Notes: generated by a model not told the origin, from the sequence alone. A stretch of 64,000 nt of DNA from Candidatus Cloacimonadota bacterium (GCA_028695495.1 JAQVIX010000005.1:1-64000), one strand, 5' to 3'. Shown: positions 1-64,000, counted from the first letter of the stretch. Translations and numbers: made by a program.

Positions 1-641
1 CCTTTAAGCGCATTTCCGAACGCCAGAGTGGGCAGACGCGCAGCCTCGGTAAAATGAAGAAAAAGGACTTTAAGCGCGACCAAAGAAAGCTGGCAGAAGG
101 CAAAACGCCCAAGCATTTGGCATATTTCGAGGGAGAGCTGATGGCGGACTACTTGCAGGACATGCAAATAGGGCAGGAATATGCTTATTTGAACCGCCAA
201 ACCATGGCAGAAATCCTGCAAAAAGAGCTGGGCTGGTGCATTTTAGAGGAGTTCCAAACCATTCATAATTATATCGATCTGGATAAGATGATCCTGCGCA
301 AAGGGGCGGTTTCGGCACAAGCGGGGGAAATGCTTTTGATTCCCATGAATATGCAATTTGGCTCGCTGATCTGCCGCGGCAAAGGCAATGCTTTTTGGAA
401 TTACTCTGCACCGCATGGCGCCGGACGCATTATGAGCCGCAGACAAGCGAAGCAACAGCTTAATTTGCAAGATTTTAAGGCGTCTATGCAGGGCATTTAC
501 AGCAGCTCGGTAAATCTGGATACTCTGGACGAAGCGCCGATGGTGTATAAAGCGCCGGAAGAGATCATGCAGCGCATTACGGATACGGTGGAGATATTGA
601 AAATCATCCGTCCGGTGTATAATTTTAAGGCAAAGGAGTGA
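1..641 (+). CDS. rtcB: RtcB RNA ligase, C-terminal part (cut by window edge)
   Basis: GTP- and Mn-dependent RNA ligase that joins 2',3'-cyclic phosphate or 3'-phosphate ends to 5'-OH ends in RNA repair or tRNA splicing. The reading frame is open from base 3 through the stop at 641, so the gene begins upstream of the window; the ATG at 54 is internal. Visible family marks are the segment YLQDMQIGQEYAYLNRQ, the active-site region YSAPHGAGRIMSR (the guanylylated-histidine region of RtcB) and the end DEAPMVYKAPEE...VYNFKA, which is the normal RtcB C-terminus. It converges on the lipoprotein gene that ends at 782. Identification is secure; the N-terminal half cannot be judged. Confidence 0.93.
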   Translation, partial: FKRISERQSGQTRSLGKMKKKDFKRDQRKLAEGKTPKHLAYFEGELMADYLQDMQIGQEYAYLNRQTMAEILQKELGWCILEEFQTIHNYIDLDKMILRKGAVSAQAGEMLLIPMNMQFGSLICRGKGNAFWNYSAPHGAGRIMSRRQAKQQLNLQDFKASMQGIYSSSVNLDTLDEAPMVYKAPEEIMQRITDTVEILKIIRPVYNFKAKE

Positions 642-781
642 GGTTTGCTTCGCAGAAATGAACAATGAATAATGAAGGTGTGCGCAAGCGCAGGTTAATT
701 GGATGCAGGCGCATGGTATGTAAAACGGTGGACAAAAAAGAAGCAAAGCTCCTAATAAATCAATATTTTACATTCTACTTT

Positions 782-3502
782 CTACCCTTCCCCGCGCCGC
801 GTGGAATAAAAGATCCCGGCACCCGGCACAAAACATACCACGCAATTCCCAATCACGATATACTCATCCATGGGATTTTCGCTAAAACTTTCCACCCGGT
901 TTAGTTCAGTTTCCTGCCCTTGCAGATTTCGGTAAAAGACCCTGAGTTTCATGCCCGGGCTATAATTTTCCACCGGCAGATACAGATAAGGGATGGGCGT
1001 GCCCGGCGCGGTAGCGGCAAAATCTGGCTGAAAGCCTTGCCCGTCGGCATTGAAAAAGTCGATATGATAGGCTCCCAGCGCCCCAGAGGGGGCATCGCTG
1101 GCTTTGCTTAGCACCGCCTTGCTATTTATAGGCAGTATATTACCAAAGAGATTGGGCGGAATATCCATCTGCGCCTGATACAAGGAGAGGATCAGGGGCT
1201 TGGTGCCGGCGGCTATGCGCTGTTCAATGCGGCTATGCGGCTGCAAATCCTGCACCAGGGCATATTCGGCGTCGTGCACCAGATAAAAGGCGGCATGTCC
1301 CTCCGTTTGGGCAAAGTGCCAACCATCGGCTACGGCAGCTTTTGTATATGGATAGATGCGGTAATATTCCCCTTCACTCAGGCTAAAAAGCAGAGGACTA
1401 TTGCGCTTTAGCTGCTTTAGCCGGATATAGGGCTGCACTTGCTCGTAAAATGAGCTTGCTCCTTCGGCAGCAAAGCGATACACTTTAGTTTGCAAGTTCA
1501 AAAGATACTGCGTTGCCAGGATGCCGTAGCTATCCGTAAATGCCGTCATGCTTTTAACTACCAGCTTACTTTGAGGCGGCAGAGGAAGCGGGCTATCGAG
1601 ATACACTTCATACTCCCCTTCGTCCCAAATCATGCGCTTAAACAGCTGAAGATTCTGAGAGGGAGCCGCTTTATTCAAGTTCGCCGTATTAAAAAGATAA
1701 CCCGGCGTCGCCAGAGGAATCTGCAAAATGCCATTTTCCCAGATAAAGCCATTGTCTTCAAAAGCCTTAGCAAGATGATAGCGGTACCATTTGGGGTATT
1801 CTGGCGCAGGATTAAAATTGATCAATTCACTGGGCTCTTTGGCAAAAGGAAGCTGCAAAAGCAGATTTGCCGGCAGCGCATCTGAGATACCCGCTGCGCC
1901 AAAAGCCTCTATCTTCAAGAGTGCTTTGGAATTAGCCACGGTGTAGGGATTCCCATTGAGCCAGGGGTGCGACGCTGGCAAAGCTTCAGCAAAACGCCAG
2001 GAGAGCTTCTCTACCTTGAGGGAAGGATCGCTCCAGCTTATCCCCAGTTGCGCAGTTTGGATATATGCTTCCGTTTTAAGGCAGGGGATTTCCGCTTTTG
2101 GGTTTTCCCGCGTAATCCCGTAGATATATCTGCCGCTGCTATTTATCCCGCTATAGATATAGCCATCTTTGTGGCTGAAATGCTGGCTATCGTAGTATTC
2201 GCCATAGCTTTTAAAACTGAGGATATCCGTATCATTTGTCCGATAAATGCGGCTTAGCCGGCTGGCGCTGAAGTTCTGCTCTTTTGCCTTTAGTCCCAGC
2301 TCCAGCCACAAATCCTGCGGCAGGCTTGACAAAGGCAGTGCGTCTTGCCAAAAGCTGATCTCAAAAGCTTCCGGCGCACTATCCAGATAAAAGGGTTTAC
2401 CGCTGAAATAGCTATTTAGTACATCATCCAGAATGGGTTGTAGCCGTAGTTTCAGCTTCAGTCCGGGCACCGCGATTCCTTTGGTATCCAGCCACAAATC
2501 CTGTAGATAAAGCTGATTAAAAGAGCCATCCAGCGCTATTTCCAGGCTGTTTTGCGTATCCAAAGTTCTCAGCAAAAAGTAATGCCCCGCGCTTTGTAAA
2601 AAGCTCAGCAGCCTGCCCTCTTGGAAATACCAGGTGTTTTCCCCGCTCTGCCAAGCACTGATATCGCTGCCAGAGGTTTTTATCCACCGTGTCTCAGAGC
2701 CATCTTTCGCCGGCAATTCCATACTTATCAAAGGCGTAAGACCACCCTGATAGTTTGTTTGCACTTCTATTACAGGCGATAAAAGCATGAAAGCCGAAAA
2801 AAGAGCTTGCATCTGGATATAATCCGCCTCGGAGAGCCTGTCTGAAACTAAAATGCGCGCAGTTGAACTAAGATAACCTGCCGGAAACCAAAAATGGATG
2901 GCGCCGCCATTGTGCATTAGCAATGCTTCGCAAGGCAAGCAACTGGGTTTCAATTCTAAGCTATCGCTATTTCCCAGGTGCATGAGCGCTTGCTCTGCGC
3001 TGGATGAGATTTCAAAATAACCTCGGTTTCGAGAGTAGCGTATAAGCTGCCGCGCTGTGGCAGAAAGATAGCCAGAATAGCTTATTAATAGCGCATCCTC
3101 CAGATAATTATCCTCCAAAAGCGTGGTGTATAGCGTGCCCAGTTTAAGGGCGCTATCCGGATATATCCTCTCTCCCCCACGCAGTATCCTTATCTCATAA
3201 GTATTTGAAAGCGCCAAAGCATCGGTGGCAAATGCCAAGCTATCCCGCAGCCCCAGGCTTTCTGTGCGCCTTAGTTCTACCCTATCTCCATAATGAAGCA
3301 GGCTATCCGAGATACTGCTTTGGGGGATAAAGAGGTAGCTATCGTCATTACTGCTTTTTACCAGATGATTTGCATAAAGCAGGATATCACCAGATTCCAC
3401 ATAATCTTTGGGATTTAGCTCCGGCGGCAAAAGCGCATTTTCCCGCAGATTGCAGGCGCCAAAGCTAAGGATAATTGCAAGCATTACGAGGTATTTATAC
3501 AC
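782..3502 (-). CDS. Large secreted lipoprotein of unknown family
   Basis: A protein of about 906 residues that I do not recognise. I chose the GTG at 3502 as start. It follows an AAAGG ribosome site by eight bases, overlaps the stop of the upstream TPR gene by eight bases, and gives a clean lipoprotein signal (MYKYLVMLAIILSFGAC). A longer frame reaches 3745 but lies inside the upstream gene. The mature part is rich in aromatic, serine and leucine residues with many beta-type segments and no membrane helix, so a surface or periplasmic beta-domain protein is likely. It is the last gene of the seven-gene operon that begins with the PqqD-like gene at 10210, and is probably the envelope end of that pathway. 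Function unknown. Confidence 0.8.
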   Translation of the reverse strand: MYKYLVMLAIILSFGACNLRENALLPPELNPKDYVESGDILLYANHLVKSSNDDSYLFIPQSSISDSLLHYGDRVELRRTESLGLRDSLAFATDALALSNTYEIRILRGGERIYPDSALKLGTLYTTLLEDNYLEDALLISYSGYLSATARQLIRYSRNRGYFEISSSAEQALMHLGNSDSLELKPSCLPCEALLMHNGGAIHFWFPAGYLSSTARILVSDRLSEADYIQMQALFSAFMLLSPVIEVQTNYQGGLTPLISMELPAKDGSETRWIKTSGSDISAWQSGENTWYFQEGRLLSFLQSAGHYFLLRTLDTQNSLEIALDGSFNQLYLQDLWLDTKGIAVPGLKLKLRLQPILDDVLNSYFSGKPFYLDSAPEAFEISFWQDALPLSSLPQDLWLELGLKAKEQNFSASRLSRIYRTNDTDILSFKSYGEYYDSQHFSHKDGYIYSGINSSGRYIYGITRENPKAEIPCLKTEAYIQTAQLGISWSDPSLKVEKLSWRFAEALPASHPWLNGNPYTVANSKALLKIEAFGAAGISDALPANLLLQLPFAKEPSELINFNPAPEYPKWYRYHLAKAFEDNGFIWENGILQIPLATPGYLFNTANLNKAAPSQNLQLFKRMIWDEGEYEVYLDSPLPLPPQSKLVVKSMTAFTDSYGILATQYLLNLQTKVYRFAAEGASSFYEQVQPYIRLKQLKRNSPLLFSLSEGEYYRIYPYTKAAVADGWHFAQTEGHAAFYLVHDAEYALVQDLQPHSRIEQRIAAGTKPLILSLYQAQMDIPPNLFGNILPINSKAVLSKASDAPSGALGAYHIDFFNADGQGFQPDFAATAPGTPIPYLYLPVENYSPGMKLRVFYRNLQGQETELNRVESFSENPMDEYIVIGNCVVCFVPGAGIFYSTRRGEG

Positions 3503-4736
3503 GGTAAAAGCCTTTAACAAAAAAATAATAAGTGCCAGCATCTTTCCAGCCGCGCTGCAGATATCCCAAAAGCCCCGTTTTGCTGCCCAGCGGCGTATAA
3601 AAAGAGATTCCCAAAAAACCCGGTTCTGGCTGATAGGCATCCATAATGCCGCCGTAAGCGTTTTGATAAAATTCCATATCTCCCCTTCCCGCATAGAGCG
3701 CAAGTTCTTTGCCCTTACAGAGCGGCACCGAGATATCCAGGGCATTTACCCCGCCTTGGGCGTCCGCAGAAATAGCGTCCCGATCCAGATAAAGGTAAGA
3801 ACCAGTATAAGATAGCTTCAAAGGATCTGTAGAGATTTTCATGCCCAAATCCGCTTGATAGCTATTTTGCCGCGCGCCTTTTGCCAGATGAGCGCCCAGC
3901 AATGGCTGCACTATTATCTTGCCCAGATAAAACCTGTGTTTCATCCCCAGGCTGGCGGCTTGCAGAGGGTAAAGGCTGGCGTCTTTGCCATCCAGATATT
4001 TCACGCCGCTATTTAGTTCCCAGCCGCCCCAGGTCTGCGCGGCAGATGCCTGAATTGCAAAGCGATAGTGTTTGTTTTCATAGAGCAATTCCTCTATGCC
4101 AAGCCCCAGTTTACTGCGTTTAATCTGGCTCTCAAAACCCAGCGCAAGCAGCTTCAGCGAATTGCTTTTCATCCCTGCCGAAATTGATGTACTATAACCG
4201 GCAGCCGCAGATGGCGCCTGTTCCGGCAGCTTTTTGCGCAGCTTATCTGCCCGCGGAATATCCCCCAAGCTCTGGTAGATATACGCCAAAAGCGAAGTTG
4301 CCAGATGCTCCCAAAGGCTATCTGTAGCATATTTTTGGGCGGAAAGTGCATCCAAACGGGCATTTAGCGGTTTGCCTTGCCGCAGCTTTGCTATAGCTCG
4401 GTAATAATAAAAAGCGCTTTGCTGCGGATGCAAGAAGAGATACAGCGTAGCCTCCCTCTGGCAGCGGGAGTATTCTCCCATTTCCACCAGCGCCCACAAA
4501 AGCCCTTTTTTCGCCTCAATATTTAGGCTATCCTGCTCTGCCACATAGCGATATTCCTGTAGCGCTGCCGCATATTGCCCCTTTTGCATCAATTCCCAGC
4601 CCAAGAGCAGGCGCAGCTCCGGATTCACCGGATTTTGGGCAAGTGCCTGCCGCAAGGCAGTTTCATTACCTGCCACTTGCGCCCACAGCGCTACACTAAG
4701 GCAAGAAATAAGGAAAAGAGCGAGGTTGCGCCGCAT
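3495..4736 (-). CDS. TPR protein with beta-barrel-like C-terminus
   Basis: 413 residues. A signal peptide (cleavage after ALWAQ, about residue 20) is followed by three or four tetratricopeptide-like helices up to about residue 170. The rest, about 185-413, has alternating hydrophobic/aromatic strands (for example KHYRFAIQASAAQTWGGWEL) and ends in an aromatic strand, FFVKGFYRV, as outer-membrane barrels do. This arrangement resembles YaiO-type barrels with N-terminal TPRs. It sits two bases after another secreted TPR gene and overlaps the lipoprotein gene downstream. A role as an outer-membrane channel or scaffold for the operon product is inference. Confidence 0.8.
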   Translation of the reverse strand: MRRNLALFLISCLSVALWAQVAGNETALRQALAQNPVNPELRLLLGWELMQKGQYAAALQEYRYVAEQDSLNIEAKKGLLWALVEMGEYSRCQREATLYLFLHPQQSAFYYYRAIAKLRQGKPLNARLDALSAQKYATDSLWEHLATSLLAYIYQSLGDIPRADKLRKKLPEQAPSAAAGYSTSISAGMKSNSLKLLALGFESQIKRSKLGLGIEELLYENKHYRFAIQASAAQTWGGWELNSGVKYLDGKDASLYPLQAASLGMKHRFYLGKIIVQPLLGAHLAKGARQNSYQADLGMKISTDPLKLSYTGSYLYLDRDAISADAQGGVNALDISVPLCKGKELALYAGRGDMEFYQNAYGGIMDAYQPEPGFLGISFYTPLGSKTGLLGYLQRGWKDAGTYYFFVKGFYRV

Positions 4737-4738
4737 CG

Positions 4739-5335
4739 TTATTTCAATCTATCTTTGTAAAGCTCTATAATGGAGGAATGAGGATAGTACTTCATTAGCA
4801 GGCGAAGCTGCATAAGCGCTTCCGATTCCTCCCCCGCCAAGAAGAGATTATTCACCAGATAGCCGCGGCTTTCCATATCCCAGGGCGAGATATCTGTGAT
4901 CTTCCGGTAATACTCCGCTGCCTTGCGGTAATCCTTTGCCAAATATGCCGCGTATGCCCCTTTTACCATCAAGATTTGGTTTTCAGGGTGCACCACCAGC
5001 AGAGTATCCACTTTGCCGAGCAATTCCGGATACCGCCCCAAAGCCAAAAGGCAATTGATCACGCCGATCTGGGCATCCAAATGCTCTTTTAATTGCAAGG
5101 CTGCCTGATAGGATGCCAGGCTCGCATCATATCGCCCCAAGAGGTATTCCAGCCAGGCGATGCGCACCTGATAGAAGGCGTCTGAAGGCTCTTTTACTTT
5201 TAGTTTTTGCATACTTTGCAGGGCAAGCTCGTAATTTCCTGTGCTTTCCTGCAAATAGCTTTCTGCCATCTCCGCAGACTGAGCATAGATATTGCCCCAA
5301 AGTATTATCAATATAATTATTAGCCATTTTCTCAT
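4739..5335 (-). CDS. Secreted TPR protein
   Basis: 198 residues with an N-terminal signal peptide (MRKWLIIILIILWGNIYAQS) and about four TPR repeats filling the remainder, such as NYELALQSMQKLKVKEP and DYRKAAEYYRKITDISP. TPRs bind protein partners, so this is probably a periplasmic adaptor. Its ATG overlaps the stop of the transporter/peptidase gene by four bases, which indicates translational coupling. The next gene also starts with TPRs followed by a barrel-like region, so the two may be split parts of one envelope module. Confidence 0.8.
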   Translation of the reverse strand: MRKWLIIILIILWGNIYAQSAEMAESYLQESTGNYELALQSMQKLKVKEPSDAFYQVRIAWLEYLLGRYDASLASYQAALQLKEHLDAQIGVINCLLALGRYPELLGKVDTLLVVHPENQILMVKGAYAAYLAKDYRKAAEYYRKITDISPWDMESRGYLVNNLFLAGEESEALMQLRLLMKYYPHSSIIELYKDRLK

Positions 5336-7530
5336 ACTGTACCCTTTGTATCGGCATCAGTTATCCGGCTGGCGCTCAGATACTTCTCGCCTTTTTCGTA
5401 TAATTCTATAAGCTTAAGCCCTTCCCGCGGGTGCAATTCCACAAAAGCCCGGTATTCTTTGAGCTTCATGCCTATCCCTTTAAGCGATATCATGGAACTA
5501 AGGCTCAGTTTCTCTGCCGTGGCGTTCAGGCTTGCCCGGTAGCCCGCCCGCAGAGGACGGAATAGCGGGAATAAGAATAGTGCCAGATTTTTGCCCACTT
5601 TTCCCAAAAGCAGCGAGAGTGCAGGCTCATCTTCCCAAAATAATATTTGGTCTTCTGCCCAGGCAAATCTGGACGCCGCCAAAGCAAATGCCGAGAGTGC
5701 ACTGCGTTTATTTCCCTTAAAACCGAGAGCATTGAAAATGCCACTAAATATGGAATACTCCAGGCTGCAGCCGCGATCGCTCACCAGCCGGTGCACTCCC
5801 AAAAGGTCTATTTCCACTTTCCAATTTTCCATCCAGCTTTCGCCCTCACATTCCACTTTGAAACTCTGCTCCTGATTGAGTCCCAGCTTCAAAATAGCCG
5901 TCAGATTCTCTTTGGGATCAAAGCTGGAAATCTGATCGGCTTCGCCCGCCACGCCGCTACTCATGAGCTTATAGCTGCCGTCAGATTGTTTTACGCGGTA
6001 ATTTACCAAATGGCTAAAGAGCGTGGGCGAGCCTGCTTCTGCCCCACTTTGGGCATTGAAATGCAAGTGCGGCACCGGCGAGCGCCCGGAAGAGCCCACC
6101 AAAGCTATCTTTTCCCCTTGCTTTATCCAATCCCCTTCCTTGTGTTTGATGCTGCCTTCTTTTAAGTGTGCATAGAGCGTAAAAAAGCCATAGCCGTGGT
6201 TTATCGCGATATAATTTCCCCAGTTATCGTGCGTATTGATGCTGCCAATCGGGTTATCCGGAATCCAATTTACCAACTTTGCCAGATACCCGCCTGCCGC
6301 TGCCAATACCGGCTTACCATAGCAATAGTAATCCTTTAGCTCGCTTTCATCTTCGCTGTATTTCTTGCCCTCAAAATCTTGCATCTCAAAATCCCAGGCA
6401 AAAGCCCATTGGTCTTTGTGCGTATGTTTGCCGGAATGTGCCTGCGTAATAATCCACTCGCCTTTTACCGGCAGCATTAGCTGCGGCACGCCCACCTGTG
6501 AAAAGCGTTTATAGCGGCTCAGATAGGCGTCCAAAGCCCGCTCCGGGTGCAAGATGCCGTAGTCGTTCAGGATGGGTGCGCCTTGCTTTGACCTTAGTCT
6601 GAGGGCATATACGCTGGCTATTACCACGATATTCATGGGCAGGGCAAACATCGGTACCCATAGCACCTGCTGGCGTCCTGCCATATCCACCGCAAAGGTA
6701 TAGCGTGCAGATAGCGCATACGCCACCAAAAAACCGGCAAAACTGCCCAAGATGGCAATGAGATAACTGCTTTTGCCCGGAATGAGAAATACCGAGCCCA
6801 AACACAGCGAGATGAGGATGGTATTAAAACCCGGAAAAAACATCCCGTAGCTATCTCCCATATCGCTAAAGCGCATGAGGATAGCACACACGCTCCAGCC
6901 CAAAAGCGAGAGCATAAAGCCAATGCGCGAAACAAAAAATAGGAGCAGCGCCACCAAAATGCCTACCCACAGCTCGGTGGCAAATACGATATTTGCCATG
7001 GATAGAAAGTATTCCTGCCAATACCAGTGCAAGCGTAAAGGCATCTGCCACAGCGCCGGTTTTTGAAAGCCGCTGCCCGCAAAAAGCCCAGAGCGCACCA
7101 GATAATACCACAGCAAAGTAGCGCCAATGGAAAATGCCAAACTCATGGAGGGCATGCGAAACCAGCTTTGGGTAAGCGAATTAAGCCCCGCATACAAGAA
7201 CATGGTAAAAAGCGCCGCCAAAGCCGTAAGCGCCAAAAAGGGTAAGGGGCTATCCAGCATCTGCTGCAAAGGATAATAATAGCCCAAAGTAAGCCCCACC
7301 AAAAGGCTATTAAATGCCATTACGCCGCTGGCGGATTCCCAGCCTTCAAAACCCAAAAGCCGGCTGCCCAAAAGCGCCACACACAGCGCAAATAAGCCAG
7401 CGGCACCCACCAGCGGCACCGCCAGGGTAAGCAGCATAAGCGCCAGCCCCACGCCCAGGCTCTCCGAAAATATCACCGTGGCATAAGCATGTGGTATGGC
7501 TTTGATGAATTGCAACGCCGTCTTTTTCAC
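5332..7530 (-). CDS. Urea-transporter-like membrane domain fused to M23 peptidase
   Basis: 732 residues. Residues 1 to about 320 are a polytopic membrane domain with the duplicated signature of the urea transporter (UT) family: MAFNSLLVGLTLGYYYP in the first half and FFPGFNTILISLCLGSVFL in the second. Residues about 350-500 form an M23/LytM zinc peptidase domain, with HTHKDQWAFAWD, HGYGFFTLYAHLK and the metal and active-site motif PHLHFN. A further region of about 200 residues follows, with no family I recognise. M23 enzymes cut peptidoglycan cross-bridges or act on envelope proteins. In this operon the permease could carry a small product (urea, amide or amine) while the peptidase acts outside. 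Starts eleven bases after the decarboxylase gene. Confidence 0.85.
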   Translation of the reverse strand: MKKTALQFIKAIPHAYATVIFSESLGVGLALMLLTLAVPLVGAAGLFALCVALLGSRLLGFEGWESASGVMAFNSLLVGLTLGYYYPLQQMLDSPLPFLALTALAALFTMFLYAGLNSLTQSWFRMPSMSLAFSIGATLLWYYLVRSGLFAGSGFQKPALWQMPLRLHWYWQEYFLSMANIVFATELWVGILVALLLFFVSRIGFMLSLLGWSVCAILMRFSDMGDSYGMFFPGFNTILISLCLGSVFLIPGKSSYLIAILGSFAGFLVAYALSARYTFAVDMAGRQQVLWVPMFALPMNIVVIASVYALRLRSKQGAPILNDYGILHPERALDAYLSRYKRFSQVGVPQLMLPVKGEWIITQAHSGKHTHKDQWAFAWDFEMQDFEGKKYSEDESELKDYYCYGKPVLAAAGGYLAKLVNWIPDNPIGSINTHDNWGNYIAINHGYGFFTLYAHLKEGSIKHKEGDWIKQGEKIALVGSSGRSPVPHLHFNAQSGAEAGSPTLFSHLVNYRVKQSDGSYKLMSSGVAGEADQISSFDPKENLTAILKLGLNQEQSFKVECEGESWMENWKVEIDLLGVHRLVSDRGCSLEYSIFSGIFNALGFKGNKRSALSAFALAASRFAWAEDQILFWEDEPALSLLLGKVGKNLALFLFPLFRPLRAGYRASLNATAEKLSLSSMISLKGIGMKLKEYRAFVELHPREGLKLIELYEKGEKYLSASRITDADTKGTV

Positions 7531-7541
7531 AAATAGTCCCG

Positions 7542-8891
7542 CTAAAAGTCCTTGAGTCTATTCGGAATCTGCTCGCGCACTATTACATCCTCCAGATTTT
7601 CGCGTTGCCGGATCAATTCCGGATTCCCGCTTTCGGAGATGAGCACTATCGCCGGACGGTATTCGATAAATTGCATCCACTGCGTATTGTTATAAGCGCC
7701 GGTAGGGGATATCACCACTGCTTCGCCGGTGTGCAAATCCGGGAAAGGCACGGCGGCGCGGATTACATCGATATTCATACATAGCGGTCCATAAAACACG
7801 GTATTTTGATACGCACCGGGGAAAGCTCGGGTAGGGCTTACCTTCAGCTTGTACCACCATGCGGTAATGGTGGTATTTACTCCCGCATCCAGGATCACCG
7901 CCCGTTCGCCTGTGGGCAGATTCTTTTTGCCCAATACCGTGCTGAGCGTGCTGCCGGCTTCGTCTATCAAAGCTCTGCCAGTTTCCAGAATCAGCATGGG
8001 TTTATGCTGCGCTGCAAAGGGAGATTCATTGAAAGCTTCGCCAATGGCAGCGGCATATTGCTCCAGGGAAGGCGAAGCAAATTCCCCCGGCGTGTACGAG
8101 CCCAAGAGCGTATTTTGCGAGGCAAAGCCACCGCCCAAATCTATATATTCCACGGCGATACCCAGCTCCCGATACACCTTTTGCGCCAAATCCAAAAGCG
8201 CTTTGGCAGCGTAATAGTAAGCGCGGGCATCCAAAATGAAGGTGCCGATATGCGTATGCAGCCCTATCAGCTTCATCGCTCCACCGGATAAAAGCCTCTG
8301 TATAGCCCGAAACGCCTCGCCATTTTCATAGTTAAATCCAAAGCGACTCCACGCCGGATAAATCCCCGTTTCCATATTCACGCGAATCGCTACCTCCGGC
8401 GTTTCCTCTTCCTTTTTGGCGATTTTTTCGATGAGATACAATTCGTCCAAATGGTCTATATGCAGCTTTGCGCCTTCAGTTATCGCCTTTTGCAGCTCCT
8501 GCTCACGCTTGCCGGGTCCATTGAAGATAATCTGGCGGGCTGGTACCCGTAAAGCGCGCGCCATATCATATTCCATGCCGGAAACCACCTCTGCCCAGGC
8601 GCCTTCTTGATGGTAAATGCTGCAAATAGCGCCCAAATAGTTTGTCTTGTAGCTCCAGGCTTGTTGCAAATGCGGATAGTGCATCTTCATGGTATCCTGA
8701 AACCTGCGGTAGCGCTTGCGCAAGCTACTTTCGGAAAACACGATCAGCGGTGAGCCATATTTTCCCAGCAATTCCTTTACCGGCACGCCATCGATATTAT
8801 CTATATGCCGCACAACGCTTTTGGCACCATATTTATTTAAGTTTCCGGCGTAATTCCGTTCGATATTGGGTGCAATATATTCCTTTTTCAT
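7542..8891 (-). CDS. Diaminopimelate-decarboxylase-like PLP enzyme (fold type III)
   Basis: 449 residues, matching the Orn/DAP/Arg decarboxylase group 2. The PLP lysine is K82 in WSYKTNYL, HTHIGT lies at 212-217, the phosphate loop DLGGGF at 251-256, ETGRALIDEAG at about 303, and the second-barrel motif GPLCMNID at 368-375 supplies the catalytic Cys371 and Asp375. All key residues are present, so it should be active as a decarboxylase or racemase-like enzyme on an amino-acid substrate. Its substrate is unlikely to be plain lysine synthesis, since it lies between an ATP-grasp ligase (four bases upstream) and a transporter/peptidase gene rather than with dap genes. Carboxynorspermidine or modified amino-acid substrates are alternatives. 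Confidence 0.88.
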   Translation of the reverse strand: MKKEYIAPNIERNYAGNLNKYGAKSVVRHIDNIDGVPVKELLGKYGSPLIVFSESSLRKRYRRFQDTMKMHYPHLQQAWSYKTNYLGAICSIYHQEGAWAEVVSGMEYDMARALRVPARQIIFNGPGKREQELQKAITEGAKLHIDHLDELYLIEKIAKKEEETPEVAIRVNMETGIYPAWSRFGFNYENGEAFRAIQRLLSGGAMKLIGLHTHIGTFILDARAYYYAAKALLDLAQKVYRELGIAVEYIDLGGGFASQNTLLGSYTPGEFASPSLEQYAAAIGEAFNESPFAAQHKPMLILETGRALIDEAGSTLSTVLGKKNLPTGERAVILDAGVNTTITAWWYKLKVSPTRAFPGAYQNTVFYGPLCMNIDVIRAAVPFPDLHTGEAVVISPTGAYNNTQWMQFIEYRPAIVLISESGNPELIRQRENLEDVIVREQIPNRLKDF

Positions 8892-8894
8892 CTT

Positions 8895-9965
8895 TTACCT
8901 CTTGATAATCTGGCTTTGAACTGTAAGATTTCCCATTTGCGAGATATCGGCAATGATATCCTCGGCATGGCGGATAAACATCGTGCCCGTTTTGGCTTCC
9001 GATAAGCTTTTCAGAGGCTCACCTAAGGCGCCCAAAACCGTTAAAGCCGGTTGATTTTGTCCCGCACCTTCTGCCAGGCGAACCCATGCCGGAAAGCGGG
9101 GGTTGATCTCGATTAGATGGCAAGTGCCATCGCTATCCATCATTACTTCCAATTCGCAGGCTCCGCGCCATTTCAGTGCGTCTATCGTGCGGCGGGCAAA
9201 ATCCTCTAAAGCGACATTCTTTACCACCACTCCGCCAAAGCCCTTGCCTTTATCTGTAATCACCAGCTTCTTTTGCGCCACCATGCCCAGCATGCCGCCC
9301 TCGCCATCGCCCACGATCACAATATTATACTCCTCGCCGGGCACCATCTTTTGAAAGATGATGGGCAAGCCCCAGCGCTCGGCAATGGAATAGAAGTATT
9401 GCCGCGCTTCAATGGCGTTACAAGCTTTAAAGGCTTCATAATAGCGCCCTTTTACCATTAGCGGATACCTATAGTCTCCCCCACCGGAAGGAATATTTTC
9501 TATATCCGATACCAAAAACGTATCCGGCACCGAGATGCCCAAAGGCGGGAAATAGCTGGCAAGCTTCGTTTTATCCCGCAAAAGGAAGCACTCCTCGCTG
9601 GGTAAAAAGGTTTTAATACCCCGCTTTTGCAATTCCTTTTCCAAGCGAATATATTGGATTATCTCTGCATCCAAAGTGGGGATAATTACATCGATTCTAA
9701 TTATTTGCAGTATCTGATCAATTCTATTTAAAAAGGCTTCGGCACCAGCGGAAGGATAAGGCATCAAAAACGCCGCATCTGCCAAACCTTCCACATAAAT
9801 GCCAGATTCCATGGAGTCATATACCAAAGCGATACTTTTGCCGGCAAAACCCGCCGCTTTCAAACTACGAATTACCGGAACCCCAGGCTGCGGATTGTCG
9901 CCGGTTTTCAGACCCGAAACGGCGATATTGATGTCGTAAGCGGCAAGTGAAGGATAGCTACTCAT
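8895..9965 (-). CDS. ATP-grasp ligase (carbamoyl-phosphate-synthase-like)
   Basis: 356 residues in the order pre-ATP-grasp domain (about 1-110), lid (LLRDKTKLASYF at about 128, MVKGR at 170) and catalytic core. The Mg/ATP ligands are visible in GACELEVMM (268-276) and LIEINPRFPAW (284-294). The glycine-rich TDKGKGFGGVVV (237-248) is as in CarB-like enzymes. Such enzymes activate a carboxylate as acyl-phosphate and join it to an amine or thiol. The gene overlaps the PqqD-like gene by four bases and is followed after three bases by the PLP decarboxylase. This suggests a two-step ligase/decarboxylase modification; substrate unknown. Confidence 0.88.
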   Translation of the reverse strand: MSSYPSLAAYDINIAVSGLKTGDNPQPGVPVIRSLKAAGFAGKSIALVYDSMESGIYVEGLADAAFLMPYPSAGAEAFLNRIDQILQIIRIDVIIPTLDAEIIQYIRLEKELQKRGIKTFLPSEECFLLRDKTKLASYFPPLGISVPDTFLVSDIENIPSGGGDYRYPLMVKGRYYEAFKACNAIEARQYFYSIAERWGLPIIFQKMVPGEEYNIVIVGDGEGGMLGMVAQKKLVITDKGKGFGGVVVKNVALEDFARRTIDALKWRGACELEVMMDSDGTCHLIEINPRFPAWVRLAEGAGQNQPALTVLGALGEPLKSLSEAKTGTMFIRHAEDIIADISQMGNLTVQSQIIKR

Positions 9966-10210
9966 AATTCCAGTAAATCCAGGCTTTCCAGCATCAAAAA
10001 GTAATGATCTATGTCGCTGGAAATATTATCAGGAGTCACCTCATATTCCGCAGCTATCGTCGCTATTATCTCTTCTTTGCTCTGCCCCTCATTAAGCAGC
10101 CTCAGAATGTAAATGCCCAATTCATTGGCACTATAGCTGTATCCGCTACTGGGGTCAAAAATGAAGCCGTTGTCGTTCATCGCCAGATTCTTAATCAGCT
10201 CTGTATTCAT
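9962..10210 (-). CDS. PqqD-like small protein (RRE-type peptide binder)
   Basis: 82 residues matching the PqqD fold: FIFDPSSGYSYSANELGIYILRLL, then an acidic helix (SKEEIIATIAAEY), then a last helix ending LESLDLLEL. PqqD-type domains (RiPP recognition elements) hold a peptide substrate for modifying enzymes. The ATG at 10210 follows a strong GGGAGGAAAT site. It is the first gene of the seven-gene minus-strand operon, translationally coupled to the ATP-grasp gene. No precursor peptide was recognised next to it, so it may bind a peptide encoded elsewhere or serve as a carrier itself. Confidence 0.72.
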   Translation of the reverse strand: MNTELIKNLAMNDNGFIFDPSSGYSYSANELGIYILRLLNEGQSKEEIIATIAAEYEVTPDNISSDIDHYFLMLESLDLLEL

Positions 10211-10425
10211 ATTTCCTCCCGGAAGTCATATTTCATCGGCATTGCAGATATAATACTTGGTTTTCCCAAAAAGTCCAGCATTTTTTATGCGTGGCGCTGA
10301 GGTAGCAGGTGTATTGCTTAGCTACGCTCGCAATGGTTAATTAATAAGCAGTTCGGCTTCGCTACACATAATGCCTGAAATTTTGAAGACCAAACCGGAA
10401 GCCCCGCTGCCATCCTCCTTTGCCT

Positions 10426-10486
10426 CCCTCACAATGCCCTCGCCTCACCCCACAAAAAGCGGGTAGAGGCGAGGGCATTGTGAGGG
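10426..10486. repeat. 21-bp perfect inverted repeat
   Basis: Bases 10426-10446 and 10466-10486 are perfectly complementary (21 pairs, starting CCCTCACAATGCC). They are separated by a 19-base loop that itself contains ACCC and GGGT. There is no T-run, so it is not a standard terminator. It lies in the leader side of both divergent operons. Confidence 0.85.
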
Positions 10487-10580
10487 CGAGAAACGGGGAA
10501 GCATGCCCAGTCCGGGCGTCAGCGCCTAATACCTGAAACCTGACTTACTGACACCTGCGTAGCGTAACGAAGCATAAACA

Positions 10581-10608
10581 TTGACAAAAAAGCGGGGGCG
10601 CATAGATT
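10581..10608 (+). promoter_or_regulatory. Candidate promoter of the TetR/ABC operon
   Basis: TTGACA at 10581-10586 and TAGATT at 10603-10608, spaced 16 bases, upstream of the TetR start at 10651. The -10 box runs into the operator palindrome, as expected for autorepression. Confidence 0.5.
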
Positions 10609-10623
10609 TGACCAAATGGTTAA
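10608..10623. promoter_or_regulatory. Palindromic operator, probably for the TetR protein
   Basis: TTGACCA-AA-TGGTTAA, a 16-base palindrome with one mismatched pair, overlapping the candidate -10 box and 27 bases before the TetR start codon. Its shape is usual for TetR-family dimers. Autoregulation is inferred. Confidence 0.55.
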
Positions 10624-10650
10624 AACATTATTTGTAAAGGATAGATAAAC

Positions 10651-11271
10651 ATGGCAATTAAAGGAATTAAAGAACGCATCCTGGACGCGGCGGTAAAGGA
10701 ATTTTTGGCGCGCGGTTTTGGTGGTGCGCGGATGCAGTCTATTGCAGATAAGGCGGAGATCAATAAAGCTTTGCTGCATTATCACTACAATAATAAACAG
10801 AAGCTATATGAAGAGGTTTTGCAGGATCAAATTGCACGTTTGATTGCTTCGCTATTTGATCTCATCGATAGTGAGGGGGATTTTGATGAGTGGCTTATGG
10901 CGTTGATTCGCAAGTATCTGCGTGAGATTCTGAAATCTCCGGGATTTAGCCGTTTCATATTGTGGGAGCTAAATAGCGGACAAAAGTTTATGCCTGCTTT
11001 ATTTAAACAGGTATTGCAGCAGAAGGGCAAAGAGGGCAATTTTGTATTGCAGATAGTGGAAAGGCGTCTGGCGGCGGGGTATAAGGCTTGCGATCCTGTG
11101 CAATTTCTTTTGAACGTGCTCTCGCTTTGCATCTATCCGGTGCTGGCGCAGCCCATTTTGGTGCAGGTTTTGGGAGCGGATGTCTTTCAGAATCCGGATT
11201 TTGCGTTGCGGCGCGAAGAGGAGATTTTTAACTTTGTAAAATATGGAATATCTGGCTATAAGGAAGCGTAA
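10651..11271 (+). CDS. TetR-family transcriptional repressor
   Basis: 206 residues. The N-terminal helix-turn-helix is clear (ILDAAVKEFLARGFGGARMQ, then ADKAEINKALLHYHYNNK, about residues 8-48), followed by a helical ligand-binding domain. It starts the operon TetR-HlyD-ATPase-ATPase-permease-permease, the same order as E. coli cecR-ybhGFSR, whose TetR protein controls the exporter. The palindrome at 10608-10623 probably binds it. The stop is one base before the HlyD start. Confidence 0.9.
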   Translation: MAIKGIKERILDAAVKEFLARGFGGARMQSIADKAEINKALLHYHYNNKQKLYEEVLQDQIARLIASLFDLIDSEGDFDEWLMALIRKYLREILKSPGFSRFILWELNSGQKFMPALFKQVLQQKGKEGNFVLQIVERRLAAGYKACDPVQFLLNVLSLCIYPVLAQPILVQVLGADVFQNPDFALRREEEIFNFVKYGISGYKEA

Positions 11272-11272
11272 G

Positions 11273-12151
11273 ATGAAGAAAATAAGCTATATACTATTGA
11301 TAATGCTGGGCATATTGGCTGGCTGCCAGCGGGCGGAAAAAGAGCCGGGCTGGACGAGTGTAATGGAAGCGGAAATCAACCGGGTTTCTGTGGTGGGTGG
11401 CGGCAAGATAGTGGAACTAATGGTAAATGAAGGAGATGAAGTAGCGGTGGGAGAGATTTTGGCGCTATTGGATTCCCGCGAATTAAGCTACAATCTGGAG
11501 CAAATAAATGCCAGCCTGGCAGAGATACAAGCGCAGGAAGCTTTGGCAAATACGCAAATCTCCATCGCCGAAAAAGAGTTGGAATATCAAAGCCGGCGGG
11601 ATTCTCGCAATGAAAAGCTCTATGAAGCGGCGGCTATCCCTCTGCAAAATCTGGAGGATAGTCAATTAGTGCAAAATAAATCGGCACTGCAATTGCAAAC
11701 TGCGCAGCAAAATCTGGGAGTGCTCGAAGCCAAAAAGGCGGCTCTGGAAGCGCAGAAAAAAGTTTTGAATAAAAAACTGGCGGATTGCATCGTAACAAGC
11801 CCTTTTGCGGGCAGGGTGGAGCGGCTCTTTTATAACGCCGGTGAAACGGTGGCACCCTTTGGGCAGATATTGGAAATAAGCAATTTACAGAATATGGAAA
11901 CCAATATCTACGTAAGCGAAGAGTGGCTGGCAAAGCTAAAGCCGGGGACGCAGATGAAGCTGAAAACCAGTGGCGGGGGGCAAGAGCTGGCAGCGGAGAT
12001 TATCCGCATTAGCAATCAGGCGGAATTTACCCCCAAGAGTGTATTAACGCCGGATAATCGCAGCGTGATGGTTTATGCGGTGCGGCTGAGAGTGGAAAAT
12101 CCGGATGGCATCCTGAAAGATGGTATGCCGGTGGATATTTACCTGCCATGA
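11273..12151 (+). CDS. HlyD-like periplasmic adaptor lipoprotein (YbhG-like)
   Basis: 292 residues from the ATG at 11273, which follows AAGGAAG and gives a lipoprotein signal (LLIMLGILAGC). A longer frame from 11243 lies inside the TetR gene. Biotinyl-lipoyl-like halves are visible at VGGGKIVELMVNEGDEV (about 40-56) and CIVTSPFAGRVERL (about 170), flanking a long alpha-helical hairpin rich in Gln, Ala and Glu (about 75-165). Membrane-fusion proteins join inner-membrane ABC exporters to an outer-membrane channel. Its stop overlaps the ATPase start by four bases. Confidence 0.9.
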   Translation: MKKISYILLIMLGILAGCQRAEKEPGWTSVMEAEINRVSVVGGGKIVELMVNEGDEVAVGEILALLDSRELSYNLEQINASLAEIQAQEALANTQISIAEKELEYQSRRDSRNEKLYEAAAIPLQNLEDSQLVQNKSALQLQTAQQNLGVLEAKKAALEAQKKVLNKKLADCIVTSPFAGRVERLFYNAGETVAPFGQILEISNLQNMETNIYVSEEWLAKLKPGTQMKLKTSGGGQELAAEIIRISNQAEFTPKSVLTPDNRSVMVYAVRLRVENPDGILKDGMPVDIYLP

Positions 12152-13053
12152 GCATTGTAAAAGTAGAGGGCTTGGGGATTTCCTTTGGGAATCTGCCTGC
12201 GCTAAAGGAGATAAATCTGCAGGTTCCCGCGGGCGGGATATATGGGATTATCGGTCCCGATAGTGCGGGGAAAACCACGCTTTTGCGCACGATTTGCACG
12301 CTTTTGCCCTATAAAGAGGGGAAGGTGGAGGTATTGAAGCTGGATGCGCTAAAAGATGCCGCTGTCATCCGAGCGCAGATAGGCTATATGCCGCAACGCT
12401 TTAGCCTGTATCGAGACCTCTCGGTGGAGCAAAATATCCGCTTTTCGGCGCGGCTTTTTGGGGTGAATGGCAAGGAATATGCCAGCACTTTAGAGCGTTT
12501 ATATCAGTTCTCGAAATTGCAGCCATTTGCCGGGCGTCAGGCGGGAAAATTAAGCGGGGGGATGCAGCAAAAACTGGCGCTCTCCTGCGCGCTGATTCAC
12601 AAGCCGGAGCTTTTGGTACTGGACGAGCCTACTTTTGGAGTGGATCCGGTATCGCGGCAGGATTTTTGGGATATCTTGCATGCGCTGAAAGCCGAGGGCA
12701 TCAGCATCATAGTATCCACACCCTATATGGACGAAGCGCAACAGTGCGATAGGATTAGCCTGCTTTTTAAGGGCAAAATAATAGGTAGCGATACTCCGGC
12801 TGGCATTTTGGCGGGTTGGAAGGGGCATCTCTACCGCTTGGAAACAGATGACCCGCAAAGGCTGTATGGATATCTAAAAGAAGATTTGAGGCTTGGGGAC
12901 TTGCAACTTTTTGGCAGCGATATTCACTTAGGTAGCGAGGATGCGCTGGAAGATGCGGTTTTTGAGAAATGGCAAAAAGGCTGTCCGGCGCTGAAGAGCT
13001 GGCAGCAGATTCAGCCCAATATGGAAGATGTATTTTTGAAGATGATGCAATGA
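12148..13053 (+). CDS. ABC transporter ATPase (first half of a YbhF-like pair)
   Basis: 301 residues. Walker A is GPDSAGKTT (about 37-45), Q-loop GYMPQRFSLY, signature LSGGMQQKLALSCAL, Walker B LLVLDEPTFGVDP, and the switch residue is in VSTPYM, where histidine is replaced by proline. In E. coli YbhF both nucleotide-binding domains are in one protein; here they are two genes overlapping by four bases. The altered H-loop suggests this is the degenerate, less catalytic site of the pair. Confidence 0.92.
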   Translation: MSIVKVEGLGISFGNLPALKEINLQVPAGGIYGIIGPDSAGKTTLLRTICTLLPYKEGKVEVLKLDALKDAAVIRAQIGYMPQRFSLYRDLSVEQNIRFSARLFGVNGKEYASTLERLYQFSKLQPFAGRQAGKLSGGMQQKLALSCALIHKPELLVLDEPTFGVDPVSRQDFWDILHALKAEGISIIVSTPYMDEAQQCDRISLLFKGKIIGSDTPAGILAGWKGHLYRLETDDPQRLYGYLKEDLRLGDLQLFGSDIHLGSEDALEDAVFEKWQKGCPALKSWQQIQPNMEDVFLKMMQ

Positions 13054-13781
13054 TTAAGACGGAAGAACTCACGAGAAAATTCGGCGATTTTATCGCGGTG
13101 GATCATCTAAATCTACAGATTGTCAGAGGGGAAATCTTTGGCTTTTTGGGAGCTAATGGCGCAGGAAAAACTACCACTATCCGGATGCTCTGCGGGCTTT
13201 TGATGCCCAGCAGCGGGCGTATATGGGTAAATAATCTGGATGTGGCAAAAGAGGGTGAAAAAGTAAAGAAATCGATTGGCTATATGAGCCAGAGATTTAG
13301 CCTGTATCAGGATTTGAAGGCAAAGGAAAATCTGGAGTTTTATGCCGGAGTATATGCCACGCCGCGGGCGGAAGCTTGGGAAAACACCTTACCTTTGCTG
13401 GAGCAATTTGGGCTGAAAGAGAGCCTGAATATGCGCACGGCGGAATTGCCAATGGGCTATAAACAGCGGCTGAGCCTGGTATGTGCGCTGGTACACAATC
13501 CGCCTTTGGTGATACTGGATGAGCCTACTTCCGGAGTGGATCCGCAGGCACGGCGCGAATTTTGGCAGGTAATCAATCAGCTTGCCTTTGCGGGGAAAAC
13601 GGTGTTGGTAAGCACGCACTTTATGGATGAAGCGGAATATTGCCACCGGGTAATCATCATGCAAGCTGGCAAAGAGGTGGCGCTGGGGCCGCCGCGGGAG
13701 CTAAAACAGCGTTTTGAAGTGCAAAATATGCAGGAGCTTTTTATGAAAGTAGCGGGAGGGATAAATGCCAAACTTAAATAG
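13050..13781 (+). CDS. ABC transporter ATPase (second of the pair)
   Basis: 243 residues from the ATG at 13050, which overlaps the previous stop (ATGA). An extended frame from 12969 lies inside the previous gene. Walker A is GANGAGKTTT, Q-loop GYMSQRFSLYQDL, signature LPMGYKQRLSLV (Met in place of the first signature Gly neighbour), Walker B LVILDEPTSGVDP, and the H-loop STHFM is intact. It should be the catalytically complete partner. It overlaps the permease start at 13765 by 17 bases. Confidence 0.92.
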   Translation: MIKTEELTRKFGDFIAVDHLNLQIVRGEIFGFLGANGAGKTTTIRMLCGLLMPSSGRIWVNNLDVAKEGEKVKKSIGYMSQRFSLYQDLKAKENLEFYAGVYATPRAEAWENTLPLLEQFGLKESLNMRTAELPMGYKQRLSLVCALVHNPPLVILDEPTSGVDPQARREFWQVINQLAFAGKTVLVSTHFMDEAEYCHRVIIMQAGKEVALGPPRELKQRFEVQNMQELFMKVAGGINAKLK

Positions 13782-14841
13782 AATCCGCGCCATAGCGGGC
13801 AAGGAAGTGTATCATATTTTGCGGGATTCGCGCACGCTCGCCATCGTGATATTAATGCCCATCCTGCAGCTCATCATCTTTGGCTATGCCATGAATATGG
13901 AATTGCAAAATGTGCCGCTGGCGATAAGCGATCTGGCGCATAATCACGCTTCGCGGCGGATAATTCAGGCTTTTGAGCAAAGCGGGTATTTCCGGATAAT
14001 TCCGGTGGCGGTAGAGGACTTTGTGCCGGAAGAGCTATTTCGACAGCGGAAAGCGCAGGCAACGCTTAGTATCCCCAGGGATTGTGGTGAAGAGCGGACG
14101 CAGATGCTGCTGAAGGTGGATGCTTCTGACCCGAATACGGCGCAGCTTATCCAAAATTACGCCCTGGGCATCCTCGGCGGCGGGGCAAAAAGCGGGCTGC
14201 TGGATTTGCGCCCCTTTATCCTTTACAATCCGGATTTGAAGAGCAGTTTCTTCTTTGTGCCGGGTTTGATCGCCATGATCCTGGTAATGATCTGCGCGCT
14301 GCTTACCAGCATCTCGATAAGCCGGGAAAAGGAGATGGGTACGATGGAGCAGATTTTGGTATCGCCGGTCTCGGCGCTAGAGATTCTTTTGGGCAAAGTG
14401 ATACCTTATATCCTTTTGGGGTTATTAGATGCCTTTTTGATCCTGGGGGTAGGGATGCTGCTTTTCAAGGTGCCTTTTGCGGGCAGTTTTGTGGTTTTTT
14501 TGGGCTTCAGTTTCCTCTATGTGCTCTGCGCTTTGTGTTTGGGGCTTTTGGTATCTACCATCGCCAAAACTCAGCAGGCGGCAATGATGATGGCTTTGGG
14601 GATTACGCTGCTGCCTACGCTCTTGCTTTCGGGCTACCTTTTTCCCATACCCAGCATGCCAGCGGTTTTGCAAAAGATTACGCTCATCATTCCGGCGCGC
14701 TACTATCTGGTAATCATCCGCGGGATCATGCTCAAAGGCAATAGCGTGGCTGAGCTGTATCAGGCGGGGCTGAGCTTGATAGTAATGACAATTGTGATGC
14801 TGATAGTGGCGGTGAAACGCTTTAAACTGAGGTTGATATGA
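13765..14841 (+). CDS. ABC-2 type permease (YbhS-like)
   Basis: 358 residues with the ABC-2 exporter layout. One N-terminal membrane helix (TLAIVILMPILQLIIFGYAM) is followed by a large periplasmic loop (about 45-165). Five membrane helices then include FVPGLIAMILVMICALLTSI and the conserved EKEMGTMEQILVSPVS segment. It pairs with the next permease to form the heterodimeric channel of a YbhFSR-like drug or lipid exporter. Confidence 0.9.
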   Translation: MPNLNRIRAIAGKEVYHILRDSRTLAIVILMPILQLIIFGYAMNMELQNVPLAISDLAHNHASRRIIQAFEQSGYFRIIPVAVEDFVPEELFRQRKAQATLSIPRDCGEERTQMLLKVDASDPNTAQLIQNYALGILGGGAKSGLLDLRPFILYNPDLKSSFFFVPGLIAMILVMICALLTSISISREKEMGTMEQILVSPVSALEILLGKVIPYILLGLLDAFLILGVGMLLFKVPFAGSFVVFLGFSFLYVLCALCLGLLVSTIAKTQQAAMMMALGITLLPTLLLSGYLFPIPSMPAVLQKITLIIPARYYLVIIRGIMLKGNSVAELYQAGLSLIVMTIVMLIVAVKRFKLRLI

Positions 14842-15971
14842 AAGGGCTGGGAGTTTTAAGCACTTTTATCAAAAAGGAGTTTCGGCAGATTATGCGCAGC
14901 CGGGAGATGCTCTTAGTGCTCTTTCTGTTGCCGGCAATTCAGCTTTTAGTGATGGGTTTTGCGGTAACGAACGAGGTGAAACACATCGATATCAGCTTCT
15001 TTGATCTGGACCGCAGTATTCAAAGCCGCAGGCTGATGGAAGCATTTAGCTCTACAGACCGCTTTCATCTGGTGGAAGTAGGGGAGCAAGACCGTCCGGA
15101 ATTGCAGCTTTTTCGCTGGAAAAGTAAGGTGGTAATCGTGATTCCGGCGGGTTTTGAGCGCAAGCTGGCGCAGGGGCGGATTCCGGCTTTGCAATTGCTT
15201 TTGGATGGTATAGATGGAAATACGGCTTCGATCGCGAATGCCTACGTGCAGAGCTGCGTAAAAGGCTTTACGGAAGGATATCTGAGGGGCAAAGACCCTC
15301 GCCGGGTGGGCTATATGCTGCAGGGGCAAAAGGCGTCGGAAATCATCATTCAGATGAGTTTTAATCCGGATTTACAGAGCAATCTGAATATCATTCCGGG
15401 GATTATAGCGGTATTGGTTACGGTTACATCCATGCTGCTTTCGGCGATTAGTTTGGTGAAAGAAAAGGAATTGGGCACTTTGGAGCAGCTTTTGGTTACG
15501 CCAGTAAAGAAATATCAATTGCTGATAGGTAAGATATTGCCGTATTTGCTTATCACGCTTCTGCAATTGCAGGTAGCAGTGCTGCTGGCGGGGCTTATCT
15601 TTGGCATCCGGGTGGCGGGCTCCTATTGGGTGCTTACGCTCTTTTCGATAGTGTATCTCTTTACCTCGCTGGGTTTTGGTATATTTATCTCTACACGGGT
15701 GGAATCGCAGCAACAGGCGATGTTTTTCTCCTGGTTTATGATGGTGATCATGATCCTGCTTTCGGGTTTCTTTGTGCCGGTGCAAAACATGCCTCAAGGG
15801 GTGCGTTGGGTGAGTTTTGCAAATCCGCTAACGCATTATATGACGGTGCTCAGGGAGATAGTAGTAAAAGGCAGCGGGCTGATGCAATTAAAAGAGGAAT
15901 TGCTGGTGCTGCTGGGCGGAGGGATGCTGGTATTTGGCTTTGGCATCCTGAGTTTTAGGAAAAGGGTGTGA
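14838..15971 (+). CDS. ABC-2 type permease (YbhR-like)
   Basis: 377 residues with the same layout as its neighbour: an N-terminal helix, a periplasmic loop, then five helices with EKELGTLEQLLVTPV. It overlaps the previous gene by four bases and ends the operon; no clear terminator follows. Substrate unknown; drugs, and sodium in one report, have been proposed for E. coli YbhFSR. Confidence 0.9.
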   Translation: MKGLGVLSTFIKKEFRQIMRSREMLLVLFLLPAIQLLVMGFAVTNEVKHIDISFFDLDRSIQSRRLMEAFSSTDRFHLVEVGEQDRPELQLFRWKSKVVIVIPAGFERKLAQGRIPALQLLLDGIDGNTASIANAYVQSCVKGFTEGYLRGKDPRRVGYMLQGQKASEIIIQMSFNPDLQSNLNIIPGIIAVLVTVTSMLLSAISLVKEKELGTLEQLLVTPVKKYQLLIGKILPYLLITLLQLQVAVLLAGLIFGIRVAGSYWVLTLFSIVYLFTSLGFGIFISTRVESQQQAMFFSWFMMVIMILLSGFFVPVQNMPQGVRWVSFANPLTHYMTVLREIVVKGSGLMQLKEELLVLLGGGMLVFGFGILSFRKRV

Positions 15972-16084
15972 GAGCAACGCGTTGCGATGCAATGAATAAT
16001 TTGCTTCGCTTAGCTCAGCAGGTATCAGGAAATCAGGTCTCAGGTGTCAGGTTCTGGCGGTATTGCTTAGCTCCGCTCGCAATG

Positions 16085-16211
16085 GTTTATCAGATGCTGG
16101 CGCATGGTGTGTGGAATTTGGGGAAAGGCTCTTGAAGTCCAAACCCGCTTTTTAAGGCGTTGGTAGCACTGATGGACGGATAAAAGGTAAGAAGTCCAAA
16201 AGGCTGGTCGC
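16085..16211. repeat. Dispersed repeat, copy 1 (about 125 bp)
   Basis: From GTTTATCAGATGCTGGCGCA to AAAAGGCTGGTCGC. Most positions match 19469-19594 in the same orientation, with scattered substitutions and small gaps. It is non-coding in both copies. Confidence 0.75.
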
Positions 16212-16224
16212 TGCGCAAAGCTCC

Positions 16225-16253
16225 TTGACAAAATCCCCTGCATCCGAAATATC
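16225..16253 (+). promoter_or_regulatory. Candidate promoter of the MscS gene
   Basis: TTGACA at 16225-16230 and AATATC at 16248-16253, 17-base spacer, 43 bases before the start at 16296. Confidence 0.4.
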
Positions 16254-16295
16254 TGAACCAGATACTTAAGCAGGCACATAATAAGGAGTTAGCGG

Positions 16296-17939
16296 ATGTT
16301 TAAGCGGAAATATATGGCACTCATAGCCCTGATGCTATTTTGCGTGGCATTACTCGCACAGGTAAATGATATCTTTGGCGCTGCCGAGGCGGATAGCACC
16401 TTGAAGCGGGCGCCGGTGGTATATAAAGATAAGGTTATCTTCTATGTATATAGTAATTTAGGACATTTTACATCGTTTGAACGCTCGGTAATCATCGGCA
16501 AACGTTTGGAGGAATTGGGCAGGCAGCCTTTTTTGGTGCAGGATAGCCTGAACATTTTGCAGGGGCAGCGTGAATATAGTATTCGCTATGGTGAAAGCCC
16601 CATCCTCATCGTAAGTGAAGCGGATTCGCTGGCGCTACAGCAGCCATTGAAGGAGATTGCCATTGCCTATCATGCCGCCATTGTAAATGAATTTCTGCCG
16701 CTATTTACGCGCCTGAGTATAAGGCAAAGCATCTTTGAAATCCTGAAAATCGCCTTTTGGATCGCCCTGATCTTGGGGCTGAGCGTGCTTTTTTGGAGAG
16801 TGATCAAGCGCCTTTTGGACTGGCTGAGCCGGCAGATTGATAAAATTAAGGAAAACTACAGCGCGGGTTTGGTGATTCGCGGTATCCGCTTTTTGAATGC
16901 AGAACAATTTGACCGAACGCTGAAATTTATCCTGGCGCTGGTGCGCTTTGGTTTGGGGCTTTTACTCTTTTATTTCACCGTATATTTCCTGCTTTTTGCC
17001 ATTCCGCAAACCAAGAGCACAGCGCTGCATCTGCATGCCTACATTATGCATCCCATCGTGGATGTGGGCAAAGCGGTGCTGAAATATCTGCCAAATCTCT
17101 TTTTCATCCTGGTAGTGGTGATTATCGCGCGCTATCTTTTGCGCTTTTTGAAATATCTTTTCGATGAAATCCGTAAGGGACACATTCGCTTCGCCGGTTT
17201 TTATGCGGATTGGGCATATTCCACCTATCATATTGTGCGCTTTCTGATCCTCTTTTTTGTGGTGGTTATCATCTTCCCCTATCTGCCCGGTTCGGGTTCG
17301 CCCGCCTTTCAGGGCATCTCCATCTTTGTGGGCGTATTGGTTTCGCTGGGTTCATCTTCCGCTATTTCCAATATCATTGCGGGCATCATCCTTACCTATA
17401 TGCGCGCTTTCAAGGTGGGCGATTACATCAAAGTAGGGGATAAAGAGGGCTTTGTAATAGATGCCTCGCTCCTAAACGTGCGCATTAAAACCGTGAAAAA
17501 TGTAGAGATAAGCATTCCAAATTCCGTGGCTTTGAGCGGAAATATTATGGATTATAGCACTTATGCCCGCGAGGGAAACCTGATAGTACATACCCCCGTG
17601 GCGATGGGCTATGAAGTGCCCTGGAAGCAGGTGAAAGAATTGCTGATTCAGGCGGCGCTCAATAGCGAAGGCATCCTGAAACACAAGCCGCCTTTTGTGC
17701 ATGTAAAAGAGCTGAAAGATTATTATATCGTATATGAATTAAACGCTTATACGGATAAAGCGGCGGCGCTGGGCGGCATTTATAGTGAACTAAATGCCAA
17801 TGTATTGGACGTATTTAATGCCGCCGGAATCGAGATGCTATTGCCGATGTACAACGCGGTAAGGGATGGCAAGCAAAGCAGCATCCCGCCAAAGACAATG
17901 CCGGAAGCTTCAGAAAGCTCAGAACGCGAGCATGAGTAA
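16296..17939 (+). CDS. MscS-family mechanosensitive channel
   Basis: 547 residues after an AAGGAG site. It has a signal peptide (ending ALLAQ, about residue 22), a periplasmic domain to about 145, then five membrane helices. The pore helix and beta domain are clear: SIFVGVLVSLGSSSAISNII (about 345-365), then FKVGDYIKVGDKEGFV and IPNSVALSGNIMDYS, as in MscS. Such channels open under membrane tension to release solutes. The extra N-terminal domain makes it larger than E. coli MscS (286). It converges on and overlaps the dehydrogenase gene by 21 bases. Confidence 0.93.
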   Translation: MFKRKYMALIALMLFCVALLAQVNDIFGAAEADSTLKRAPVVYKDKVIFYVYSNLGHFTSFERSVIIGKRLEELGRQPFLVQDSLNILQGQREYSIRYGESPILIVSEADSLALQQPLKEIAIAYHAAIVNEFLPLFTRLSIRQSIFEILKIAFWIALILGLSVLFWRVIKRLLDWLSRQIDKIKENYSAGLVIRGIRFLNAEQFDRTLKFILALVRFGLGLLLFYFTVYFLLFAIPQTKSTALHLHAYIMHPIVDVGKAVLKYLPNLFFILVVVIIARYLLRFLKYLFDEIRKGHIRFAGFYADWAYSTYHIVRFLILFFVVVIIFPYLPGSGSPAFQGISIFVGVLVSLGSSSAISNIIAGIILTYMRAFKVGDYIKVGDKEGFVIDASLLNVRIKTVKNVEISIPNSVALSGNIMDYSTYAREGNLIVHTPVAMGYEVPWKQVKELLIQAALNSEGILKHKPPFVHVKELKDYYIVYELNAYTDKAAALGGIYSELNANVLDVFNAAGIEMLLPMYNAVRDGKQSSIPPKTMPEASESSEREHE

Positions 17940-19067
17940 GGATTTGAGGTCTGCCTGATTGAGCTTGTAAATACCGCCAATCTCGGTGGCGCCGCAGGAG
18001 AAAACGATTTCCACCAGGCGCGGCAATTCCTCTTCTTTGATGCTGAGATCACGCAGGGAACTGGGTAAACCCCATTGGCTTAGCTTTTGACGAAAGAGGT
18101 GCAAAGAACGGTTTATGCTGAGATCATCCCAAACCTCGCGCGCCCAGGCGCTGAAAAGCTCCGGTTTGCGAACGCTTACAAAGCCGATCCAGGCGGGAAA
18201 GAGAACTGCTAAACCTTCGCCATGGGCGATAGCAGGATGCAGGGCAGAAAAGGCGTGTTCGATGGCGTGGCAAGCCCAGTCTCCGCCGATTAAGCCAATC
18301 TCGCTCATGCCATTAAGCGCCATGGTGCTTGCCCAGGCAAGATTTGCCCGCGCTTCGTAGTCATTGCCATCAGCTTGCAGGCGGTCGGTCATTTCCACAA
18401 TGCTTTTCAGGATTGCAGCATTCATCGCCAGAGTTACCTTTGCGCGGGAATCGGCAAAGAAATATTCCAGAATGTGAGCAATGGCGTCCATGGCGCCGCT
18501 GGCGGTTTGGCGAAAACTGAGCGTGGATTGATAGCTGGGGTCTAAAATGCTGAGCCGGGGGTAAAGATGCCGGCAGCCAATGCCCCACTTTTGCTGCGTA
18601 TCAGTATTCGTAATTACCGCATTGCCATTCATTTCGCTGCCGGTGCCGGAAAGGCTAAGCACGCTGTAGATGGGTAATGCCTTTTGGATGGTGGCTTTGC
18701 CCTGAAAGGCGCTCCAGATATCTTCCAGATAATAGCCCGCTGCCACTGCCTTGGCGGTATCGATTACCGAGCCGCCGCCCACGCCCAATACGGCGTCAAT
18801 CTCATTTTCACGCGCCAAAAAGATAAGCTCATATACTTTGTCCAAACGTGGATTGGGGCTTACTCCCCAGCCTTCGATGGGCGATATGCCCGCAGCGGAT
18901 AAAGAGGATAAAACCGCGGTGTACAAGCCATTGCGGCGAATAGAACCCTCGCCGGCAATCAGTAAGAGACGCTTGATGCCGTCTTTTTGCAGTTCCTTGC
19001 CCAAACGCGGTATCTGCCCTTTGCCGAAGAGGATTTTGGTAGGATTGTGAAAACTAAAGGCTTCCAT
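17919..19067 (-). CDS. Iron-containing alcohol dehydrogenase (BDH/YqhD-like)
   Basis: 382 residues from the ATG at 19067, which follows CTGGAGC; a longer frame adds 19 residues without a site. NAD(P)-binding GGGSVIDTAKAV (about 94-105) and metal-binding motifs AMDAIAHILEYFF and CHAIEHAFSALHPAIAHGEG are intact. The N-terminus FHNPTKILFGKG is typical of butanol-dehydrogenase-type enzymes, which reduce aldehydes to alcohols in fermentation or detoxification. The stop lies inside the 3' end of the MscS gene on the other strand. Confidence 0.92.
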   Translation of the reverse strand: MEAFSFHNPTKILFGKGQIPRLGKELQKDGIKRLLLIAGEGSIRRNGLYTAVLSSLSAAGISPIEGWGVSPNPRLDKVYELIFLARENEIDAVLGVGGGSVIDTAKAVAAGYYLEDIWSAFQGKATIQKALPIYSVLSLSGTGSEMNGNAVITNTDTQQKWGIGCRHLYPRLSILDPSYQSTLSFRQTASGAMDAIAHILEYFFADSRAKVTLAMNAAILKSIVEMTDRLQADGNDYEARANLAWASTMALNGMSEIGLIGGDWACHAIEHAFSALHPAIAHGEGLAVLFPAWIGFVSVRKPELFSAWAREVWDDLSINRSLHLFRQKLSQWGLPSSLRDLSIKEEELPRLVEIVFSCGATEIGGIYKLNQADLKSLLMLAF

Positions 19068-19224
19068 CGTTGCTCCAGAATGTATTTTTATATGATAATT
19101 TAAGGGAAAAGCGGGCAATAGCAAATTAGGTTTTAGGTGATAGGTGTTAGGAGGTGGCAGGTCGCAGGCGCTGCGCTATGCTACGCAAATGAACAATGAA
19201 TGATGAATGATGAATAATGGCGGT

Positions 19225-19468
19225 GAGGCTGTCCCGAAATACGCAAACAACACAACAACAAGAAATGTACCCCTCAGAAATGTAGGGGTTCAAGGCATTG
19301 AACCCGCCGAAATTAGCACGCAACCGGTAATCATTACGGACTCAATATCAATTTATTACGGTGTGCGCTCTCAAGCACGCTTTGTTAAAAGCGGGCGCAA
19401 AGCATTGCGCCCCTACACTCCCAATGTGGCAGATATCGTGCTTGCTTTTGGCATTTCTGGACAGCCTC
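19225..19468. mobile_element. MITE-like element, copy A (244 bp)
   Basis: Begins GAGGCTGTCCCGAAATACGC and ends with the complement of GAGGCTGTCCAGAAATGCC, giving imperfect terminal inverted repeats of about 20 bases. A near-identical element lies at 29316-29560. No transposase is encoded, so it would need one in trans. No target duplication was seen. It abuts the 125-bp repeat directly. Confidence 0.7.
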
Positions 19469-19594
19469 GTTTATCAGAAGCTAACGCATGATGTGTGGAA
19501 TTGGGGAAAGCCTTTTGAACTCCATCGCGCTAAATAAAGGCGTTGGCAGCACTGATAGACGGATAAGCGGGATGAAGTCCAAAAAGCTGGTCGC
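19469..19594. repeat. Dispersed repeat, copy 2 (about 125 bp)
   Basis: Begins GTTTATCAGAAGCTAACGCA directly after the MITE-like element and ends AAAAAGCTGGTCGC. Same orientation as 16085-16211. Confidence 0.75.
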
Positions 19595-19643
19595 AGGAAA
19601 TGACATGATTAGGTTTGCGAAGCGAGCAAACAATGCCGCCATC

Positions 19644-19685
<42 letters not shown>

Positions 19686-19689
19686 AAAT

Positions 19690-19715
19690 AAAAAGGCTGC
19701 CGAAGCAGCCTTTTT
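19690..19715 (-). terminator. Rho-independent terminator of the subtilase gene
   Basis: Perfect 11-base stem AAAAAGGCTGC/GCAGCCTTTTT with a CGAA loop, overlapping the stop codon at 19714. The A-run gives a T-tail on the minus strand. Confidence 0.85.
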
Positions 19716-22700
19716 ATTTGGATAGTATCATCTTTTTCGTGGAATGGTAATCCCCGCTTTGCATCCGGTAAAAGTAGATACCGGCAGCTACAGGCTTACC
19801 GCTTTGGTCGCGTCCATCCCAGTGCACCTGGTAATAGCCGGCGCTATCATGCTGGCGCTGGTAGCTCTGAATCAATTGACCCTTGAGGTTGTATATCATG
19901 AGCTTTACTTCGCCGGGTTCGCTAAGGCTATAGCGCAGGGTGGTATTGGGGTTAAAGGGGTTTGGGAAGGCGGAAAAGAGCTGGGTTTCCATGGGGATTT
20001 CCGGTATTTCCTGCTCTATATCGCCAGATAATACTTTCACCGAAACGGGACCATAATAGCAGGAAGTGCCATTTAAGCTAAGGCTTTCCAACCAATAGTA
20101 ATAGCTATTTCCGGCATAAACTTCCCTATCCATATATTGGTACTGCCTTTGCGAACCGTTTTGGCTGCCTTCGGTAATGAGTCCATTATTCAGTATGAGG
20201 GCGGTATTCAATTCACTTACCTCGCTGCGATAGAGGTTATAGCCGGCATGATCGGTTTCAGATTCCGCAATCCAGGCAATTTTCACCATGTTTTGGCTAT
20301 AGATTGCCGCCGTAAAAGAGGAGAGGGTAACGGGCAGGGTGGGGTCGCTATCGCCCAGGATAAAGGGGATTTCCATGCCGCCTTTGGCTGCGTCTATCTG
20401 GAAACTGATCTCGCCTCCACTATTTTCCATTGTCTGCCAGCCGCCCTGATAATAGGCGCCCCAAGGGGCAGAGGTGGCGATATTTACGTTGTAAGGACCA
20501 CCGCCGTAGAAGCTCAGCACAAACTGATGTGCCGGCATAAAGGAAGGGTTATCGAAGGGCGGGATTTCGCCGCCAAGAGCGTTATTTGCATTGCCATTAT
20601 CCACGGTGATGATGATGGCATCTTCGCCGCTGCCCACGGTGACGGGGCTGCCATTTGGATAGTCGTAAGGCACACCCACTCCTTTTCCACTGAGCGGCAC
20701 CTGGTAGGAGCTGCGGTTTTCGTCCAAGGAAATGCTAAGTGTAGCAGAATAATCTCCAACACTTTGGGGCTGGAACTTGATGACAAGAGTCTCTTCTTGT
20801 CCACCATCTATAGCCAGGTTTGCTTCCGGCTCTTCTAGGCTAAATGCCGCGTCCCCGCTAATCGTGATATTCGTGTTAGGGATATTCAGAGTCCCGCCAC
20901 CGATATTGCTAAGAACCAACTGCCTGGTGGCTAAAGTACCAATTATTACACTTTCGAAATCAATCTCTACCTGGTTCAGGCTCAATTCCGGCGGGATAGC
21001 TCGGAAGCGCATTTGCAGGTTAGGACGATTGCCAGAAAGTTCACCATCACTAAAAGCATTGATGGTATTGACAAGATCATCGCGGAAACAACGGTAGCTA
21101 TCGGGAATAGTGGTATAGAATACCGTGCCGCTGGTACTGCCATTACTAAGCAGCGAAAAAGCGGTATCGATCAGTATGTTATCTACTCCATTCCAGAGGA
21201 AAGGAGTGGATAAGCGAAGCATATCGATGCCAGGCTGAGGGTTGTAAGTGATAGGTCCATATACGGTTTGCAGCCCATCAGCACTTTGCCAATTGGCTAC
21301 ATTTACTGCGGCAGTGTGTTTGATGCGGATTACAAAATTAGGCAAGCTGTAAATTGGGGCGGATGCCACATCCAAACCAATACTTTGCAGGAGGATTGGG
21401 CCGGTAATACCCTGGGCATTAAGTTCATCTTTGGTATAAATAGCCTGACCGTGCAACGATCTTTTGTATATATTGATGGGACAGGCAATTGTACTGAGTG
21501 TAGCTCTGTCTCCTGTGCCCAGATATACATCGTAAAACGTGCCGGCGGTGATATCGATGGCATTGGAGGCTGAAGATACACCTTCGGGATATACCGCTTT
21601 TACATAGTAGCTGTAGCTCTGGTAATTTACCACATCGTAATCCGTATAGACGGTATTCGTGGTGGTGGCAAGCAGGGCATCATCCTTATAGATTTGGTAA
21701 GAGATTAGCTGACTATTGGGCGCATCCCAATACAGGGTGATTTCATTATCCGCCGAAACTCCGCTAAGATTTTGCGGGGGAGCCAGATAGAGGGTGGAAG
21801 GCGGCAGGCTGATGTGGTCTATCCAAGCGCAATCCAAACCTGAACTGCTGGATACGTCTTTGGTATATTTGAAGCTAAAGCTGTGGTCGCCTACGCTTAC
21901 GGGGAAGCTCACATAATTCCAGTCGTAGCGCAAGCCAGACCAATTCCCTTTTTCCTCGCCATCTATGTAAAACCTGAGCATATCATAATTTAGCTCGGAA
22001 GAGGTTTTAAAATAAAAGCTGATCTCGCCAGCAGCAGTAACGGTGCGGCTCAGCTTGAGTTCGCTGCTTTGTGAATTGCCGATAGCGCCAGATTTGGCGG
22101 CATAGTTGCCGGCATATTTGTCTTCGCTTTGCACCGTCCAGGGGCTGGCGCTGTCATTTACCCAAGCATATTTGTTAAAGTCTCCGCTTTCAAAGCCTTC
22201 ATCGGCAGGAGCTATAAGCTGCAATGTAATGCTCGCTTCGGCACTTTGCTCTATGCTACTGGTAGCCACCGCTTTGATCTGATGAGAGCCTAAGCTATAG
22301 CCGCTGCTATCCCACTGCCAAGAGTATGGTTCGCTTGTAAGGGTGGCTTTCAGGGAGTTATCCACAAAGAACTCCATCTTGCTAATCGTGCCAATCTGCA
22401 CGCTGGCGGTGGTATTGATAGGAACGCTATCGCCAATTCCGTATTTGCTGTTATTTACCGGGCTGGATATTTGTACTTGCGGGATAATATTGTATTGAGT
22501 AAGCACGGCGGCATAAGCATTTATCATGCCATACCCGGTATATCTATCCCAGCCGGTGCCACCATCGGCAGTCATATCCGTGGCGGTGGAAGTAAGTATA
22601 TTGCGCAGCTGAGTTTGGCTAAGATTGGGGTTTGCAGAAAGCAGAAGGGCAGCGGCACCCGCTACATAAGGCGTGGCGCAGGAAGTGCCATTGAAACCTG

Positions 22701-23883
22701 TGCTATAGTTTCCAAGGGAATATCCGGCGCTGCCGCTAATATCGGTGGTGGGTAAAATGGTGGGACCCATGATATCTACTGCTCTGCGGTTGTTTATGGT
22801 ATTAACGCCGTAGTTTGACCCCCACCAGTTTTGGTTGTCTGAAGAACTGGGGCTTTTACGCTGTCCGGAAGGACTGGCGGCACCCACGGCGATTACGTTT
22901 TGATGATTTGCCGGGTAGTTCAGGCTACTGGCGTTTTCATTACCGGTAGCGGCAAAGAGCAGGCAACCGTGGTTATAGGCATAGTTGAGTGCGTTATCTG
23001 TAGTGGGAATCTGCCCCACATCTGCATCTTCAATGCCCAGGCTCAGGCTTATTATATGGGCACCATTATCCGCCGCATAAGTAAGCGCATTATTCAAAGC
23101 GGTGGTATACATATCGCCGGCACTATTTGCTACTTTCAGGGGCATTACGGTGCAGCCGCCAGCAATGCCCGCCACGCCGATTCCGTTATTTGCCTTGGCG
23201 GCAGCGATTCCGGCGCAGGCAGTGCCATGCCCCTTTTTGGCGGAATCGTCCATGGGGTTGCTATCGTTATCGCCATAGTCATAGCCCGCCATTAGGCGTA
23301 GGTCTTGATGAGCGATATCCACTCCGGTATCGATGATGGCAATGATGATATTGGTGCTGCCATAGCCCTGCGGCATGTCCCAGGCGTCGTGAGCTTTGGC
23401 ATCGAAGCCGGCAGTTCCGGTGCCGGGACCATTAGAGCCGGTATTATTGTGTCCCCAGTTCGGCCCATTAAGGGGGTCGTTTGTCACTGCGCTAAGGCTA
23501 AGCAGATAATCCGGCTGAGCCGCTTCCACATAGCGGTTTTCCTGGAAGGAGGCAAGAGCCGCTTCCACGCTGCTTCTGCCATCCAGATGCACGATATACC
23601 AGCGGTTCCAGCCCACGCTCTGGGCCCAGGCGGTATCTTTTACCTGGCGGTGAGCAGGGCTAATGCTGGTGCCGCCCCTATTTTGCAGGATTTGGTCAAG
23701 TTCATTGACGCCAAAGCTGCTTTTTAGCTCACCCAAAGCTTGGGGCAGGCTGCTGCGGCTAAGAGCATCGCTACTAAGCTTTACCAAAATATGATTTGGA
23801 GAATATCTGGCATTTGCCGGCTGAGCTGCCAGAGAAATGCCGATCAACAGGATCAACAAGCTCATAAAGAGTTCTTTCTTCAT
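19714..23883 (-). CDS. Secreted subtilisin-family (S8) peptidase with FlgD-like C-terminal sorting domain
   Basis: 1389 residues. Signal peptide to about 20; prodomain about 27-130. The S8 catalytic domain has Asp185 (IIDTGVD), His219 (GHGTACAG), oxyanion Asn315 (ATGNEN) and Ser401 (GTSCATPYVAG), so the triad is complete. Ig-like and carbohydrate-binding-like beta domains follow, then a fibronectin-like part (ENEITLYW region), a choice-of-anchor-type segment, and a final domain from about 1310 (PFNPNTTLRYSLSEPGEVKL...GIYFYRM) of the FlgD/type IX sorting type. It is therefore probably exported by a type IX-like route and kept at the surface to degrade proteins. It follows an AAAGGAG site. Confidence 0.93.
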   Translation of the reverse strand: MKKELFMSLLILLIGISLAAQPANARYSPNHILVKLSSDALSRSSLPQALGELKSSFGVNELDQILQNRGGTSISPAHRQVKDTAWAQSVGWNRWYIVHLDGRSSVEAALASFQENRYVEAAQPDYLLSLSAVTNDPLNGPNWGHNNTGSNGPGTGTAGFDAKAHDAWDMPQGYGSTNIIIAIIDTGVDIAHQDLRLMAGYDYGDNDSNPMDDSAKKGHGTACAGIAAAKANNGIGVAGIAGGCTVMPLKVANSAGDMYTTALNNALTYAADNGAHIISLSLGIEDADVGQIPTTDNALNYAYNHGCLLFAATGNENASSLNYPANHQNVIAVGAASPSGQRKSPSSSDNQNWWGSNYGVNTINNRRAVDIMGPTILPTTDISGSAGYSLGNYSTGFNGTSCATPYVAGAAALLLSANPNLSQTQLRNILTSTATDMTADGGTGWDRYTGYGMINAYAAVLTQYNIIPQVQISSPVNNSKYGIGDSVPINTTASVQIGTISKMEFFVDNSLKATLTSEPYSWQWDSSGYSLGSHQIKAVATSSIEQSAEASITLQLIAPADEGFESGDFNKYAWVNDSASPWTVQSEDKYAGNYAAKSGAIGNSQSSELKLSRTVTAAGEISFYFKTSSELNYDMLRFYIDGEEKGNWSGLRYDWNYVSFPVSVGDHSFSFKYTKDVSSSSGLDCAWIDHISLPPSTLYLAPPQNLSGVSADNEITLYWDAPNSQLISYQIYKDDALLATTTNTVYTDYDVVNYQSYSYYVKAVYPEGVSSASNAIDITAGTFYDVYLGTGDRATLSTIACPINIYKRSLHGQAIYTKDELNAQGITGPILLQSIGLDVASAPIYSLPNFVIRIKHTAAVNVANWQSADGLQTVYGPITYNPQPGIDMLRLSTPFLWNGVDNILIDTAFSLLSNGSTSGTVFYTTIPDSYRCFRDDLVNTINAFSDGELSGNRPNLQMRFRAIPPELSLNQVEIDFESVIIGTLATRQLVLSNIGGGTLNIPNTNITISGDAAFSLEEPEANLAIDGGQEETLVIKFQPQSVGDYSATLSISLDENRSSYQVPLSGKGVGVPYDYPNGSPVTVGSGEDAIIITVDNGNANNALGGEIPPFDNPSFMPAHQFVLSFYGGGPYNVNIATSAPWGAYYQGGWQTMENSGGEISFQIDAAKGGMEIPFILGDSDPTLPVTLSSFTAAIYSQNMVKIAWIAESETDHAGYNLYRSEVSELNTALILNNGLITEGSQNGSQRQYQYMDREVYAGNSYYYWLESLSLNGTSCYYGPVSVKVLSGDIEQEIPEIPMETQLFSAFPNPFNPNTTLRYSLSEPGEVKLMIYNLKGQLIQSYQRQHDSAGYYQVHWDGRDQSGKPVAAGIYFYRMQSGDYHSTKKMILSK

Positions 23884-24120
23884 CTTTGCTCCTTTATCTA
23901 TCAGTCTATATTATAGTAAGATAAGAACGAATTGCAGATTGTGGGAAGCTATGAAATGTGTCAAGAAGAATGGCGCCTGCTACCCGCCACCTGCCACCTA
24001 AAATAAAGGGGCAAACACACGGGTCTGCCCCTACGATATGATGTAAAAGCATGCGATTTTGCGCACACCTTCATTCTACATTTTACATTTTACATTTTAC
24101 ATTTTACATTTTACATTAAT
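23884..24120. other. Intergenic region with TATAAT box and heptamer repeats
   Basis: A minus-strand TATAAT (23910-23915) lies 27 bases before the subtilase start and could be its -10 box; its -35 is weak. Bases 24073-24117 are an ATTTTAC heptamer run (six units, the first ATTCTAC). Confidence 0.5.
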
Positions 24121-24522
24121 TCAGTGTTTCTCTTTACAGAGTTCTATCAATACTCCGCCGGTGGATTTGGGATGCAGAAATGCGATATCTGCTCCGTGTG
24201 CACCGGGGCGCGGTTCTTTATCGATGAGGCGGATGCCAAGCTCTTCGGTATCTATAAGGCTTTGGGGCAGGTCGTCCACCGCAAAGGCGATGTGTTGGAT
24301 GCCTTCCCCTCTCTTTTCGATGAACTTGGCGATAGGGCTTTCTTCGCTGGTGGGTGCCAGCAGCTCGATTCTGGTATCTCCCACTGGGAAGAAGGCTACT
24401 TTTACCATCTGCGAGGGCACTTCTTCGGTACCTTCCAATACCAGCCCCAGCTTTTCGTAAAAGGCGATGCCTTCATCCAAATCTCTTACGGCGATGCCGA
24501 TATGGCTAATATGCTTTATCAT
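24121..24522 (-). CDS. mce: Methylmalonyl-CoA epimerase
   Basis: 133 residues, the full length of the family. VOC-fold repeats are visible with HISHIGIAVRDLDEGIAFYE at the start, IQHIAFAVDD in the middle and GGVLIELCKEKH at the end. The metal ligands are His7, the His of IQHIAF and the Glu of LIEL. It interconverts the 2R and 2S forms of methylmalonyl-CoA, joining succinyl-CoA to propionyl-CoA. It is the last gene after the Kor subunits, nine bases from KorC, which fits amino-acid or propionate oxidation. Confidence 0.92.
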   Translation of the reverse strand: MIKHISHIGIAVRDLDEGIAFYEKLGLVLEGTEEVPSQMVKVAFFPVGDTRIELLAPTSEESPIAKFIEKRGEGIQHIAFAVDDLPQSLIDTEELGIRLIDKEPRPGAHGADIAFLHPKSTGGVLIELCKEKH

Positions 24523-24531
24523 CTTAGCGCC

Positions 24532-25074
24532 TTATTTACCATAGTTATCGGCAAGCTCAAAGCCCAACTCCATCGCCCGCAGGTTCAGGCTTACGAAGGC
24601 GGGTTTTACCGTATAGCGCAGGGATTCTTCCAAGGCTTCGGGACTTACAATGCCCGTTGTTTTGATCAAAAACGCCAGCGACACCACGTTTGTGGAAATG
24701 GGGCTGCCCAGGCGTTCCTGGGTAATTTCGGTAAAGGGCAATTCGTAAGTATTATCCGCGGCTAATGCCAGATTCTTTACGAAAGTGGTATCGATGATGA
24801 GGGTGCCTTCGTCGCGCAGATCAAAGAGGTATTTATCGCAGGCTTCCTGGGTAAGCGCCAGCAGGCAATTGAAGTTTGTGGCTTCTGGGAAGTAGATTTC
24901 TCTATTGTTTATGATAACGTCTGCACGTGAAGAGCCGCCGCGGGATTCCGGACCGTAGCTTTGGGTTTGGGTCACCTTGAATCCATCGTACATAGCGGCA
25001 CGGGCAAGGATGATGCCAGCCAGGATGAGTCCCTGACCCCCGCTGCCGGATAGGCGAATCTCATAGTTTTTCAT
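24532..25074 (-). CDS. korC: 2-oxoacid:ferredoxin oxidoreductase, gamma subunit
   Basis: 180 residues. The start MKNYEIRLSGSGGQGLILAG and the segment TQSYGPESRGGSSRADVIIN are hallmarks of the gamma/KorC family. Together with KorA, B and D it turns a 2-oxoacid, CoA and oxidised ferredoxin into acyl-CoA, CO2 and reduced ferredoxin. It overlaps korB by four bases. Confidence 0.93.
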   Translation of the reverse strand: MKNYEIRLSGSGGQGLILAGIILARAAMYDGFKVTQTQSYGPESRGGSSRADVIINNREIYFPEATNFNCLLALTQEACDKYLFDLRDEGTLIIDTTFVKNLALAADNTYELPFTEITQERLGSPISTNVVSLAFLIKTTGIVSPEALEESLRYTVKPAFVSLNLRAMELGFELADNYGK

Positions 25075-25913
25075 TGTTCACCTCCGCTTTCCTGCACGCG
25101 CTTTACCAGATCGGCATAAGCGGCGCAATATTCGGGACGCACTATTTCCTGCAAAATACCGCGCTGAATCTTGCCTTCCACCTGTTCGGGGGGAAGCTTG
25201 GGCACGGCGGTAAGCGGAATGGAATTATCCCGGAATTCCTTCATCATCTGCGGGGCACCGCCCTTCTTATTTAATCTGCCATAGATTACGGGGCAGGCGG
25301 AGATTACCTCGATGAGCGCAAAGCCGGGATGCTCCATCGCTTTTTGAAAGTAATTTTGCATTTCAAATACGTGGAAGGCGGTGGTACGCGCTACAAAGCT
25401 GGCGCCGGCACCGATAGCGAGCTTGCAGATATCAAAATCCGGCTCGATATTGCCATAAGGCGAGGTGGTGGCGATAGCGTCATGCGGCGTGGTAGGAGAG
25501 CACTGTCCGCCCGTCATACCATAGATATTATTATTTACAAGGATCACGGTAATATCGATATTGCGGCGGGCAGCGTGGATGAGGTGGTTGCCACCAATAG
25601 CCGTGCAATCTCCATCACCGGTGATTACCACCACTTTCATGTGGGGTTTATGCAGCTTAACGCCTGTGGCATAAGCGATAGCGCGCCCATGCAGGGTGTG
25701 CATGGTATTGAGGTCTATATACACCGGCATGCGCGAAGAGCAGCCAATGCCCGAAACCATAATCATATCGTCTCTATTTACATCCATCGAGGCGATAGCG
25801 CGGATAAAGGAGCCTAATACGATGCCGTTGCTACAACCGGCGCACCATACGTGGGGAAACTTTTTATCATGCCGCAGGTATTGATGTACTACTTTTTGAG
25901 GGATGTTTGCCAT
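25071..25913 (-). CDS. korB: 2-oxoacid:ferredoxin oxidoreductase, beta (TPP-binding) subunit
   Basis: 280 residues. VWCAGCSNGIVLG near the N-terminus and the TPP/Mg motif GDGDCTAIGGNHLIHAARRN (about 98-117) followed by NNNIYGMTGGQCSPTTP identify the beta subunit. It starts one base after the alpha gene ends. The substrate could be 2-oxoglutarate or branched-chain 2-oxoacids; the epimerase next door favours 2-oxoglutarate or 2-oxobutyrate/isovalerate flow. Confidence 0.94.
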   Translation of the reverse strand: MANIPQKVVHQYLRHDKKFPHVWCAGCSNGIVLGSFIRAIASMDVNRDDMIMVSGIGCSSRMPVYIDLNTMHTLHGRAIAYATGVKLHKPHMKVVVITGDGDCTAIGGNHLIHAARRNIDITVILVNNNIYGMTGGQCSPTTPHDAIATTSPYGNIEPDFDICKLAIGAGASFVARTTAFHVFEMQNYFQKAMEHPGFALIEVISACPVIYGRLNKKGGAPQMMKEFRDNSIPLTAVPKLPPEQVEGKIQRGILQEIVRPEYCAAYADLVKRVQESGGEQ

Positions 25914-25914
25914 A

Positions 25915-27219
25915 TCAGCATACCTCCTTTATTTTGCGAAGAATATCTTGGGGGCTGATCAATTGACCATTGGCGCGCTGGATAGCTACCACTTCGCTTT
26001 CGCTCTTATCTTTGGTAAGACGGCGAATCTCGCGAATCAATTGACCTTGATTTAGCTCGGGAACGATTACGATATCTTTATCCCGTAGCATCTTGCGAAC
26101 TGCATCATCGGGGAAAGGCCAGATGGTAAGCGGACGCAAAAGCCCCACTTTGATGCCTTCATAGCGCGCCATGGCGATGGCAGCTTTGGCGGCACGGGCG
26201 GTGATGCCCGCAGCAAAGATGGCGATCTTGGCGTCGTCCATTTCGTGGCTTTCGATTTGCACCAAATCTCGGATATTATACACTATCTTCTTGCGCAGGC
26301 GGTCCATCATCTCGGCGGCTTCGGTGGATTTATTTGTAGGGAAGCCATGGGAATCGTGGGTAAGCCCGCTTACGTGGAAGCGGTAGCCTTCGCCAAAGCT
26401 CGCAAGCGGAGAGAGGTATTTCTGATTTTCATCATAATGCTTGTACCAATGCGGCGGCACCGTGGGTTTGATGCGGTTTATTACTTTTACATTTGCCAAA
26501 TCCGGCAGGGTAACGGATTCACGCATATGCCCGATTACCTCGTCCATTAGTAGCACCACGCAGGTGCGGTATTTTTCGGAAAGATTTACCGCACGGATGG
26601 TAAGCTCGTAGCTTTCTTTTACGCTGGCGGGGTAAAGCACAATGGCGGGGGAATCTCCATGCGATCCCCAGCGGGTTTGCATGATATCGCCTTGTGCCGG
26701 GCTGGTGGGCATACCCGTGGAGGGTCCCAAACGCTGCACGTTTACCACCACGCAGGGGGTTTCCGTAATCTTGGCAAAGCCGATGCCTTCCTGCATCAGG
26801 GAAAATCCAGGTCCGCTGGTGGCGGTTAAAGATTTCGCTCCTGCCAGCGAGGCACCGGTAATGGCGCAGATGGAAGCAATCTCATCTTCCATTTGCACAA
26901 ATACACCGCCGCGCTTGGGCAATTCTGCCGCCAGGATTTCGGCAATCTCGGTAGAGGGGGTGATGGGATAGCCGGCAAAGAAATTGACTCCGGCATCCAG
27001 AGCGCCATAAGATACTGCTTCATTGCCTTGCATGATTACGGTCTTGCGATCGCGCTTGGCTTGCAATTCCTTAATCTTGCTTTCCGGCTTGGCAGCTACT
27101 TTTTCTTCTTCTTTCGGCACTTCTGGCGTAATTTCCGGAGCTATCACTTTCTTTTTGCTATCGGCTTTTTGCTTTTCGCTTTTCTTCTTTGCTTTAGGTT
27201 CTTTTACTACTTTTGCCAT
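25915..27219 (-). CDS. korA: 2-oxoacid:ferredoxin oxidoreductase, alpha subunit, with lysine-rich N-terminal extension
   Basis: 434 residues from the ATG at 27219, which follows AGGAGAAATA and forms a TAATG overlap with the ferredoxin stop. Core motifs are GYPITPSTEIAE, QMEDEIASICAITGASLAGA, TATSGPGFSLMQEG and the C-terminal VPELNQGQLIREIRR. About 50 N-terminal residues rich in Lys, Glu and Pro (KVVKEPKAKKKSEKQK onward) precede the normal start of the family; this may be a tether to another subunit or the membrane. Confidence 0.93.
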   Translation of the reverse strand: MAKVVKEPKAKKKSEKQKADSKKKVIAPEITPEVPKEEEKVAAKPESKIKELQAKRDRKTVIMQGNEAVSYGALDAGVNFFAGYPITPSTEIAEILAAELPKRGGVFVQMEDEIASICAITGASLAGAKSLTATSGPGFSLMQEGIGFAKITETPCVVVNVQRLGPSTGMPTSPAQGDIMQTRWGSHGDSPAIVLYPASVKESYELTIRAVNLSEKYRTCVVLLMDEVIGHMRESVTLPDLANVKVINRIKPTVPPHWYKHYDENQKYLSPLASFGEGYRFHVSGLTHDSHGFPTNKSTEAAEMMDRLRKKIVYNIRDLVQIESHEMDDAKIAIFAAGITARAAKAAIAMARYEGIKVGLLRPLTIWPFPDDAVRKMLRDKDIVIVPELNQGQLIREIRRLTKDKSESEVVAIQRANGQLISPQDILRKIKEVC

Positions 27220-27518
27220 TATTTCTCCTTCGCTCCAGTGATGGCAAAATCTGGGCATAGCCTATCACAGGTCTCGCAATGGATACATTTTTCGGGTGCC
27301 TGCACATAAGGCGAGCCATCGCTTCTTACCCCCAAACATCCGGTGGGACAGAAGGCTGCGCAGATGCCGCATTTTTTGCACCAGTTATAATAGATCAACA
27401 CCGGGGAATCCTTTTCGCCTGGAGCTTTTACTTCGGTGAGTTCCACCTCCATCTTTTCCAGCGCGTCTTCCTCTTTGATGATCATGCCCGAACGGTCTTT
27501 AATGACTTTGTTGGACAT
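27219..27518 (-). CDS. korD: 2-oxoacid:ferredoxin oxidoreductase, delta subunit (2[4Fe-4S] ferredoxin)
   Basis: 99 residues with two cluster motifs, CKKCGICAAFCPTGC and CIHCETCDRLCP, that carry electrons from the TPP site. Its position as first of korDABC matches other anaerobes. It starts 33 bases after the aminotransferase gene, so both are probably on one transcript. Confidence 0.94.
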   Translation of the reverse strand: MSNKVIKDRSGMIIKEEDALEKMEVELTEVKAPGEKDSPVLIYYNWCKKCGICAAFCPTGCLGVRSDGSPYVQAPEKCIHCETCDRLCPDFAITGAKEK

Positions 27519-27551
27519 TATTCCTCCAGTAATTCTCTGTTTATTTCTTAT

Positions 27552-28769
27552 TTACTTTTTTGCCAGCAGGTTTTTGAAGAAAGTTCCCAAACGCTTTGCA
27601 CCTTCTTCGTTCTTTTCCAGGGTCTCGTAAGAGAAGTTCAAACGCATGGTATTGTTTCCGCCACCATCGCAATAGAAGGAAGTACCTGCCACATACGCTA
27701 CCTTTGCTTCTTGGATGCAATCCAGGAGGATCGCGTTTGTATCAATATGTTCGGGTGCGGAAGCCATCATAAAGAGTCCGCCTTGCGGGCGGGTATAGCT
27801 AATCTCTTCCGGCATATACTCATCCAGCGCCTTCAGGAAGCCTTTTTGCTTCACAGAATACATCTGGCGAATCTCTTCAATCTTCGGGTCCAGCAAGCCT
27901 TTTTCCATATAGCGGGCGGCTATTCTTTGGGTAAAGGGCGGAGTGCAGAGGTCTGTAGCCTGCTTGCCCACCACAATCTTATCCAATACATCCGGATGCC
28001 CCGCCACCCAGCCGATGCGGAAGCCGGGGCAGAAGATCTTGGAGAAAGTGCCCAGCATGATTACATGACCAGTGCCGTCCAGCTCGTACATGGTCTTTTG
28101 AGTTTCGCCTTCGTAGCGCAATTCACGATAGGGGCTGTCTTCCAATATCAATACGTCATACTTATGCGCCAAAGCGAGGATTTCCTTGCGGCGCTTTTCC
28201 GTCATGGTTACTCCGGCAGGATTTTGGAAATCCGGAATCAGATAGATGAATTTCGGCTTTTTGCCCATCGCCTGCAGCTTCTTTAGCTCGGCTTCGATAA
28301 TGGCAGGGTCTTCACCTTCATCGTCCATCGGGATGCCGATCATATTTGCACCGTAGGAATTGAAGGCAGAAAGACCGCCCAGATACGAGGGCAAGCCCAC
28401 CAGGATATAATCGCCACGATCAATGAACATCTTGGCAATGAGGTCCAACGCCTGCTGCGATGCGGTGGTGATAATCAGGTTTTCCACCTCCATCTGAACG
28501 CCTTGCTTTTTGTAGCGCTCTACCAAAAGCTGACGCAGCAGCATATCGCCTTCGGTAGCACCATATTGCAGCGCAAAAGCTGCTTCATTTTCCATCACTT
28601 CCATCATGATGGTCTTGAGGTCTTCCACGGGGAAGGTAAGCGGGCTGGGAAATCCGCCGCTAAACGAAATCAATCCCGGCGTGCCGAGATACTTCAGGAG
28701 TTCACGGATGGCAGAGCGCTTCATCCCCTTGAGATTGGTGGATAAGGCTTCATGTAAATCGGTGATCAT
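27552..28769 (-). CDS. PLP-dependent aminotransferase, class I/II
   Basis: 405 residues. PLP-binding marks are NPAGVTMTEKRR, the Schiff-base lysine in GTFSKIFCPGFRIGW (about residue 240) and the arginine of NTMRLNFSY. The N-terminus (ISFSGGFPSPLTFP) and the ending resemble 2-aminoadipate/LysN- and MocR-related enzymes. It makes 2-oxoacids from amino acids, which the Kor enzyme encoded immediately downstream can oxidise. The exact amino acid cannot be read from sequence. Confidence 0.92.
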   Translation of the reverse strand: MITDLHEALSTNLKGMKRSAIRELLKYLGTPGLISFSGGFPSPLTFPVEDLKTIMMEVMENEAAFALQYGATEGDMLLRQLLVERYKKQGVQMEVENLIITTASQQALDLIAKMFIDRGDYILVGLPSYLGGLSAFNSYGANMIGIPMDDEGEDPAIIEAELKKLQAMGKKPKFIYLIPDFQNPAGVTMTEKRRKEILALAHKYDVLILEDSPYRELRYEGETQKTMYELDGTGHVIMLGTFSKIFCPGFRIGWVAGHPDVLDKIVVGKQATDLCTPPFTQRIAARYMEKGLLDPKIEEIRQMYSVKQKGFLKALDEYMPEEISYTRPQGGLFMMASAPEHIDTNAILLDCIQEAKVAYVAGTSFYCDGGGNNTMRLNFSYETLEKNEEGAKRLGTFFKNLLAKK

Positions 28770-28788
28770 GTAGATCCTCCCTCTATTT

Positions 28789-29079
28789 TTATTTTTCTTC
28801 GTAAACTAATACTTTCTTATTTGTTTTACGCCAATTACGGTAGGCTTCTTTGATTTCCAATTCCCACACAATGCGTTTATCATTATCTTCAAAACTAATT
28901 ACATCGAGGTATGTAGTGCGTTTATTTTTGCCTACAAAGCTCTTCTGGGGGAATTCCACCACGATCTCACCCTCGATATTGAGGATGGTCACCTCGTTCA
29001 GAAATACCCCATCGGCTATCTCCAAAACGGCTCTTGCTTCAACAATACCGGTTTGCACATCACGAAAATGTATGTTCAT
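28789..29079 (-). CDS. Small SpoVG-like protein
   Basis: 96 residues with the SpoVG-type pattern of two beta strands and an acidic stretch (ARAVLEIADGVFLNEVTILN, VVEFPQKSFVGKNKRT, YLDVISFED) followed by a C-terminal helix. SpoVG proteins are small DNA- or RNA-binding regulators. It lies 19 bases before the aminotransferase, so it may be the first gene of the amino-acid operon. The family assignment is by eye and tentative. Confidence 0.5.
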   Translation of the reverse strand: MNIHFRDVQTGIVEARAVLEIADGVFLNEVTILNIEGEIVVEFPQKSFVGKNKRTTYLDVISFEDNDKRIVWELEIKEAYRNWRKTNKKVLVYEEK

Positions 29080-29166
29080 ACAATCTCCATTTCACTTTAC
29101 AAACCTGAATAATCTATATGCTTTAAAGGTCAAGAGAAATCTTTTGAGCGTCGCTGCGCTCGCAAT

Positions 29167-29270
29167 GTGGATGTGGCATCCTGCCGCATGATAGTGGATG
29201 TGGCATCTTGCCGCATGATAGTGGATGTGGCATCTTGCCGCATGATAGTGGATGTGGCATCCTGCCGCAT
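29167..29270. repeat. 27-bp tandem repeat, 3.9 copies
   Basis: Units GTGGATGTGGCATCNTGCCGCATGATA at 29167, 29194, 29221 and 29248 (last one partial). Copies differ only at one C/T position. The core GTGGCATCTTGCCGC also occurs in the 55-bp dispersed repeat at 36617 and 60098. Confidence 0.92.
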
Positions 29271-29315
29271 TAAAACAACACTTAGCTTCTATTATCCTGA
29301 AATACTCAAAAATGC

Positions 29316-29560
29316 GAAGCTGTCCCAAAATACGAAATGAACAACACAAAAAGGAATGTCCACCCCTGAAATGTAGGGGTTCAAGGCATTGAACCCGCCA
29401 AAATTAGCACGTAACAGGAAATCATTACGGACTCAGTATCAATTTATTACGGTGCGTTCTCTCAAGCACGCTTTGTTAAAAGCGGGCGCAAAACCCTCAA
29501 GCCCCTACATTCCCAGTGATACAGATATCGTGTTTGGTTTTGGCATTTCAAGACAGCCTC
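29316..29560. mobile_element. MITE-like element, copy B (245 bp)
   Basis: Same orientation and nearly the same length as 19225-19468. It begins GAAGCTGTCCCAAAATACGA and ends with the complement of GAGGCTGTCTTGAAATGCC. Shared internal blocks include TAGGGGTTCAAGGCATTGAA and CTCAAGCACGCTTTGTTAAA. No transposase gene. Confidence 0.7.
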
Positions 29561-29724
29561 TCCGCTCGGCAGCCAATCAGATATTCCCTGTTTAAGCGAT
29601 CATTGTTTAATGCTTTAAAATTGCACAAGTTTGGGTCTTATAATTGGCACTTATCCAAATATGAATCGCCAGAAATAGATTCAATTTGTGGCTAACTAAA
29701 TTCCGTGTGGGGCATTCAAATCAT

Positions 29725-29784
29725 TCGTAACCCGTTGTTAACCCGTTCGTTGCATGGACAATGGACGGGGAAGGGACGGGGAAG
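29725..29784. repeat. 60-bp dispersed repeat, copy 1
   Basis: Contains two CCCGTT words and GGACAATGGACGGGGAAGG; matches 38629-38688 with a few changes. Confidence 0.75.
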
Positions 29785-29876
29785 GCTTGATAATAGATTG
29801 TAAAATGTAGATTTATGGGAATGGATTTGGACAAAAAACCTTGACATTAAATAGCAATAATAGAAAATTGATTTTT

Positions 29877-29897
29877 GCTATAGATAATAGCTATAGC
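29877..29897. promoter_or_regulatory. Inverted repeat in outer-membrane gene leader
   Basis: GCTATAG-ATAATAG-CTATAGC, perfect 7-base arms, 31 bases after a TTGACA box at 29841-29846 and 150 bases before the gene. It could be an operator; no binding protein is known. Confidence 0.35.
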
Positions 29898-30048
29898 CAG
29901 CTAAATATACGCTTTGACGCTGGTTTCTGCTATGCGGTTCAAAGCCTGCGCCCGACGCCTGAAAAGGTAATTGAGATAAAGAAAAACGGTTCAATATCGG
30001 TTTTTCGCGTTTGAAATACAAATCTAAAATAACCTTTGGGAGGAAACA

Positions 30049-30579
30049 ATGAAAAAAGGACTCTTGATCTTAGCAAGCTTGCTGCTTGTAACCACAGTAT
30101 TCGCCTTCGAGGCGGGAAACATCCTGGGCGGTGGAACTATCGGCTTTCGTTCGGTAAAAATGTCCTCAGATAGCGATGCCCACAGTATCTTTAGTTTTGC
30201 CCCGGAAGTCGCGTATTTTGTAATGGACAATCTGGCAGTAGATGCCATCCTAAATTATGGTCATTCAGGCACCAAAAACAACTATTCCAACGCCTTTGCC
30301 TTGGGTGCAGGCGCCCGGTATATCTTCTTACAGCAAGCTTACGCCGGTGCCGGTTTGGAGATGGAATTCTATAGCGACAAATATGCAGGCTTTAGCAGCA
30401 GCTATAACGCAATGTATCTCTTTGCCCAGCTTGGCTATCTGGCGCCTATTTCCGAGCGCGCCTTTATCGATATCCGCGCCAAATACAAAATGGGCATAGG
30501 AGATTATGGCGGAGATTTCAGCAGCTCAAACGAAGAAAGCGATCTGGGCGTACGCGCCGGATTACAAGTACTGTTTTAA
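30049..30579 (+). CDS. Small outer-membrane beta-barrel protein
   Basis: 176 residues after GGGAGGAAACA. The signal peptide ends near TTVFA (about 20). The rest is alternating amphipathic strands with glycine turns (LAVDAILNYGHSG, AYAGAGLEMEFY, LGYLAPISERAFIDI, YKMGIGDYGG) and it ends VRAGLQVLF, with C-terminal Phe as for outer-membrane insertion. It resembles OmpA/OmpW-size porins. Monocistronic, with its own terminator. Confidence 0.88.
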   Translation: MKKGLLILASLLLVTTVFAFEAGNILGGGTIGFRSVKMSSDSDAHSIFSFAPEVAYFVMDNLAVDAILNYGHSGTKNNYSNAFALGAGARYIFLQQAYAGAGLEMEFYSDKYAGFSSSYNAMYLFAQLGYLAPISERAFIDIRAKYKMGIGDYGGDFSSSNEESDLGVRAGLQVLF

Positions 30580-30600
30580 TAAGCAAATCATCACTTACAG

Positions 30601-30624
30601 CCCGTCTTCGGACGGGTTTTTTTT
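30601..30624 (+). terminator. Rho-independent terminator
   Basis: CCCGTC-TTCG-GACGGG followed by eight T, 22 bases after the barrel gene. Confidence 0.93.
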
Positions 30625-30730
30625 GCTGCGCCAGGTGTTAGGTGTTAGGTGATAGGTGTTAGGCGCTGCGCAGGTTTCAAACATAGTTTGATGGTTGCTT
30701 AGTTGCTTAGTTCGTGGTTCGTAGTTCGTA

Positions 30731-30771
30731 GTTCTTGATAATTCGTGTTAATTTGTGTTAATTCGTGGACA
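30731..30771. repeat. 41-bp identical repeat, copy 1
   Basis: Starts GTTCTTGATAATTCGTGTTA; identical over 41 bases to 32442-32482. Confidence 0.9.
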
Positions 30772-30846
30772 TTCGTGGTAGTTCTCGTCTTTTTCGGTGG
30801 TTTAAAAAAGCAGTTCCGCCACGAGCGCAGCGCCTGACACCTAAAA

Positions 30847-30878
30847 AAAAGGCTGTCCCCAAACGAGAACAGCCTTTT
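30847..30878 (-). terminator. Terminator of the FadL-like gene
   Basis: AAAAGGCTGT and ACAGCCTTTT arms around a 12-base loop, 19 bases beyond the stop at 30897. A-run on the plus strand gives the minus-strand T-tail. Confidence 0.8.
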
Positions 30879-30896
30879 AGCTATGGAGTATGAGTA

Positions 30897-32243
30897 TTAG
30901 AATCTGTAAGTGAGTCCCAGGTTTCCGGAAACGGATTGGGAATTATACACACCGGGGGTGTTTGTACCCTCTTGAACGGCTTGCACCTTGCGTTCTGGGA
31001 ACATCACGTATTGGGCATTTGCTTCCACTTCGATGGGACCAAACACTCTGCCATAACCCAGGTTGAAGCTGGTCTTATTTCCGATATCGGATAAGGTGGG
31101 CGTTTGCGTAGCTTCGGGGATAGGACTTTGGTCAAAGAAGAAACCGCCGCGGATTTTATTCAAACCGCAAAGGTATTCCGTGCCCAAGCTTACGCGGGAA
31201 GTATTTTCCCAGTTAAAGGGCAAAGTGGTCTTTTTGCTCTGTAATACTGGATGGATTTCTTTAAATTGCACTTCTACTTCATCCAGGCTTTCCCACATCG
31301 TATAGGCATAGTCCAGGCTTACAGTCCAATTTGGCATCACTTGATACGCAAAGCCAATACCAATCTCTGCCGGAAGCTTCAGGTCGGCTTCGATATCGCC
31401 TTTGCCGCCTATTTTGGCGGGCGCCACCGGATTACCCAAGCTATCTACGGATGCCGGTTTCCAAAGGTTGATATCCGCATCGCCTTTCATCTTGATGGTA
31501 GAAGGCAGCTTGCCGGAAAGTCCCAGGCTCAAACAGGGCAGCGGCTTGAAAAGCAGACCCAGATTTGAACCAAAACCCATGCCGGAACCGCTCAGTTCCG
31601 TGGTAATAGGGGAAAATACGCTTATCTCGGGCTTGACATCTACTTTATTGATATCAATATTGCCCTGCATTAGGCTCAGCCCCGCTCCCACAGAGAGATT
31701 GTGCAATAGTCTGTAAGCCACGCTGGGATGCACATCGATTACCGAAACGCTGCTGAGAAGCGGGTATTCCGGAAATCCATCCACATATACCAAAGGCGCA
31801 CCGCTGGGATGGGTAGTGGGCAATTTGTAAGCATCCCACTTTGTGCCCAAACCGTAAGGCACAAACACTCCCAAGCCATACTTCAGCCGGCTTTCTTTGC
31901 CCATCAGCGCAGTAACGGTGGGAAGCATCTTCAGCTCTTTTTTTGCTTCATATTCCTTTGGGCCAAATCCGGGAACGCCGGCAACCACAGTACCGGTAGG
32001 ATCCCAACTGGCAGACGGCATAATAAAAGTTCCCCCCAAATGGACGGAATTTTCATTCATGAAGCCTAAGCCTGCGGGATTCCAGTACATGGCGCTGGCA
32101 TCGTTGGATACGCCCCGGAATGCACCACCCATCGAAGTGGCACGAGAGCCAACTCCGCTAAGCGCAAAACCGCCGGCGAAAAGATATCCGGTGAGCATCA
32201 CCAGACACATCGTAATAGTTAGATTACGCATACTGATCATCAT
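30897..32243 (-). CDS. OmpP1/FadL/TodX-family outer-membrane transporter
   Basis: 448 residues. Signal peptide to about 23, then the family N-terminus GGFALSGVGSRATSMGGAFRG and ASAMYWNPAGLGFM, followed by barrel strands ending SGNLGLTYRF (C-terminal Phe). FadL proteins bring long-chain fatty acids or aromatic hydrocarbons through the outer membrane. Two adjacent ATGs follow AAGGAG; either could start. A promoter is visible upstream, and the gene stands alone. Confidence 0.93.
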   Translation of the reverse strand: MMISMRNLTITMCLVMLTGYLFAGGFALSGVGSRATSMGGAFRGVSNDASAMYWNPAGLGFMNENSVHLGGTFIMPSASWDPTGTVVAGVPGFGPKEYEAKKELKMLPTVTALMGKESRLKYGLGVFVPYGLGTKWDAYKLPTTHPSGAPLVYVDGFPEYPLLSSVSVIDVHPSVAYRLLHNLSVGAGLSLMQGNIDINKVDVKPEISVFSPITTELSGSGMGFGSNLGLLFKPLPCLSLGLSGKLPSTIKMKGDADINLWKPASVDSLGNPVAPAKIGGKGDIEADLKLPAEIGIGFAYQVMPNWTVSLDYAYTMWESLDEVEVQFKEIHPVLQSKKTTLPFNWENTSRVSLGTEYLCGLNKIRGGFFFDQSPIPEATQTPTLSDIGNKTSFNLGYGRVFGPIEVEANAQYVMFPERKVQAVQEGTNTPGVYNSQSVSGNLGLTYRF

Positions 32244-32293
32244 TCAACTCCTTCTAAACGACGATATTTGTGTATCTTACACATTGGGTGTGA

Positions 32294-32321
32294 ACATTAT
32301 TCAGCCTGTGTTTATCGTCAA
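32294..32321 (-). promoter_or_regulatory. Candidate promoter of the FadL-like gene
   Basis: Minus-strand TTGACG (32321-32316) and TAATGT (32299-32294) with a 16-base spacer, about 50 bases before the start codon. Confidence 0.5.
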
Positions 32322-32441
32322 GGAAAATATTAGGTGTTAGGGGATAGGTGTTAGGTATTAGGTATTAGGGCTGCGCTCGTGGAGGAGTTACTTTGTTGTT
32401 TGGTTACTTGGCTGATTAGTTTCTTAGTTGCTTGGTTCGTG

Positions 32442-32482
32442 GTTCTTGATAATTCGTGTTAATTTGTGTTAATTCGTGGACA
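32442..32482. repeat. 41-bp identical repeat, copy 2
   Basis: Identical over 41 bases to 30731-30771, same orientation; it lies on the other flank of the FadL-like gene. Confidence 0.9.
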
Positions 32483-32714
32483 AATAAAAGCTAAGGGCAG
32501 AGGGCTAAGAGCAAATACTCATCTCTCAGTGATCAGCGCTCCCAGTCTCTTGGTCTCTTAGTCTCTTGGTCTTCCCGTCCTACAGTCAACCCTCTATGTT
32601 CGAAATGAGCGCAGCGCTGCCACCTGCCACCTGCCACCTTGCAAGGATAAGCGCCATTAACTCCACGCCTGTCTTGCTCGGCGGTTAAAGAATCCGTGTT
32701 ATCCGTTGCATCCG

Positions 32715-33923
32715 TCAAATCCGTGTAACCATTCCCATAGCGATAGATTTCTGAAGCGACTGCGTTTCATTGAGCCCCACCTGTGGATACAGCATCTGCA
32801 CCAGCGAAAACGCCATCACCAGGCGGTGGTCATTTTGTGTATCCAGAGTACTGGCAGGCGGCAGCTTTTCCAAGGGATACACCTTTAGTGCATCCTCCCC
32901 ATATTCATAGCGCGCCCCCAATATCTGCAAAGCGCGGCAAATCCCCTGCACGCGGTCGCTTTCCTTATATCTCAAGCGGCTGATCCCCTTTAGCGTCATC
33001 GGTGAAGTTCCCAAAATCCCCGCCATACACAGCACCGGCATCAAATCCGGCGTATCTTTCAAGTCCAGACATATCCCATGCAGTTTAGAGGGATACACCC
33101 GCAGCAGTTCACTTTCAAACTCTATCTTCGCCCCCATCTGCTGCAAAATCTCCCAGATCGCTGCATCTGCCTGCGGAAAATGCGGATTATACAGTACCCT
33201 TAATTCCTGCACTTTCTTGCCCAAAGCCGCCTTTAGCGCATAATACGCAGCGGTAGAGAGATCACTATCCGCCCGAAAACGCAGAGGTAATTCCAAACCC
33301 CCGGCAGCAACCACCATCCCCTCTGCGCTTTCTGCCACCCTCGCCCCCATACTCTTTAGAAGCGCGATACTCAGCTTCAGATATGGCGCCGAGACCAATT
33401 CCCCACTAAAGCCAAGCTGCAAATCCGCCGTCATAAAAGGTGCCGCCAAAAGCAAGGACGAGGCATATTGACTGCTGCGGCTGGTTTCGACAAAGAGCTT
33501 CCCGCCTTTGAGCGCCGCTCCACGGATATACAGGGTATTACTTCTTGTTTCACACTCTGCTCCCAATTCCTTTAGCGCACAAAGCAGCGGCTCTATCCCT
33601 CGCTTAAATAAGGTTTCCGATGCTCTTACCTCGCTTTTAACACCCGGCAGATTCGCCAAAACGCTAAGCCAGAGCCGATATGCCGTTGCCGACGCTTCAA
33701 AAAAGTAGCAATGCCGAGACTCAAGAAACAATTTCCGATCAAAAGCAAAATGCCTTGCACTCCCCTCCGCCCGCACCCGAAAGCCAAAGATTTCCAACGC
33801 GCTTTGCAATTCCAATACATCCGCACAGGGGTTGAAACTTTCCAGCCAGATCTCCCCCCTGGCATGGGCGAGAATCACCATCAGCCGTTGCAAAATGGAT
33901 TTGGAAGCAGGTATTTCGATCAT
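32715..33923 (-). CDS. aroA: 3-phosphoshikimate 1-carboxyvinyltransferase (EPSP synthase)
   Basis: 402 residues from the ATG at 33923, chosen because the protein then begins MIEIPASKSILQRLM, the normal AroA N-terminus; a longer frame to 33986 runs through the promoter region. Motifs: PASKS (phosphate binding), SSQYASSLLLAAPF, DTPDLMPVLCMAG, LRYKESDRV and DTQNDHRLVMAFSL. It makes EPSP from shikimate-3-phosphate and phosphoenolpyruvate for aromatic synthesis. Slightly shorter than E. coli AroA (427). No other shikimate gene is next to it. Confidence 0.93.
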   Translation of the reverse strand: MIEIPASKSILQRLMVILAHARGEIWLESFNPCADVLELQSALEIFGFRVRAEGSARHFAFDRKLFLESRHCYFFEASATAYRLWLSVLANLPGVKSEVRASETLFKRGIEPLLCALKELGAECETRSNTLYIRGAALKGGKLFVETSRSSQYASSLLLAAPFMTADLQLGFSGELVSAPYLKLSIALLKSMGARVAESAEGMVVAAGGLELPLRFRADSDLSTAAYYALKAALGKKVQELRVLYNPHFPQADAAIWEILQQMGAKIEFESELLRVYPSKLHGICLDLKDTPDLMPVLCMAGILGTSPMTLKGISRLRYKESDRVQGICRALQILGARYEYGEDALKVYPLEKLPPASTLDTQNDHRLVMAFSLVQMLYPQVGLNETQSLQKSIAMGMVTRI

Positions 33924-33942
33924 GGGAAAAGCAAATCTGAAG

Positions 33943-33959
33943 TTGACAAGATTTGTCAA
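33943..33959. promoter_or_regulatory. Perfect palindrome between aroA and the deaminase gene
   Basis: TTGACAA-GAT-TTGTCAA, 7-base arms. Each arm reads TTGACA outward, so it supplies a -35-like box on both strands or an operator for the divergent pair. Confidence 0.5.
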
Positions 33960-34006
33960 GCCCAAAAAGTGAAACCACAAGACCACACAGAAAAGGAAGT
34001 GAAACG

Positions 34007-34480
34007 ATGGAACGCCCCAGTTGGCAAGAATATTTCATGCAGATGGCACAGCTCGCCTCGCAGCGTAGCACCTGCCTGCGCCGCAAAGTAGGCGCCACTT
34101 TGGTAAAGGACAATCAATTGATTTCCACCGGCTACAACGGCAGCCCCAAACACACCCTGCACTGCGAACAAACCGGCTGCCTGCGCGAGCAGCTAAAGGT
34201 GCCTTCAGGAGAGAAACACGAGCTTTGCCGCGGCGTTCATGCCGAGCAAAATGCCATCATCCAGGCAGCGGTAAATGGCACCAGCATCCGCGGCTCCGTA
34301 TTATATTGCACCCACCAGCCTTGTAGCATCTGCGCCCGTATGATCATCAATGCCGAGATTAAAACCGTTTATATTGCAAATAGCTATCCAGACCAATTAG
34401 GCGAGCAGCTCTTTCAGGAAGCCGGAGTGGAGATGATCCATTACGATCTCACCACCAAGCAGCTGAAGAGAATCTGTTAG
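34007..34480 (+). CDS. Deoxycytidylate (dCMP) deaminase
   Basis: 157 residues from the ATG at 34007, after AAAAGGAAG; an upstream frame from 33953 lacks a site. Zinc and catalytic motifs are HAEQNAI (His, Glu) and CTHQPCSICARMI (two Cys). The SxGYNGSP-type segment ISTGYNGSPKHT is characteristic of dCMP deaminases, including ComEB. It turns dCMP to dUMP for dTMP supply. Divergent from aroA. Confidence 0.93.
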   Translation: MERPSWQEYFMQMAQLASQRSTCLRRKVGATLVKDNQLISTGYNGSPKHTLHCEQTGCLREQLKVPSGEKHELCRGVHAEQNAIIQAAVNGTSIRGSVLYCTHQPCSICARMIINAEIKTVYIANSYPDQLGEQLFQEAGVEMIHYDLTTKQLKRIC

Positions 34481-34562
34481 GCGCTGCGCTCGTTTCGGAT
34501 TTGTTATGCAATATGTGCATCACTGCGTAAGCTTCTATCAACCTGCGCTTGCGCAGCCGCCA

Positions 34563-35468
34563 TTATTCATTATTCATTGCGAGCGAAGCGAGCCCTATCG
34601 CCCCCATTACCCCCGCCAGATTGCCATAACGCGCCGGCAGGATTTGGATATGGTGATAGCTCTTTTGCGTATTTGCCCTGAAATGCCGGCGAATACGAGC
34701 AAGATCGTAAAGCCCGCCATCCATTGCCCCACCGCCCAAAACGATGCTATCCGGATCCAGTATCATCGCCGCATTTGCCAAAGCCAGCGCCAGATATTTC
34801 TCCGCCTGCCGGATGCCCTTTTTCAGCGCTGCATCCTTTGCCTGCGCCTTTATAATCCCGCTTAATTCCAGTTCCTGATATTTCGCATCCAGCCCCGCCG
34901 CCAGCTTTTGAATCGCCGTTACCGAGGAATATGCCTCAACGCAGCCCTTCAGCCCGCAATTGCAAATAGCACCCTCTGCCACCACCTTTGTATGCCCGAG
35001 TTCCAGCGCAAAGCCTTTGCTGCCATGGTAGATAGCGCCATCTATTACGTATCCGCTACCGATGCCCGTACCCACGGTAATTCCTAAAACCATGCCCTTT
35101 TTGCCGGAAGCTTCCGCCAGCGCCATCAGATTCGCATCGTTATCGCAAAGGGCTATTTTCCGGTATTCTGGAGGCACCACTATGCGCGGATCGATATCCA
35201 CCCACCAGGGTAGATTGGGATTCACCCCCTTTAGCAAACCACTTTTACGGTCGATGGTGCCCGGCGTGGCAATCCCGATACCTTGTAAATCTTTACTGCC
35301 ATATTCTTTCAGCAAACGCCCAATAAGCTGATGAAAAGTGTGGATAAAACCTTCGATACTGTCGGTAGGCGTGGGGATTTTATCTTGCATTATCGGCAGT
35401 TCACCCGGATTCCCCACCGCATATTTGATGAAGCTGCCCCCGATATCAAAGCCCAGATAGTATTTCAT
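34563..35468 (-). CDS. ROK-family sugar kinase (glucokinase-like)
   Basis: 301 residues. ATP motif FDIGGSFIKYAV at the N-terminus, sugar-binding NDANLMALAEA, GITVGTGIGSGYVIDG, ELGHT and the ROK zinc motif CNCGLKGCVEAYSS are all present. Phosphorylates a hexose, probably glucose. The C-terminal residues (ASLAMNNE) are encoded by a dispersed repeat (ATTCATTATTCATTGCGAGC), so the gene end was remodelled by it. Follows an AAAGGA site. Confidence 0.92.
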   Translation of the reverse strand: MKYYLGFDIGGSFIKYAVGNPGELPIMQDKIPTPTDSIEGFIHTFHQLIGRLLKEYGSKDLQGIGIATPGTIDRKSGLLKGVNPNLPWWVDIDPRIVVPPEYRKIALCDNDANLMALAEASGKKGMVLGITVGTGIGSGYVIDGAIYHGSKGFALELGHTKVVAEGAICNCGLKGCVEAYSSVTAIQKLAAGLDAKYQELELSGIIKAQAKDAALKKGIRQAEKYLALALANAAMILDPDSIVLGGGAMDGGLYDLARIRRHFRANTQKSYHHIQILPARYGNLAGVMGAIGLASLAMNNE

Positions 35469-35549
35469 TTATCGTCCTTTGCCAAAATAATATCAAAGTG
35501 CCGGGAGCGCATTTACCCCCGGCATCATATTCCAAATCTCCGGCATTTA

Positions 35550-36491
35550 TTACTTGGGAAATAGCTCGGAAATGCTTTTTACCGAACCCAAAAGTGCCGA
35601 GGATTCATACGGCAAGACCACCGTTTTATCCCCTTTCTGGATAAGCTCGTGGAAGGCGCTAATATATTTCAGCGCAATCTGATACTGGGCGGGGTCGATC
35701 TTGGTCTCCTTCAGGGCTTCTGCTACCAGGAGTACGGATTTCTTTTCGGCATCTGCCACCAAAAGCTTTGCCTGCGCTTCACCTTCGGCACGCGCAATCT
35801 GAGCTTGTTTTTCACCTTCCGCCACGCGAATCTGATATTCTTTTTCACCATCGGCGGTAAGAATCTTGGCGCGTTTATCCCGTTCAGCGCGCATCTGCTT
35901 TTCCATCGCATTGCGAATCTCTTCCGGCGGCTGAATCTCCTGCAATTCCACGCGATTTACCTTTACGCCCCATTTATCTGTGGCATCATCCAGGATATTG
36001 CGCAGCTTGTGATTTATCGAATCTCTGGAGGTAAAGGTATTATCCAGAGTAAGTTCACCAATCACATTACGCAGCGAGGTTTGCGTAAGCTTCTCAATCG
36101 CTTCGGGCAGATTGCCAATCTCATACACCGCTTTGTAAGGATCGGTAATCTGGAAATAAAGCAGGGCGTTGATATTCATGGAAACGTTATCCGCCGTAAT
36201 CACGTTCTGACGCGGGAAGTCATACACGCTTTCACGCATATCGATGCGATTTTCCACCTTTTGCACTACCATCACCTGCCCCCGATAATCCAATTTATTG
36301 TAACGCCAGTGGATAGGACGCATTTTATCGAAAATAGGCACGATGATGTGTATCCCGCTGGTAAGGGTTTTGTAATATTTACCCAAACGCTCGATGATAA
36401 CCACCTCCGCCTGGCGCACCACGATGAGCCCCTTGGAGATAATTGCAATCACAAACACCACTAACACGAGTACAAGGTATAAAGAGGTCAT
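35550..36491 (-). CDS. SPFH/band 7 (stomatin-like) membrane protein
   Basis: 313 residues from the ATG at 36491, after GAGGAAATC; a longer frame to 36548 lacks a site. One N-terminal membrane helix (LYLVLVLVVFVIAIIS), then the SPFH domain with VVRQAEVVIIERLGKYY and NVITADNVSMNINALLYFQI, then a charged helix rich in EGEKQAQIARAEGEAQAK. This is close to QmcA/paraslipin proteins that organise membrane proteins and proteases. No NfeD-like partner adjoins it. Confidence 0.93.
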   Translation of the reverse strand: MTSLYLVLVLVVFVIAIISKGLIVVRQAEVVIIERLGKYYKTLTSGIHIIVPIFDKMRPIHWRYNKLDYRGQVMVVQKVENRIDMRESVYDFPRQNVITADNVSMNINALLYFQITDPYKAVYEIGNLPEAIEKLTQTSLRNVIGELTLDNTFTSRDSINHKLRNILDDATDKWGVKVNRVELQEIQPPEEIRNAMEKQMRAERDKRAKILTADGEKEYQIRVAEGEKQAQIARAEGEAQAKLLVADAEKKSVLLVAEALKETKIDPAQYQIALKYISAFHELIQKGDKTVVLPYESSALLGSVKSISELFPK

Positions 36492-36830
36492 GATTTCCTC
36501 CCATTTATTTAGTAAATACAGTATTTTGAATTCCTGATTTTTTGGCAAGCATTTTTTTGTTGCGCAGGTGTCAGGAAGTCAGGTCTCAGGTGTAAGGACA
36601 CTGACGCCAGGGCTGGACTTGGGCTGCTAAACTCCGATTTGGCAGAAAGTAGAAGTGGCATCTTGCCGCTTTTAAATAAAACATTGCGAACGAAGCGAGC
36701 AATACCGCCATCACCTGACACCTGAGACCTGACTTCCTGATACCTGCTGAGCGTAGCGAAGCCAATGAAGTTTCGTGCAGTAAATCCCTCTCCCGCATGT
36801 AATACATATAAAAGCATGAAGGAGTATATC
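36492..36830. other. Intergenic region with repeats
   Basis: Holds CAGGTGT-type heptamers (36566-36595), the 55-bp repeat (36617-36671, minus orientation), a TTGCGAACGAAGCGAGCAAT motif (36685-36704) and ACCTGAC heptamers (36711-36750). No gene. Confidence 0.6.
36617..36671 (-). repeat. 55-bp dispersed repeat, copy 1
   Basis: Read on the minus strand it starts AAGCGGCAAGATGCCACTTC and ends TAGCAGCCCAAGT. It matches 60098-60152 at nearly every base. Confidence 0.88.
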
Positions 36831-37562
36831 ATGAAACCTGCCGCTATCATCTTCGCAGCTGCATTAGAACGCTTTCGCCGCGCTTCGTCTTTACCCTCTT
36901 TGGGGCTTATCGCCCTTATCTTTCTTCTTTGTGCGCTTCCGCTTGGGGCTACTTCATACAGTTGGGGTGCTTTTCGCGTGGAAACCAAACCCAGCGGGGC
37001 TATTGTACGAGCATTGGGAACTTTTGAATACTTTGGTGAATCGCCCACAGAGCCATTCGCCTTTACCATGGATCGCTATATGGGTTTCAATGGCTTTGTA
37101 GCCGGGAGATGGTTCAATTTAGAAATCTCCAAACCGGGCTATCAAACTCAATACAGCCTCATCTTTGTGCCATTTACCGAAAAGCATGAGGAGTATGCGC
37201 TCAAACGCCCTCAGGTGTATATGTTTACGCTGCCTCACCTGCCGGTTTATTATCCGCCGGTATATATTCCGCCGGTGTGCCCGCCACCTCCATATTACTA
37301 CTACCCCGCCCAACCCAATAACCCTTATCACAAAAGCAGTGTAGAGATTAGCAGCTCGCCTGCGGGTGCCGCGGTATATATCGATGGCACTTACTACGGG
37401 CAAACCCCTTTGAAGATAACTTTGAACTGGATATTGGGAGTAAACGAGGATAAAACCGTTGTTTTTGAGAAATCCGGTTTCCAGAGCCAGCAGAAGTTAT
37501 TGGCTCCCTTCCAAAAACAAGTGCATGCTGTATTGCAACCCCGCAACCACCGCAGATATTAG
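36831..37562 (+). CDS. Secreted PEGA-domain protein
   Basis: 243 residues from the ATG at 36831, which has GAAGGAG six bases before it; earlier ATGs lack sites. A membrane or signal segment (SLGLIALIFLLCALPLGATS) is followed by a first PEGA-like domain (FRVETKPSGAIVRALG, about 50-125), a Pro/Tyr-rich linker (PVYYPPVYIPPVCPPPPYY) and a second PEGA domain (VEISSSPAGAAVYIDGTYYG, about 175-240). PEGA domains are surface or cell-wall binding modules. Probably cotranscribed with the lipoprotein 15 bases downstream. Confidence 0.82.
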   Translation: MKPAAIIFAAALERFRRASSLPSLGLIALIFLLCALPLGATSYSWGAFRVETKPSGAIVRALGTFEYFGESPTEPFAFTMDRYMGFNGFVAGRWFNLEISKPGYQTQYSLIFVPFTEKHEEYALKRPQVYMFTLPHLPVYYPPVYIPPVCPPPPYYYYPAQPNNPYHKSSVEISSSPAGAAVYIDGTYYGQTPLKITLNWILGVNEDKTVVFEKSGFQSQQKLLAPFQKQVHAVLQPRNHRRY

Positions 37563-37577
37563 CTGGAGGATAATACC

Positions 37578-38489
37578 ATGAAAAGAAAGTTATTATTTAG
37601 CGCAAGCATCGCCCTGCTATTGTCTTTGAATTGCTTTTTCCTGGGCTGCAAGAAGGATGAAGCGTTCCAATCATCAGATTACGAAGCAGATAAGGAGTGG
37701 ATCGCCGAATCCATGCTCAGTATCTTTGGCAATTACCATCCCACTATCCGCATATCTACCCTGGAGCCGGAATCCACCAGCGATGAGGAATTACTCAAAT
37801 GGAAATTACGTTTTCCTCTTCAAACTTTGTTTGAAGATTGGGAAAAGTTCACAGAAGAAAAGCAAAAGGAATATTTGCAACTTAATGACAAAATTCCGGT
37901 GCGTTTCATGAAACATTACCGTTTTCCCAATGATAAAGCACTTATCTTTTTTGAGGCTGGTGGTTGGAATATGGATTATAGCGACTGGGGCGGAGAAGGC
38001 TTTTTATACAGCCATCCCTTAGGAGTAGCGGCTTTGGAATACACGGAAGGAAAATGGCAAAGCACCGGCTTCAACCTGAATATCGGGTTTTATGGCTCAT
38101 ATTGCACTACAAAGTTCATGGACGAAATCTTTGAAATAGGCAAAGATGAATATGGGGTCTTTACGGAAGATTACGATATTGCCCTCTTTGGCATCAAAGA
38201 TAAAAAACCAGTAGAAATAGTGCGGCTGCCCCACTATCGCAGTTCCGGACACGGCGACCCGGAATCCTACAAATCGGCTTTAGATTTCATCTCTACAAAC
38301 AAAAAATACCACGATATAACACTCAAAAGTAAAGGGGAAGACATCGATAACGGTAAAAAACTTCATTTTCAGCGTAGATGGAGCTGGAATCCCGAAAAAG
38401 AAAGCTACGAACTAATCCTCTTCAAAGGCAATATCCGGGAAATCCTGGAAAACCCGGAGCATTGGATGCTGGATTATCCGTATTTCTAA
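37578..38489 (+). CDS. Lipoprotein of unknown function
   Basis: 303 residues with a lipoprotein signal (SLNCFFLGC, Cys24). The mature protein is acidic and aromatic, with segments such as FFEAGGWNMDYSDWGGEGFL and no membrane helix. I recognise no family. An AGCTGGAGG-type site precedes it, and it follows the PEGA gene closely, so both may act together at the surface. Confidence 0.75.
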   Translation: MKRKLLFSASIALLLSLNCFFLGCKKDEAFQSSDYEADKEWIAESMLSIFGNYHPTIRISTLEPESTSDEELLKWKLRFPLQTLFEDWEKFTEEKQKEYLQLNDKIPVRFMKHYRFPNDKALIFFEAGGWNMDYSDWGGEGFLYSHPLGVAALEYTEGKWQSTGFNLNIGFYGSYCTTKFMDEIFEIGKDEYGVFTEDYDIALFGIKDKKPVEIVRLPHYRSSGHGDPESYKSALDFISTNKKYHDITLKSKGEDIDNGKKLHFQRRWSWNPEKESYELILFKGNIREILENPEHWMLDYPYF

Positions 38490-38829
38490 AGAGTGTGGGG
38501 CTTGGAGCAGAAGGCTAAAGGCTAAGAAAATGTAGAACATATAATTGTGCTGCGCTCATCTCCTTCTAAATATCCGATATTCCTTGATAAAACAGGGGTG
38601 TTTTTTAAGGATAATATGTAAACTCATGCGTAACTCGTTATTAACCCGTTGCTTACACGGACAATGGACGGGGAAGGCACGGGGAAGCAAAGGATTTGCT
38701 TCGCAGGCAATGGCTTATAAAAAGCTTCGGTAAGACGCTTTCATACTTATTTTTCACGACTTTCTGGAGTCAATACCTCTTTTGTAAGGCGTTGAACCTG
38801 TAATAACGGGAACTCCAACCTCAAAAGCT
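38490..38829. other. Intergenic region at left border of the A+T-rich block
   Basis: Contains the second 60-bp repeat (38629-38688). No gene and no clear terminator for the helicase gene was found. Confidence 0.5.
38629..38688. repeat. 60-bp dispersed repeat, copy 2
   Basis: Holds TTAACCCGTT and GGACAATGGACGGGGAAGG; matches 29725-29784 in the same orientation. Confidence 0.75.
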
Positions 38830-41800
38830 TTAATCAAGCGTTTTTGGGGGAATAAAACGCGCGATCCAGTCCAATAGTTCTTTTTTACTTTTCTCATTTT
38901 GGAAGTACCATTGCAGCTTTTGGATGCGATATATCCTCCAACCCACGCGCCCCAACACCATTTGTTCTTGCAAACTTTTGACGATGTTTTGGCGTTCATA
39001 AGCTTCTTTTAGATTTTCATGCTCTAATAAGGGGTCTTGTCCATCGCATTGGATGGCAAGGGTTTTTCCGGAGATCAGAAGGGCAAAATCGATCTTATAT
39101 TTTCCCAAAGTAAAGCCGGGAGATATGCAATACTGATAGCCGCTTTCGCAGAGAAATACGCAAACCTCTTCGCCAAATCTGCCTAACTCGGTATTTACTT
39201 TATCTTTAATATCTTCGATGTTGTTTCGGTTTATTTCGTAGCTGGGCTTGATGTTTCCATAATATTCGAGTAGCATTTTTCTCCAGCAATCCGGTTTCAT
39301 ATGCGGCACCACTTCTTCGTGAACGCTATGGAACAAAACGGATTTGTATTTGGCTCTACTGGCTGCCACATTATAGATTCTTTTTATTTCTTCGCCGCTT
39401 ATTTTATCGGGCACGCTGTGAGTAATATTGCCGGCTTCATCCAAAACGGCGCTGGTAGCGGTAATGGTCATGATCATAATATCTCGTTCATCACCCTGAA
39501 ATTCGCGTGAAGTACCCACTATAAGATCAAGCTTTTCTTCATATTTACGGATCAATTCGCTTTGCGCCACCCGCTTGATCAGGGCTTTTTGGTGTTTGAG
39601 ATTCGAGCTATCCAAACAAAGAATACCAAAGGTAGGAATATCTTCATGTTCATCAAGTTTTGCGAGAATATCTTCAATATATTTTACCGCAGATTCCACA
39701 ATAATGGGGCGAGCTTGATTTTTGGGATTATCTAATATATAGTAAGATTCTACCGGCATGCCATAAGGGTATTCGGCGCAGGTTTTAAGAGGAACGATAT
39801 GGTTATCATAGACCAATTTATTTGAAAAACTAATGATCTCCGGCAAGCTGCGGAAATGTTCAGATAAAGCAATTTGATTATCAGAATGAAGGATGGTGCT
39901 CAATGAATAAATGCTATTGTTTTTTTCTCCTATAGAAAATTGTCTTTTGTGTTTGTGTTCATTTAGGTGCTGATCCAGAAGTATGTCAATTCTGTCTTTG
40001 GAAAACTTCCTGCTATCCACCGCCACCGCAGTTTGATTTTCATCTCCCACGATAATCTGTTTTTTGCAGCGGAAAGCAAGATTTAAAGAGCTAATATCAC
40101 ATTGACTGGCTTCGTCAATAATCAAAAGATCAATATGCGAAGGAGTTACATCCTTAAAAAAGGTAATGGCATTGAAGATAGTAGTAATCCAGATGGGTAC
40201 TGCACCTTTGGCTTTTTCCATATTCCGGATGGCTGAAGCTCTGTTTTTTGCTGTATTTTTTCCGTAGCCCTTGCCGATATTCACCAAATCGTTCCGCCAG
40301 GCATTCAGATGAGTTTTTTGTTCGTCTGTAATTATCTGGCTTTTTGTTAACCAGGTTTTATATGCCACAGCCTTTGTATTCATATTCATTATTTCGTTTC
40401 TTATTTTATGTAACTCTCTTATTACATCTTCGATATTGCCAATCTTATCTTCACATTGGATGAGCAGATTGTAGATTCGGGCAAGGAAATAGGCTAATTC
40501 AGCTCGGGAGCTACTGATAAGTTCTGCACCCTTGCAGAAAAGCTTATGAATGTGTTGGGCAGTTTGGGGTAATACCTTTTTCAGAGCTTCCAGAGACTCT
40601 TTGTAATCAACAAGCTTGGGATAGGTATTTTCTACTAAATCTTTGTATTCCCTGTAGTACTGCTCGTAATCCTGAGAATCAATATCCGTAATGCTTTGCA
40701 CCAGCTTAACAAAAATGGGATGGGTCTTTTTAAACCTCATGTTTTTATCGGCACATTCTTTTAGCTTTTTGGCGTTTTCACAGTATTCCTGATATTTTTT
40801 GTAATCAATTAAAAACTGGATGCTCTTCTCATTTTTATCGATGCTATGAGAAACCTCTGCAATAGGTCTCCCTTCCAAGATCATATTGATATCTGTCAGA
40901 TCTTTCAGATACTCATAAATCTTTCTGAAGGGCGCAAAATCTTCAAGCTGGGAAAGCTGATTTTCTATGTTCATTTTTTTTAAGTAATTATCAGCAATAA
41001 TATGCATAGCCTTGAGACGAGATTTATCCTCGTAATACTTTTGCAGTAGCTCAAAATCTGTGCGTGTACTTGCATAAGCATCGTTTATACGATATCTGTA
41101 AAGCATTTTTTGTTCTTTGGGCAATAGAAACCTTCTAATTGCATTCAGCTTTTGCTTTTCACCATGCCGGTATATGAGCTTACTCAAAGCCGTTAGAATA
41201 AAGTCCGGATTTGCAATTTCATCCGGAGGCGCTTCAATTTTATAACCAAAACGAATACTCTCATTGTTTTTAATGTTCTTTATATGCTCTTTAAACGGTT
41301 TAAATACGGTTAAACATAGCTTGGCATCAAAACCCGAAGCATTCATTATCTTGAGTGCCAGATCGTCTTTTTTTATCTCTTCGATGTTATTCTTAAGTCT
41401 TCCTAATATCTCGAAGAAGTTTTTATCAAAATCTTGATAGGGAATACTGGCATAGCTTTTAAAATCAATTTTATCACTTATCATTAGCATATTGTTTTGC
41501 AATGTATTACGATCTTTGGGAAATAGCCATACATCTAAGGGCGGGTATTCGTATTTGATAAGGGGATATTCCTCTTTTTGAAGATGATTTTTATAAGAAA
41601 GCAGTTTTTTTAGCTTTTTAACGGCATCTTCGCCGGCAGACTGCCAATCAATCTTATCCTTTATAGGATTTTCTAAACTAATATGTTCCGCATAGATTTC
41701 AGCTAAAGTAGCTGCACTTACTTTTTTCTCTTTATCCAGTTCTTTTTCAAATCTACGCTCTAATACTGCTGGGATCTTTTCTATTTGATAGCGTTTTTGA

Positions 41801-43572
41801 TTTTGTTCGATGCGCGTTATGAAATCTTCTTTTAAGCTCTCATACTTTTGCTTCAAAGCAAGCCTTCTCTTGAGAATCTCATACAATTCTTCCTGTGAAT
41901 AGCTGGAAGAAAGGTGGTGGATAATGGATTTTACGGATTGGATAAGAGCTTCATTGCTTCTGCCATCTCCCAGAAGGGTGGCTGCCAAATCCTGAATCTC
42001 TTTTGGCAGCTTTTCTTTGATTACGCTGAGAGCCTTAGAGTTTTTGGATACCACCATAATGGATTTACCTTCGGCTACAAAGTGGGAGATAATATTTGCA
42101 ATGGTATGGCTTTTACCGGTTCCGGGAGGTCCTTGCACTCTTACCACATCTTGATTCTGCAATTTTTTTACTATGTCTAATTGTTCGTTATTGTAAGGCA
42201 AAGGGAAGAGATAATCCCCATCATTTTGCCATTTATCAGCTTCATGGTCATTAGTAACCTCTTGGCTTACAAAGAACTCTTTTTTAAATATAGTGGGAAT
42301 TTCGTGTCCTTTTCCGGCTTTTTCTACTTCGTCTATCTTGCGCACTATGCGTGCAGCATCTTGTGAAATAAGCGAAAAGTTATCTACAATACGAGATTGG
42401 ATAATGGGTGAGAAGCTAAACTGGATTCCGTCGTGGGGAATATCCGCAAAGAAAGTGATATTTAAGGGAGGCTCATCCTCTCTTTCAAAATACTGGTCTT
42501 GCTCTTTGGGGGAGTATTCTTTGGTTGAAATGAATCTGGAATTCGGGAAAAAACTAAGCATACTCTGCATATTTTCCATAAAATGAGCGTGAATAAACTC
42601 AGCATCAAATACAAAAGCGTGTTTTTGGGAATTGAAATCATTTACAAATTTGGCAAAATCTTGTTTTATGTTAGATCTAAAATTTTCGGATTTATGTTCA
42701 AAATGTTTGTCTAAGAGATGAATAAAATTGGCTTCACATTCCACATTGCTGGTAAGAGGATCCATCAGTATTTCTATTGCTCTGTTTTTTAACCTGAAGA
42801 TCAAGGGAATATGAAATACAAAATTCCGGTAGTTTTGCCCACCTATCTTACCACTCAATAGCGCAAAGGAAAGAAATAGCTGCTTATCCTTCTTGCGGTT
42901 TAATTCGTGATAAAGTGTGTGTAAGGCTTGGTAAATATCATTGATAACAAAGTAATGCCAGTATTCATTGTAATAGTTTTCATATTCTTCACTGAAGCGC
43001 TCAAACTGGCTCATTATTTCGGTTGGATGAGTGTATTCTTCCCTAATACCTCGTTTGGGAAAGTCTATTACTTTTTCTCTCAGCCTCACTGAATATTTTT
43101 CTGAGGATAATTCTGAATTGTCCTTTAATGGCGTTGCATCTTTGCTTGTATCAGATTCCTTAGAATCCTGTGTTATTGGGAGCAAGTCTTCATTATTTTT
43201 GTAATATTCTTCCACTGTTTTAAGAGCTATCCGAGGGCGTTCTTTCGCTTTGCGTTCATAGATCAGCCACGGGAGTAAAACATCTGGCGGAACAGGTTCG
43301 GAGGGAATATTGGTACAGGGTTTTATTCGTAATAGTATATCTTCAGAACCAGATTTGTCCAAAGAATCGCTAATGGAAAATTGGAATTCTTTGATTTTTC
43401 TTTTTTGGCACTTTGCCGCAATATCCATTAGATAATCTAGGCTCCAGTAATTCTCTTTTTCCACCTTGTGATTATTATTCTCTTTGGTAAATTCAGGGGA
43501 TATATCGATTACATTGTATAAATCCCTGATATACATAAAGAGTTTTTGTAAGGGCAGCTTTCTTTTTTCCAT
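38830..43572 (-). CDS. Superfamily 1 helicase with C-terminal nuclease-like domain
   Basis: 1580 residues. N-terminal 450 residues are of unknown fold. Walker A is GPPGTGKSHT (481-490). A long coiled-coil insertion (about 600-1100) separates it from Walker B LLIIDEASQCD (about 1146). IVGDENQ, DIMIMTITA and YNVAASRAKYKSVLFHS are SF1 motifs. The last 110 residues (GRFGEEVCVFL...GKYKIDFALLISGKTLAIQCDGQ...VLGRVGWRIYRI) match the Vsr/DUF559-like restriction-endonuclease fold with Asp and Gln in place. Such helicase-nucleases occur in phage defence. It is minus-strand and A+T-rich like the motor/tubulin cluster upstream, but separated from it by 473 bases with its own candidate promoter. Confidence 0.88.
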   Translation of the reverse strand: MEKRKLPLQKLFMYIRDLYNVIDISPEFTKENNNHKVEKENYWSLDYLMDIAAKCQKRKIKEFQFSISDSLDKSGSEDILLRIKPCTNIPSEPVPPDVLLPWLIYERKAKERPRIALKTVEEYYKNNEDLLPITQDSKESDTSKDATPLKDNSELSSEKYSVRLREKVIDFPKRGIREEYTHPTEIMSQFERFSEEYENYYNEYWHYFVINDIYQALHTLYHELNRKKDKQLFLSFALLSGKIGGQNYRNFVFHIPLIFRLKNRAIEILMDPLTSNVECEANFIHLLDKHFEHKSENFRSNIKQDFAKFVNDFNSQKHAFVFDAEFIHAHFMENMQSMLSFFPNSRFISTKEYSPKEQDQYFEREDEPPLNITFFADIPHDGIQFSFSPIIQSRIVDNFSLISQDAARIVRKIDEVEKAGKGHEIPTIFKKEFFVSQEVTNDHEADKWQNDGDYLFPLPYNNEQLDIVKKLQNQDVVRVQGPPGTGKSHTIANIISHFVAEGKSIMVVSKNSKALSVIKEKLPKEIQDLAATLLGDGRSNEALIQSVKSIIHHLSSSYSQEELYEILKRRLALKQKYESLKEDFITRIEQNQKRYQIEKIPAVLERRFEKELDKEKKVSAATLAEIYAEHISLENPIKDKIDWQSAGEDAVKKLKKLLSYKNHLQKEEYPLIKYEYPPLDVWLFPKDRNTLQNNMLMISDKIDFKSYASIPYQDFDKNFFEILGRLKNNIEEIKKDDLALKIMNASGFDAKLCLTVFKPFKEHIKNIKNNESIRFGYKIEAPPDEIANPDFILTALSKLIYRHGEKQKLNAIRRFLLPKEQKMLYRYRINDAYASTRTDFELLQKYYEDKSRLKAMHIIADNYLKKMNIENQLSQLEDFAPFRKIYEYLKDLTDINMILEGRPIAEVSHSIDKNEKSIQFLIDYKKYQEYCENAKKLKECADKNMRFKKTHPIFVKLVQSITDIDSQDYEQYYREYKDLVENTYPKLVDYKESLEALKKVLPQTAQHIHKLFCKGAELISSSRAELAYFLARIYNLLIQCEDKIGNIEDVIRELHKIRNEIMNMNTKAVAYKTWLTKSQIITDEQKTHLNAWRNDLVNIGKGYGKNTAKNRASAIRNMEKAKGAVPIWITTIFNAITFFKDVTPSHIDLLIIDEASQCDISSLNLAFRCKKQIIVGDENQTAVAVDSRKFSKDRIDILLDQHLNEHKHKRQFSIGEKNNSIYSLSTILHSDNQIALSEHFRSLPEIISFSNKLVYDNHIVPLKTCAEYPYGMPVESYYILDNPKNQARPIIVESAVKYIEDILAKLDEHEDIPTFGILCLDSSNLKHQKALIKRVAQSELIRKYEEKLDLIVGTSREFQGDERDIMIMTITATSAVLDEAGNITHSVPDKISGEEIKRIYNVAASRAKYKSVLFHSVHEEVVPHMKPDCWRKMLLEYYGNIKPSYEINRNNIEDIKDKVNTELGRFGEEVCVFLCESGYQYCISPGFTLGKYKIDFALLISGKTLAIQCDGQDPLLEHENLKEAYERQNIVKSLQEQMVLGRVGWRIYRIQKLQWYFQNEKSKKELLDWIARFIPPKTLD

Positions 43573-43690
43573 TGTATTAACTCCTAAAACTAATCAATAA
43601 ACCTGATCATTTGTAAGGCATCCAATACTTTGCTAAACAAAGCTTGGGTTGTATATGTATAAAAGAATCATTATATAAAGCATTTGTATT

Positions 43691-43816
43691 CTACTCTATA
43701 TGGAATTTGAAATTACTTTGAAACTGATAGCTACGGGTATTAAAGAAAGAAGCATAACATATTTTGTTAATAAGAGTTGTTTTACGCACCAACAGATCCA
43801 TCAAGACAGCCATCAT
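43691..43816 (-). CDS. Possible small protein, 41 residues
   Basis: Starts MMAVLMDLLVRKTTLIN after GAGAGTGAAAG and ends at 43691. No family recognised. It may be a leader peptide, a toxin-size gene or the rest of a decayed gene. Weak support. Confidence 0.2.
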   Translation of the reverse strand: MMAVLMDLLVRKTTLINKICYASFFNTRSYQFQSNFKFHIE

Positions 43817-43840
43817 CTTTCACTCTCGATAGCAGCAGCT

Positions 43841-43897
43841 TTATTTAAGGACTTTGTGGCATGCTGCACTTGCCGGTTTCAATATATTTCTGAACAT
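43841..43897 (-). CDS. Possible leader peptide, 18 residues
   Basis: MFRNILKPASAACHKVLK, preceded by a strong AAGGAGAAATT site and downstream of a candidate promoter. Only the ribosome site supports it. It could control translation of downstream genes. Confidence 0.3.
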   Translation of the reverse strand: MFRNILKPASAACHKVLK

Positions 43898-43956
43898 AAT
43901 TTCTCCTTGGTTCTCTTCTTTTTTTAGGAAGCAACCTGCATTAATACTATAAAGTG

Positions 43957-43985
43957 ATTAAGGAATATAATTGGTATCCTGTCAA
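43957..43985 (-). promoter_or_regulatory. Candidate promoter for the helicase unit
   Basis: Minus-strand TTGACA (43985-43980) and CTTAAT (43962-43957), 17-base spacer, in the gap downstream of the stator genes. Confidence 0.35.
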
Positions 43986-44045
43986 GCATTATTTTGTTTT
44001 TGAGTGAGATAAACTGATATTCATTTGAGTATTCGTCGTTTACAC

Positions 44046-44759
44046 TTAGTTTTTTAATCCTTTAATCATATCCATTTCATCGTATTTGAAGACAATTTCC
44101 ACACATCTGGCTCCTTTTTCTTCATCTTCTTTGCTACTCTTTAATTTGACCAAATGCTTATCTCCAACGCCGGTCGCCAATATTTTATATTTATCTTCGC
44201 CTCCTTTAAAATTATTTTTAAATAGTTCAGTGCGCACTGCTTCTGCTCTCTTAATAGATAGTTCATAATTACTTTCAGATTTACCATCTGTATTCGCATG
44301 ACCGATAATTAGCACTGTATAAGTATCGTAACGTTTTAAATTGCTATTTTTACTATCTGGGTTATCCAGAAATGTTTTTAGTTTTTTACCAAAGCTATCT
44401 ATAATTTTTACACCATTTTCTCCAAGATCCTGGACTTTGTGTTGTCTATTTATTTTCCATAACAGGTCGTTTGAGAAAATTATTATAGTATCCTTGATAG
44501 CCTGATTGTGTGGATTAGGTAATGTTTTTATCATTTGCTTCAGGTCTTTATCTTTTTGCAATTCATTAATCAGTTCTGATGTATCATTTAAAGCTGCTTC
44601 TGCAAAGGCAGCAAGTTTGATTTTTTCTTCCAAGGTTTTTTTTAGTTTTATCGTATTGGCAATAAAGACCAATAGAATAATTATTAAAAAACAGATAGCC
44701 ATATCGGTAAAAACGGTCCACACATTGAATCTGCTCTTGCGTTTTTCATTATAGCGCAT
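44046..44759 (-). CDS. MotB/ZorB-like stator protein with OmpA-like domain
   Basis: 237 residues. A single N-terminal membrane helix carries Asp19 in the setting NVWTVFTDMAICFLIIILLV, where MotB and ZorB carry the proton-binding aspartate. A helical linker follows, then an OmpA/MotB peptidoglycan-binding domain (TYTVLIIGHANTDGKSESNY, LSIKRAEAVRTELF, GARCVEIVF, about 145-230). It should pair with the MotA-like protein, whose gene ends 21 bases upstream, as an ion-driven, wall-anchored complex. No flagellar genes are present. ExbD/TolR-like function is an alternative, but those lack the OmpA domain. Confidence 0.85.
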   Translation of the reverse strand: MRYNEKRKSRFNVWTVFTDMAICFLIIILLVFIANTIKLKKTLEEKIKLAAFAEAALNDTSELINELQKDKDLKQMIKTLPNPHNQAIKDTIIIFSNDLLWKINRQHKVQDLGENGVKIIDSFGKKLKTFLDNPDSKNSNLKRYDTYTVLIIGHANTDGKSESNYELSIKRAEAVRTELFKNNFKGGEDKYKILATGVGDKHLVKLKSSKEDEEKGARCVEIVFKYDEMDMIKGLKN

Positions 44760-44780
44760 TATTCACACTCTTCCAAATCT

Positions 44781-46268
44781 TTAATTGTCCCTATTTATTA
44801 TAGCTTCAAAGGCGCGCTTTAGCTTTCTATCCAGGCTGGTAAAGGATTCATTTACTTTTTGCAATTGGCTTTCCTGACCGGGTATGGTTTTTTGCAGTAA
44901 TTCAGATGCGTTTTTTATTGCTTCAGTAGTTTGTGCATTGGCTTGGCGGATATCCTGGGTTATAGAACTCATTTCTTTGGCTAATTTTTCGATAGTATTT
45001 GCGTTGTGTTTGCTAATGGCGCTTATTTCCCGGGATAGATTTTCCAGCATTTGTTCATTGGTATTTTGCAACGAGTCTTTTAGCTGTTGCTGCATATTTC
45101 CCTGAGCCTTGCGGCTGCTTTCCTCAATTGCTATCAATTGCAGTTTGAAGGCATCGTTTGAGCTTTCTATACTGGTCTTGATATCTTCGAGTAGCTGGCT
45201 GGCATCATTCAGAGCACCGTTGACTATTTCTTTGGTATATTCTTGGTTTTCCACATATTTCTCGTAAGCTCTGTTGCTTTGGCTTATGCTTTCCGCCATG
45301 AGTATTGTAAGATTATTCATTAGATCCGAAGGACGGTTTAACTGGTTTTCCATTTGCCTTAATACTGCAATCTGGCTATGGAAGTTTTCTGCATATTCCA
45401 TCATAATATCAATGAGTTTCTCCGAAAGCGAAGCAAAATTATTTAGGTTTTGGGTCATGGATTTGATATTGACGCTGGACTGATGCAATTGGTCGATAGC
45501 TCTATTCCAATTCTTCTTTACGCTATCGATGGATTTACGTTCTTCTTCCAGTTTTTGGATAACCGCCTCCAGCTTGGCCTCATTACTATCCACCATTTGA
45601 AAGATGTTGGTCGCGCTGGTTTCTATTATTTTAGTTGCAAAATCTTCCAGTTTAGCATATTCATTTTCATTGTGCTCTAAAAGTAAATCGATTCCAGTTT
45701 GAAATGAAGATTCAATGCTTTTTGCCAATGAGTCAAGATCCATTTGTTTCATAGAATTATTTGCAAATAGGATATTAAATGCCCGCGTTCTCATCTTCAA
45801 GACTATGTTATCAATTTGTTTTTGAAAACGATTCTGCAATACATTGATAATCAAAGCTCCCAATAATCCTGCTATACTGGTAAAAAAAGCATGGGAAATA
45901 CTTGAAGTGAGTCCTGATGCTTCTACTTTCATTTCTAAAACATTTGGCAATATCTTCAAAGCGCCCGATAAACCTACAAAAGTGCCCAGTAAACCCAAGA
46001 TACTTAAGCTGCCTATTAGCAAATTTATCATACTGGCATCGCTATCCAGCTTATTATAAACAAAAGTCTCCAAATCTTGTTCGATAAAAAGTAGATTTGT
46101 AATTTGCCTTTTTTGATAAAAAGCAATTCTTTCATATAGCTTTTCTTCTATATCAAATTTGGATATCCTACGACCTTGTATTATTATTAGAAGCCATAAG
46201 GCATAAAGTATTGCAACTGCGATTAAAGACCAAACAATTGAAATAAAAATATAAAAAAGGGTTTCCAT
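44781..46268 (-). CDS. MotA/ZorA-like channel protein with long coiled-coil tail
   Basis: 495 residues. Membrane helices lie at about 3-30, 80-107 (INLLIGSLSILGLLGTFVGL) and 119-146 (SISHAFFTSIAGLLGALIIN), which match the MotA/TolQ/ExbB signature. From about 150 to the end it is a continuous polar helix rich in Gln, Glu, Asn and Ile, a long cytoplasmic tail as in ZorA of Zorya systems. TolQ/ExbB proteins are about half this length. With the MotB-like partner it would form a rotary or gated ion channel whose tail reaches into the cytoplasm. Confidence 0.85.
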   Translation of the reverse strand: METLFYIFISIVWSLIAVAILYALWLLIIIQGRRISKFDIEEKLYERIAFYQKRQITNLLFIEQDLETFVYNKLDSDASMINLLIGSLSILGLLGTFVGLSGALKILPNVLEMKVEASGLTSSISHAFFTSIAGLLGALIINVLQNRFQKQIDNIVLKMRTRAFNILFANNSMKQMDLDSLAKSIESSFQTGIDLLLEHNENEYAKLEDFATKIIETSATNIFQMVDSNEAKLEAVIQKLEEERKSIDSVKKNWNRAIDQLHQSSVNIKSMTQNLNNFASLSEKLIDIMMEYAENFHSQIAVLRQMENQLNRPSDLMNNLTILMAESISQSNRAYEKYVENQEYTKEIVNGALNDASQLLEDIKTSIESSNDAFKLQLIAIEESSRKAQGNMQQQLKDSLQNTNEQMLENLSREISAISKHNANTIEKLAKEMSSITQDIRQANAQTTEAIKNASELLQKTIPGQESQLQKVNESFTSLDRKLKRAFEAIINRDN

Positions 46269-46277
46269 TACTCTTCC

Positions 46278-47576
46278 TTAAATACTTACTATCACATCAG
46301 CTTTGTAGATTACTTGTTTGCAGATACTATTTCTAATCCCAAAAGCAACTGTTTCCACGCAGTTACCTCGCAAATACTGAGATTCTTTTGCACCTACAAA
46401 CCTGCATTCATTTACCGAAACAGGAGCTCCGGACTCAATACCAAAAAATTCCAAATTGTACTCTCTTACCAAATCTTTAACATTTGTTTTAAGATCAGCA
46501 TTACGACTTTCAGGAGAACTATAGTGGTATAGGATTCTATCTGCTCCAAGCTCAATATATTTCTCGTACAAAGCATTATTAAGTGAAGCCAAATCTTTTA
46601 CTCTTTTTACGGATTCCAAAGCTTGCAGGTTTTCTTCCTCACTTAAATCGTAAAAATATTCATTTACAATGGATTTCATCATTTTTACTGCGTCCTCAAT
46701 GACAGATCTGGAAGCACCGATTGAGCCTAAATCTTTGGCAATACCATTTAGCATTATCTCGGTAATTCTTGCATTTAGTTGGTTTTTCTGCGCCGTTTTT
46801 TTAATATCCTCAATGCCTTTTTCGTGTTCGCGTTTCAAACCCAATTTTTCCAATAGCTCATGGTATTTTTTCTGTTTTTCTTTTAGCTTTTCATAATCCT
46901 GATACTTTATATTGAGACTATTAATTTCCATTTTGTATCGTATAGCTTGGTTTTTTAGCAGTTCAATTTCATTTTCCATTCTTTTAAAGTCTTGTTCTCT
47001 TTTTTTCTTTTGATCCTCTCTGTTTGAAGGAGCCTGAGATTGATTTAACCTACTTATTCTATAACCCTCTCCTTCTTTTTCCAGATCAAGCTGAAAAGAG
47101 CCCAAATCCAATCTGCCCAGATAATTTAGCAATTCTTTTTCGCTTACCTTAAAGCGTTTCATTAAAAGCTCTGCCAATTCATATAAGCTTAGACTTTTGT
47201 TATAATGAAATCTATCGTCATCGCTTTTATTTACTTTCAAAATATATTTAAAGGTCATTATACCATTTGCTTTGCTTTGAGGATCTGCCAAAAACTGAAG
47301 CGGGTATTTAACACCTGTCGGTATATATTCATTATCCACCTTGCTTTGCTGTTCTTTTTGATACAGATTTTCTACAGGTTGAAAATCATTACCATTAAAG
47401 CGGTATTGGGGATTGCTTTCCAAATCAATTAGCTCAAGTGTTCCACTTCCTTCCGGCATTAGCTCTTTGAGCTTTTCATGTAGCCCTTTATATTGCGGCA
47501 GCATCTCGTCTAATTCGTCTTCTGGAAGGTTTTTAAATCGCTTGTCAGCATAATTATATTTTTTACTATTTGACAT
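46278..47576 (-). CDS. Cytoplasmic coiled-coil protein with GrpE-like C-terminus
   Basis: 432 residues with no signal or membrane segment. Residues 1-180 are of unknown fold; about 190-270 is a highly charged coiled coil. The last 60 residues (VREYNLEFFGIESGAPVSVN, then GNCVETVAFGIRN, then KADVIVSI) follow the pattern of the GrpE beta domain. GrpE proteins exchange nucleotide on Hsp70, and an Hsp70-like gene lies three genes upstream, so a nucleotide-exchange role is plausible. The match is by eye. It overlaps the previous gene by eleven bases. Confidence 0.6.
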   Translation of the reverse strand: MSNSKKYNYADKRFKNLPEDELDEMLPQYKGLHEKLKELMPEGSGTLELIDLESNPQYRFNGNDFQPVENLYQKEQQSKVDNEYIPTGVKYPLQFLADPQSKANGIMTFKYILKVNKSDDDRFHYNKSLSLYELAELLMKRFKVSEKELLNYLGRLDLGSFQLDLEKEGEGYRISRLNQSQAPSNREDQKKKREQDFKRMENEIELLKNQAIRYKMEINSLNIKYQDYEKLKEKQKKYHELLEKLGLKREHEKGIEDIKKTAQKNQLNARITEIMLNGIAKDLGSIGASRSVIEDAVKMMKSIVNEYFYDLSEEENLQALESVKRVKDLASLNNALYEKYIELGADRILYHYSSPESRNADLKTNVKDLVREYNLEFFGIESGAPVSVNECRFVGAKESQYLRGNCVETVAFGIRNSICKQVIYKADVIVSI

Positions 47577-48792
47577 TAATAAGCGCCTTTTCCAAATGAT
47601 TTGTGGTGGTAAACCCTGGATAAACTACTGAATGAACTGTATTGAGCTCGCCAAATACTTTGTCTTTATTCATGGTGGAGTCATCGAAAGCGGCGTCTGG
47701 CAGGGGCAAAATCAAGGTTAGGTTATATTGAGCTAAAATATCTGTAAGTATCTCATAAGCCATACTCAGTTTATCTCGATCTTTTGATAATGTGTAAATG
47801 CCTATGGAAGTAGAAAATTCATGAATAAAGGTTATTAATTTTCTCACCAGATCACTATCTGAAGTTTCCAAAAAGTCAAAAGATTTGCGGATTATTTCAT
47901 AGCGATCCGGGAAGTAAATCTGCAATTTATGAAAGCGTATATCCTGCTCTGGTTTTACATAATTCAAGATTTGCATCACATTATCTTTTAGCTCCGTAAG
48001 CTCTAATTCCAGCATGGAAATCTTAGTTTCAAATAACTCTTTGCTTTCCTGAGATTCTTTGGCTAATTCTGCTTTATTATTCTGGCAAGTTTCTGCGATG
48101 GTTTCATATATTACATTATTATCCTTTTTCTGCTCTTCTAAAATATTGAGTAAGTGCGTAGTAAGCTTCGTAATATTTTGAATATCTTCTTCTATTTTAC
48201 TGGTATCAATTTTCGAGGAAATAGGATCCGCTTTTGCTATTTCTTGGGTGATTACTTCTTTTACTTTCGGTTGATTTTTGAGCAGTTCAATTTCAAAACT
48301 AAGGTTTTTTAATGAGCTTGATACATTAAATAGCAGAGTATCCATATCTTTTAGTTTTGAAGGTATCTTACCCCAAAAATACAAGTTAAATATGCTTAAT
48401 ACTATTACAGATATTATTAGGGCAATAGCTAAAGCCCCGTAAAAAGATTTCTTAGTCTTTTGTATTTCTTTTATCAAGGTGCTATCGGGATGTGATTTCA
48501 TATCATCTATCTGATTTCTAAGATAAGATAATTCATCCATCATTTTTTGGTCGTTTTTTTCAATTAGTTTTTTTATCTCTGAATTATCAATCTTTTTTTC
48601 TTTTATTTCCTCTCCATTTCCAGCTTTTGAAGTATTAAGGCTATCCGGTAAATTCGTAATCTCAACATTCCCATTTCTGTTTTGACCATTGGGATTAGCC
48701 GGCGTTTTGTAACCGTTTTTTTTACACGACACCACAAAACTCATTATCACAAATGAGAGCAATACAATTAACATTAAGTATTTCTTTTCCAT
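47566..48792 (-). CDS. Lipoprotein with internal membrane helix, coiled coil and GrpE-like end
   Basis: 408 residues. Lipoprotein signal VIMSFVVSC (Cys23), a polar linker, then a second membrane helix (YGALAIALIISVIVLSIFNL, about 118-138) and a long coiled coil to about 290. The C-terminal domain ends FGELNTVHSVVYPGFTTTNH and LEKALINV, again like the GrpE beta domain. If the N-terminus is lipidated outside, the coiled coil and last domain lie in the cytoplasm, which would tether an Hsp70 exchange factor to the membrane. Its neighbour at 48797 has the same lipobox-plus-helix layout. Confidence 0.65.
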   Translation of the reverse strand: MEKKYLMLIVLLSFVIMSFVVSCKKNGYKTPANPNGQNRNGNVEITNLPDSLNTSKAGNGEEIKEKKIDNSEIKKLIEKNDQKMMDELSYLRNQIDDMKSHPDSTLIKEIQKTKKSFYGALAIALIISVIVLSIFNLYFWGKIPSKLKDMDTLLFNVSSSLKNLSFEIELLKNQPKVKEVITQEIAKADPISSKIDTSKIEEDIQNITKLTTHLLNILEEQKKDNNVIYETIAETCQNNKAELAKESQESKELFETKISMLELELTELKDNVMQILNYVKPEQDIRFHKLQIYFPDRYEIIRKSFDFLETSDSDLVRKLITFIHEFSTSIGIYTLSKDRDKLSMAYEILTDILAQYNLTLILPLPDAAFDDSTMNKDKVFGELNTVHSVVYPGFTTTNHLEKALINVK

Positions 48793-48796
48793 TTTT

Positions 48797-49279
48797 CTAA
48801 TCCCATTTCCACGGTGTTTTTGGAGTTTTTGTTTTATTTTGGGGGCTATATACCACTGGTTTTACCGCTTTACTTTTAGAAAAAAAGATTTTATACACGG
48901 AAAGCCCCAGCAGCGCCAAAAACGATACTGCAGATATAGCAAAAATTATAAGATTCCAGAAAAGTAAACTCTGGACTTTTTTCATGTCCTTTTGTTGTAA
49001 TACAAAAAGGCTATCCAGGCTGGCAGTTATTGCATCCATCTTGGGTTCCAGCGCCGAGAAGTCTATTTTTAGGCTTCTTGTTTTTTCGCTATCCTTAGCT
49101 ATGTTTTCATTCAAACCATTCTTCTTCTCGTATTCTTCAGAATGGGCTTCCTGCTTATTTGGCTTATTTGTTTTTGGCGTATAGCTTATTGTTGCATCGT
49201 CTTTGGCGTTACAAGAGCTTAATACACATAGTGCAAATAACGCGGCAAGCAGCATTAGCAGCAGATATTTTTTATTCAT
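48797..49279 (-). CDS. Small lipoprotein with second membrane helix
   Basis: 160 residues from the ATG at 49279, which overlaps the Hsp70 stop by eight bases; a TTG two codons earlier is possible. Signal ALFALCVLSSC (Cys22), polar linker, then a membrane helix (LLFWNLIIFAISAVSFLALL, about 106-125) and a short basic Pro/Lys tail. Looks like a shorter version of the next protein without the coiled coil. Function unknown; probably a membrane anchor of the complex. Confidence 0.7.
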   Translation of the reverse strand: MNKKYLLLMLLAALFALCVLSSCNAKDDATISYTPKTNKPNKQEAHSEEYEKKNGLNENIAKDSEKTRSLKIDFSALEPKMDAITASLDSLFVLQQKDMKKVQSLLFWNLIIFAISAVSFLALLGLSVYKIFFSKSKAVKPVVYSPQNKTKTPKTPWKWD

Positions 49280-51860
49280 GATCAAGTTCCAATTTCCAGG
49301 GGCTATCTATTTCCCTGCCGTTTTCTTCTACATATTGCCATTTGCTATAAATTTTATGAGCATAGTATTTGAGACAGAGAGTTATTTTTCCGGTTGCTTT
49401 TACTACCGGAGGCGATATCTCAAAAGCCAGCGCCGGCTTTTCTTCCACCTTGCTATAGTGAACCGCTATTGGCAGCTTTCTATGAGCGGGAAATCTTAGC
49501 TTGCAGCTATGTTCTTCATCCATATCCAGCCAGCGCTTGAAGAGTACTCTTTCTTCATTCAACGACGAATAGATAAAGAATTTCAGGGTACTGCGGTTCA
49601 AACCTTGAAATACTATTTCCCCGCCCCGGGACCTGTAAATATAGGCACCACGGGCTACGGAAGTTTTAATACTCTCTGTTTCCAGCAATACTTTATCTTT
49701 TCCAAATTCCTGTTCGGCATATAACCTGAATAGCGGCAAACGACAGCTATTTCCAGCTAAGATAATAAAATCTACATAAGGAACGCGTATTTGTCCATTT
49801 TCATACAAGCCCATTATCACTTCGTTAATACGCGACATCTGATTTTGAATGGAGAATATATCTGCATTCCTGGCATTAGATTCTCCACCTGCAAATACTT
49901 TAAAGTATTCTGAGGATGAGTCCAGAGATTTTGCCAGTTTTTGTATTGCATCCCTTAAGTTCTTATCATTTGCCATTTCCTGGCTTTGTTTTATTTTCTC
50001 TTGTTCGTAATAAGTGAATTGATTTCTAAAATGATTTGCCTCGGCACCTGCGCCAAAGATATCATCAAACTTATCAGGTATCTTTTGGGTTTCGCTTCCC
50101 TTACATTTTGCCAGCGCATAAGAAAGATAGATACCGTTAAACTTTTGGGTGCCCCAGGAAGCCGCCACATTTATTAAAGGCATATCATCGTCAACTGCAT
50201 TATAGGATACTATCGCATAGTCCGTTGTGCCGCCACCACAATCAAAGATACCTACCGTTACCTCTTTATTTTTGATAGCATAGCTCTTTACTAACTCATT
50301 TTCCATCAGGTAATAATAAGCAATTGCTTCAGGTTCCGTCATGCAGGCATCTTCGATTATACGGTAATCTAAACTGCGAAAAATATCTAAATAGGTATTT
50401 CTGGTGCTCTTATTAAAGATTGCCGGATAGGTAGCCACTATTTCCCGCGGTTGCTTTTGCGTATAGTTCTGGATGCGGTTAATCAATTCGGAAAGGTAAA
50501 TCTGGGTAAGCTCTATGGGAGTAAAGGAAAAATAGTTTTGTTTGCCGTCCGTATATATCTGCCTCTTTTCCGCATCTCTCATTAGTAGGGATTTAAAATT
50601 AAATGCCATATCCGAGCCCCCGCTGGTATCATTTTCCGGAAAGAGATATTCATGGCTGTAGATATCAGCACCAAAACGCTTGAAGCTGATCAAACTCTTA
50701 TGCTCTTTTAAACCTTTTGCGCTTAATACAAAGGAACCTGTATCATCTATCAAACATGAATTTGTAGTTCCAAAATCGATCACGGCAAAACTGGAATATT
50801 CCATTTCTTCCTCTACCACCATAGCATATTTATAATGCTTTATAATGGAATAAGGAAAGCTATTGCCTTTTATTTCCAGCTCGATGCCGAAGTGAAATGT
50901 CTTTTCAGCGCGCAAATGTGCAAAGTCTGTTTCCGAAAGAACACCCGGCACATATTGAAGCTGGATTTTCAAATCCGCATCATGTTCAAATCGTTTGCGG
51001 TTTTCCACCCGCAGACATTGTCGCGTGCTTTTCACGCTAAAATATTCCAAATCCGAACCCGCTACCTTATTTATATGAGCGGAGGTTTTGCCTATTACTA
51101 CATTAAAACAAAGCTCTGCCATGGGTGCCTTAGGATTTGCCAGGTTAAAGATAGCATTTTCCAGTTCTTTAGGCGGTAAGATGTCGAATTTGGGAATTTT
51201 ATTTACCATCAGCATTATTTGTTTGGACGCTACATAATTGTTTTGATATTTAAGGATTAGGTTGCAGCTTTGAGGTACGGGATTATCTGCTACAAAGCCT
51301 TCAAAAGCTTCTTTGGGAATTACGAGTTTATCCCCTTTATTCAAGGCAACAATGGTGAAATCATGAATATGCAATTCTAGGCTACACATCTTGAAAAAAC
51401 TTCTATTATCGGTAAACTCAACAAAGAATTCTTCGTAATAGCTAAAAGTGACAAGGGGGTCTTCTGTCTTGGAATTAAATACCGGCAATTCATAGAGGTC
51501 TTGCACCCTCAAGCTCAATGTTTCGGGATTTAATAATTCCAGGTTAAAACTTTGAATCGGAAAATCTACAAAATCCAAAAGCATGGTTTTGTTATTGTGG
51601 GTAGGGATTTTCTCAATACTTAGCCTTAGATTATTTCCATCCTTTATGGTAGATTCTGCGCCAAGCAGTTCGATACCGGAATATGATACACTTCTTAGCT
51701 TTAGTGCACTTGAGCCCTTGATATGGAATTTTACAAAAAAAGCTTCACCCAACACGGCAAAGCCGGGCTGGGTGAAGCTAAGCTCCAGTTGAGCCGTTCC
51801 GCATAGCGGGCAAAAATTAAAGGCTCTGTTATCTGGATAACCGCATTTTTTACAGATCAT
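49272..51860 (-). CDS. Hsp70/DnaK-like ATPase with zinc ribbon and beta domains
   Basis: 862 residues. N-terminal zinc ribbon MICKKCGYPDNRAFNFCPLC (Cys3, 6, 17, 20). About 25-345 are two or three beta-sandwich-like regions. The Hsp70-type ATPase spans about 355-740, with phosphate-1 AVIDFGTTNSCL (359-370), phosphate-2 GIFDCGGGTTDY (537-548) and adenosine motif FIILAGNSCRLPL (698-710). A C-terminal beta region replaces the usual peptide-binding domain and lid. It should bind ATP and clients through unusual domains. Its neighbours include two GrpE-like proteins and a tubulin-like GTPase, which suggests chaperoned assembly of the tubulin or motor. Confidence 0.88.
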   Translation of the reverse strand: MICKKCGYPDNRAFNFCPLCGTAQLELSFTQPGFAVLGEAFFVKFHIKGSSALKLRSVSYSGIELLGAESTIKDGNNLRLSIEKIPTHNNKTMLLDFVDFPIQSFNLELLNPETLSLRVQDLYELPVFNSKTEDPLVTFSYYEEFFVEFTDNRSFFKMCSLELHIHDFTIVALNKGDKLVIPKEAFEGFVADNPVPQSCNLILKYQNNYVASKQIMLMVNKIPKFDILPPKELENAIFNLANPKAPMAELCFNVVIGKTSAHINKVAGSDLEYFSVKSTRQCLRVENRKRFEHDADLKIQLQYVPGVLSETDFAHLRAEKTFHFGIELEIKGNSFPYSIIKHYKYAMVVEEEMEYSSFAVIDFGTTNSCLIDDTGSFVLSAKGLKEHKSLISFKRFGADIYSHEYLFPENDTSGGSDMAFNFKSLLMRDAEKRQIYTDGKQNYFSFTPIELTQIYLSELINRIQNYTQKQPREIVATYPAIFNKSTRNTYLDIFRSLDYRIIEDACMTEPEAIAYYYLMENELVKSYAIKNKEVTVGIFDCGGGTTDYAIVSYNAVDDDMPLINVAASWGTQKFNGIYLSYALAKCKGSETQKIPDKFDDIFGAGAEANHFRNQFTYYEQEKIKQSQEMANDKNLRDAIQKLAKSLDSSSEYFKVFAGGESNARNADIFSIQNQMSRINEVIMGLYENGQIRVPYVDFIILAGNSCRLPLFRLYAEQEFGKDKVLLETESIKTSVARGAYIYRSRGGEIVFQGLNRSTLKFFIYSSLNEERVLFKRWLDMDEEHSCKLRFPAHRKLPIAVHYSKVEEKPALAFEISPPVVKATGKITLCLKYYAHKIYSKWQYVEENGREIDSPWKLELDHE

Positions 51861-51877
51861 TGCTACAATACACCTTC

Positions 51878-54800
51878 TTATTGTAATTTGCTTTTATCAT
51901 ATACATAGATGCCTTCACTAAACTCGCTGGTATAGTAAGGCATTTTTATATAATTTTCAGGCTTGTATTCCTCTTCATACAAAGAATCAATGTAGGCATC
52001 CATCTCATCTTTGTTCGGATATTCGCTTGCCATCTTCTGCTTGATCTCGTCTATTACCATGGTTTGGATTTCTTCCATTGCCCATTTACCAATGGTAATG
52101 GAGCCATGGGAAATGGGGTACTTTTCCAGATTCCGCAGGTTCAAAATGATGGCTCCCAAGATTTGGATCAGCTCTTTTACCTGATAGTCATTCAGATTGC
52201 TATCTCTTACTATTCTATCTTTGATATCATTATAACCTTTTTGTAGCAGAGTTTCGGAAATGGATTCCAATTGCTTTTGCAAGTCCTCTTTTCGTTCTAC
52301 CCCACGCTCGCGGTATAAATACCTGAATCTCCATTCATATTGGTTGTTATCCAAGCTTATCTTGTTATAAGAGATTACACCCAATAGAACCGCTTTCATG
52401 GCATTCCGGTAAGCATTGCTAAAGCTATTGAAGCTACTATCGTCCATGCATTTCAGCAGGCGCAGGTATTCAAAATCCTTGGTGGTATAGCGCTGATACA
52501 CTCTATCCGGATCTCGGATATCCGAGTAAAAGGCATTGCGCAGGCGATCAAGCTGATCTATAGCTACCAGCGGGAAGCCGCTGCCTTCTTTGAAGAATAC
52601 TATGCTTTCTTCCAAATCGCTGGTGCTAAAGCCTATTGACCTGCCCACGATCTCATCGATCAATTCCCGCAACGCCATACTGGCGTTATTGTTGATACCG
52701 TTTTTTAGTACCGATTCGTTTTTGATGTTTTGGTTTATTTCTTCATGAGAGATAAAGTTTAACCTCATGCAGGATTGCTCATATACTTTGTTTATGCCGC
52801 GTTTTATTTCCTCGCGGTGTTTATCTTCCTGTAAGAGGTTATACAATTCCTTATCCACGGTTCTGTTTGCCATAAAGTCTTGCATAAATTCAGCAGCATA
52901 GCTTTCTAAGAGTTTTTTTAGATTTATGTTGTTCTTTAGCAATAATTCCTGCTGGTTTGCCAATGCATACACAAAGTACATTGCAGGGGTTTCGCTTAGG
53001 TCGTATTCACGCAGGAAGGAACCGATATCGTCTGAAAGTTTGCTTGCGATAAGTTGCAGAAAATCGCTATAGCCATTTTCTTTCTGGTTCTTTAATATGG
53101 CTTCCAGATCTTCAGTTATTTCTGCTTCCAGGTAGTTATCCAAAACCAATTTGCGCAAGGAAAGCTGCTGATGTTTAAACTCAAAAGCTTTGGCATCCTG
53201 AGCAAAGCTTTCCGACCATTTGCTAAGCGTATCATACATTTGATTCTGATTGTTATTTTCCAAGCTTTCCACATTCACACGAATATGCCTTTCTGCTTCC
53301 AAATAAGCACTCTCTATTGTTTTGAAAATACTATGGTTCAAAAGCTTGCTAATCTGGTTTTCGTGTTGGGCGGCATAGTTTTCAATGGCTTTCTTAAGCT
53401 GATTCTTATATCTGTCTTGTTCATTTTCCAGCCGGTCCTGATAGTAGGCTACAGCTTTATGGCGATAGCCAATAAAGAATAGCGGAATGTTTTGGGCGCT
53501 TTGTGTATATCTCTGCATATTTTGCACAGCGGAGGCTTCCGGTACTGCCAATCCATCGGGAGTATGATAGGTAAAATCGCCCGGATTTTTCTTTCGCGGT
53601 ATCTCTTTGATCTTATTTATCTGATTTGTTTTGATTTGAGCTATCATGGCTTTTGCTGTACTAATGCCATTCTTTTCCAAAGAGCTAAGCACATTGTAAT
53701 ACTTAGAAATAATCTGTTTTGGTATTTTGCTTAATACCATCATTTTGTATTTTTCCAAAGTGCTATGGCATGAACCCACATAATGCGAATCGTTCTTAAG
53801 TTCTTTTTCCAATTCTTTCTTCTTGTTAGCAAAGAAATCGTCTATCTCTTTGCTAAGGCTTGCCTGGATGCCTTCGATATTTTGATAGTCTCCTGCCCGA
53901 ATGTCCGGTCTGTTCAAAAGCTCTTGTACCTTGGTTTCCCGTGCGTGACGGAGCTTTTTCATTAGCTCATCCACCGGAGTTTGACCAGTATCTCCCGTTT
54001 CCAAAGCGCGCCACAATCCTTCCGGCTCCAGAATATCTATATCCAGCTTGCCCTCTGGATCCGTATATAAATCACCACTTGCCTGACCTTCTGCAGCCAA
54101 ATTTGCACAAAGACTGGATAAGAACTTATATTTTGCCCAGTGCTTAATGCGCCGTTTATTAAACTCAATCAAACCCAAACCCATACTGGTATAAGTAGTA
54201 GAATAATAATTGGATATTTCCAGGGTCTTTCCATTTCTGTGGATTACGTTTCGATAGTCGATTTTATTTTGGTAGCCTTTTATCACATTCGTGCGGGCAG
54301 AACGCACATCGGCATCAAATCCGGTATCATTGTAGCCCATGATCAGATATTCTGCCACGATATTGAAGGCTTCTTCTAGGGAGGGCTCTATTTGCGCATT
54401 TTCGTAAATATTGCTTACCAAATTCAGCTTTTTGTAGATAGGCAGGGTTACTTCATGTTTTAGGTCTAAATGCCAGCTAAAATCAAAGAGACTGGGGTTT
54501 TGGTCTTTTACAATTTGATTTGCCGGCGTCATGTAAAAATCCAATTCCTGTAAGGCGGCAAAGCAATTTGCATCTCGTTCACTTTGCGAGCCGGCAACCG
54601 GATCGGTACGATCGTTCGCAAAAATATCCGAAAGGAAGAAGATGCCGGTAGGGATCAGATTGCTATCTATCTTCTGCAAAAGTGCGGCAATATCTATTAT
54701 CATGCCAGAGCCTGTTCCGCCCGCCAATGAACCAATCACATACACATCTATGTCGTTTGCATCGGAAAGATTTGGCACGTCGAAATTTGCATCTTTTAGC

Positions 54801-55282
54801 CTTTTAATAGATCTGCTAAGAGTAAGCTCGATATCTTTGATATTGTGCCAAAAGGCTAATTTACCAAAAGGACGCATGGCACTGGCGCCTTGCTGCAATA
54901 CCTGGGCGCCCATGCCTCTTAAAGCCTTGTAATTGAACCAGTGGTGATAATGCTGATATCGATTGAAATTATCGTAGAAGGATTGCAATCTGGATACAGT
55001 CATGGAAGCATCCACTATATAGTCGTCCCCCAGCTTTGCTGCTGCAAAGCTCTTATCCCACTCAGCATTGCGAATGCTCTTATTGCGGCTATCCGTATCT
55101 ATCCACAAACACTCTATATATTTGTGTTTGTCCAGCCCGTCGTATATTTCTGCAAGTTTGCGGCGAAAGCGCATTACCACTTCTTTGCCGCTACCACCAA
55201 TGCCTATGATCAGAGTTCGCTTTTTTTGATTGTATTCGTATCCTACTTCACTTGGCACTCTGATTATTTCATATCTCGCCAT
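51878..55282 (-). CDS. Giant tubulin-like GTPase (Tubulin_2 type)
   Basis: 1134 residues. The nucleotide fold begins TLIIGIGGSGKEVVMRFRRK (23-42) and has the tubulin/FtsZ signature GSLAGGTGSGMIIDIA (184-199), with an acidic IDTDS strand between (61-65). After about residue 400 comes a long helical, coiled-coil-rich region to the end, far longer than FtsZ or TubZ (about 400). It fits the Pfam 'tubulin-like' (Tubulin_2) group, whose function is poorly known and whose genes often lie near vWA genes. GTP binding is well supported; polymerisation is unknown. It starts one base after the small membrane gene. Confidence 0.88.
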   Translation of the reverse strand: MARYEIIRVPSEVGYEYNQKKRTLIIGIGGSGKEVVMRFRRKLAEIYDGLDKHKYIECLWIDTDSRNKSIRNAEWDKSFAAAKLGDDYIVDASMTVSRLQSFYDNFNRYQHYHHWFNYKALRGMGAQVLQQGASAMRPFGKLAFWHNIKDIELTLSRSIKRLKDANFDVPNLSDANDIDVYVIGSLAGGTGSGMIIDIAALLQKIDSNLIPTGIFFLSDIFANDRTDPVAGSQSERDANCFAALQELDFYMTPANQIVKDQNPSLFDFSWHLDLKHEVTLPIYKKLNLVSNIYENAQIEPSLEEAFNIVAEYLIMGYNDTGFDADVRSARTNVIKGYQNKIDYRNVIHRNGKTLEISNYYSTTYTSMGLGLIEFNKRRIKHWAKYKFLSSLCANLAAEGQASGDLYTDPEGKLDIDILEPEGLWRALETGDTGQTPVDELMKKLRHARETKVQELLNRPDIRAGDYQNIEGIQASLSKEIDDFFANKKKELEKELKNDSHYVGSCHSTLEKYKMMVLSKIPKQIISKYYNVLSSLEKNGISTAKAMIAQIKTNQINKIKEIPRKKNPGDFTYHTPDGLAVPEASAVQNMQRYTQSAQNIPLFFIGYRHKAVAYYQDRLENEQDRYKNQLKKAIENYAAQHENQISKLLNHSIFKTIESAYLEAERHIRVNVESLENNNQNQMYDTLSKWSESFAQDAKAFEFKHQQLSLRKLVLDNYLEAEITEDLEAILKNQKENGYSDFLQLIASKLSDDIGSFLREYDLSETPAMYFVYALANQQELLLKNNINLKKLLESYAAEFMQDFMANRTVDKELYNLLQEDKHREEIKRGINKVYEQSCMRLNFISHEEINQNIKNESVLKNGINNNASMALRELIDEIVGRSIGFSTSDLEESIVFFKEGSGFPLVAIDQLDRLRNAFYSDIRDPDRVYQRYTTKDFEYLRLLKCMDDSSFNSFSNAYRNAMKAVLLGVISYNKISLDNNQYEWRFRYLYRERGVERKEDLQKQLESISETLLQKGYNDIKDRIVRDSNLNDYQVKELIQILGAIILNLRNLEKYPISHGSITIGKWAMEEIQTMVIDEIKQKMASEYPNKDEMDAYIDSLYEEEYKPENYIKMPYYTSEFSEGIYVYDKSKLQ

Positions 55283-55283
55283 T

Positions 55284-55736
55284 TCAACCTCCCAGCTCTT
55301 TGCCTTTGTGAGATTTTACGATGAGCATGGCAATTACAAACAAAACCAAAATCACCACGATTCTCACTATTGAATTTATCAGGTGTTGCTGTATATTATT
55401 AGGATCAATATTTATGATATCAATTCCAATAAATATCAAAGCAATAATTCCTACCCACACAATCCATTTAAATAAACAACTGGCAGCTGCCACTTCGGGA
55501 GCCATACCGTTTACTAAACACTTGTGAAAACTGCTGTTTAAAATATAGTGATATAAAACTACAGCCACTATTGCAACTACCAGGTAAATAAACATAGGTG
55601 GAATACGAGATTCGGAAACCTGATTTCCACCGCCACCAAAATCGGGCTCTATTTCTAAATATTCATTATCCTGAGCCAGAAGCCCGCTAAACAGTAATAA
55701 TAATGCGATTACTACTGCGAAATACTTGGCATTCAT
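55284..55736 (-). CDS. Small membrane protein with three membrane helices
   Basis: 150 residues. Signal-like segment (AVVIALLLLFSGLLAQ), acidic linker (EYLEIEPDFGGGGN), then helices at about 48-65 (PPMFIYLVVAIVAVVLYHYI), 88-106 (FKWIVWVGIIALIFIGIDII) and 121-140 (IVRIVVILVLFVIAMLI). Follows an AGGAGAACC site, 14 bases after the vWA gene. No family recognised; its place suggests a membrane partner of the tubulin-like or vWA protein. Confidence 0.75.
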   Translation of the reverse strand: MNAKYFAVVIALLLLFSGLLAQDNEYLEIEPDFGGGGNQVSESRIPPMFIYLVVAIVAVVLYHYILNSSFHKCLVNGMAPEVAAASCLFKWIVWVGIIALIFIGIDIINIDPNNIQQHLINSIVRIVVILVLFVIAMLIVKSHKGKELGG

Positions 55737-55750
55737 TTTCGGTTCTCCTT

Positions 55751-57331
55751 TTATTGTATTTTATAAGATAGAGTTATTGTTTCGCTAAAATCCTCGTTGT
55801 GCAATAAGTAGAAAACTCCCGGCAATACCACGTGTGTAGCGGTGCTACGGCTATGATTTTGCAAATGCCAATTGCTATTGGTAATAGTTAATTGCCGTTT
55901 ATTTCCATTCTTAATCGTAAAATACCGTCCCAAATAAGTACCATGAGGGCTTATTACTGCGGTTTTTTCGTCTTCAATTATTGCTATAGATTTTACGCCA
56001 AAATGGATCATCAAGTAATAGACCAAGATAATAATAAGCACCACAAAGGCGATAAAACCAAGAATTATGGTGCTTTCATGCTCTGGTTTGATAGAAATGG
56101 TACTTTCCGGACTCTTTTTGTTATTCAGGTTTTGTATTGAGAGCTTGATGGTATTGGAATAAGGATTGATAAAGCTCAATAAATCTTGTTTACTATAGAT
56201 CTTATCCAGCTTCATCTCGTTATCAGAAAAGTATTTTGCTTCAAAATCTGGAGTAAGGCTCAAGCCACCTTCTTCCGCTTCCAGAATTATATCAAAGCTT
56301 ATCCTCAGCTTTGGTCTGTTGATCAGCATCTTTAGCTGCTGCATAAGGCTGGGTTCCGCCTTTATTCTCAAGATACCAACAAAGGATTGCTTTGCCCCAT
56401 CCGGATTCATATCTTTCACCAGCTTATCTGGGCTAATGCTATATTTTACCTTCATGAGATATTGGTCTTTACTATCGGTAGTAATATTAAGATTGCTGAT
56501 TTTTACATTGGTATCCTGTTTCAAATAGAAGTGGTCATATTTGGAGGATAAATCAAAGTTAAACCTAATTTCGCTTTCTTTGCCGCTGATGATCGCTGGA
56601 GCTAATTGTATCTTTTGGTTTTTGCTTAAAATATATTTGCCTTCAAGTGTCTTTAATACATAGCCTGAGCGGCTGCTATCTGCGCTATCTATACGCAGAT
56701 GTTCTCCGGTAATGGGATAAAAATGCAGAATCTCAAAATCCCGCTGCCGCAGATTCTTTTTCAGTTCTTTGAAATTCTCATCTGCTTCTTTGTAAGATAC
56801 CCAATAAGCCATCATACCACGCATTCCATTATAGTATGGAATCCCTTTTACATACGGCGTTCCCTTAAAAGGACGGATCAGAGGAATCACGCTTAGCATC
56901 TTTATATCTTCAGTATTTTGGATTGCTTCATAAAAATATTTGGTGTCAGTAGAGCCACTGCTATTATCCACATTGTCTGTAATCAACAAAAAGGCATTAT
57001 AGTTATTTTGTTTGCTTTTCTGAATCGGATCACTCAAATGTGTGGCTATTCCTCTAAAAGCCCCTACATCTACCGTAGTACCTGGCAATATCTCTCCATA
57101 ATCTGTTCTATTGGGATCTGCATATATTTCAAAACCCAAAGTTCTCTGCGTCATTCCCGATTCTTCGATTGCTGTCTGAAATTCACTAATTACTTGTTGG
57201 ATAGCACCGGTTTGGGCAAAACCCTTCATACTCATACTAACATCGAGCAATATCGTAATATCTTCAGCTAATAAAGAGCTGAAAAACAAGCAACTAAACA
57301 GTATCAAAACAATAAATCTTTTAGTTTTCAT
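55751..57331 (-). CDS. Membrane-anchored von Willebrand A-domain protein
   Basis: 526 residues. Signal peptide (LFSCLFFSSLLAE), then a vWA domain whose metal site is ILLDVSMSMKG (DxSxS, residues 29-33) and LLITDNVDN (about 117). A beta region covers about 230-420, a membrane helix TIILGFIAFVVLIIILVYYL about 431-450, and a C-terminal domain with a FHA-like look (GTYLGRYFTIKNGNKRQLTI) about 465-526. vWA domains bind protein ligands through a metal ion. The vWA would face the periplasm and the last domain the cytoplasm. Confidence 0.85.
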   Translation of the reverse strand: MKTKRFIVLILFSCLFFSSLLAEDITILLDVSMSMKGFAQTGAIQQVISEFQTAIEESGMTQRTLGFEIYADPNRTDYGEILPGTTVDVGAFRGIATHLSDPIQKSKQNNYNAFLLITDNVDNSSGSTDTKYFYEAIQNTEDIKMLSVIPLIRPFKGTPYVKGIPYYNGMRGMMAYWVSYKEADENFKELKKNLRQRDFEILHFYPITGEHLRIDSADSSRSGYVLKTLEGKYILSKNQKIQLAPAIISGKESEIRFNFDLSSKYDHFYLKQDTNVKISNLNITTDSKDQYLMKVKYSISPDKLVKDMNPDGAKQSFVGILRIKAEPSLMQQLKMLINRPKLRISFDIILEAEEGGLSLTPDFEAKYFSDNEMKLDKIYSKQDLLSFINPYSNTIKLSIQNLNNKKSPESTISIKPEHESTIILGFIAFVVLIIILVYYLMIHFGVKSIAIIEDEKTAVISPHGTYLGRYFTIKNGNKRQLTITNSNWHLQNHSRSTATHVVLPGVFYLLHNEDFSETITLSYKIQ

Positions 57332-57333
57332 GA

Positions 57334-58542
57334 TTATTCTCCATAAACAAAACTTGTGTTTTCTTCCTTTGTAATTGCATATATAAGATTATCCGAAATT
57401 GTAAAACTAACCAAGGTCTGTGAAAAACTGGAAGAGCGGGATTGTTCATTCAGATATACATCCAAAATAGCGATATATGAGTTTTTCCCCTGGCTGGCAA
57501 TTATGCATATTCTCGAATTATCGATATTGAGATAATAGGGAAATAGAGATAGAGCCAGATTGTCTTTTTTAGAGGCTGGTTGGTAAGTAAAATTATCCAG
57601 ATCCCACTGTAGCAAACTATCATCACATATTACATACATTAGGTTCTTTACAAAGAAAATCCCGCTTGCCATATTGGGGGGTTCCACCCTCCAATGCGGT
57701 TGCTTGGATGTTTGCAATCCAGCCAATTTGCCCATCACCATCTTCTTACTATCCATACATACTGCATAATAGTCCTTGCCCACAGCAGAGAAAATAACCT
57801 CGCTATTCTCACTATCCCGTATTATCGCATCTTGAGTAAAGGAATCCATACTACCAACATTATAGGTTCTAAGGCAGATTGAGCCAAACTCATTGCGGCT
57901 TACTATCAGGACGGCATCCAGAGAGGTGCTTACATGGCAAATCCGCTCATTGGCAGGCGCCTTAAATATTTCTATTGCGCTTTTACTATCATCTATCCTA
58001 AATAATCCTGTAGGAGTATAAAAATATAGGTGTTTGTGATATGCAATATCCAGAATATCGCCTTTACACACAATCTCGGTAAGATTTGTAAACTCAAAAT
58101 TCAAAACCGATACCCAATCTAAGATATAAAGCTTTGTGCCACATAGAATAAATATGCTGTTGTTTTGAGTAATAATTGAACGGACCAGATCCTTCTGCAC
58201 ACCCAGTTCAAAGCTTTGCGTTTGTTTTGATACACCCTTTGCGCTAATGATGTTTTTGATCAGAATTGCATTGCGATTGTCTTGGATAAAAAGCAGGTTA
58301 TTATTAAATATCGAAATAAATGCACGATCATAAGGTTCGGTATTGTCTTGATGTATTAAGCGAAATTGAACCATTTGCTTCAGCTTTATCTCGTTCCAAG
58401 AAGCAGCAGAGTACTTAGCTATGATCTGCTTTCCACATATCGTACAAAAACGATGATGCACAGGCTGTTTATGGCCTTCTATACACTCATTGAACAAACG
58501 TTTGCGCCCATATACATAAGCGTCTTCAGAGATTCGTTTCAT
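57334..58542 (-). CDS. Zinc-knuckle protein with beta-propeller-like repeats
   Basis: 402 residues. A possible metal knuckle near the N-terminus (CIEGHKQPVHHRFCTICG, Cys20 to Cys36) is followed by about seven repeated strand sets such as AFISIFNNNLLFIQDNRN, NNSIFILCGTKLYILDW and DAVLIVSRNEFGSICLRTY, as in a WD40- or PQQ-type propeller. No signal peptide. It is the first gene of the cluster and two bases from the vWA gene, so it may be a sensor or scaffold. The fold is inferred from repeat spacing. Confidence 0.65.
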   Translation of the reverse strand: MKRISEDAYVYGRKRLFNECIEGHKQPVHHRFCTICGKQIIAKYSAASWNEIKLKQMVQFRLIHQDNTEPYDRAFISIFNNNLLFIQDNRNAILIKNIISAKGVSKQTQSFELGVQKDLVRSIITQNNSIFILCGTKLYILDWVSVLNFEFTNLTEIVCKGDILDIAYHKHLYFYTPTGLFRIDDSKSAIEIFKAPANERICHVSTSLDAVLIVSRNEFGSICLRTYNVGSMDSFTQDAIIRDSENSEVIFSAVGKDYYAVCMDSKKMVMGKLAGLQTSKQPHWRVEPPNMASGIFFVKNLMYVICDDSLLQWDLDNFTYQPASKKDNLALSLFPYYLNIDNSRICIIASQGKNSYIAILDVYLNEQSRSSSFSQTLVSFTISDNLIYAITKEENTSFVYGE

Positions 58543-58880
58543 GGCTTACAACCTTCTCGTAAATTCTATGTTGCACTTTTCCTGCTTGAACAGAATTTGT
58601 CAAGATATAAAACGCCAAAATAGATTTTTCTAAAAATATTAGCTGAAGGTAGAGATGATGTGGTTTTTATTCGGGTATCTATTGCACAATTGATGTGGCG
58701 CCTATATTGTGTATAAGCGTTTGTATTGCAGTGAGATTATAGCTTAAATGCAATACAAAGATTTGTGAGCAATTCAGGATTTAGCTTCAAAGCTCCACTA
58801 TGCAAAAAGCAAAGCAATTTATATTGACATTTTTATGCTATTTTTAATCCTTGTACAAGAATATATTTCAGGAGCGAAAA
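58543..58880. other. Divergent control region of the A+T-rich block
   Basis: Between the cluster and the FGE-like gene. Minus-strand TTGACA at 58603-58598 lies about 56 bases before the cluster's first start codon, and plus-strand TTGACA at 58824-58829 lies 52 bases before the FGE-like start; -10 boxes are weak for both. No repeats or genes seen. Confidence 0.45.
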
Positions 58881-59759
58881 ATGAAAAGCATGACAAGCAT
58901 GGTAAGCTTAATAATTGTTATTCCATTGATTATTTTAGCACTATTCGTTGTATGGGAGTTTTTTAAGCCCAAAGAATTCATCTATGTAGCTGGCGGCAAC
59001 TTCATAATGGGAGATACCAGAGGCGAAGGTAATGAAAATGAACTTCCCATTCATAGCATTAACTTAAATCCATTTTATGTAGCCAAATACATGGTGACCC
59101 AAAAAGAATATAAGAAGGTAATGGGTGTAAATCCATCCGAAGACTATGGAGTGGGAGATAATTACCCTGTGTATAATGTGAATTGGTATGAGGCTATTAT
59201 GTATTGCAATCGCCGCAGTGTGGCTGAAGGGCTTACACCCGCCTATAGCATTCAGGGACTTCAGAATCCGGATGATTGGGAAAAGAGCTTTGAACAAGGT
59301 AATGATGCCTGGGACTCGGTAGAGTGCAATTGGGAAGCAGATGGCTATCGCTTGCCCACAGAAGCAGAATGGGAATATGCAGCACGCGGTGCCAGCAATT
59401 CGCCAGATTACCTTTATAGTGGATCGGACAATATAAATGAAGTGGCATGGTATTCCGAAAATGCAGGCTCCCAAACGCAAGCGGTAGGGAAAAAAGCTCC
59501 CAATGCCCTCGGAATCTATGATATGAGCGGAAACCTCTTTGAATGGTGTTGGGATTTATATAGCAAATCGTATTACAGCGAAAGCCCCTCCCATAATCCT
59601 ACCGGTGCAAGTATAACTCCGGCACGCGTTGGACGCGGCGGAGGCTGGGAAGGCGATAAAGAATACAGCCGGATCTCTTTTAGAGGAAGTTGCCATCCTA
59701 TATATGCTACAGAACATAGCGGATTCCGGCTTTTCAAATCCGCACCAAAATCAAAATAA
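58881..59759 (+). CDS. Membrane-anchored formylglycine-enzyme (SUMF1) fold protein
   Basis: 292 residues from the ATG at 58881, after AGGAGCG; a TTG at 58851 lacks a site. One N-terminal membrane helix (LIIVIPLIILALFVVWEFF), then the FGE/SUMF1 domain: FIYVAGGNFIMGDTRGEGNE, YPVYNVNWYEAIMYCN, YRLPTEAEWEYAARG, DMSGNLFEWCWD, GRGGGW and HSGFRLFK. True formylglycine enzymes have a cysteine pair near the C-terminus; here only FRGSCHP is seen, so activity is uncertain and a binding role is possible. Divergent from the tubulin/Hsp70 cluster; a link to it is unproven. Confidence 0.88.
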   Translation: MKSMTSMVSLIIVIPLIILALFVVWEFFKPKEFIYVAGGNFIMGDTRGEGNENELPIHSINLNPFYVAKYMVTQKEYKKVMGVNPSEDYGVGDNYPVYNVNWYEAIMYCNRRSVAEGLTPAYSIQGLQNPDDWEKSFEQGNDAWDSVECNWEADGYRLPTEAEWEYAARGASNSPDYLYSGSDNINEVAWYSENAGSQTQAVGKKAPNALGIYDMSGNLFEWCWDLYSKSYYSESPSHNPTGASITPARVGRGGGWEGDKEYSRISFRGSCHPIYATEHSGFRLFKSAPKSK

Positions 59760-59780
59760 TGATATAAATTTCCCACTTAT

Positions 59781-59810
59781 GGGCAGGCACATATAGCCTG
59801 CCCTTTTTTT
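59781..59810 (+). terminator. Rho-independent terminator
   Basis: GGGCAGGC-ACATATA-GCCTGCCC followed by seven T, 21 bases after the FGE-like gene. Confidence 0.95.
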
Positions 59811-60097
59811 GGGTGTATTAAAATGAAATTCCCGATTTTGAAAAATAAATTCCATTTTGTCTATACCTTGTCCACTATAGGGATATTGGAGGGCAATTTT
59901 GGGGCTAAGGGTTTTTGCTTTTAGTCCTACTATTGCCATCTGCGTGAGGCGTGGCGTGCCTAAGCCACGGGGCGAAGCTGGCTCCACGCTTTGCGTGGAA
60001 ATGTAAAGTGTAGAATGTAACTTGTAAAATTATCAAGGGGTTAGCTTTGATGAGCAAGCGAAGGTTTATTAGATGCTGACCGTAATTTTAGGAGGAT

Positions 60098-60152
60098 AAG
60101 CGGCAAGATGCCACTTTTATTTTCTGCCAAATCGGAGTTTGACAGCCCAAGT
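60098..60152 (+). repeat. 55-bp dispersed repeat, copy 2
   Basis: AAGCGGCAAGATGCCACTTT to GACAGCCCAAGT; the same 55-base length as 36617-36671 (minus strand) with few changes. Confidence 0.88.
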
Positions 60153-60275
60153 AAAAGCTTTCTGCCAAATCGGAAGAAAGGCAGCCCAGGGAAGGCGGCA
60201 GGATGCCGCGGCTACTCTTCTGTGGCAGGATGCCACAGCCACCATCTGCCAAATCGGAGTTTTGCAGCCCAATGA
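60153..60275 (+). repeat. Partial tandem copies of the 55-bp repeat
   Basis: The word CTGCCAAATCGGA recurs at 60162 and 60247, each followed by CAGCCCA about 16-20 bases later, and GGCAGGATGCC palindromes lie at 60200-60210 and 60224-60234. Half-units are shuffled as in a growing or decaying array. Confidence 0.75.
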
Positions 60276-60347
60276 AGCTGAGGCTTTGCCCTCGCTCGAC
60301 ACGAGGACGTATCGAATCCACCAGGCTGTTTCCAATCCACCAAAAAA

Positions 60348-60373
60348 AGAGGCAATCCCGAAGGATCGCCTCT
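60348..60373 (-). terminator. Terminator of the large secreted protein gene
   Basis: Arms AGAGGCAATCC and GGATCGCCTCT around CGAA; one G-U pair on the minus-strand RNA, followed by its T-run. Twenty bases beyond the stop at 60393. Confidence 0.85.
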
Positions 60374-60392
60374 GTAGTTGATTAGGGTGATA

Positions 60393-63300
60393 CTATTGTG
60401 CGAGTGCCTTTACGCGGAAGAATTTGCGCATAGGGCTGCTCGAGGTGCTAAAGGTAGTGTTATTGGTGCTGCCAAGGAAGCTAAAACCGCTATAGGGGTT
60501 ATCGGAAGCTTCCACGATGTAGCTGGTAGCGCCATCGACAGGCTGCCAACTGAGGATGATATTATCCCCGCTTTGCTGAATCTCAAGAGTGGGAACTTCC
60601 AAATCCGCACTCACAGGCAGAATGTCGCTTAAGAAGCGGTGCCCTACTTGCATATCGTTATTGAATTGACCCACCAAGCAGATGAGATCCACAGCTTCGG
60701 TGGGGATGGAGGTGCCCGCATAATCCGTATTCACAAAGGTTCTTAAGATCGCGGCGCCGGAAGGATCGCTGATATTGATATTCTGGGCGGTGGGCAGGAA
60801 GTTAGGGTTTGCCTGAATCGCAAATTCCAGATTCTTTACCTTGATAAGCTTCGCTTGGTCTGCCGGTGTAAGGCTCGCCAGAGTGCGGATTTCGGGCACG
60901 ATTACATTGCCGCTGGAGATGGCAGCAGGGGCATTGACCACGGGCACAAATTGCAGAAGCCCGCTATAGAGATTCAGATAGCCGGCGATGCCCGTAATGC
61001 CATCATACAGGTTGTATTGGGTAGTAATAATGCCATTCATATCATCAATCACGATGGCGGCGCTATTATCCTGGATATATTTGGTATTGCGGTTGGTATT
61101 TTGATAGGTAAGAATCGCTTCGCCGGTGAGCTTAAATACATTATTTGCACCTGTGGGCATGCTACGCAATTCGGCGATATTTGCCACGGGGGTGGGGAAT
61201 CTGTATTGAGCAGAGGCAATGAAACTGGGTTCCAGGCCCGCGGCAAAGGCGATGGCTTTGAGGGTAGTGGTAGCGCTGATGCTGATGGGCGCAGTATAAA
61301 GAGTGCCTTCGGTGGCGCTGGGGTCACTGCCATCGGTGGTATAACGGATGCTGGCGCCGGCGGTGATGCTACTAATGCTTACGCTGACGGGATCTACATA
61401 GAAGCCGGCAGGGGGATCAAAGCTGGGGCTTGCAGTAAGCTCTCCGGCACCGGCATAGTTATGGATACCCAGGTTATCAAAATAATTCACCGGCATTACA
61501 ATCCACTGGCTATCGTTTTCATTGGTGCCAGCTTGCAGCGCCCAATTCGTAGTTCCCTGCATTATATCGGGTTTGCGGATGAGGGTGTGATCCAAGGTAG
61601 CATTGGTAATGCCCGCTACATCCCAGCCGATACCGGGATCAAAGCCGATGGTGCCAAATACGTCCAAAATCTCGCCAGAGGAAACGTGTACCAAGGCGAG
61701 GGCATCGTCGCCATTGAAATTGGCTACAGAGCCGTTGATATCGCTTACGTTTTGGATATCCGCTGCGGCTGAGGCATGAGAGATTACGTACACTCCGCCG
61801 GCTGTAAGATTTCCGGAAAGAACCAGAGTATTGGTGGGGGTGGAGGCGCCATTGGCATACAATTCCACTTTGTATTCGCTTAAATCTACTGTCATACCGC
61901 TGGCATTGAAGATCTCGATAGCTTTGTTATTGCTGGTGCCTTCGATATATTCGCTAAAGAAGAGGTTTTGCATGGCAGTAGGTAAAATACTGCCGCTTAC
62001 GAAGATGCTTAGCGGCTCAATGCTGGGATTGGTATGGATAATGGGGTGCTCTTCGTAAAAAGCGCCGGGGGTATCGCCATTTAAGCGCACGTAGATAAGA
62101 CCATTGAAGGTATTGGGAACGCTTAATTCTTGAGTCCAGCCGCTTACGCCATCCAGAGAAAGCTCAAAAGGTGCTTGGGTAGCGATTTCGGTATCCACAT
62201 TCAGACCGATGCCGCTGAGGTGATAGCTTTGGGCTGGGGAAGGGGTGCCGGGTTCCTGCTCGAAAGGAAGCATATTGTTTTCGATGGTCAGTTCACCATC
62301 GGGCGCAAAAGTTTCGCCTTCCACACGGATGGATTTGGGTTCAGCGCTGCCGCTGGTATGCAGGATATTGCCGCTGTGTTCGCCGATTACGCTGCTATTT
62401 AGGCGCACATAGATGGTGCCCTCGAAACTGGAGGCAACCGTAGTGGCGGAGATCCAGGGACCTGCTTCGCTGGTGGCTATCTCAAAGTGTTCGGGAGCGG
62501 TGATATGGATGCTGGCGCTGAGGTTTTCTCCCCAAAGCTGATACTGACCCAGCTCTTCGGAAGGGTTGCCGCTGATATTGGCAAGGGGGTCGATTTCGCC
62601 AGAAATGTGGATGATGGGAGTGCCGCTGGTGGCGTAATCCGTAAGCAGGATGTCGTCCATACCCATACGCCTGTTACTGGATCCCGTTGCTTCTGTACGG
62701 AATCTGATACGTACTCCGCCGCCTGCGTTTACTTCTTCGCTAAAGCTTTGCACCTCTGCGGCAGGGGTAAAGGGTTCACCAATCTGAATCCATTCGTTGC
62801 CGCCATCGGCGCTATATTCTACAATCCAGGCTACTACAGCATCGTTGCCATATTTGCGATAAAGGAAGCTGAGGGAGCCCAAGCCGTTTTCTTTGTCTTG
62901 CAGCATGGTCATGGAAGAAGTGGCATAGCCTCTAAAGCGGGCAGCGCGCAAGCCATTCTTAAAGTCTGCTGCGTCTGTGCCAATAAGTACATCCGTCATA
63001 TTCCAATCCAAGCCGCTAAGATTTACGGTGGCGGAGGCGTAGCTGGTTTTGGTTTCGCCTTCGCCTTCAAAATCTACATAATAACCATCTCCCACGGCGG
63101 CAAATACGGTGCCTTCTGCGGGCATGTATTTGGTATCCGCATTTGTGCTGGTATGAGTAATATCCCCTTCGTAAGTGCCTTCGGCAGCGCCGGTAAGACG
63201 AACATAGATGGGAATATCGCTTACGGTGCCGTCAATCGGAGAAAGGCTGAATGTGTTTTGATAATCTTCATCTTCATTCAAAGAGATGGCAAAGCCTGTG

Positions 63301-63941
63301 GGAGCCGTAATCTGGATGGGAGCGCTAAGCGCAATGCCGCTTACAGTATAGAATTGGCTGGTGGAAGCAATGCCTTCGAGGGTAGTAAAGGGGCTGAGGA
63401 CGCCGGTAACGAAAATGGTGGGGCTTATTTCACCTTCAAAGCCGGTCCATTCGATGTTATCGATTACGCATTGGGCGTTTCCGGTAGCGCTGCCTACAAG
63501 CTTGATCTTTACCTGTACCATACCGGCAGCATTGATGTTTTCGAGGCTAAAGGTGTGAATTGTTTCATCTGCACCGCTTACATTTCCAAACACGCCAGAT
63601 GTGCCTACCTGAACATCATTGATAATCAGCTCCAAATTGCGGGCACTGGCGCCGGTATAAGCTTTGCGGTATTGAAAAGAAAAATTACCAATACCGCCGG
63701 GGATGGTAGCCATCAGATAGCTATCCGAAGCGCGTCTCAGCATCAAGCCTTCATCTTCGATAGGATAGTTTTCTGGATCGCGGCTATGCCCATAAGTCCA
63801 GGTAAAACCGTCATTTCCGATGAAACTTCCATCAGAATAGTTTGTAGGTAGATTTGCTTCACTAAAATCTTCGTAACCTTGCGCCCAGATGAGACCGAGG
63901 TTCAGCACGAGTGCGAAGATCAAAAACCATTTTTTAAGCAT
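60393..63941 (-). CDS. Large secreted multidomain surface protein (lamin-tail and chitobiase-C-like domains)
   Basis: 1182 residues after AAGGAG. Signal peptide to about 21 (NLGLIWAQ). Beta domains of the choice-of-anchor type (about 30-165 and 290-440) alternate with repeated segments of the form ITAPTGFAISL...YVRLTG...GDITHTS (about 175-290, 450-545, 550-650). A lamin-tail-like domain lies at about 660-800 (FFSEYIEGTSNNKAIEIFNA), a chitobiase C-terminal-like repeat at about 835-895 (GASIRYTTDGSDPS), an OB-like DUF5689-type region at about 900-1090, and a fibronectin-like end (IILSWQPVDGATSYIVEAS). No catalytic site and no FlgD-type sorting domain were seen. Probably an adhesive or scaffold surface protein. 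Confidence 0.88.
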   Translation of the reverse strand: MLKKWFLIFALVLNLGLIWAQGYEDFSEANLPTNYSDGSFIGNDGFTWTYGHSRDPENYPIEDEGLMLRRASDSYLMATIPGGIGNFSFQYRKAYTGASARNLELIINDVQVGTSGVFGNVSGADETIHTFSLENINAAGMVQVKIKLVGSATGNAQCVIDNIEWTGFEGEISPTIFVTGVLSPFTTLEGIASTSQFYTVSGIALSAPIQITAPTGFAISLNEDEDYQNTFSLSPIDGTVSDIPIYVRLTGAAEGTYEGDITHTSTNADTKYMPAEGTVFAAVGDGYYVDFEGEGETKTSYASATVNLSGLDWNMTDVLIGTDAADFKNGLRAARFRGYATSSMTMLQDKENGLGSLSFLYRKYGNDAVVAWIVEYSADGGNEWIQIGEPFTPAAEVQSFSEEVNAGGGVRIRFRTEATGSSNRRMGMDDILLTDYATSGTPIIHISGEIDPLANISGNPSEELGQYQLWGENLSASIHITAPEHFEIATSEAGPWISATTVASSFEGTIYVRLNSSVIGEHSGNILHTSGSAEPKSIRVEGETFAPDGELTIENNMLPFEQEPGTPSPAQSYHLSGIGLNVDTEIATQAPFELSLDGVSGWTQELSVPNTFNGLIYVRLNGDTPGAFYEEHPIIHTNPSIEPLSIFVSGSILPTAMQNLFFSEYIEGTSNNKAIEIFNASGMTVDLSEYKVELYANGASTPTNTLVLSGNLTAGGVYVISHASAAADIQNVSDINGSVANFNGDDALALVHVSSGEILDVFGTIGFDPGIGWDVAGITNATLDHTLIRKPDIMQGTTNWALQAGTNENDSQWIVMPVNYFDNLGIHNYAGAGELTASPSFDPPAGFYVDPVSVSISSITAGASIRYTTDGSDPSATEGTLYTAPISISATTTLKAIAFAAGLEPSFIASAQYRFPTPVANIAELRSMPTGANNVFKLTGEAILTYQNTNRNTKYIQDNSAAIVIDDMNGIITTQYNLYDGITGIAGYLNLYSGLLQFVPVVNAPAAISSGNVIVPEIRTLASLTPADQAKLIKVKNLEFAIQANPNFLPTAQNINISDPSGAAILRTFVNTDYAGTSIPTEAVDLICLVGQFNNDMQVGHRFLSDILPVSADLEVPTLEIQQSGDNIILSWQPVDGATSYIVEASDNPYSGFSFLGSTNNTTFSTSSSPMRKFFRVKALAQ

Positions 63942-64000
63942 GGCTTACTCCTTGCTATTTTATTTATTTATTATCATTTAGGGCGACTAAACCCTGTTAT

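What the first reader, a model, noticed from the sequence alone, without database searches (positions are those of the whole stretch)
44046..58542. Candidate undescribed system: motor pair, Hsp70-like, GrpE-like, tubulin-like, vWA and propeller genes in one operon
Ten same-strand genes with very short gaps or overlaps combine a MotA/MotB-like stator, a zinc-ribbon Hsp70-like ATPase, two proteins with GrpE-like ends, a 1134-residue Tubulin_2 GTPase, a membrane vWA protein and a propeller-like protein. Seen directly: the motifs and the spacing. Known: MotAB-like pairs with long tails drive Zorya defence, and Tubulin_2 and vWA genes are often neighbours. Inference: the proteins form one membrane machine in which the chaperone assembles or senses the tubulin-like filament and the stator supplies ion-driven force, for defence or envelope work.
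Basis: partly seen in the sequence, partly recalled or inferred. Interest (0 to 1): 0.92.

Follow-up and report, generated by a model that had tools for sequence, protein, structure and literature searches.

The report
Motor-coupled tubulin operon with Hsp70-like chaperone
Ten tightly packed genes in a Cloacimonadota bacterium encode what looks like one membrane machine: an ion-driven motor resembling that of the Zorya anti-phage system, joined to a tubulin-like protein and its own Hsp70-type ATPase. The same layout recurs in another bacterial phylum, and the motor-tubulin core is widespread in cyanobacteria, so the system is real, but nobody has tested what it does.

Summary
In detail: ten minus-strand genes (58542 to 44046, junctions -14 to +21 nt) lie in an AT-rich island of a Cloacimonadota genome. 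Tubulin_2, Hsp70-type ATPase and motor-pair assignments are firm. The vWA rests on an invariant MIDAS motif, the propeller on a low-confidence model, the GrpE-like tails on a weak profile match.

The operon is a real unit. It recurs in the same order in a second Cloacimonadota genome, in diverged form in a third (partial in a fourth), and in a Ca. Sericytochromatia genome. The motor pair resembles ZorA/ZorB, with invariant ion-channel residues. A shorter core, vWA - Tubulin_2 - ZorA-like - ZorB-like, occurs in 9 of 10 cyanobacterial loci examined, and a related set on four Deinococcus plasmids. The Hsp70-bearing tubulins form one clade.

Tubulin_2 (FtsZl1) + vWA + OmpA operons were predicted in 2010 as membrane-remodelling systems. 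I found no paper linking them to a Zor-type motor or an Hsp70/GrpE-like module.

Best reading: an envelope-anchored ion-driven machine acting on a tubulin-like assembly cycled by a dedicated Hsp70, probably for defence or conflict (0.45), otherwise envelope remodelling (0.35). It is not Zorya: no ZorC-G, scores under curated cut-offs. Function untested.

The parts
57334..58542 (-). Gene 1, 402 aa, cytosolic, probable beta-propeller with N-terminal Cys pairs (zinc-ribbon-like)
   Evidence: AF2 model of low confidence (pLDDT 57, pTM 0.55), top PDB matches almost all propellers; homologue in first place of the operon in G042, G039, G125
55751..57331 (-). Gene 2, 526 aa, secreted/membrane-anchored vWA protein (signal peptide, periplasmic vWA, TM 422-440, short cytosolic tail)
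   Evidence: invariant MIDAS DxSxS/T/D in 4 homologues; hydropathy; no Pfam or PDB sequence hit
55284..55736 (-). Gene 3, 150 aa, small multi-TM protein
   Evidence: four hydrophobic segments; counterparts between vWA and tubulin genes in G042, G039, G040; a 108-110 aa membrane protein sits there in Deinococcus
51878..55282 (-). Gene 4, 1134 aa, Tubulin_2 (FtsZl1) GTPase with long C-terminal helical extension
   Evidence: PF13809 E 9e-42; invariant GGTGSG loop and DTD
49272..51860 (-). Gene 5, 862 aa, Hsp70-type ATPase: zinc ribbon (1-23), beta-rich region (25-346), Hsp70 nucleotide-binding domain (about 356-750), C-terminal beta region
   Evidence: PF00012 E 5e-9; profile matches DnaK NBD 1dkg E 1.7e-19 over residues 356-714 only; phosphate and adenosine motifs invariant; Foldseek top hits all Hsp70
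48797..49285 (-). Gene 6, 162 aa, lipoprotein-type signal plus one TM helix
   Evidence: lipobox LSSC and TM 112-130; homologue in G042
47566..48792 (-). Gene 7, 408 aa, membrane-anchored protein with cytosolic coiled coil and GrpE-like C-terminal tail
   Evidence: TM 117-135; tail aligns with GrpE C-terminal domain as part of pooled profile E 1.7e-4
46278..47576 (-). Gene 8, 432 aa, soluble coiled-coil protein; GrpE-like tail uncertain
   Evidence: same place in G042 and G039; on its own the group shows no match to GrpE
44781..46268 (-). Gene 9, 495 aa, ZorA-like motor subunit with about 360 residues of cytosolic tail
   Evidence: PADLOC ZorA E 5e-12; family profile's best PDB hit is ZorA 8qyy E 4e-7; T96 and S131 invariant in 14 homologues
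44046..44759 (-). Gene 10, 237 aa, ZorB-like motor subunit: TM helix with ion-carrying Asp19, OmpA-type peptidoglycan-binding domain
   Evidence: PADLOC ZorB1 E 3e-17; D19 invariant in 14 homologues of four lineages
38830..43572 (-). Neighbour, not part of the conserved unit: 1580-aa SF1 helicase with C-terminal MTES_1575 nuclease domain
   Evidence: Pfam hits; PADLOC hits to PDC-S37 and MkoC and a below-cut-off NCBIfam hit to ProA; 473-nt gap; no match to it in the sister loci

Best explanation
The ten genes build one envelope-spanning machine. A ZorA5B2-type ion-driven motor is held to peptidoglycan by the ZorB-like subunit, and its long ZorA-like tail reaches into the cytoplasm. A periplasmic vWA protein and small membrane proteins form the envelope-facing, sensing part. 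When the envelope is disturbed, the motor opens and turns, and the tail acts on the tubulin-like GTPase, changing its assembly at the membrane. The Hsp70-type ATPase, with the propeller as adaptor and GrpE-like tails held at the membrane as its exchange factors, assembles or resets the tubulin structure. Purpose: most likely defence against phage or another invader. SHOWN: gene set, conserved order, motor catalytic residues, vWA metal site, Hsp70 ATP-site motifs, tubulin GTP loop. INFERRED: complex formation, direction of force, tubulin as Hsp70 client, GrpE role, defence.
For: Order conserved in G042 (all ten genes), G039 (nine), G040 (partial contig) and Ca. Sericytochromatia G125 (nine genes). 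Full-length tubulin and full-length Hsp70 matches single out the same four Cloacimonadota genomes of 125, and the Hsp70 one of 386 Cyanobacteriota genomes, G125. Motor residues T96, S131 and D19 are invariant in 14 pairs. The ZorA-like family's best PDB hit is ZorA; the genome's own TolQ/ExbB proteins score only 12-19 bits on ZorA models against 43 for this one. The core vWA-Tubulin_2-ZorA-ZorB recurs in 9 of 10 cyanobacterial loci, with mostly different flanks. Defence leaning: patchy presence (4 of 125), foreign base composition, and neighbours such as a helicase-nuclease, RhuM and an RmrA-like gene, BrxL beside Thermales Tubulin_2 genes, and a PADLOC candidate ATPase and DruE-like helicase near Deinococcus copies.
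Against: No nuclease or other evident killing part is in the conserved unit. Defence neighbours differ from locus to locus and were not compared with a genome background. Cyanobacterial copies could be long-resident housekeeping systems. The GrpE assignment is weak. No physical interaction was tested.
Confidence: 0.45

Rival explanations
1. Same machine, but for envelope work: the motor and tubulin-like assembly remodel or repair the membrane or peptidoglycan (as predicted for FtsZl1/vWA/OmpA operons in 2010), and the Hsp70-type ATPase keeps the assembly dynamic.
For: Makarova & Koonin 2010 prediction (PMC2875224); peptidoglycan-binding domain, periplasmic vWA and several membrane proteins; core present in 9 of 10 cyanobacterial loci and on four Deinococcus plasmids.
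Against: Sparse, island-like distribution of the Hsp70-bearing form (4 of 125, 1 of 386) and foreign composition are unlike a housekeeping envelope system.
Confidence: 0.35
2. A Zorya subtype: ZorAB-like motor senses phage entry and the neighbouring helicase-nuclease (38830-43572) is the DNA-degrading effector.
For: ZorA/ZorB are the closest defence families; helicase-nuclease lies 473 nt downstream on the same strand and resembles defence proteins.
Against: Helicase not found in sister loci; no ZorC, D, E, F or G among the operon genes searched; ZorA/B scores far below NCBIfam cut-offs.
Confidence: 0.08
3. Chance or loose cluster of unrelated genes.
For: None found beyond low conservation of the small membrane genes.
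Against: Same order in four genomes of two phyla, near-zero gaps.
Confidence: 0.02

Closest known systems
FtsZl1 (Tubulin_2, PF13809) / vWA / OmpA operons, Makarova & Koonin 2010
   Same: Tubulin_2 protein with helical extension, vWA gene with MIDAS, OmpA-domain gene, membrane proteins
   Different: Here the OmpA gene is half of a ZorAB-like ion motor, and an Hsp70-type ATPase, GrpE-like tails and a propeller are added; none of these is mentioned in the paper text
Zorya anti-phage systems (ZorA/ZorB core)
   Same: Motor pair with TM Asp, Thr/Ser ring, peptidoglycan-binding domain and long cytosolic ZorA tail
   Different: No ZorC/D/E/F/G; instead tubulin, Hsp70, vWA, propeller; scores below curated ZorA/ZorB cut-offs
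DnaK-GrpE chaperone pair
   Same: Hsp70 nucleotide-binding domain with all motifs; GrpE-like tails in neighbouring genes
   Different: N-terminal zinc ribbon plus beta-rich region, sequence match limited to the NBD, no J-domain gene recognised in the operon; GrpE resemblance restricted to the last 50 or so residues
TolQ-vWA motor pairs (periplasmic force transducers, PMC12204202)
   Same: Motor genes next to vWA genes
   Different: There the vWA protein is the proposed force transducer or rotor; here a separate ZorB-like rotor exists and the cytosol holds tubulin and Hsp70

Membership tests
Zorya system | ZorA with channel residues and long cytosolic tail | tested here: met
   T96/S131 invariant, 364 residues after S131; ZorA best PDB hit
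Zorya system | ZorB with TM Asp and peptidoglycan-binding domain | tested here: met
   D19 invariant, OmpA domain
Zorya system | Subtype soluble components ZorC+ZorD, ZorE, or ZorF+ZorG | tested here: not met
   no PADLOC match to any of these among nine operon genes and the helicase (the 402-aa gene was not included)
Zorya system | Score above curated NCBIfam ZorA/ZorB cut-offs | tested here: not met
   ZorB1 23 bits vs 400; ZorA models 15-16 bits vs 100-250
Zorya system | Phage protection | not testable with these tools
   needs plating assay
FtsZl1/vWA membrane-remodelling operon | Tubulin_2 domain with GTP loop | tested here: met
   PF13809 E 9e-42, GGTGSG invariant
FtsZl1/vWA membrane-remodelling operon | Adjacent vWA gene with MIDAS | tested here: met
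FtsZl1/vWA membrane-remodelling operon | P-loop GTPase or protein kinase partner (frequent, not universal) | tested here: not met
   none among the operon genes
Hsp70 | Hsp70 nucleotide-binding domain | tested here: met
   1dkg E 1.7e-19; fold hits all Hsp70
Hsp70 | Canonical substrate-binding domain | tested here: inconclusive
   profile match ends at residue 714; C-terminal part modelled with low confidence
GrpE | Whole GrpE fold | tested here: not met
   no PF01025 hit; only the C-terminal tail resembles GrpE

The most novel reading that the evidence does not exclude
A new class of ion-driven rotary machine in which a Zor-type motor acts directly on a tubulin-family polymer, with a dedicated Hsp70/GrpE-like cycle controlling that polymer; the cyanobacterial four-gene operon would be its minimal form.
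Probability: 0.35. Interest if true: 0.92.

Novelty: new variant of a known kind. Interest (0 to 1): 0.74.

Why it matters
FtsZl1 (Tubulin_2) proteins were predicted in 2010 to drive membrane remodelling, and I found no experimental study of them in the library searched. Recognising that many sit in an operon with a complete Zor-type ion motor gives them a power source and a testable partner. It also suggests that Zorya's motor core is one use of a wider module, and it offers a short four-gene form in cyanobacteria that is far easier to study than the ten-gene version. A dedicated Hsp70-type ATPase in such an operon would be an unusual case of chaperone control over a bacterial cytoskeletal protein.

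Tried and rejected
Island as a defined mobile element: a 55-nt inverted repeat brackets it (36617/60098), but a 20-nt core of that repeat has 36 copies in the genome, so it is not evidence of mobility. G039 operon as transposon cargo: the Mu-type transposase genes lie within their own 21-nt inverted repeats (15921/19719 of L011), so the transposon is only a neighbour. Viral contigs: no relative; phage records: one partial tubulin-domain hit. Plasmid search with the motor gene: nothing. Plasmid search with the Hsp70 gene: only weak NBD matches, mostly annotated dnaK. Comparing alignment A9 with the Deinococcus motor gene is circular, since that gene is in A9, and was discarded. A candidate real Zorya locus in Cyanobacteriota as outgroup (L120) was not recognisable, so no ZorA tree was built. 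A PDB search with the cyanobacterial ZorA-like profile hit only coiled coils. Promoter and terminator scans gave no more than chance.

Full report
WHAT IS THERE. The window is most of contig C126 of a Cloacimonadota genome (2.72 Mb, 155 contigs; phylum from the titles of its close relatives). At 44046-58542 lie ten minus-strand genes with junctions between -14 and +21 nt, in a stretch of 34-41% G+C in a genome region of about 45-51%. In order of transcription they encode: a 402-aa probable propeller, a 526-aa vWA protein, a 150-aa multi-TM protein, a 1134-aa Tubulin_2 protein, an 862-aa Hsp70-type ATPase, a 162-aa lipoprotein-like TM protein, a 408-aa TM coiled-coil protein, a 432-aa soluble coiled-coil protein, a 495-aa ZorA-like and a 237-aa ZorB-like motor subunit.

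HOW FIRM ARE THE ASSIGNMENTS. Tubulin_2 (E 9e-42), Hsp70 (5e-9), MotA_ExbB (5e-11) and OmpA (1.5e-10) pass Pfam cut-offs. The Hsp70 profile matches the DnaK nucleotide-binding domain (1dkg, E 1.7e-19) from residue 356 to 714 and not beyond. Its phosphate and adenosine motifs and four zinc-ribbon cysteines are invariant in five homologues, and a model of modest quality finds only Hsp70 structures among its top hits. The vWA protein has no family hit, but D30/S32/S34/T97/D119 are invariant. The propeller rests on a model with pLDDT 57 whose top matches are almost all propellers. GrpE-like tails: nine tails pooled match real GrpE at its C-terminal domain, pairwise E 1.7e-4, against 0.42-0.9 for six control tails. 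The 408-aa group alone is weak (0.04) and the 432-aa group alone shows nothing (0.59). I treat GrpE-likeness as a lead.

IT IS A CONSERVED UNIT. In genome G042 (same genus) all ten genes recur in order, Tubulin_2 at 54% identity. G039 has nine in order, diverged (Tubulin_2 25%); G040 has a partial contig. Outside the phylum, Ca. Sericytochromatia KatS3mg068 (G125) has propeller-like, vWA, tubulin, Hsp70, three proteins with the GrpE-like tail, ZorA-like and ZorB-like genes in the same order. The equivalence of its 424-aa first gene rests on place and a shared cysteine-rich, beta-rich look, and that of its ZorA-like gene on place and a PADLOC ZorA match, since single-sequence search did not find them. 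Full-length Hsp70 matches occur in the same 4 of 125 Cloacimonadota genomes as full-length tubulin matches; the other nine genomes match only over the NBD, with reading frames of DnaK length. In Cyanobacteriota only G125 of 386 genomes has the Hsp70. The flanks of the operon differ between genomes.

THE MOTOR CORE IS WIDER. In Cyanobacteriota, 27 of 146 genomes have a Tubulin_2 match. Of the first ten such loci examined, nine carry tubulin, ZorA-like and ZorB-like genes in a row, in two of them with small extra genes inserted, and all ten carry an upstream gene of about 380 aa with a vWA MIDAS-like motif. A second group of ten loci has no motor genes. Four Deinococcus plasmids have a 418-449 aa gene, a small TM gene, Tubulin_2, ZorA-like, ZorB-like, a repeat protein in place of Hsp70 and a beta-helix protein. 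The Deinococcus QL22 motor genes are in the profile used, so the Deinococcus scores are partly by construction; the cyanobacterial ones are not. In 14 motor pairs, the residues of the ZorA-like protein invariant in all are G92, L93, T96, G99, A127, F128 and S131, and the ZorB-like Asp19 is invariant, matching the Asp and Ser/Thr ring described for ZorAB (PMC11890865). The genome's own TolQ/ExbB-type proteins score 12-19 bits on ZorA models, the operon protein 43, so ZorA-likeness is specific. A tree of 36 tubulin domains puts the five Hsp70-associated proteins in one clade (96/93), with long branches noted, while motor-associated tubulins fall in three groups.

MECHANISM. Shown: the gene set, conserved order, channel residues, MIDAS, ATP and GTP motifs. 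From established knowledge: ZorA5B2-type motors use ion flow and a peptidoglycan-bound ZorB, and need the ZorA tail for defence (PMC11890865). Inferred: envelope change is sensed by the vWA and ZorB parts, the motor opens, the ZorA tail acts on Tubulin_2, and the Hsp70-type ATPase with membrane-held GrpE-like tails assembles or resets the tubulin structure. Function is open between defence (0.45) and envelope remodelling (0.35). Arguments for defence are patchiness, foreign composition and company: the window's helicase-nuclease, RhuM and an RmrA-like gene near G042, BrxL next to Thermales Tubulin_2 genes, and a PADLOC candidate ATPase and DruE-like helicase near Deinococcus copies. No background comparison was made, so this is suggestive only.

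WHAT IS KNOWN. Makarova & Koonin 2010 (PMC2875224) described FtsZl1 with vWA, GTPase, kinase and OmpA partners and predicted membrane remodelling; motors and Hsp70 are not named in the text. Papers on Zorya, MotAB evolution, periplasmic force transducers and BREX were checked for tubulin and had none, and wider searches found no description of this system. The library lacks most subscription papers and the 2025 Nature Zorya paper, so absence is not proof. It works like Zorya in its motor but fails the Zorya membership test. It is an FtsZl1/vWA-type system with a newly recognised motor and an added chaperone-like module.

Noticed in passing
L084-L092 (Cyanobacteriota, G155, G255, G225, G144, G227, G164, G245, G253, G192): Compact four-gene operon vWA - Tubulin_2 - ZorA-like - ZorB-like, with mostly different flanks; probably the minimal form of the motor-tubulin core.
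   Followed up: partly
L019, L020, L023 (Thermales plasmids): vWA and Tubulin_2 genes followed by an uncharacterised ~680-aa gene and BrxL, with helicase and methyltransferase genes nearby: a possible BREX-related system with a tubulin.
   Followed up: no
L022 (Azospirillum TSA2s plasmid p2) 11000-26000: Tubulin_2 gene amid several OmpA-family and caspase-family genes; its tubulin is the nearest tree neighbour of the Hsp70 clade (long branch).
   Followed up: no
window 38830-43572: 1580-aa SF1 helicase with C-terminal MTES_1575 nuclease domain, weakly similar to anti-phage ProA, PDC-S37 and MkoC.
   Followed up: partly
L008 7431-13051: Upstream of the G042 operon: RhuM-family gene, and a PARG-domain gene next to probable NAD-salvage genes (PnuC-like and NadR-like by eye, not searched).
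   Followed up: partly
L071 1456-3846 (G000 contig C11): A second unusual Hsp70-type protein of 796 aa in the same genome, separate from DnaK.
   Followed up: no
window 36617-36671 and 60098-60152: 55-nt inverted repeat bracketing the AT-rich island; a dispersed genomic repeat (36 matches to its 20-nt core), possibly a recombination site.
   Followed up: yes
L014 2554-15601 (G106): TIR-like gene (by eye), a 1781-aa membrane-like protein, Tubulin_2 and a vWA-like gene in one cluster: another Tubulin_2 context, without motor genes.
   Followed up: no
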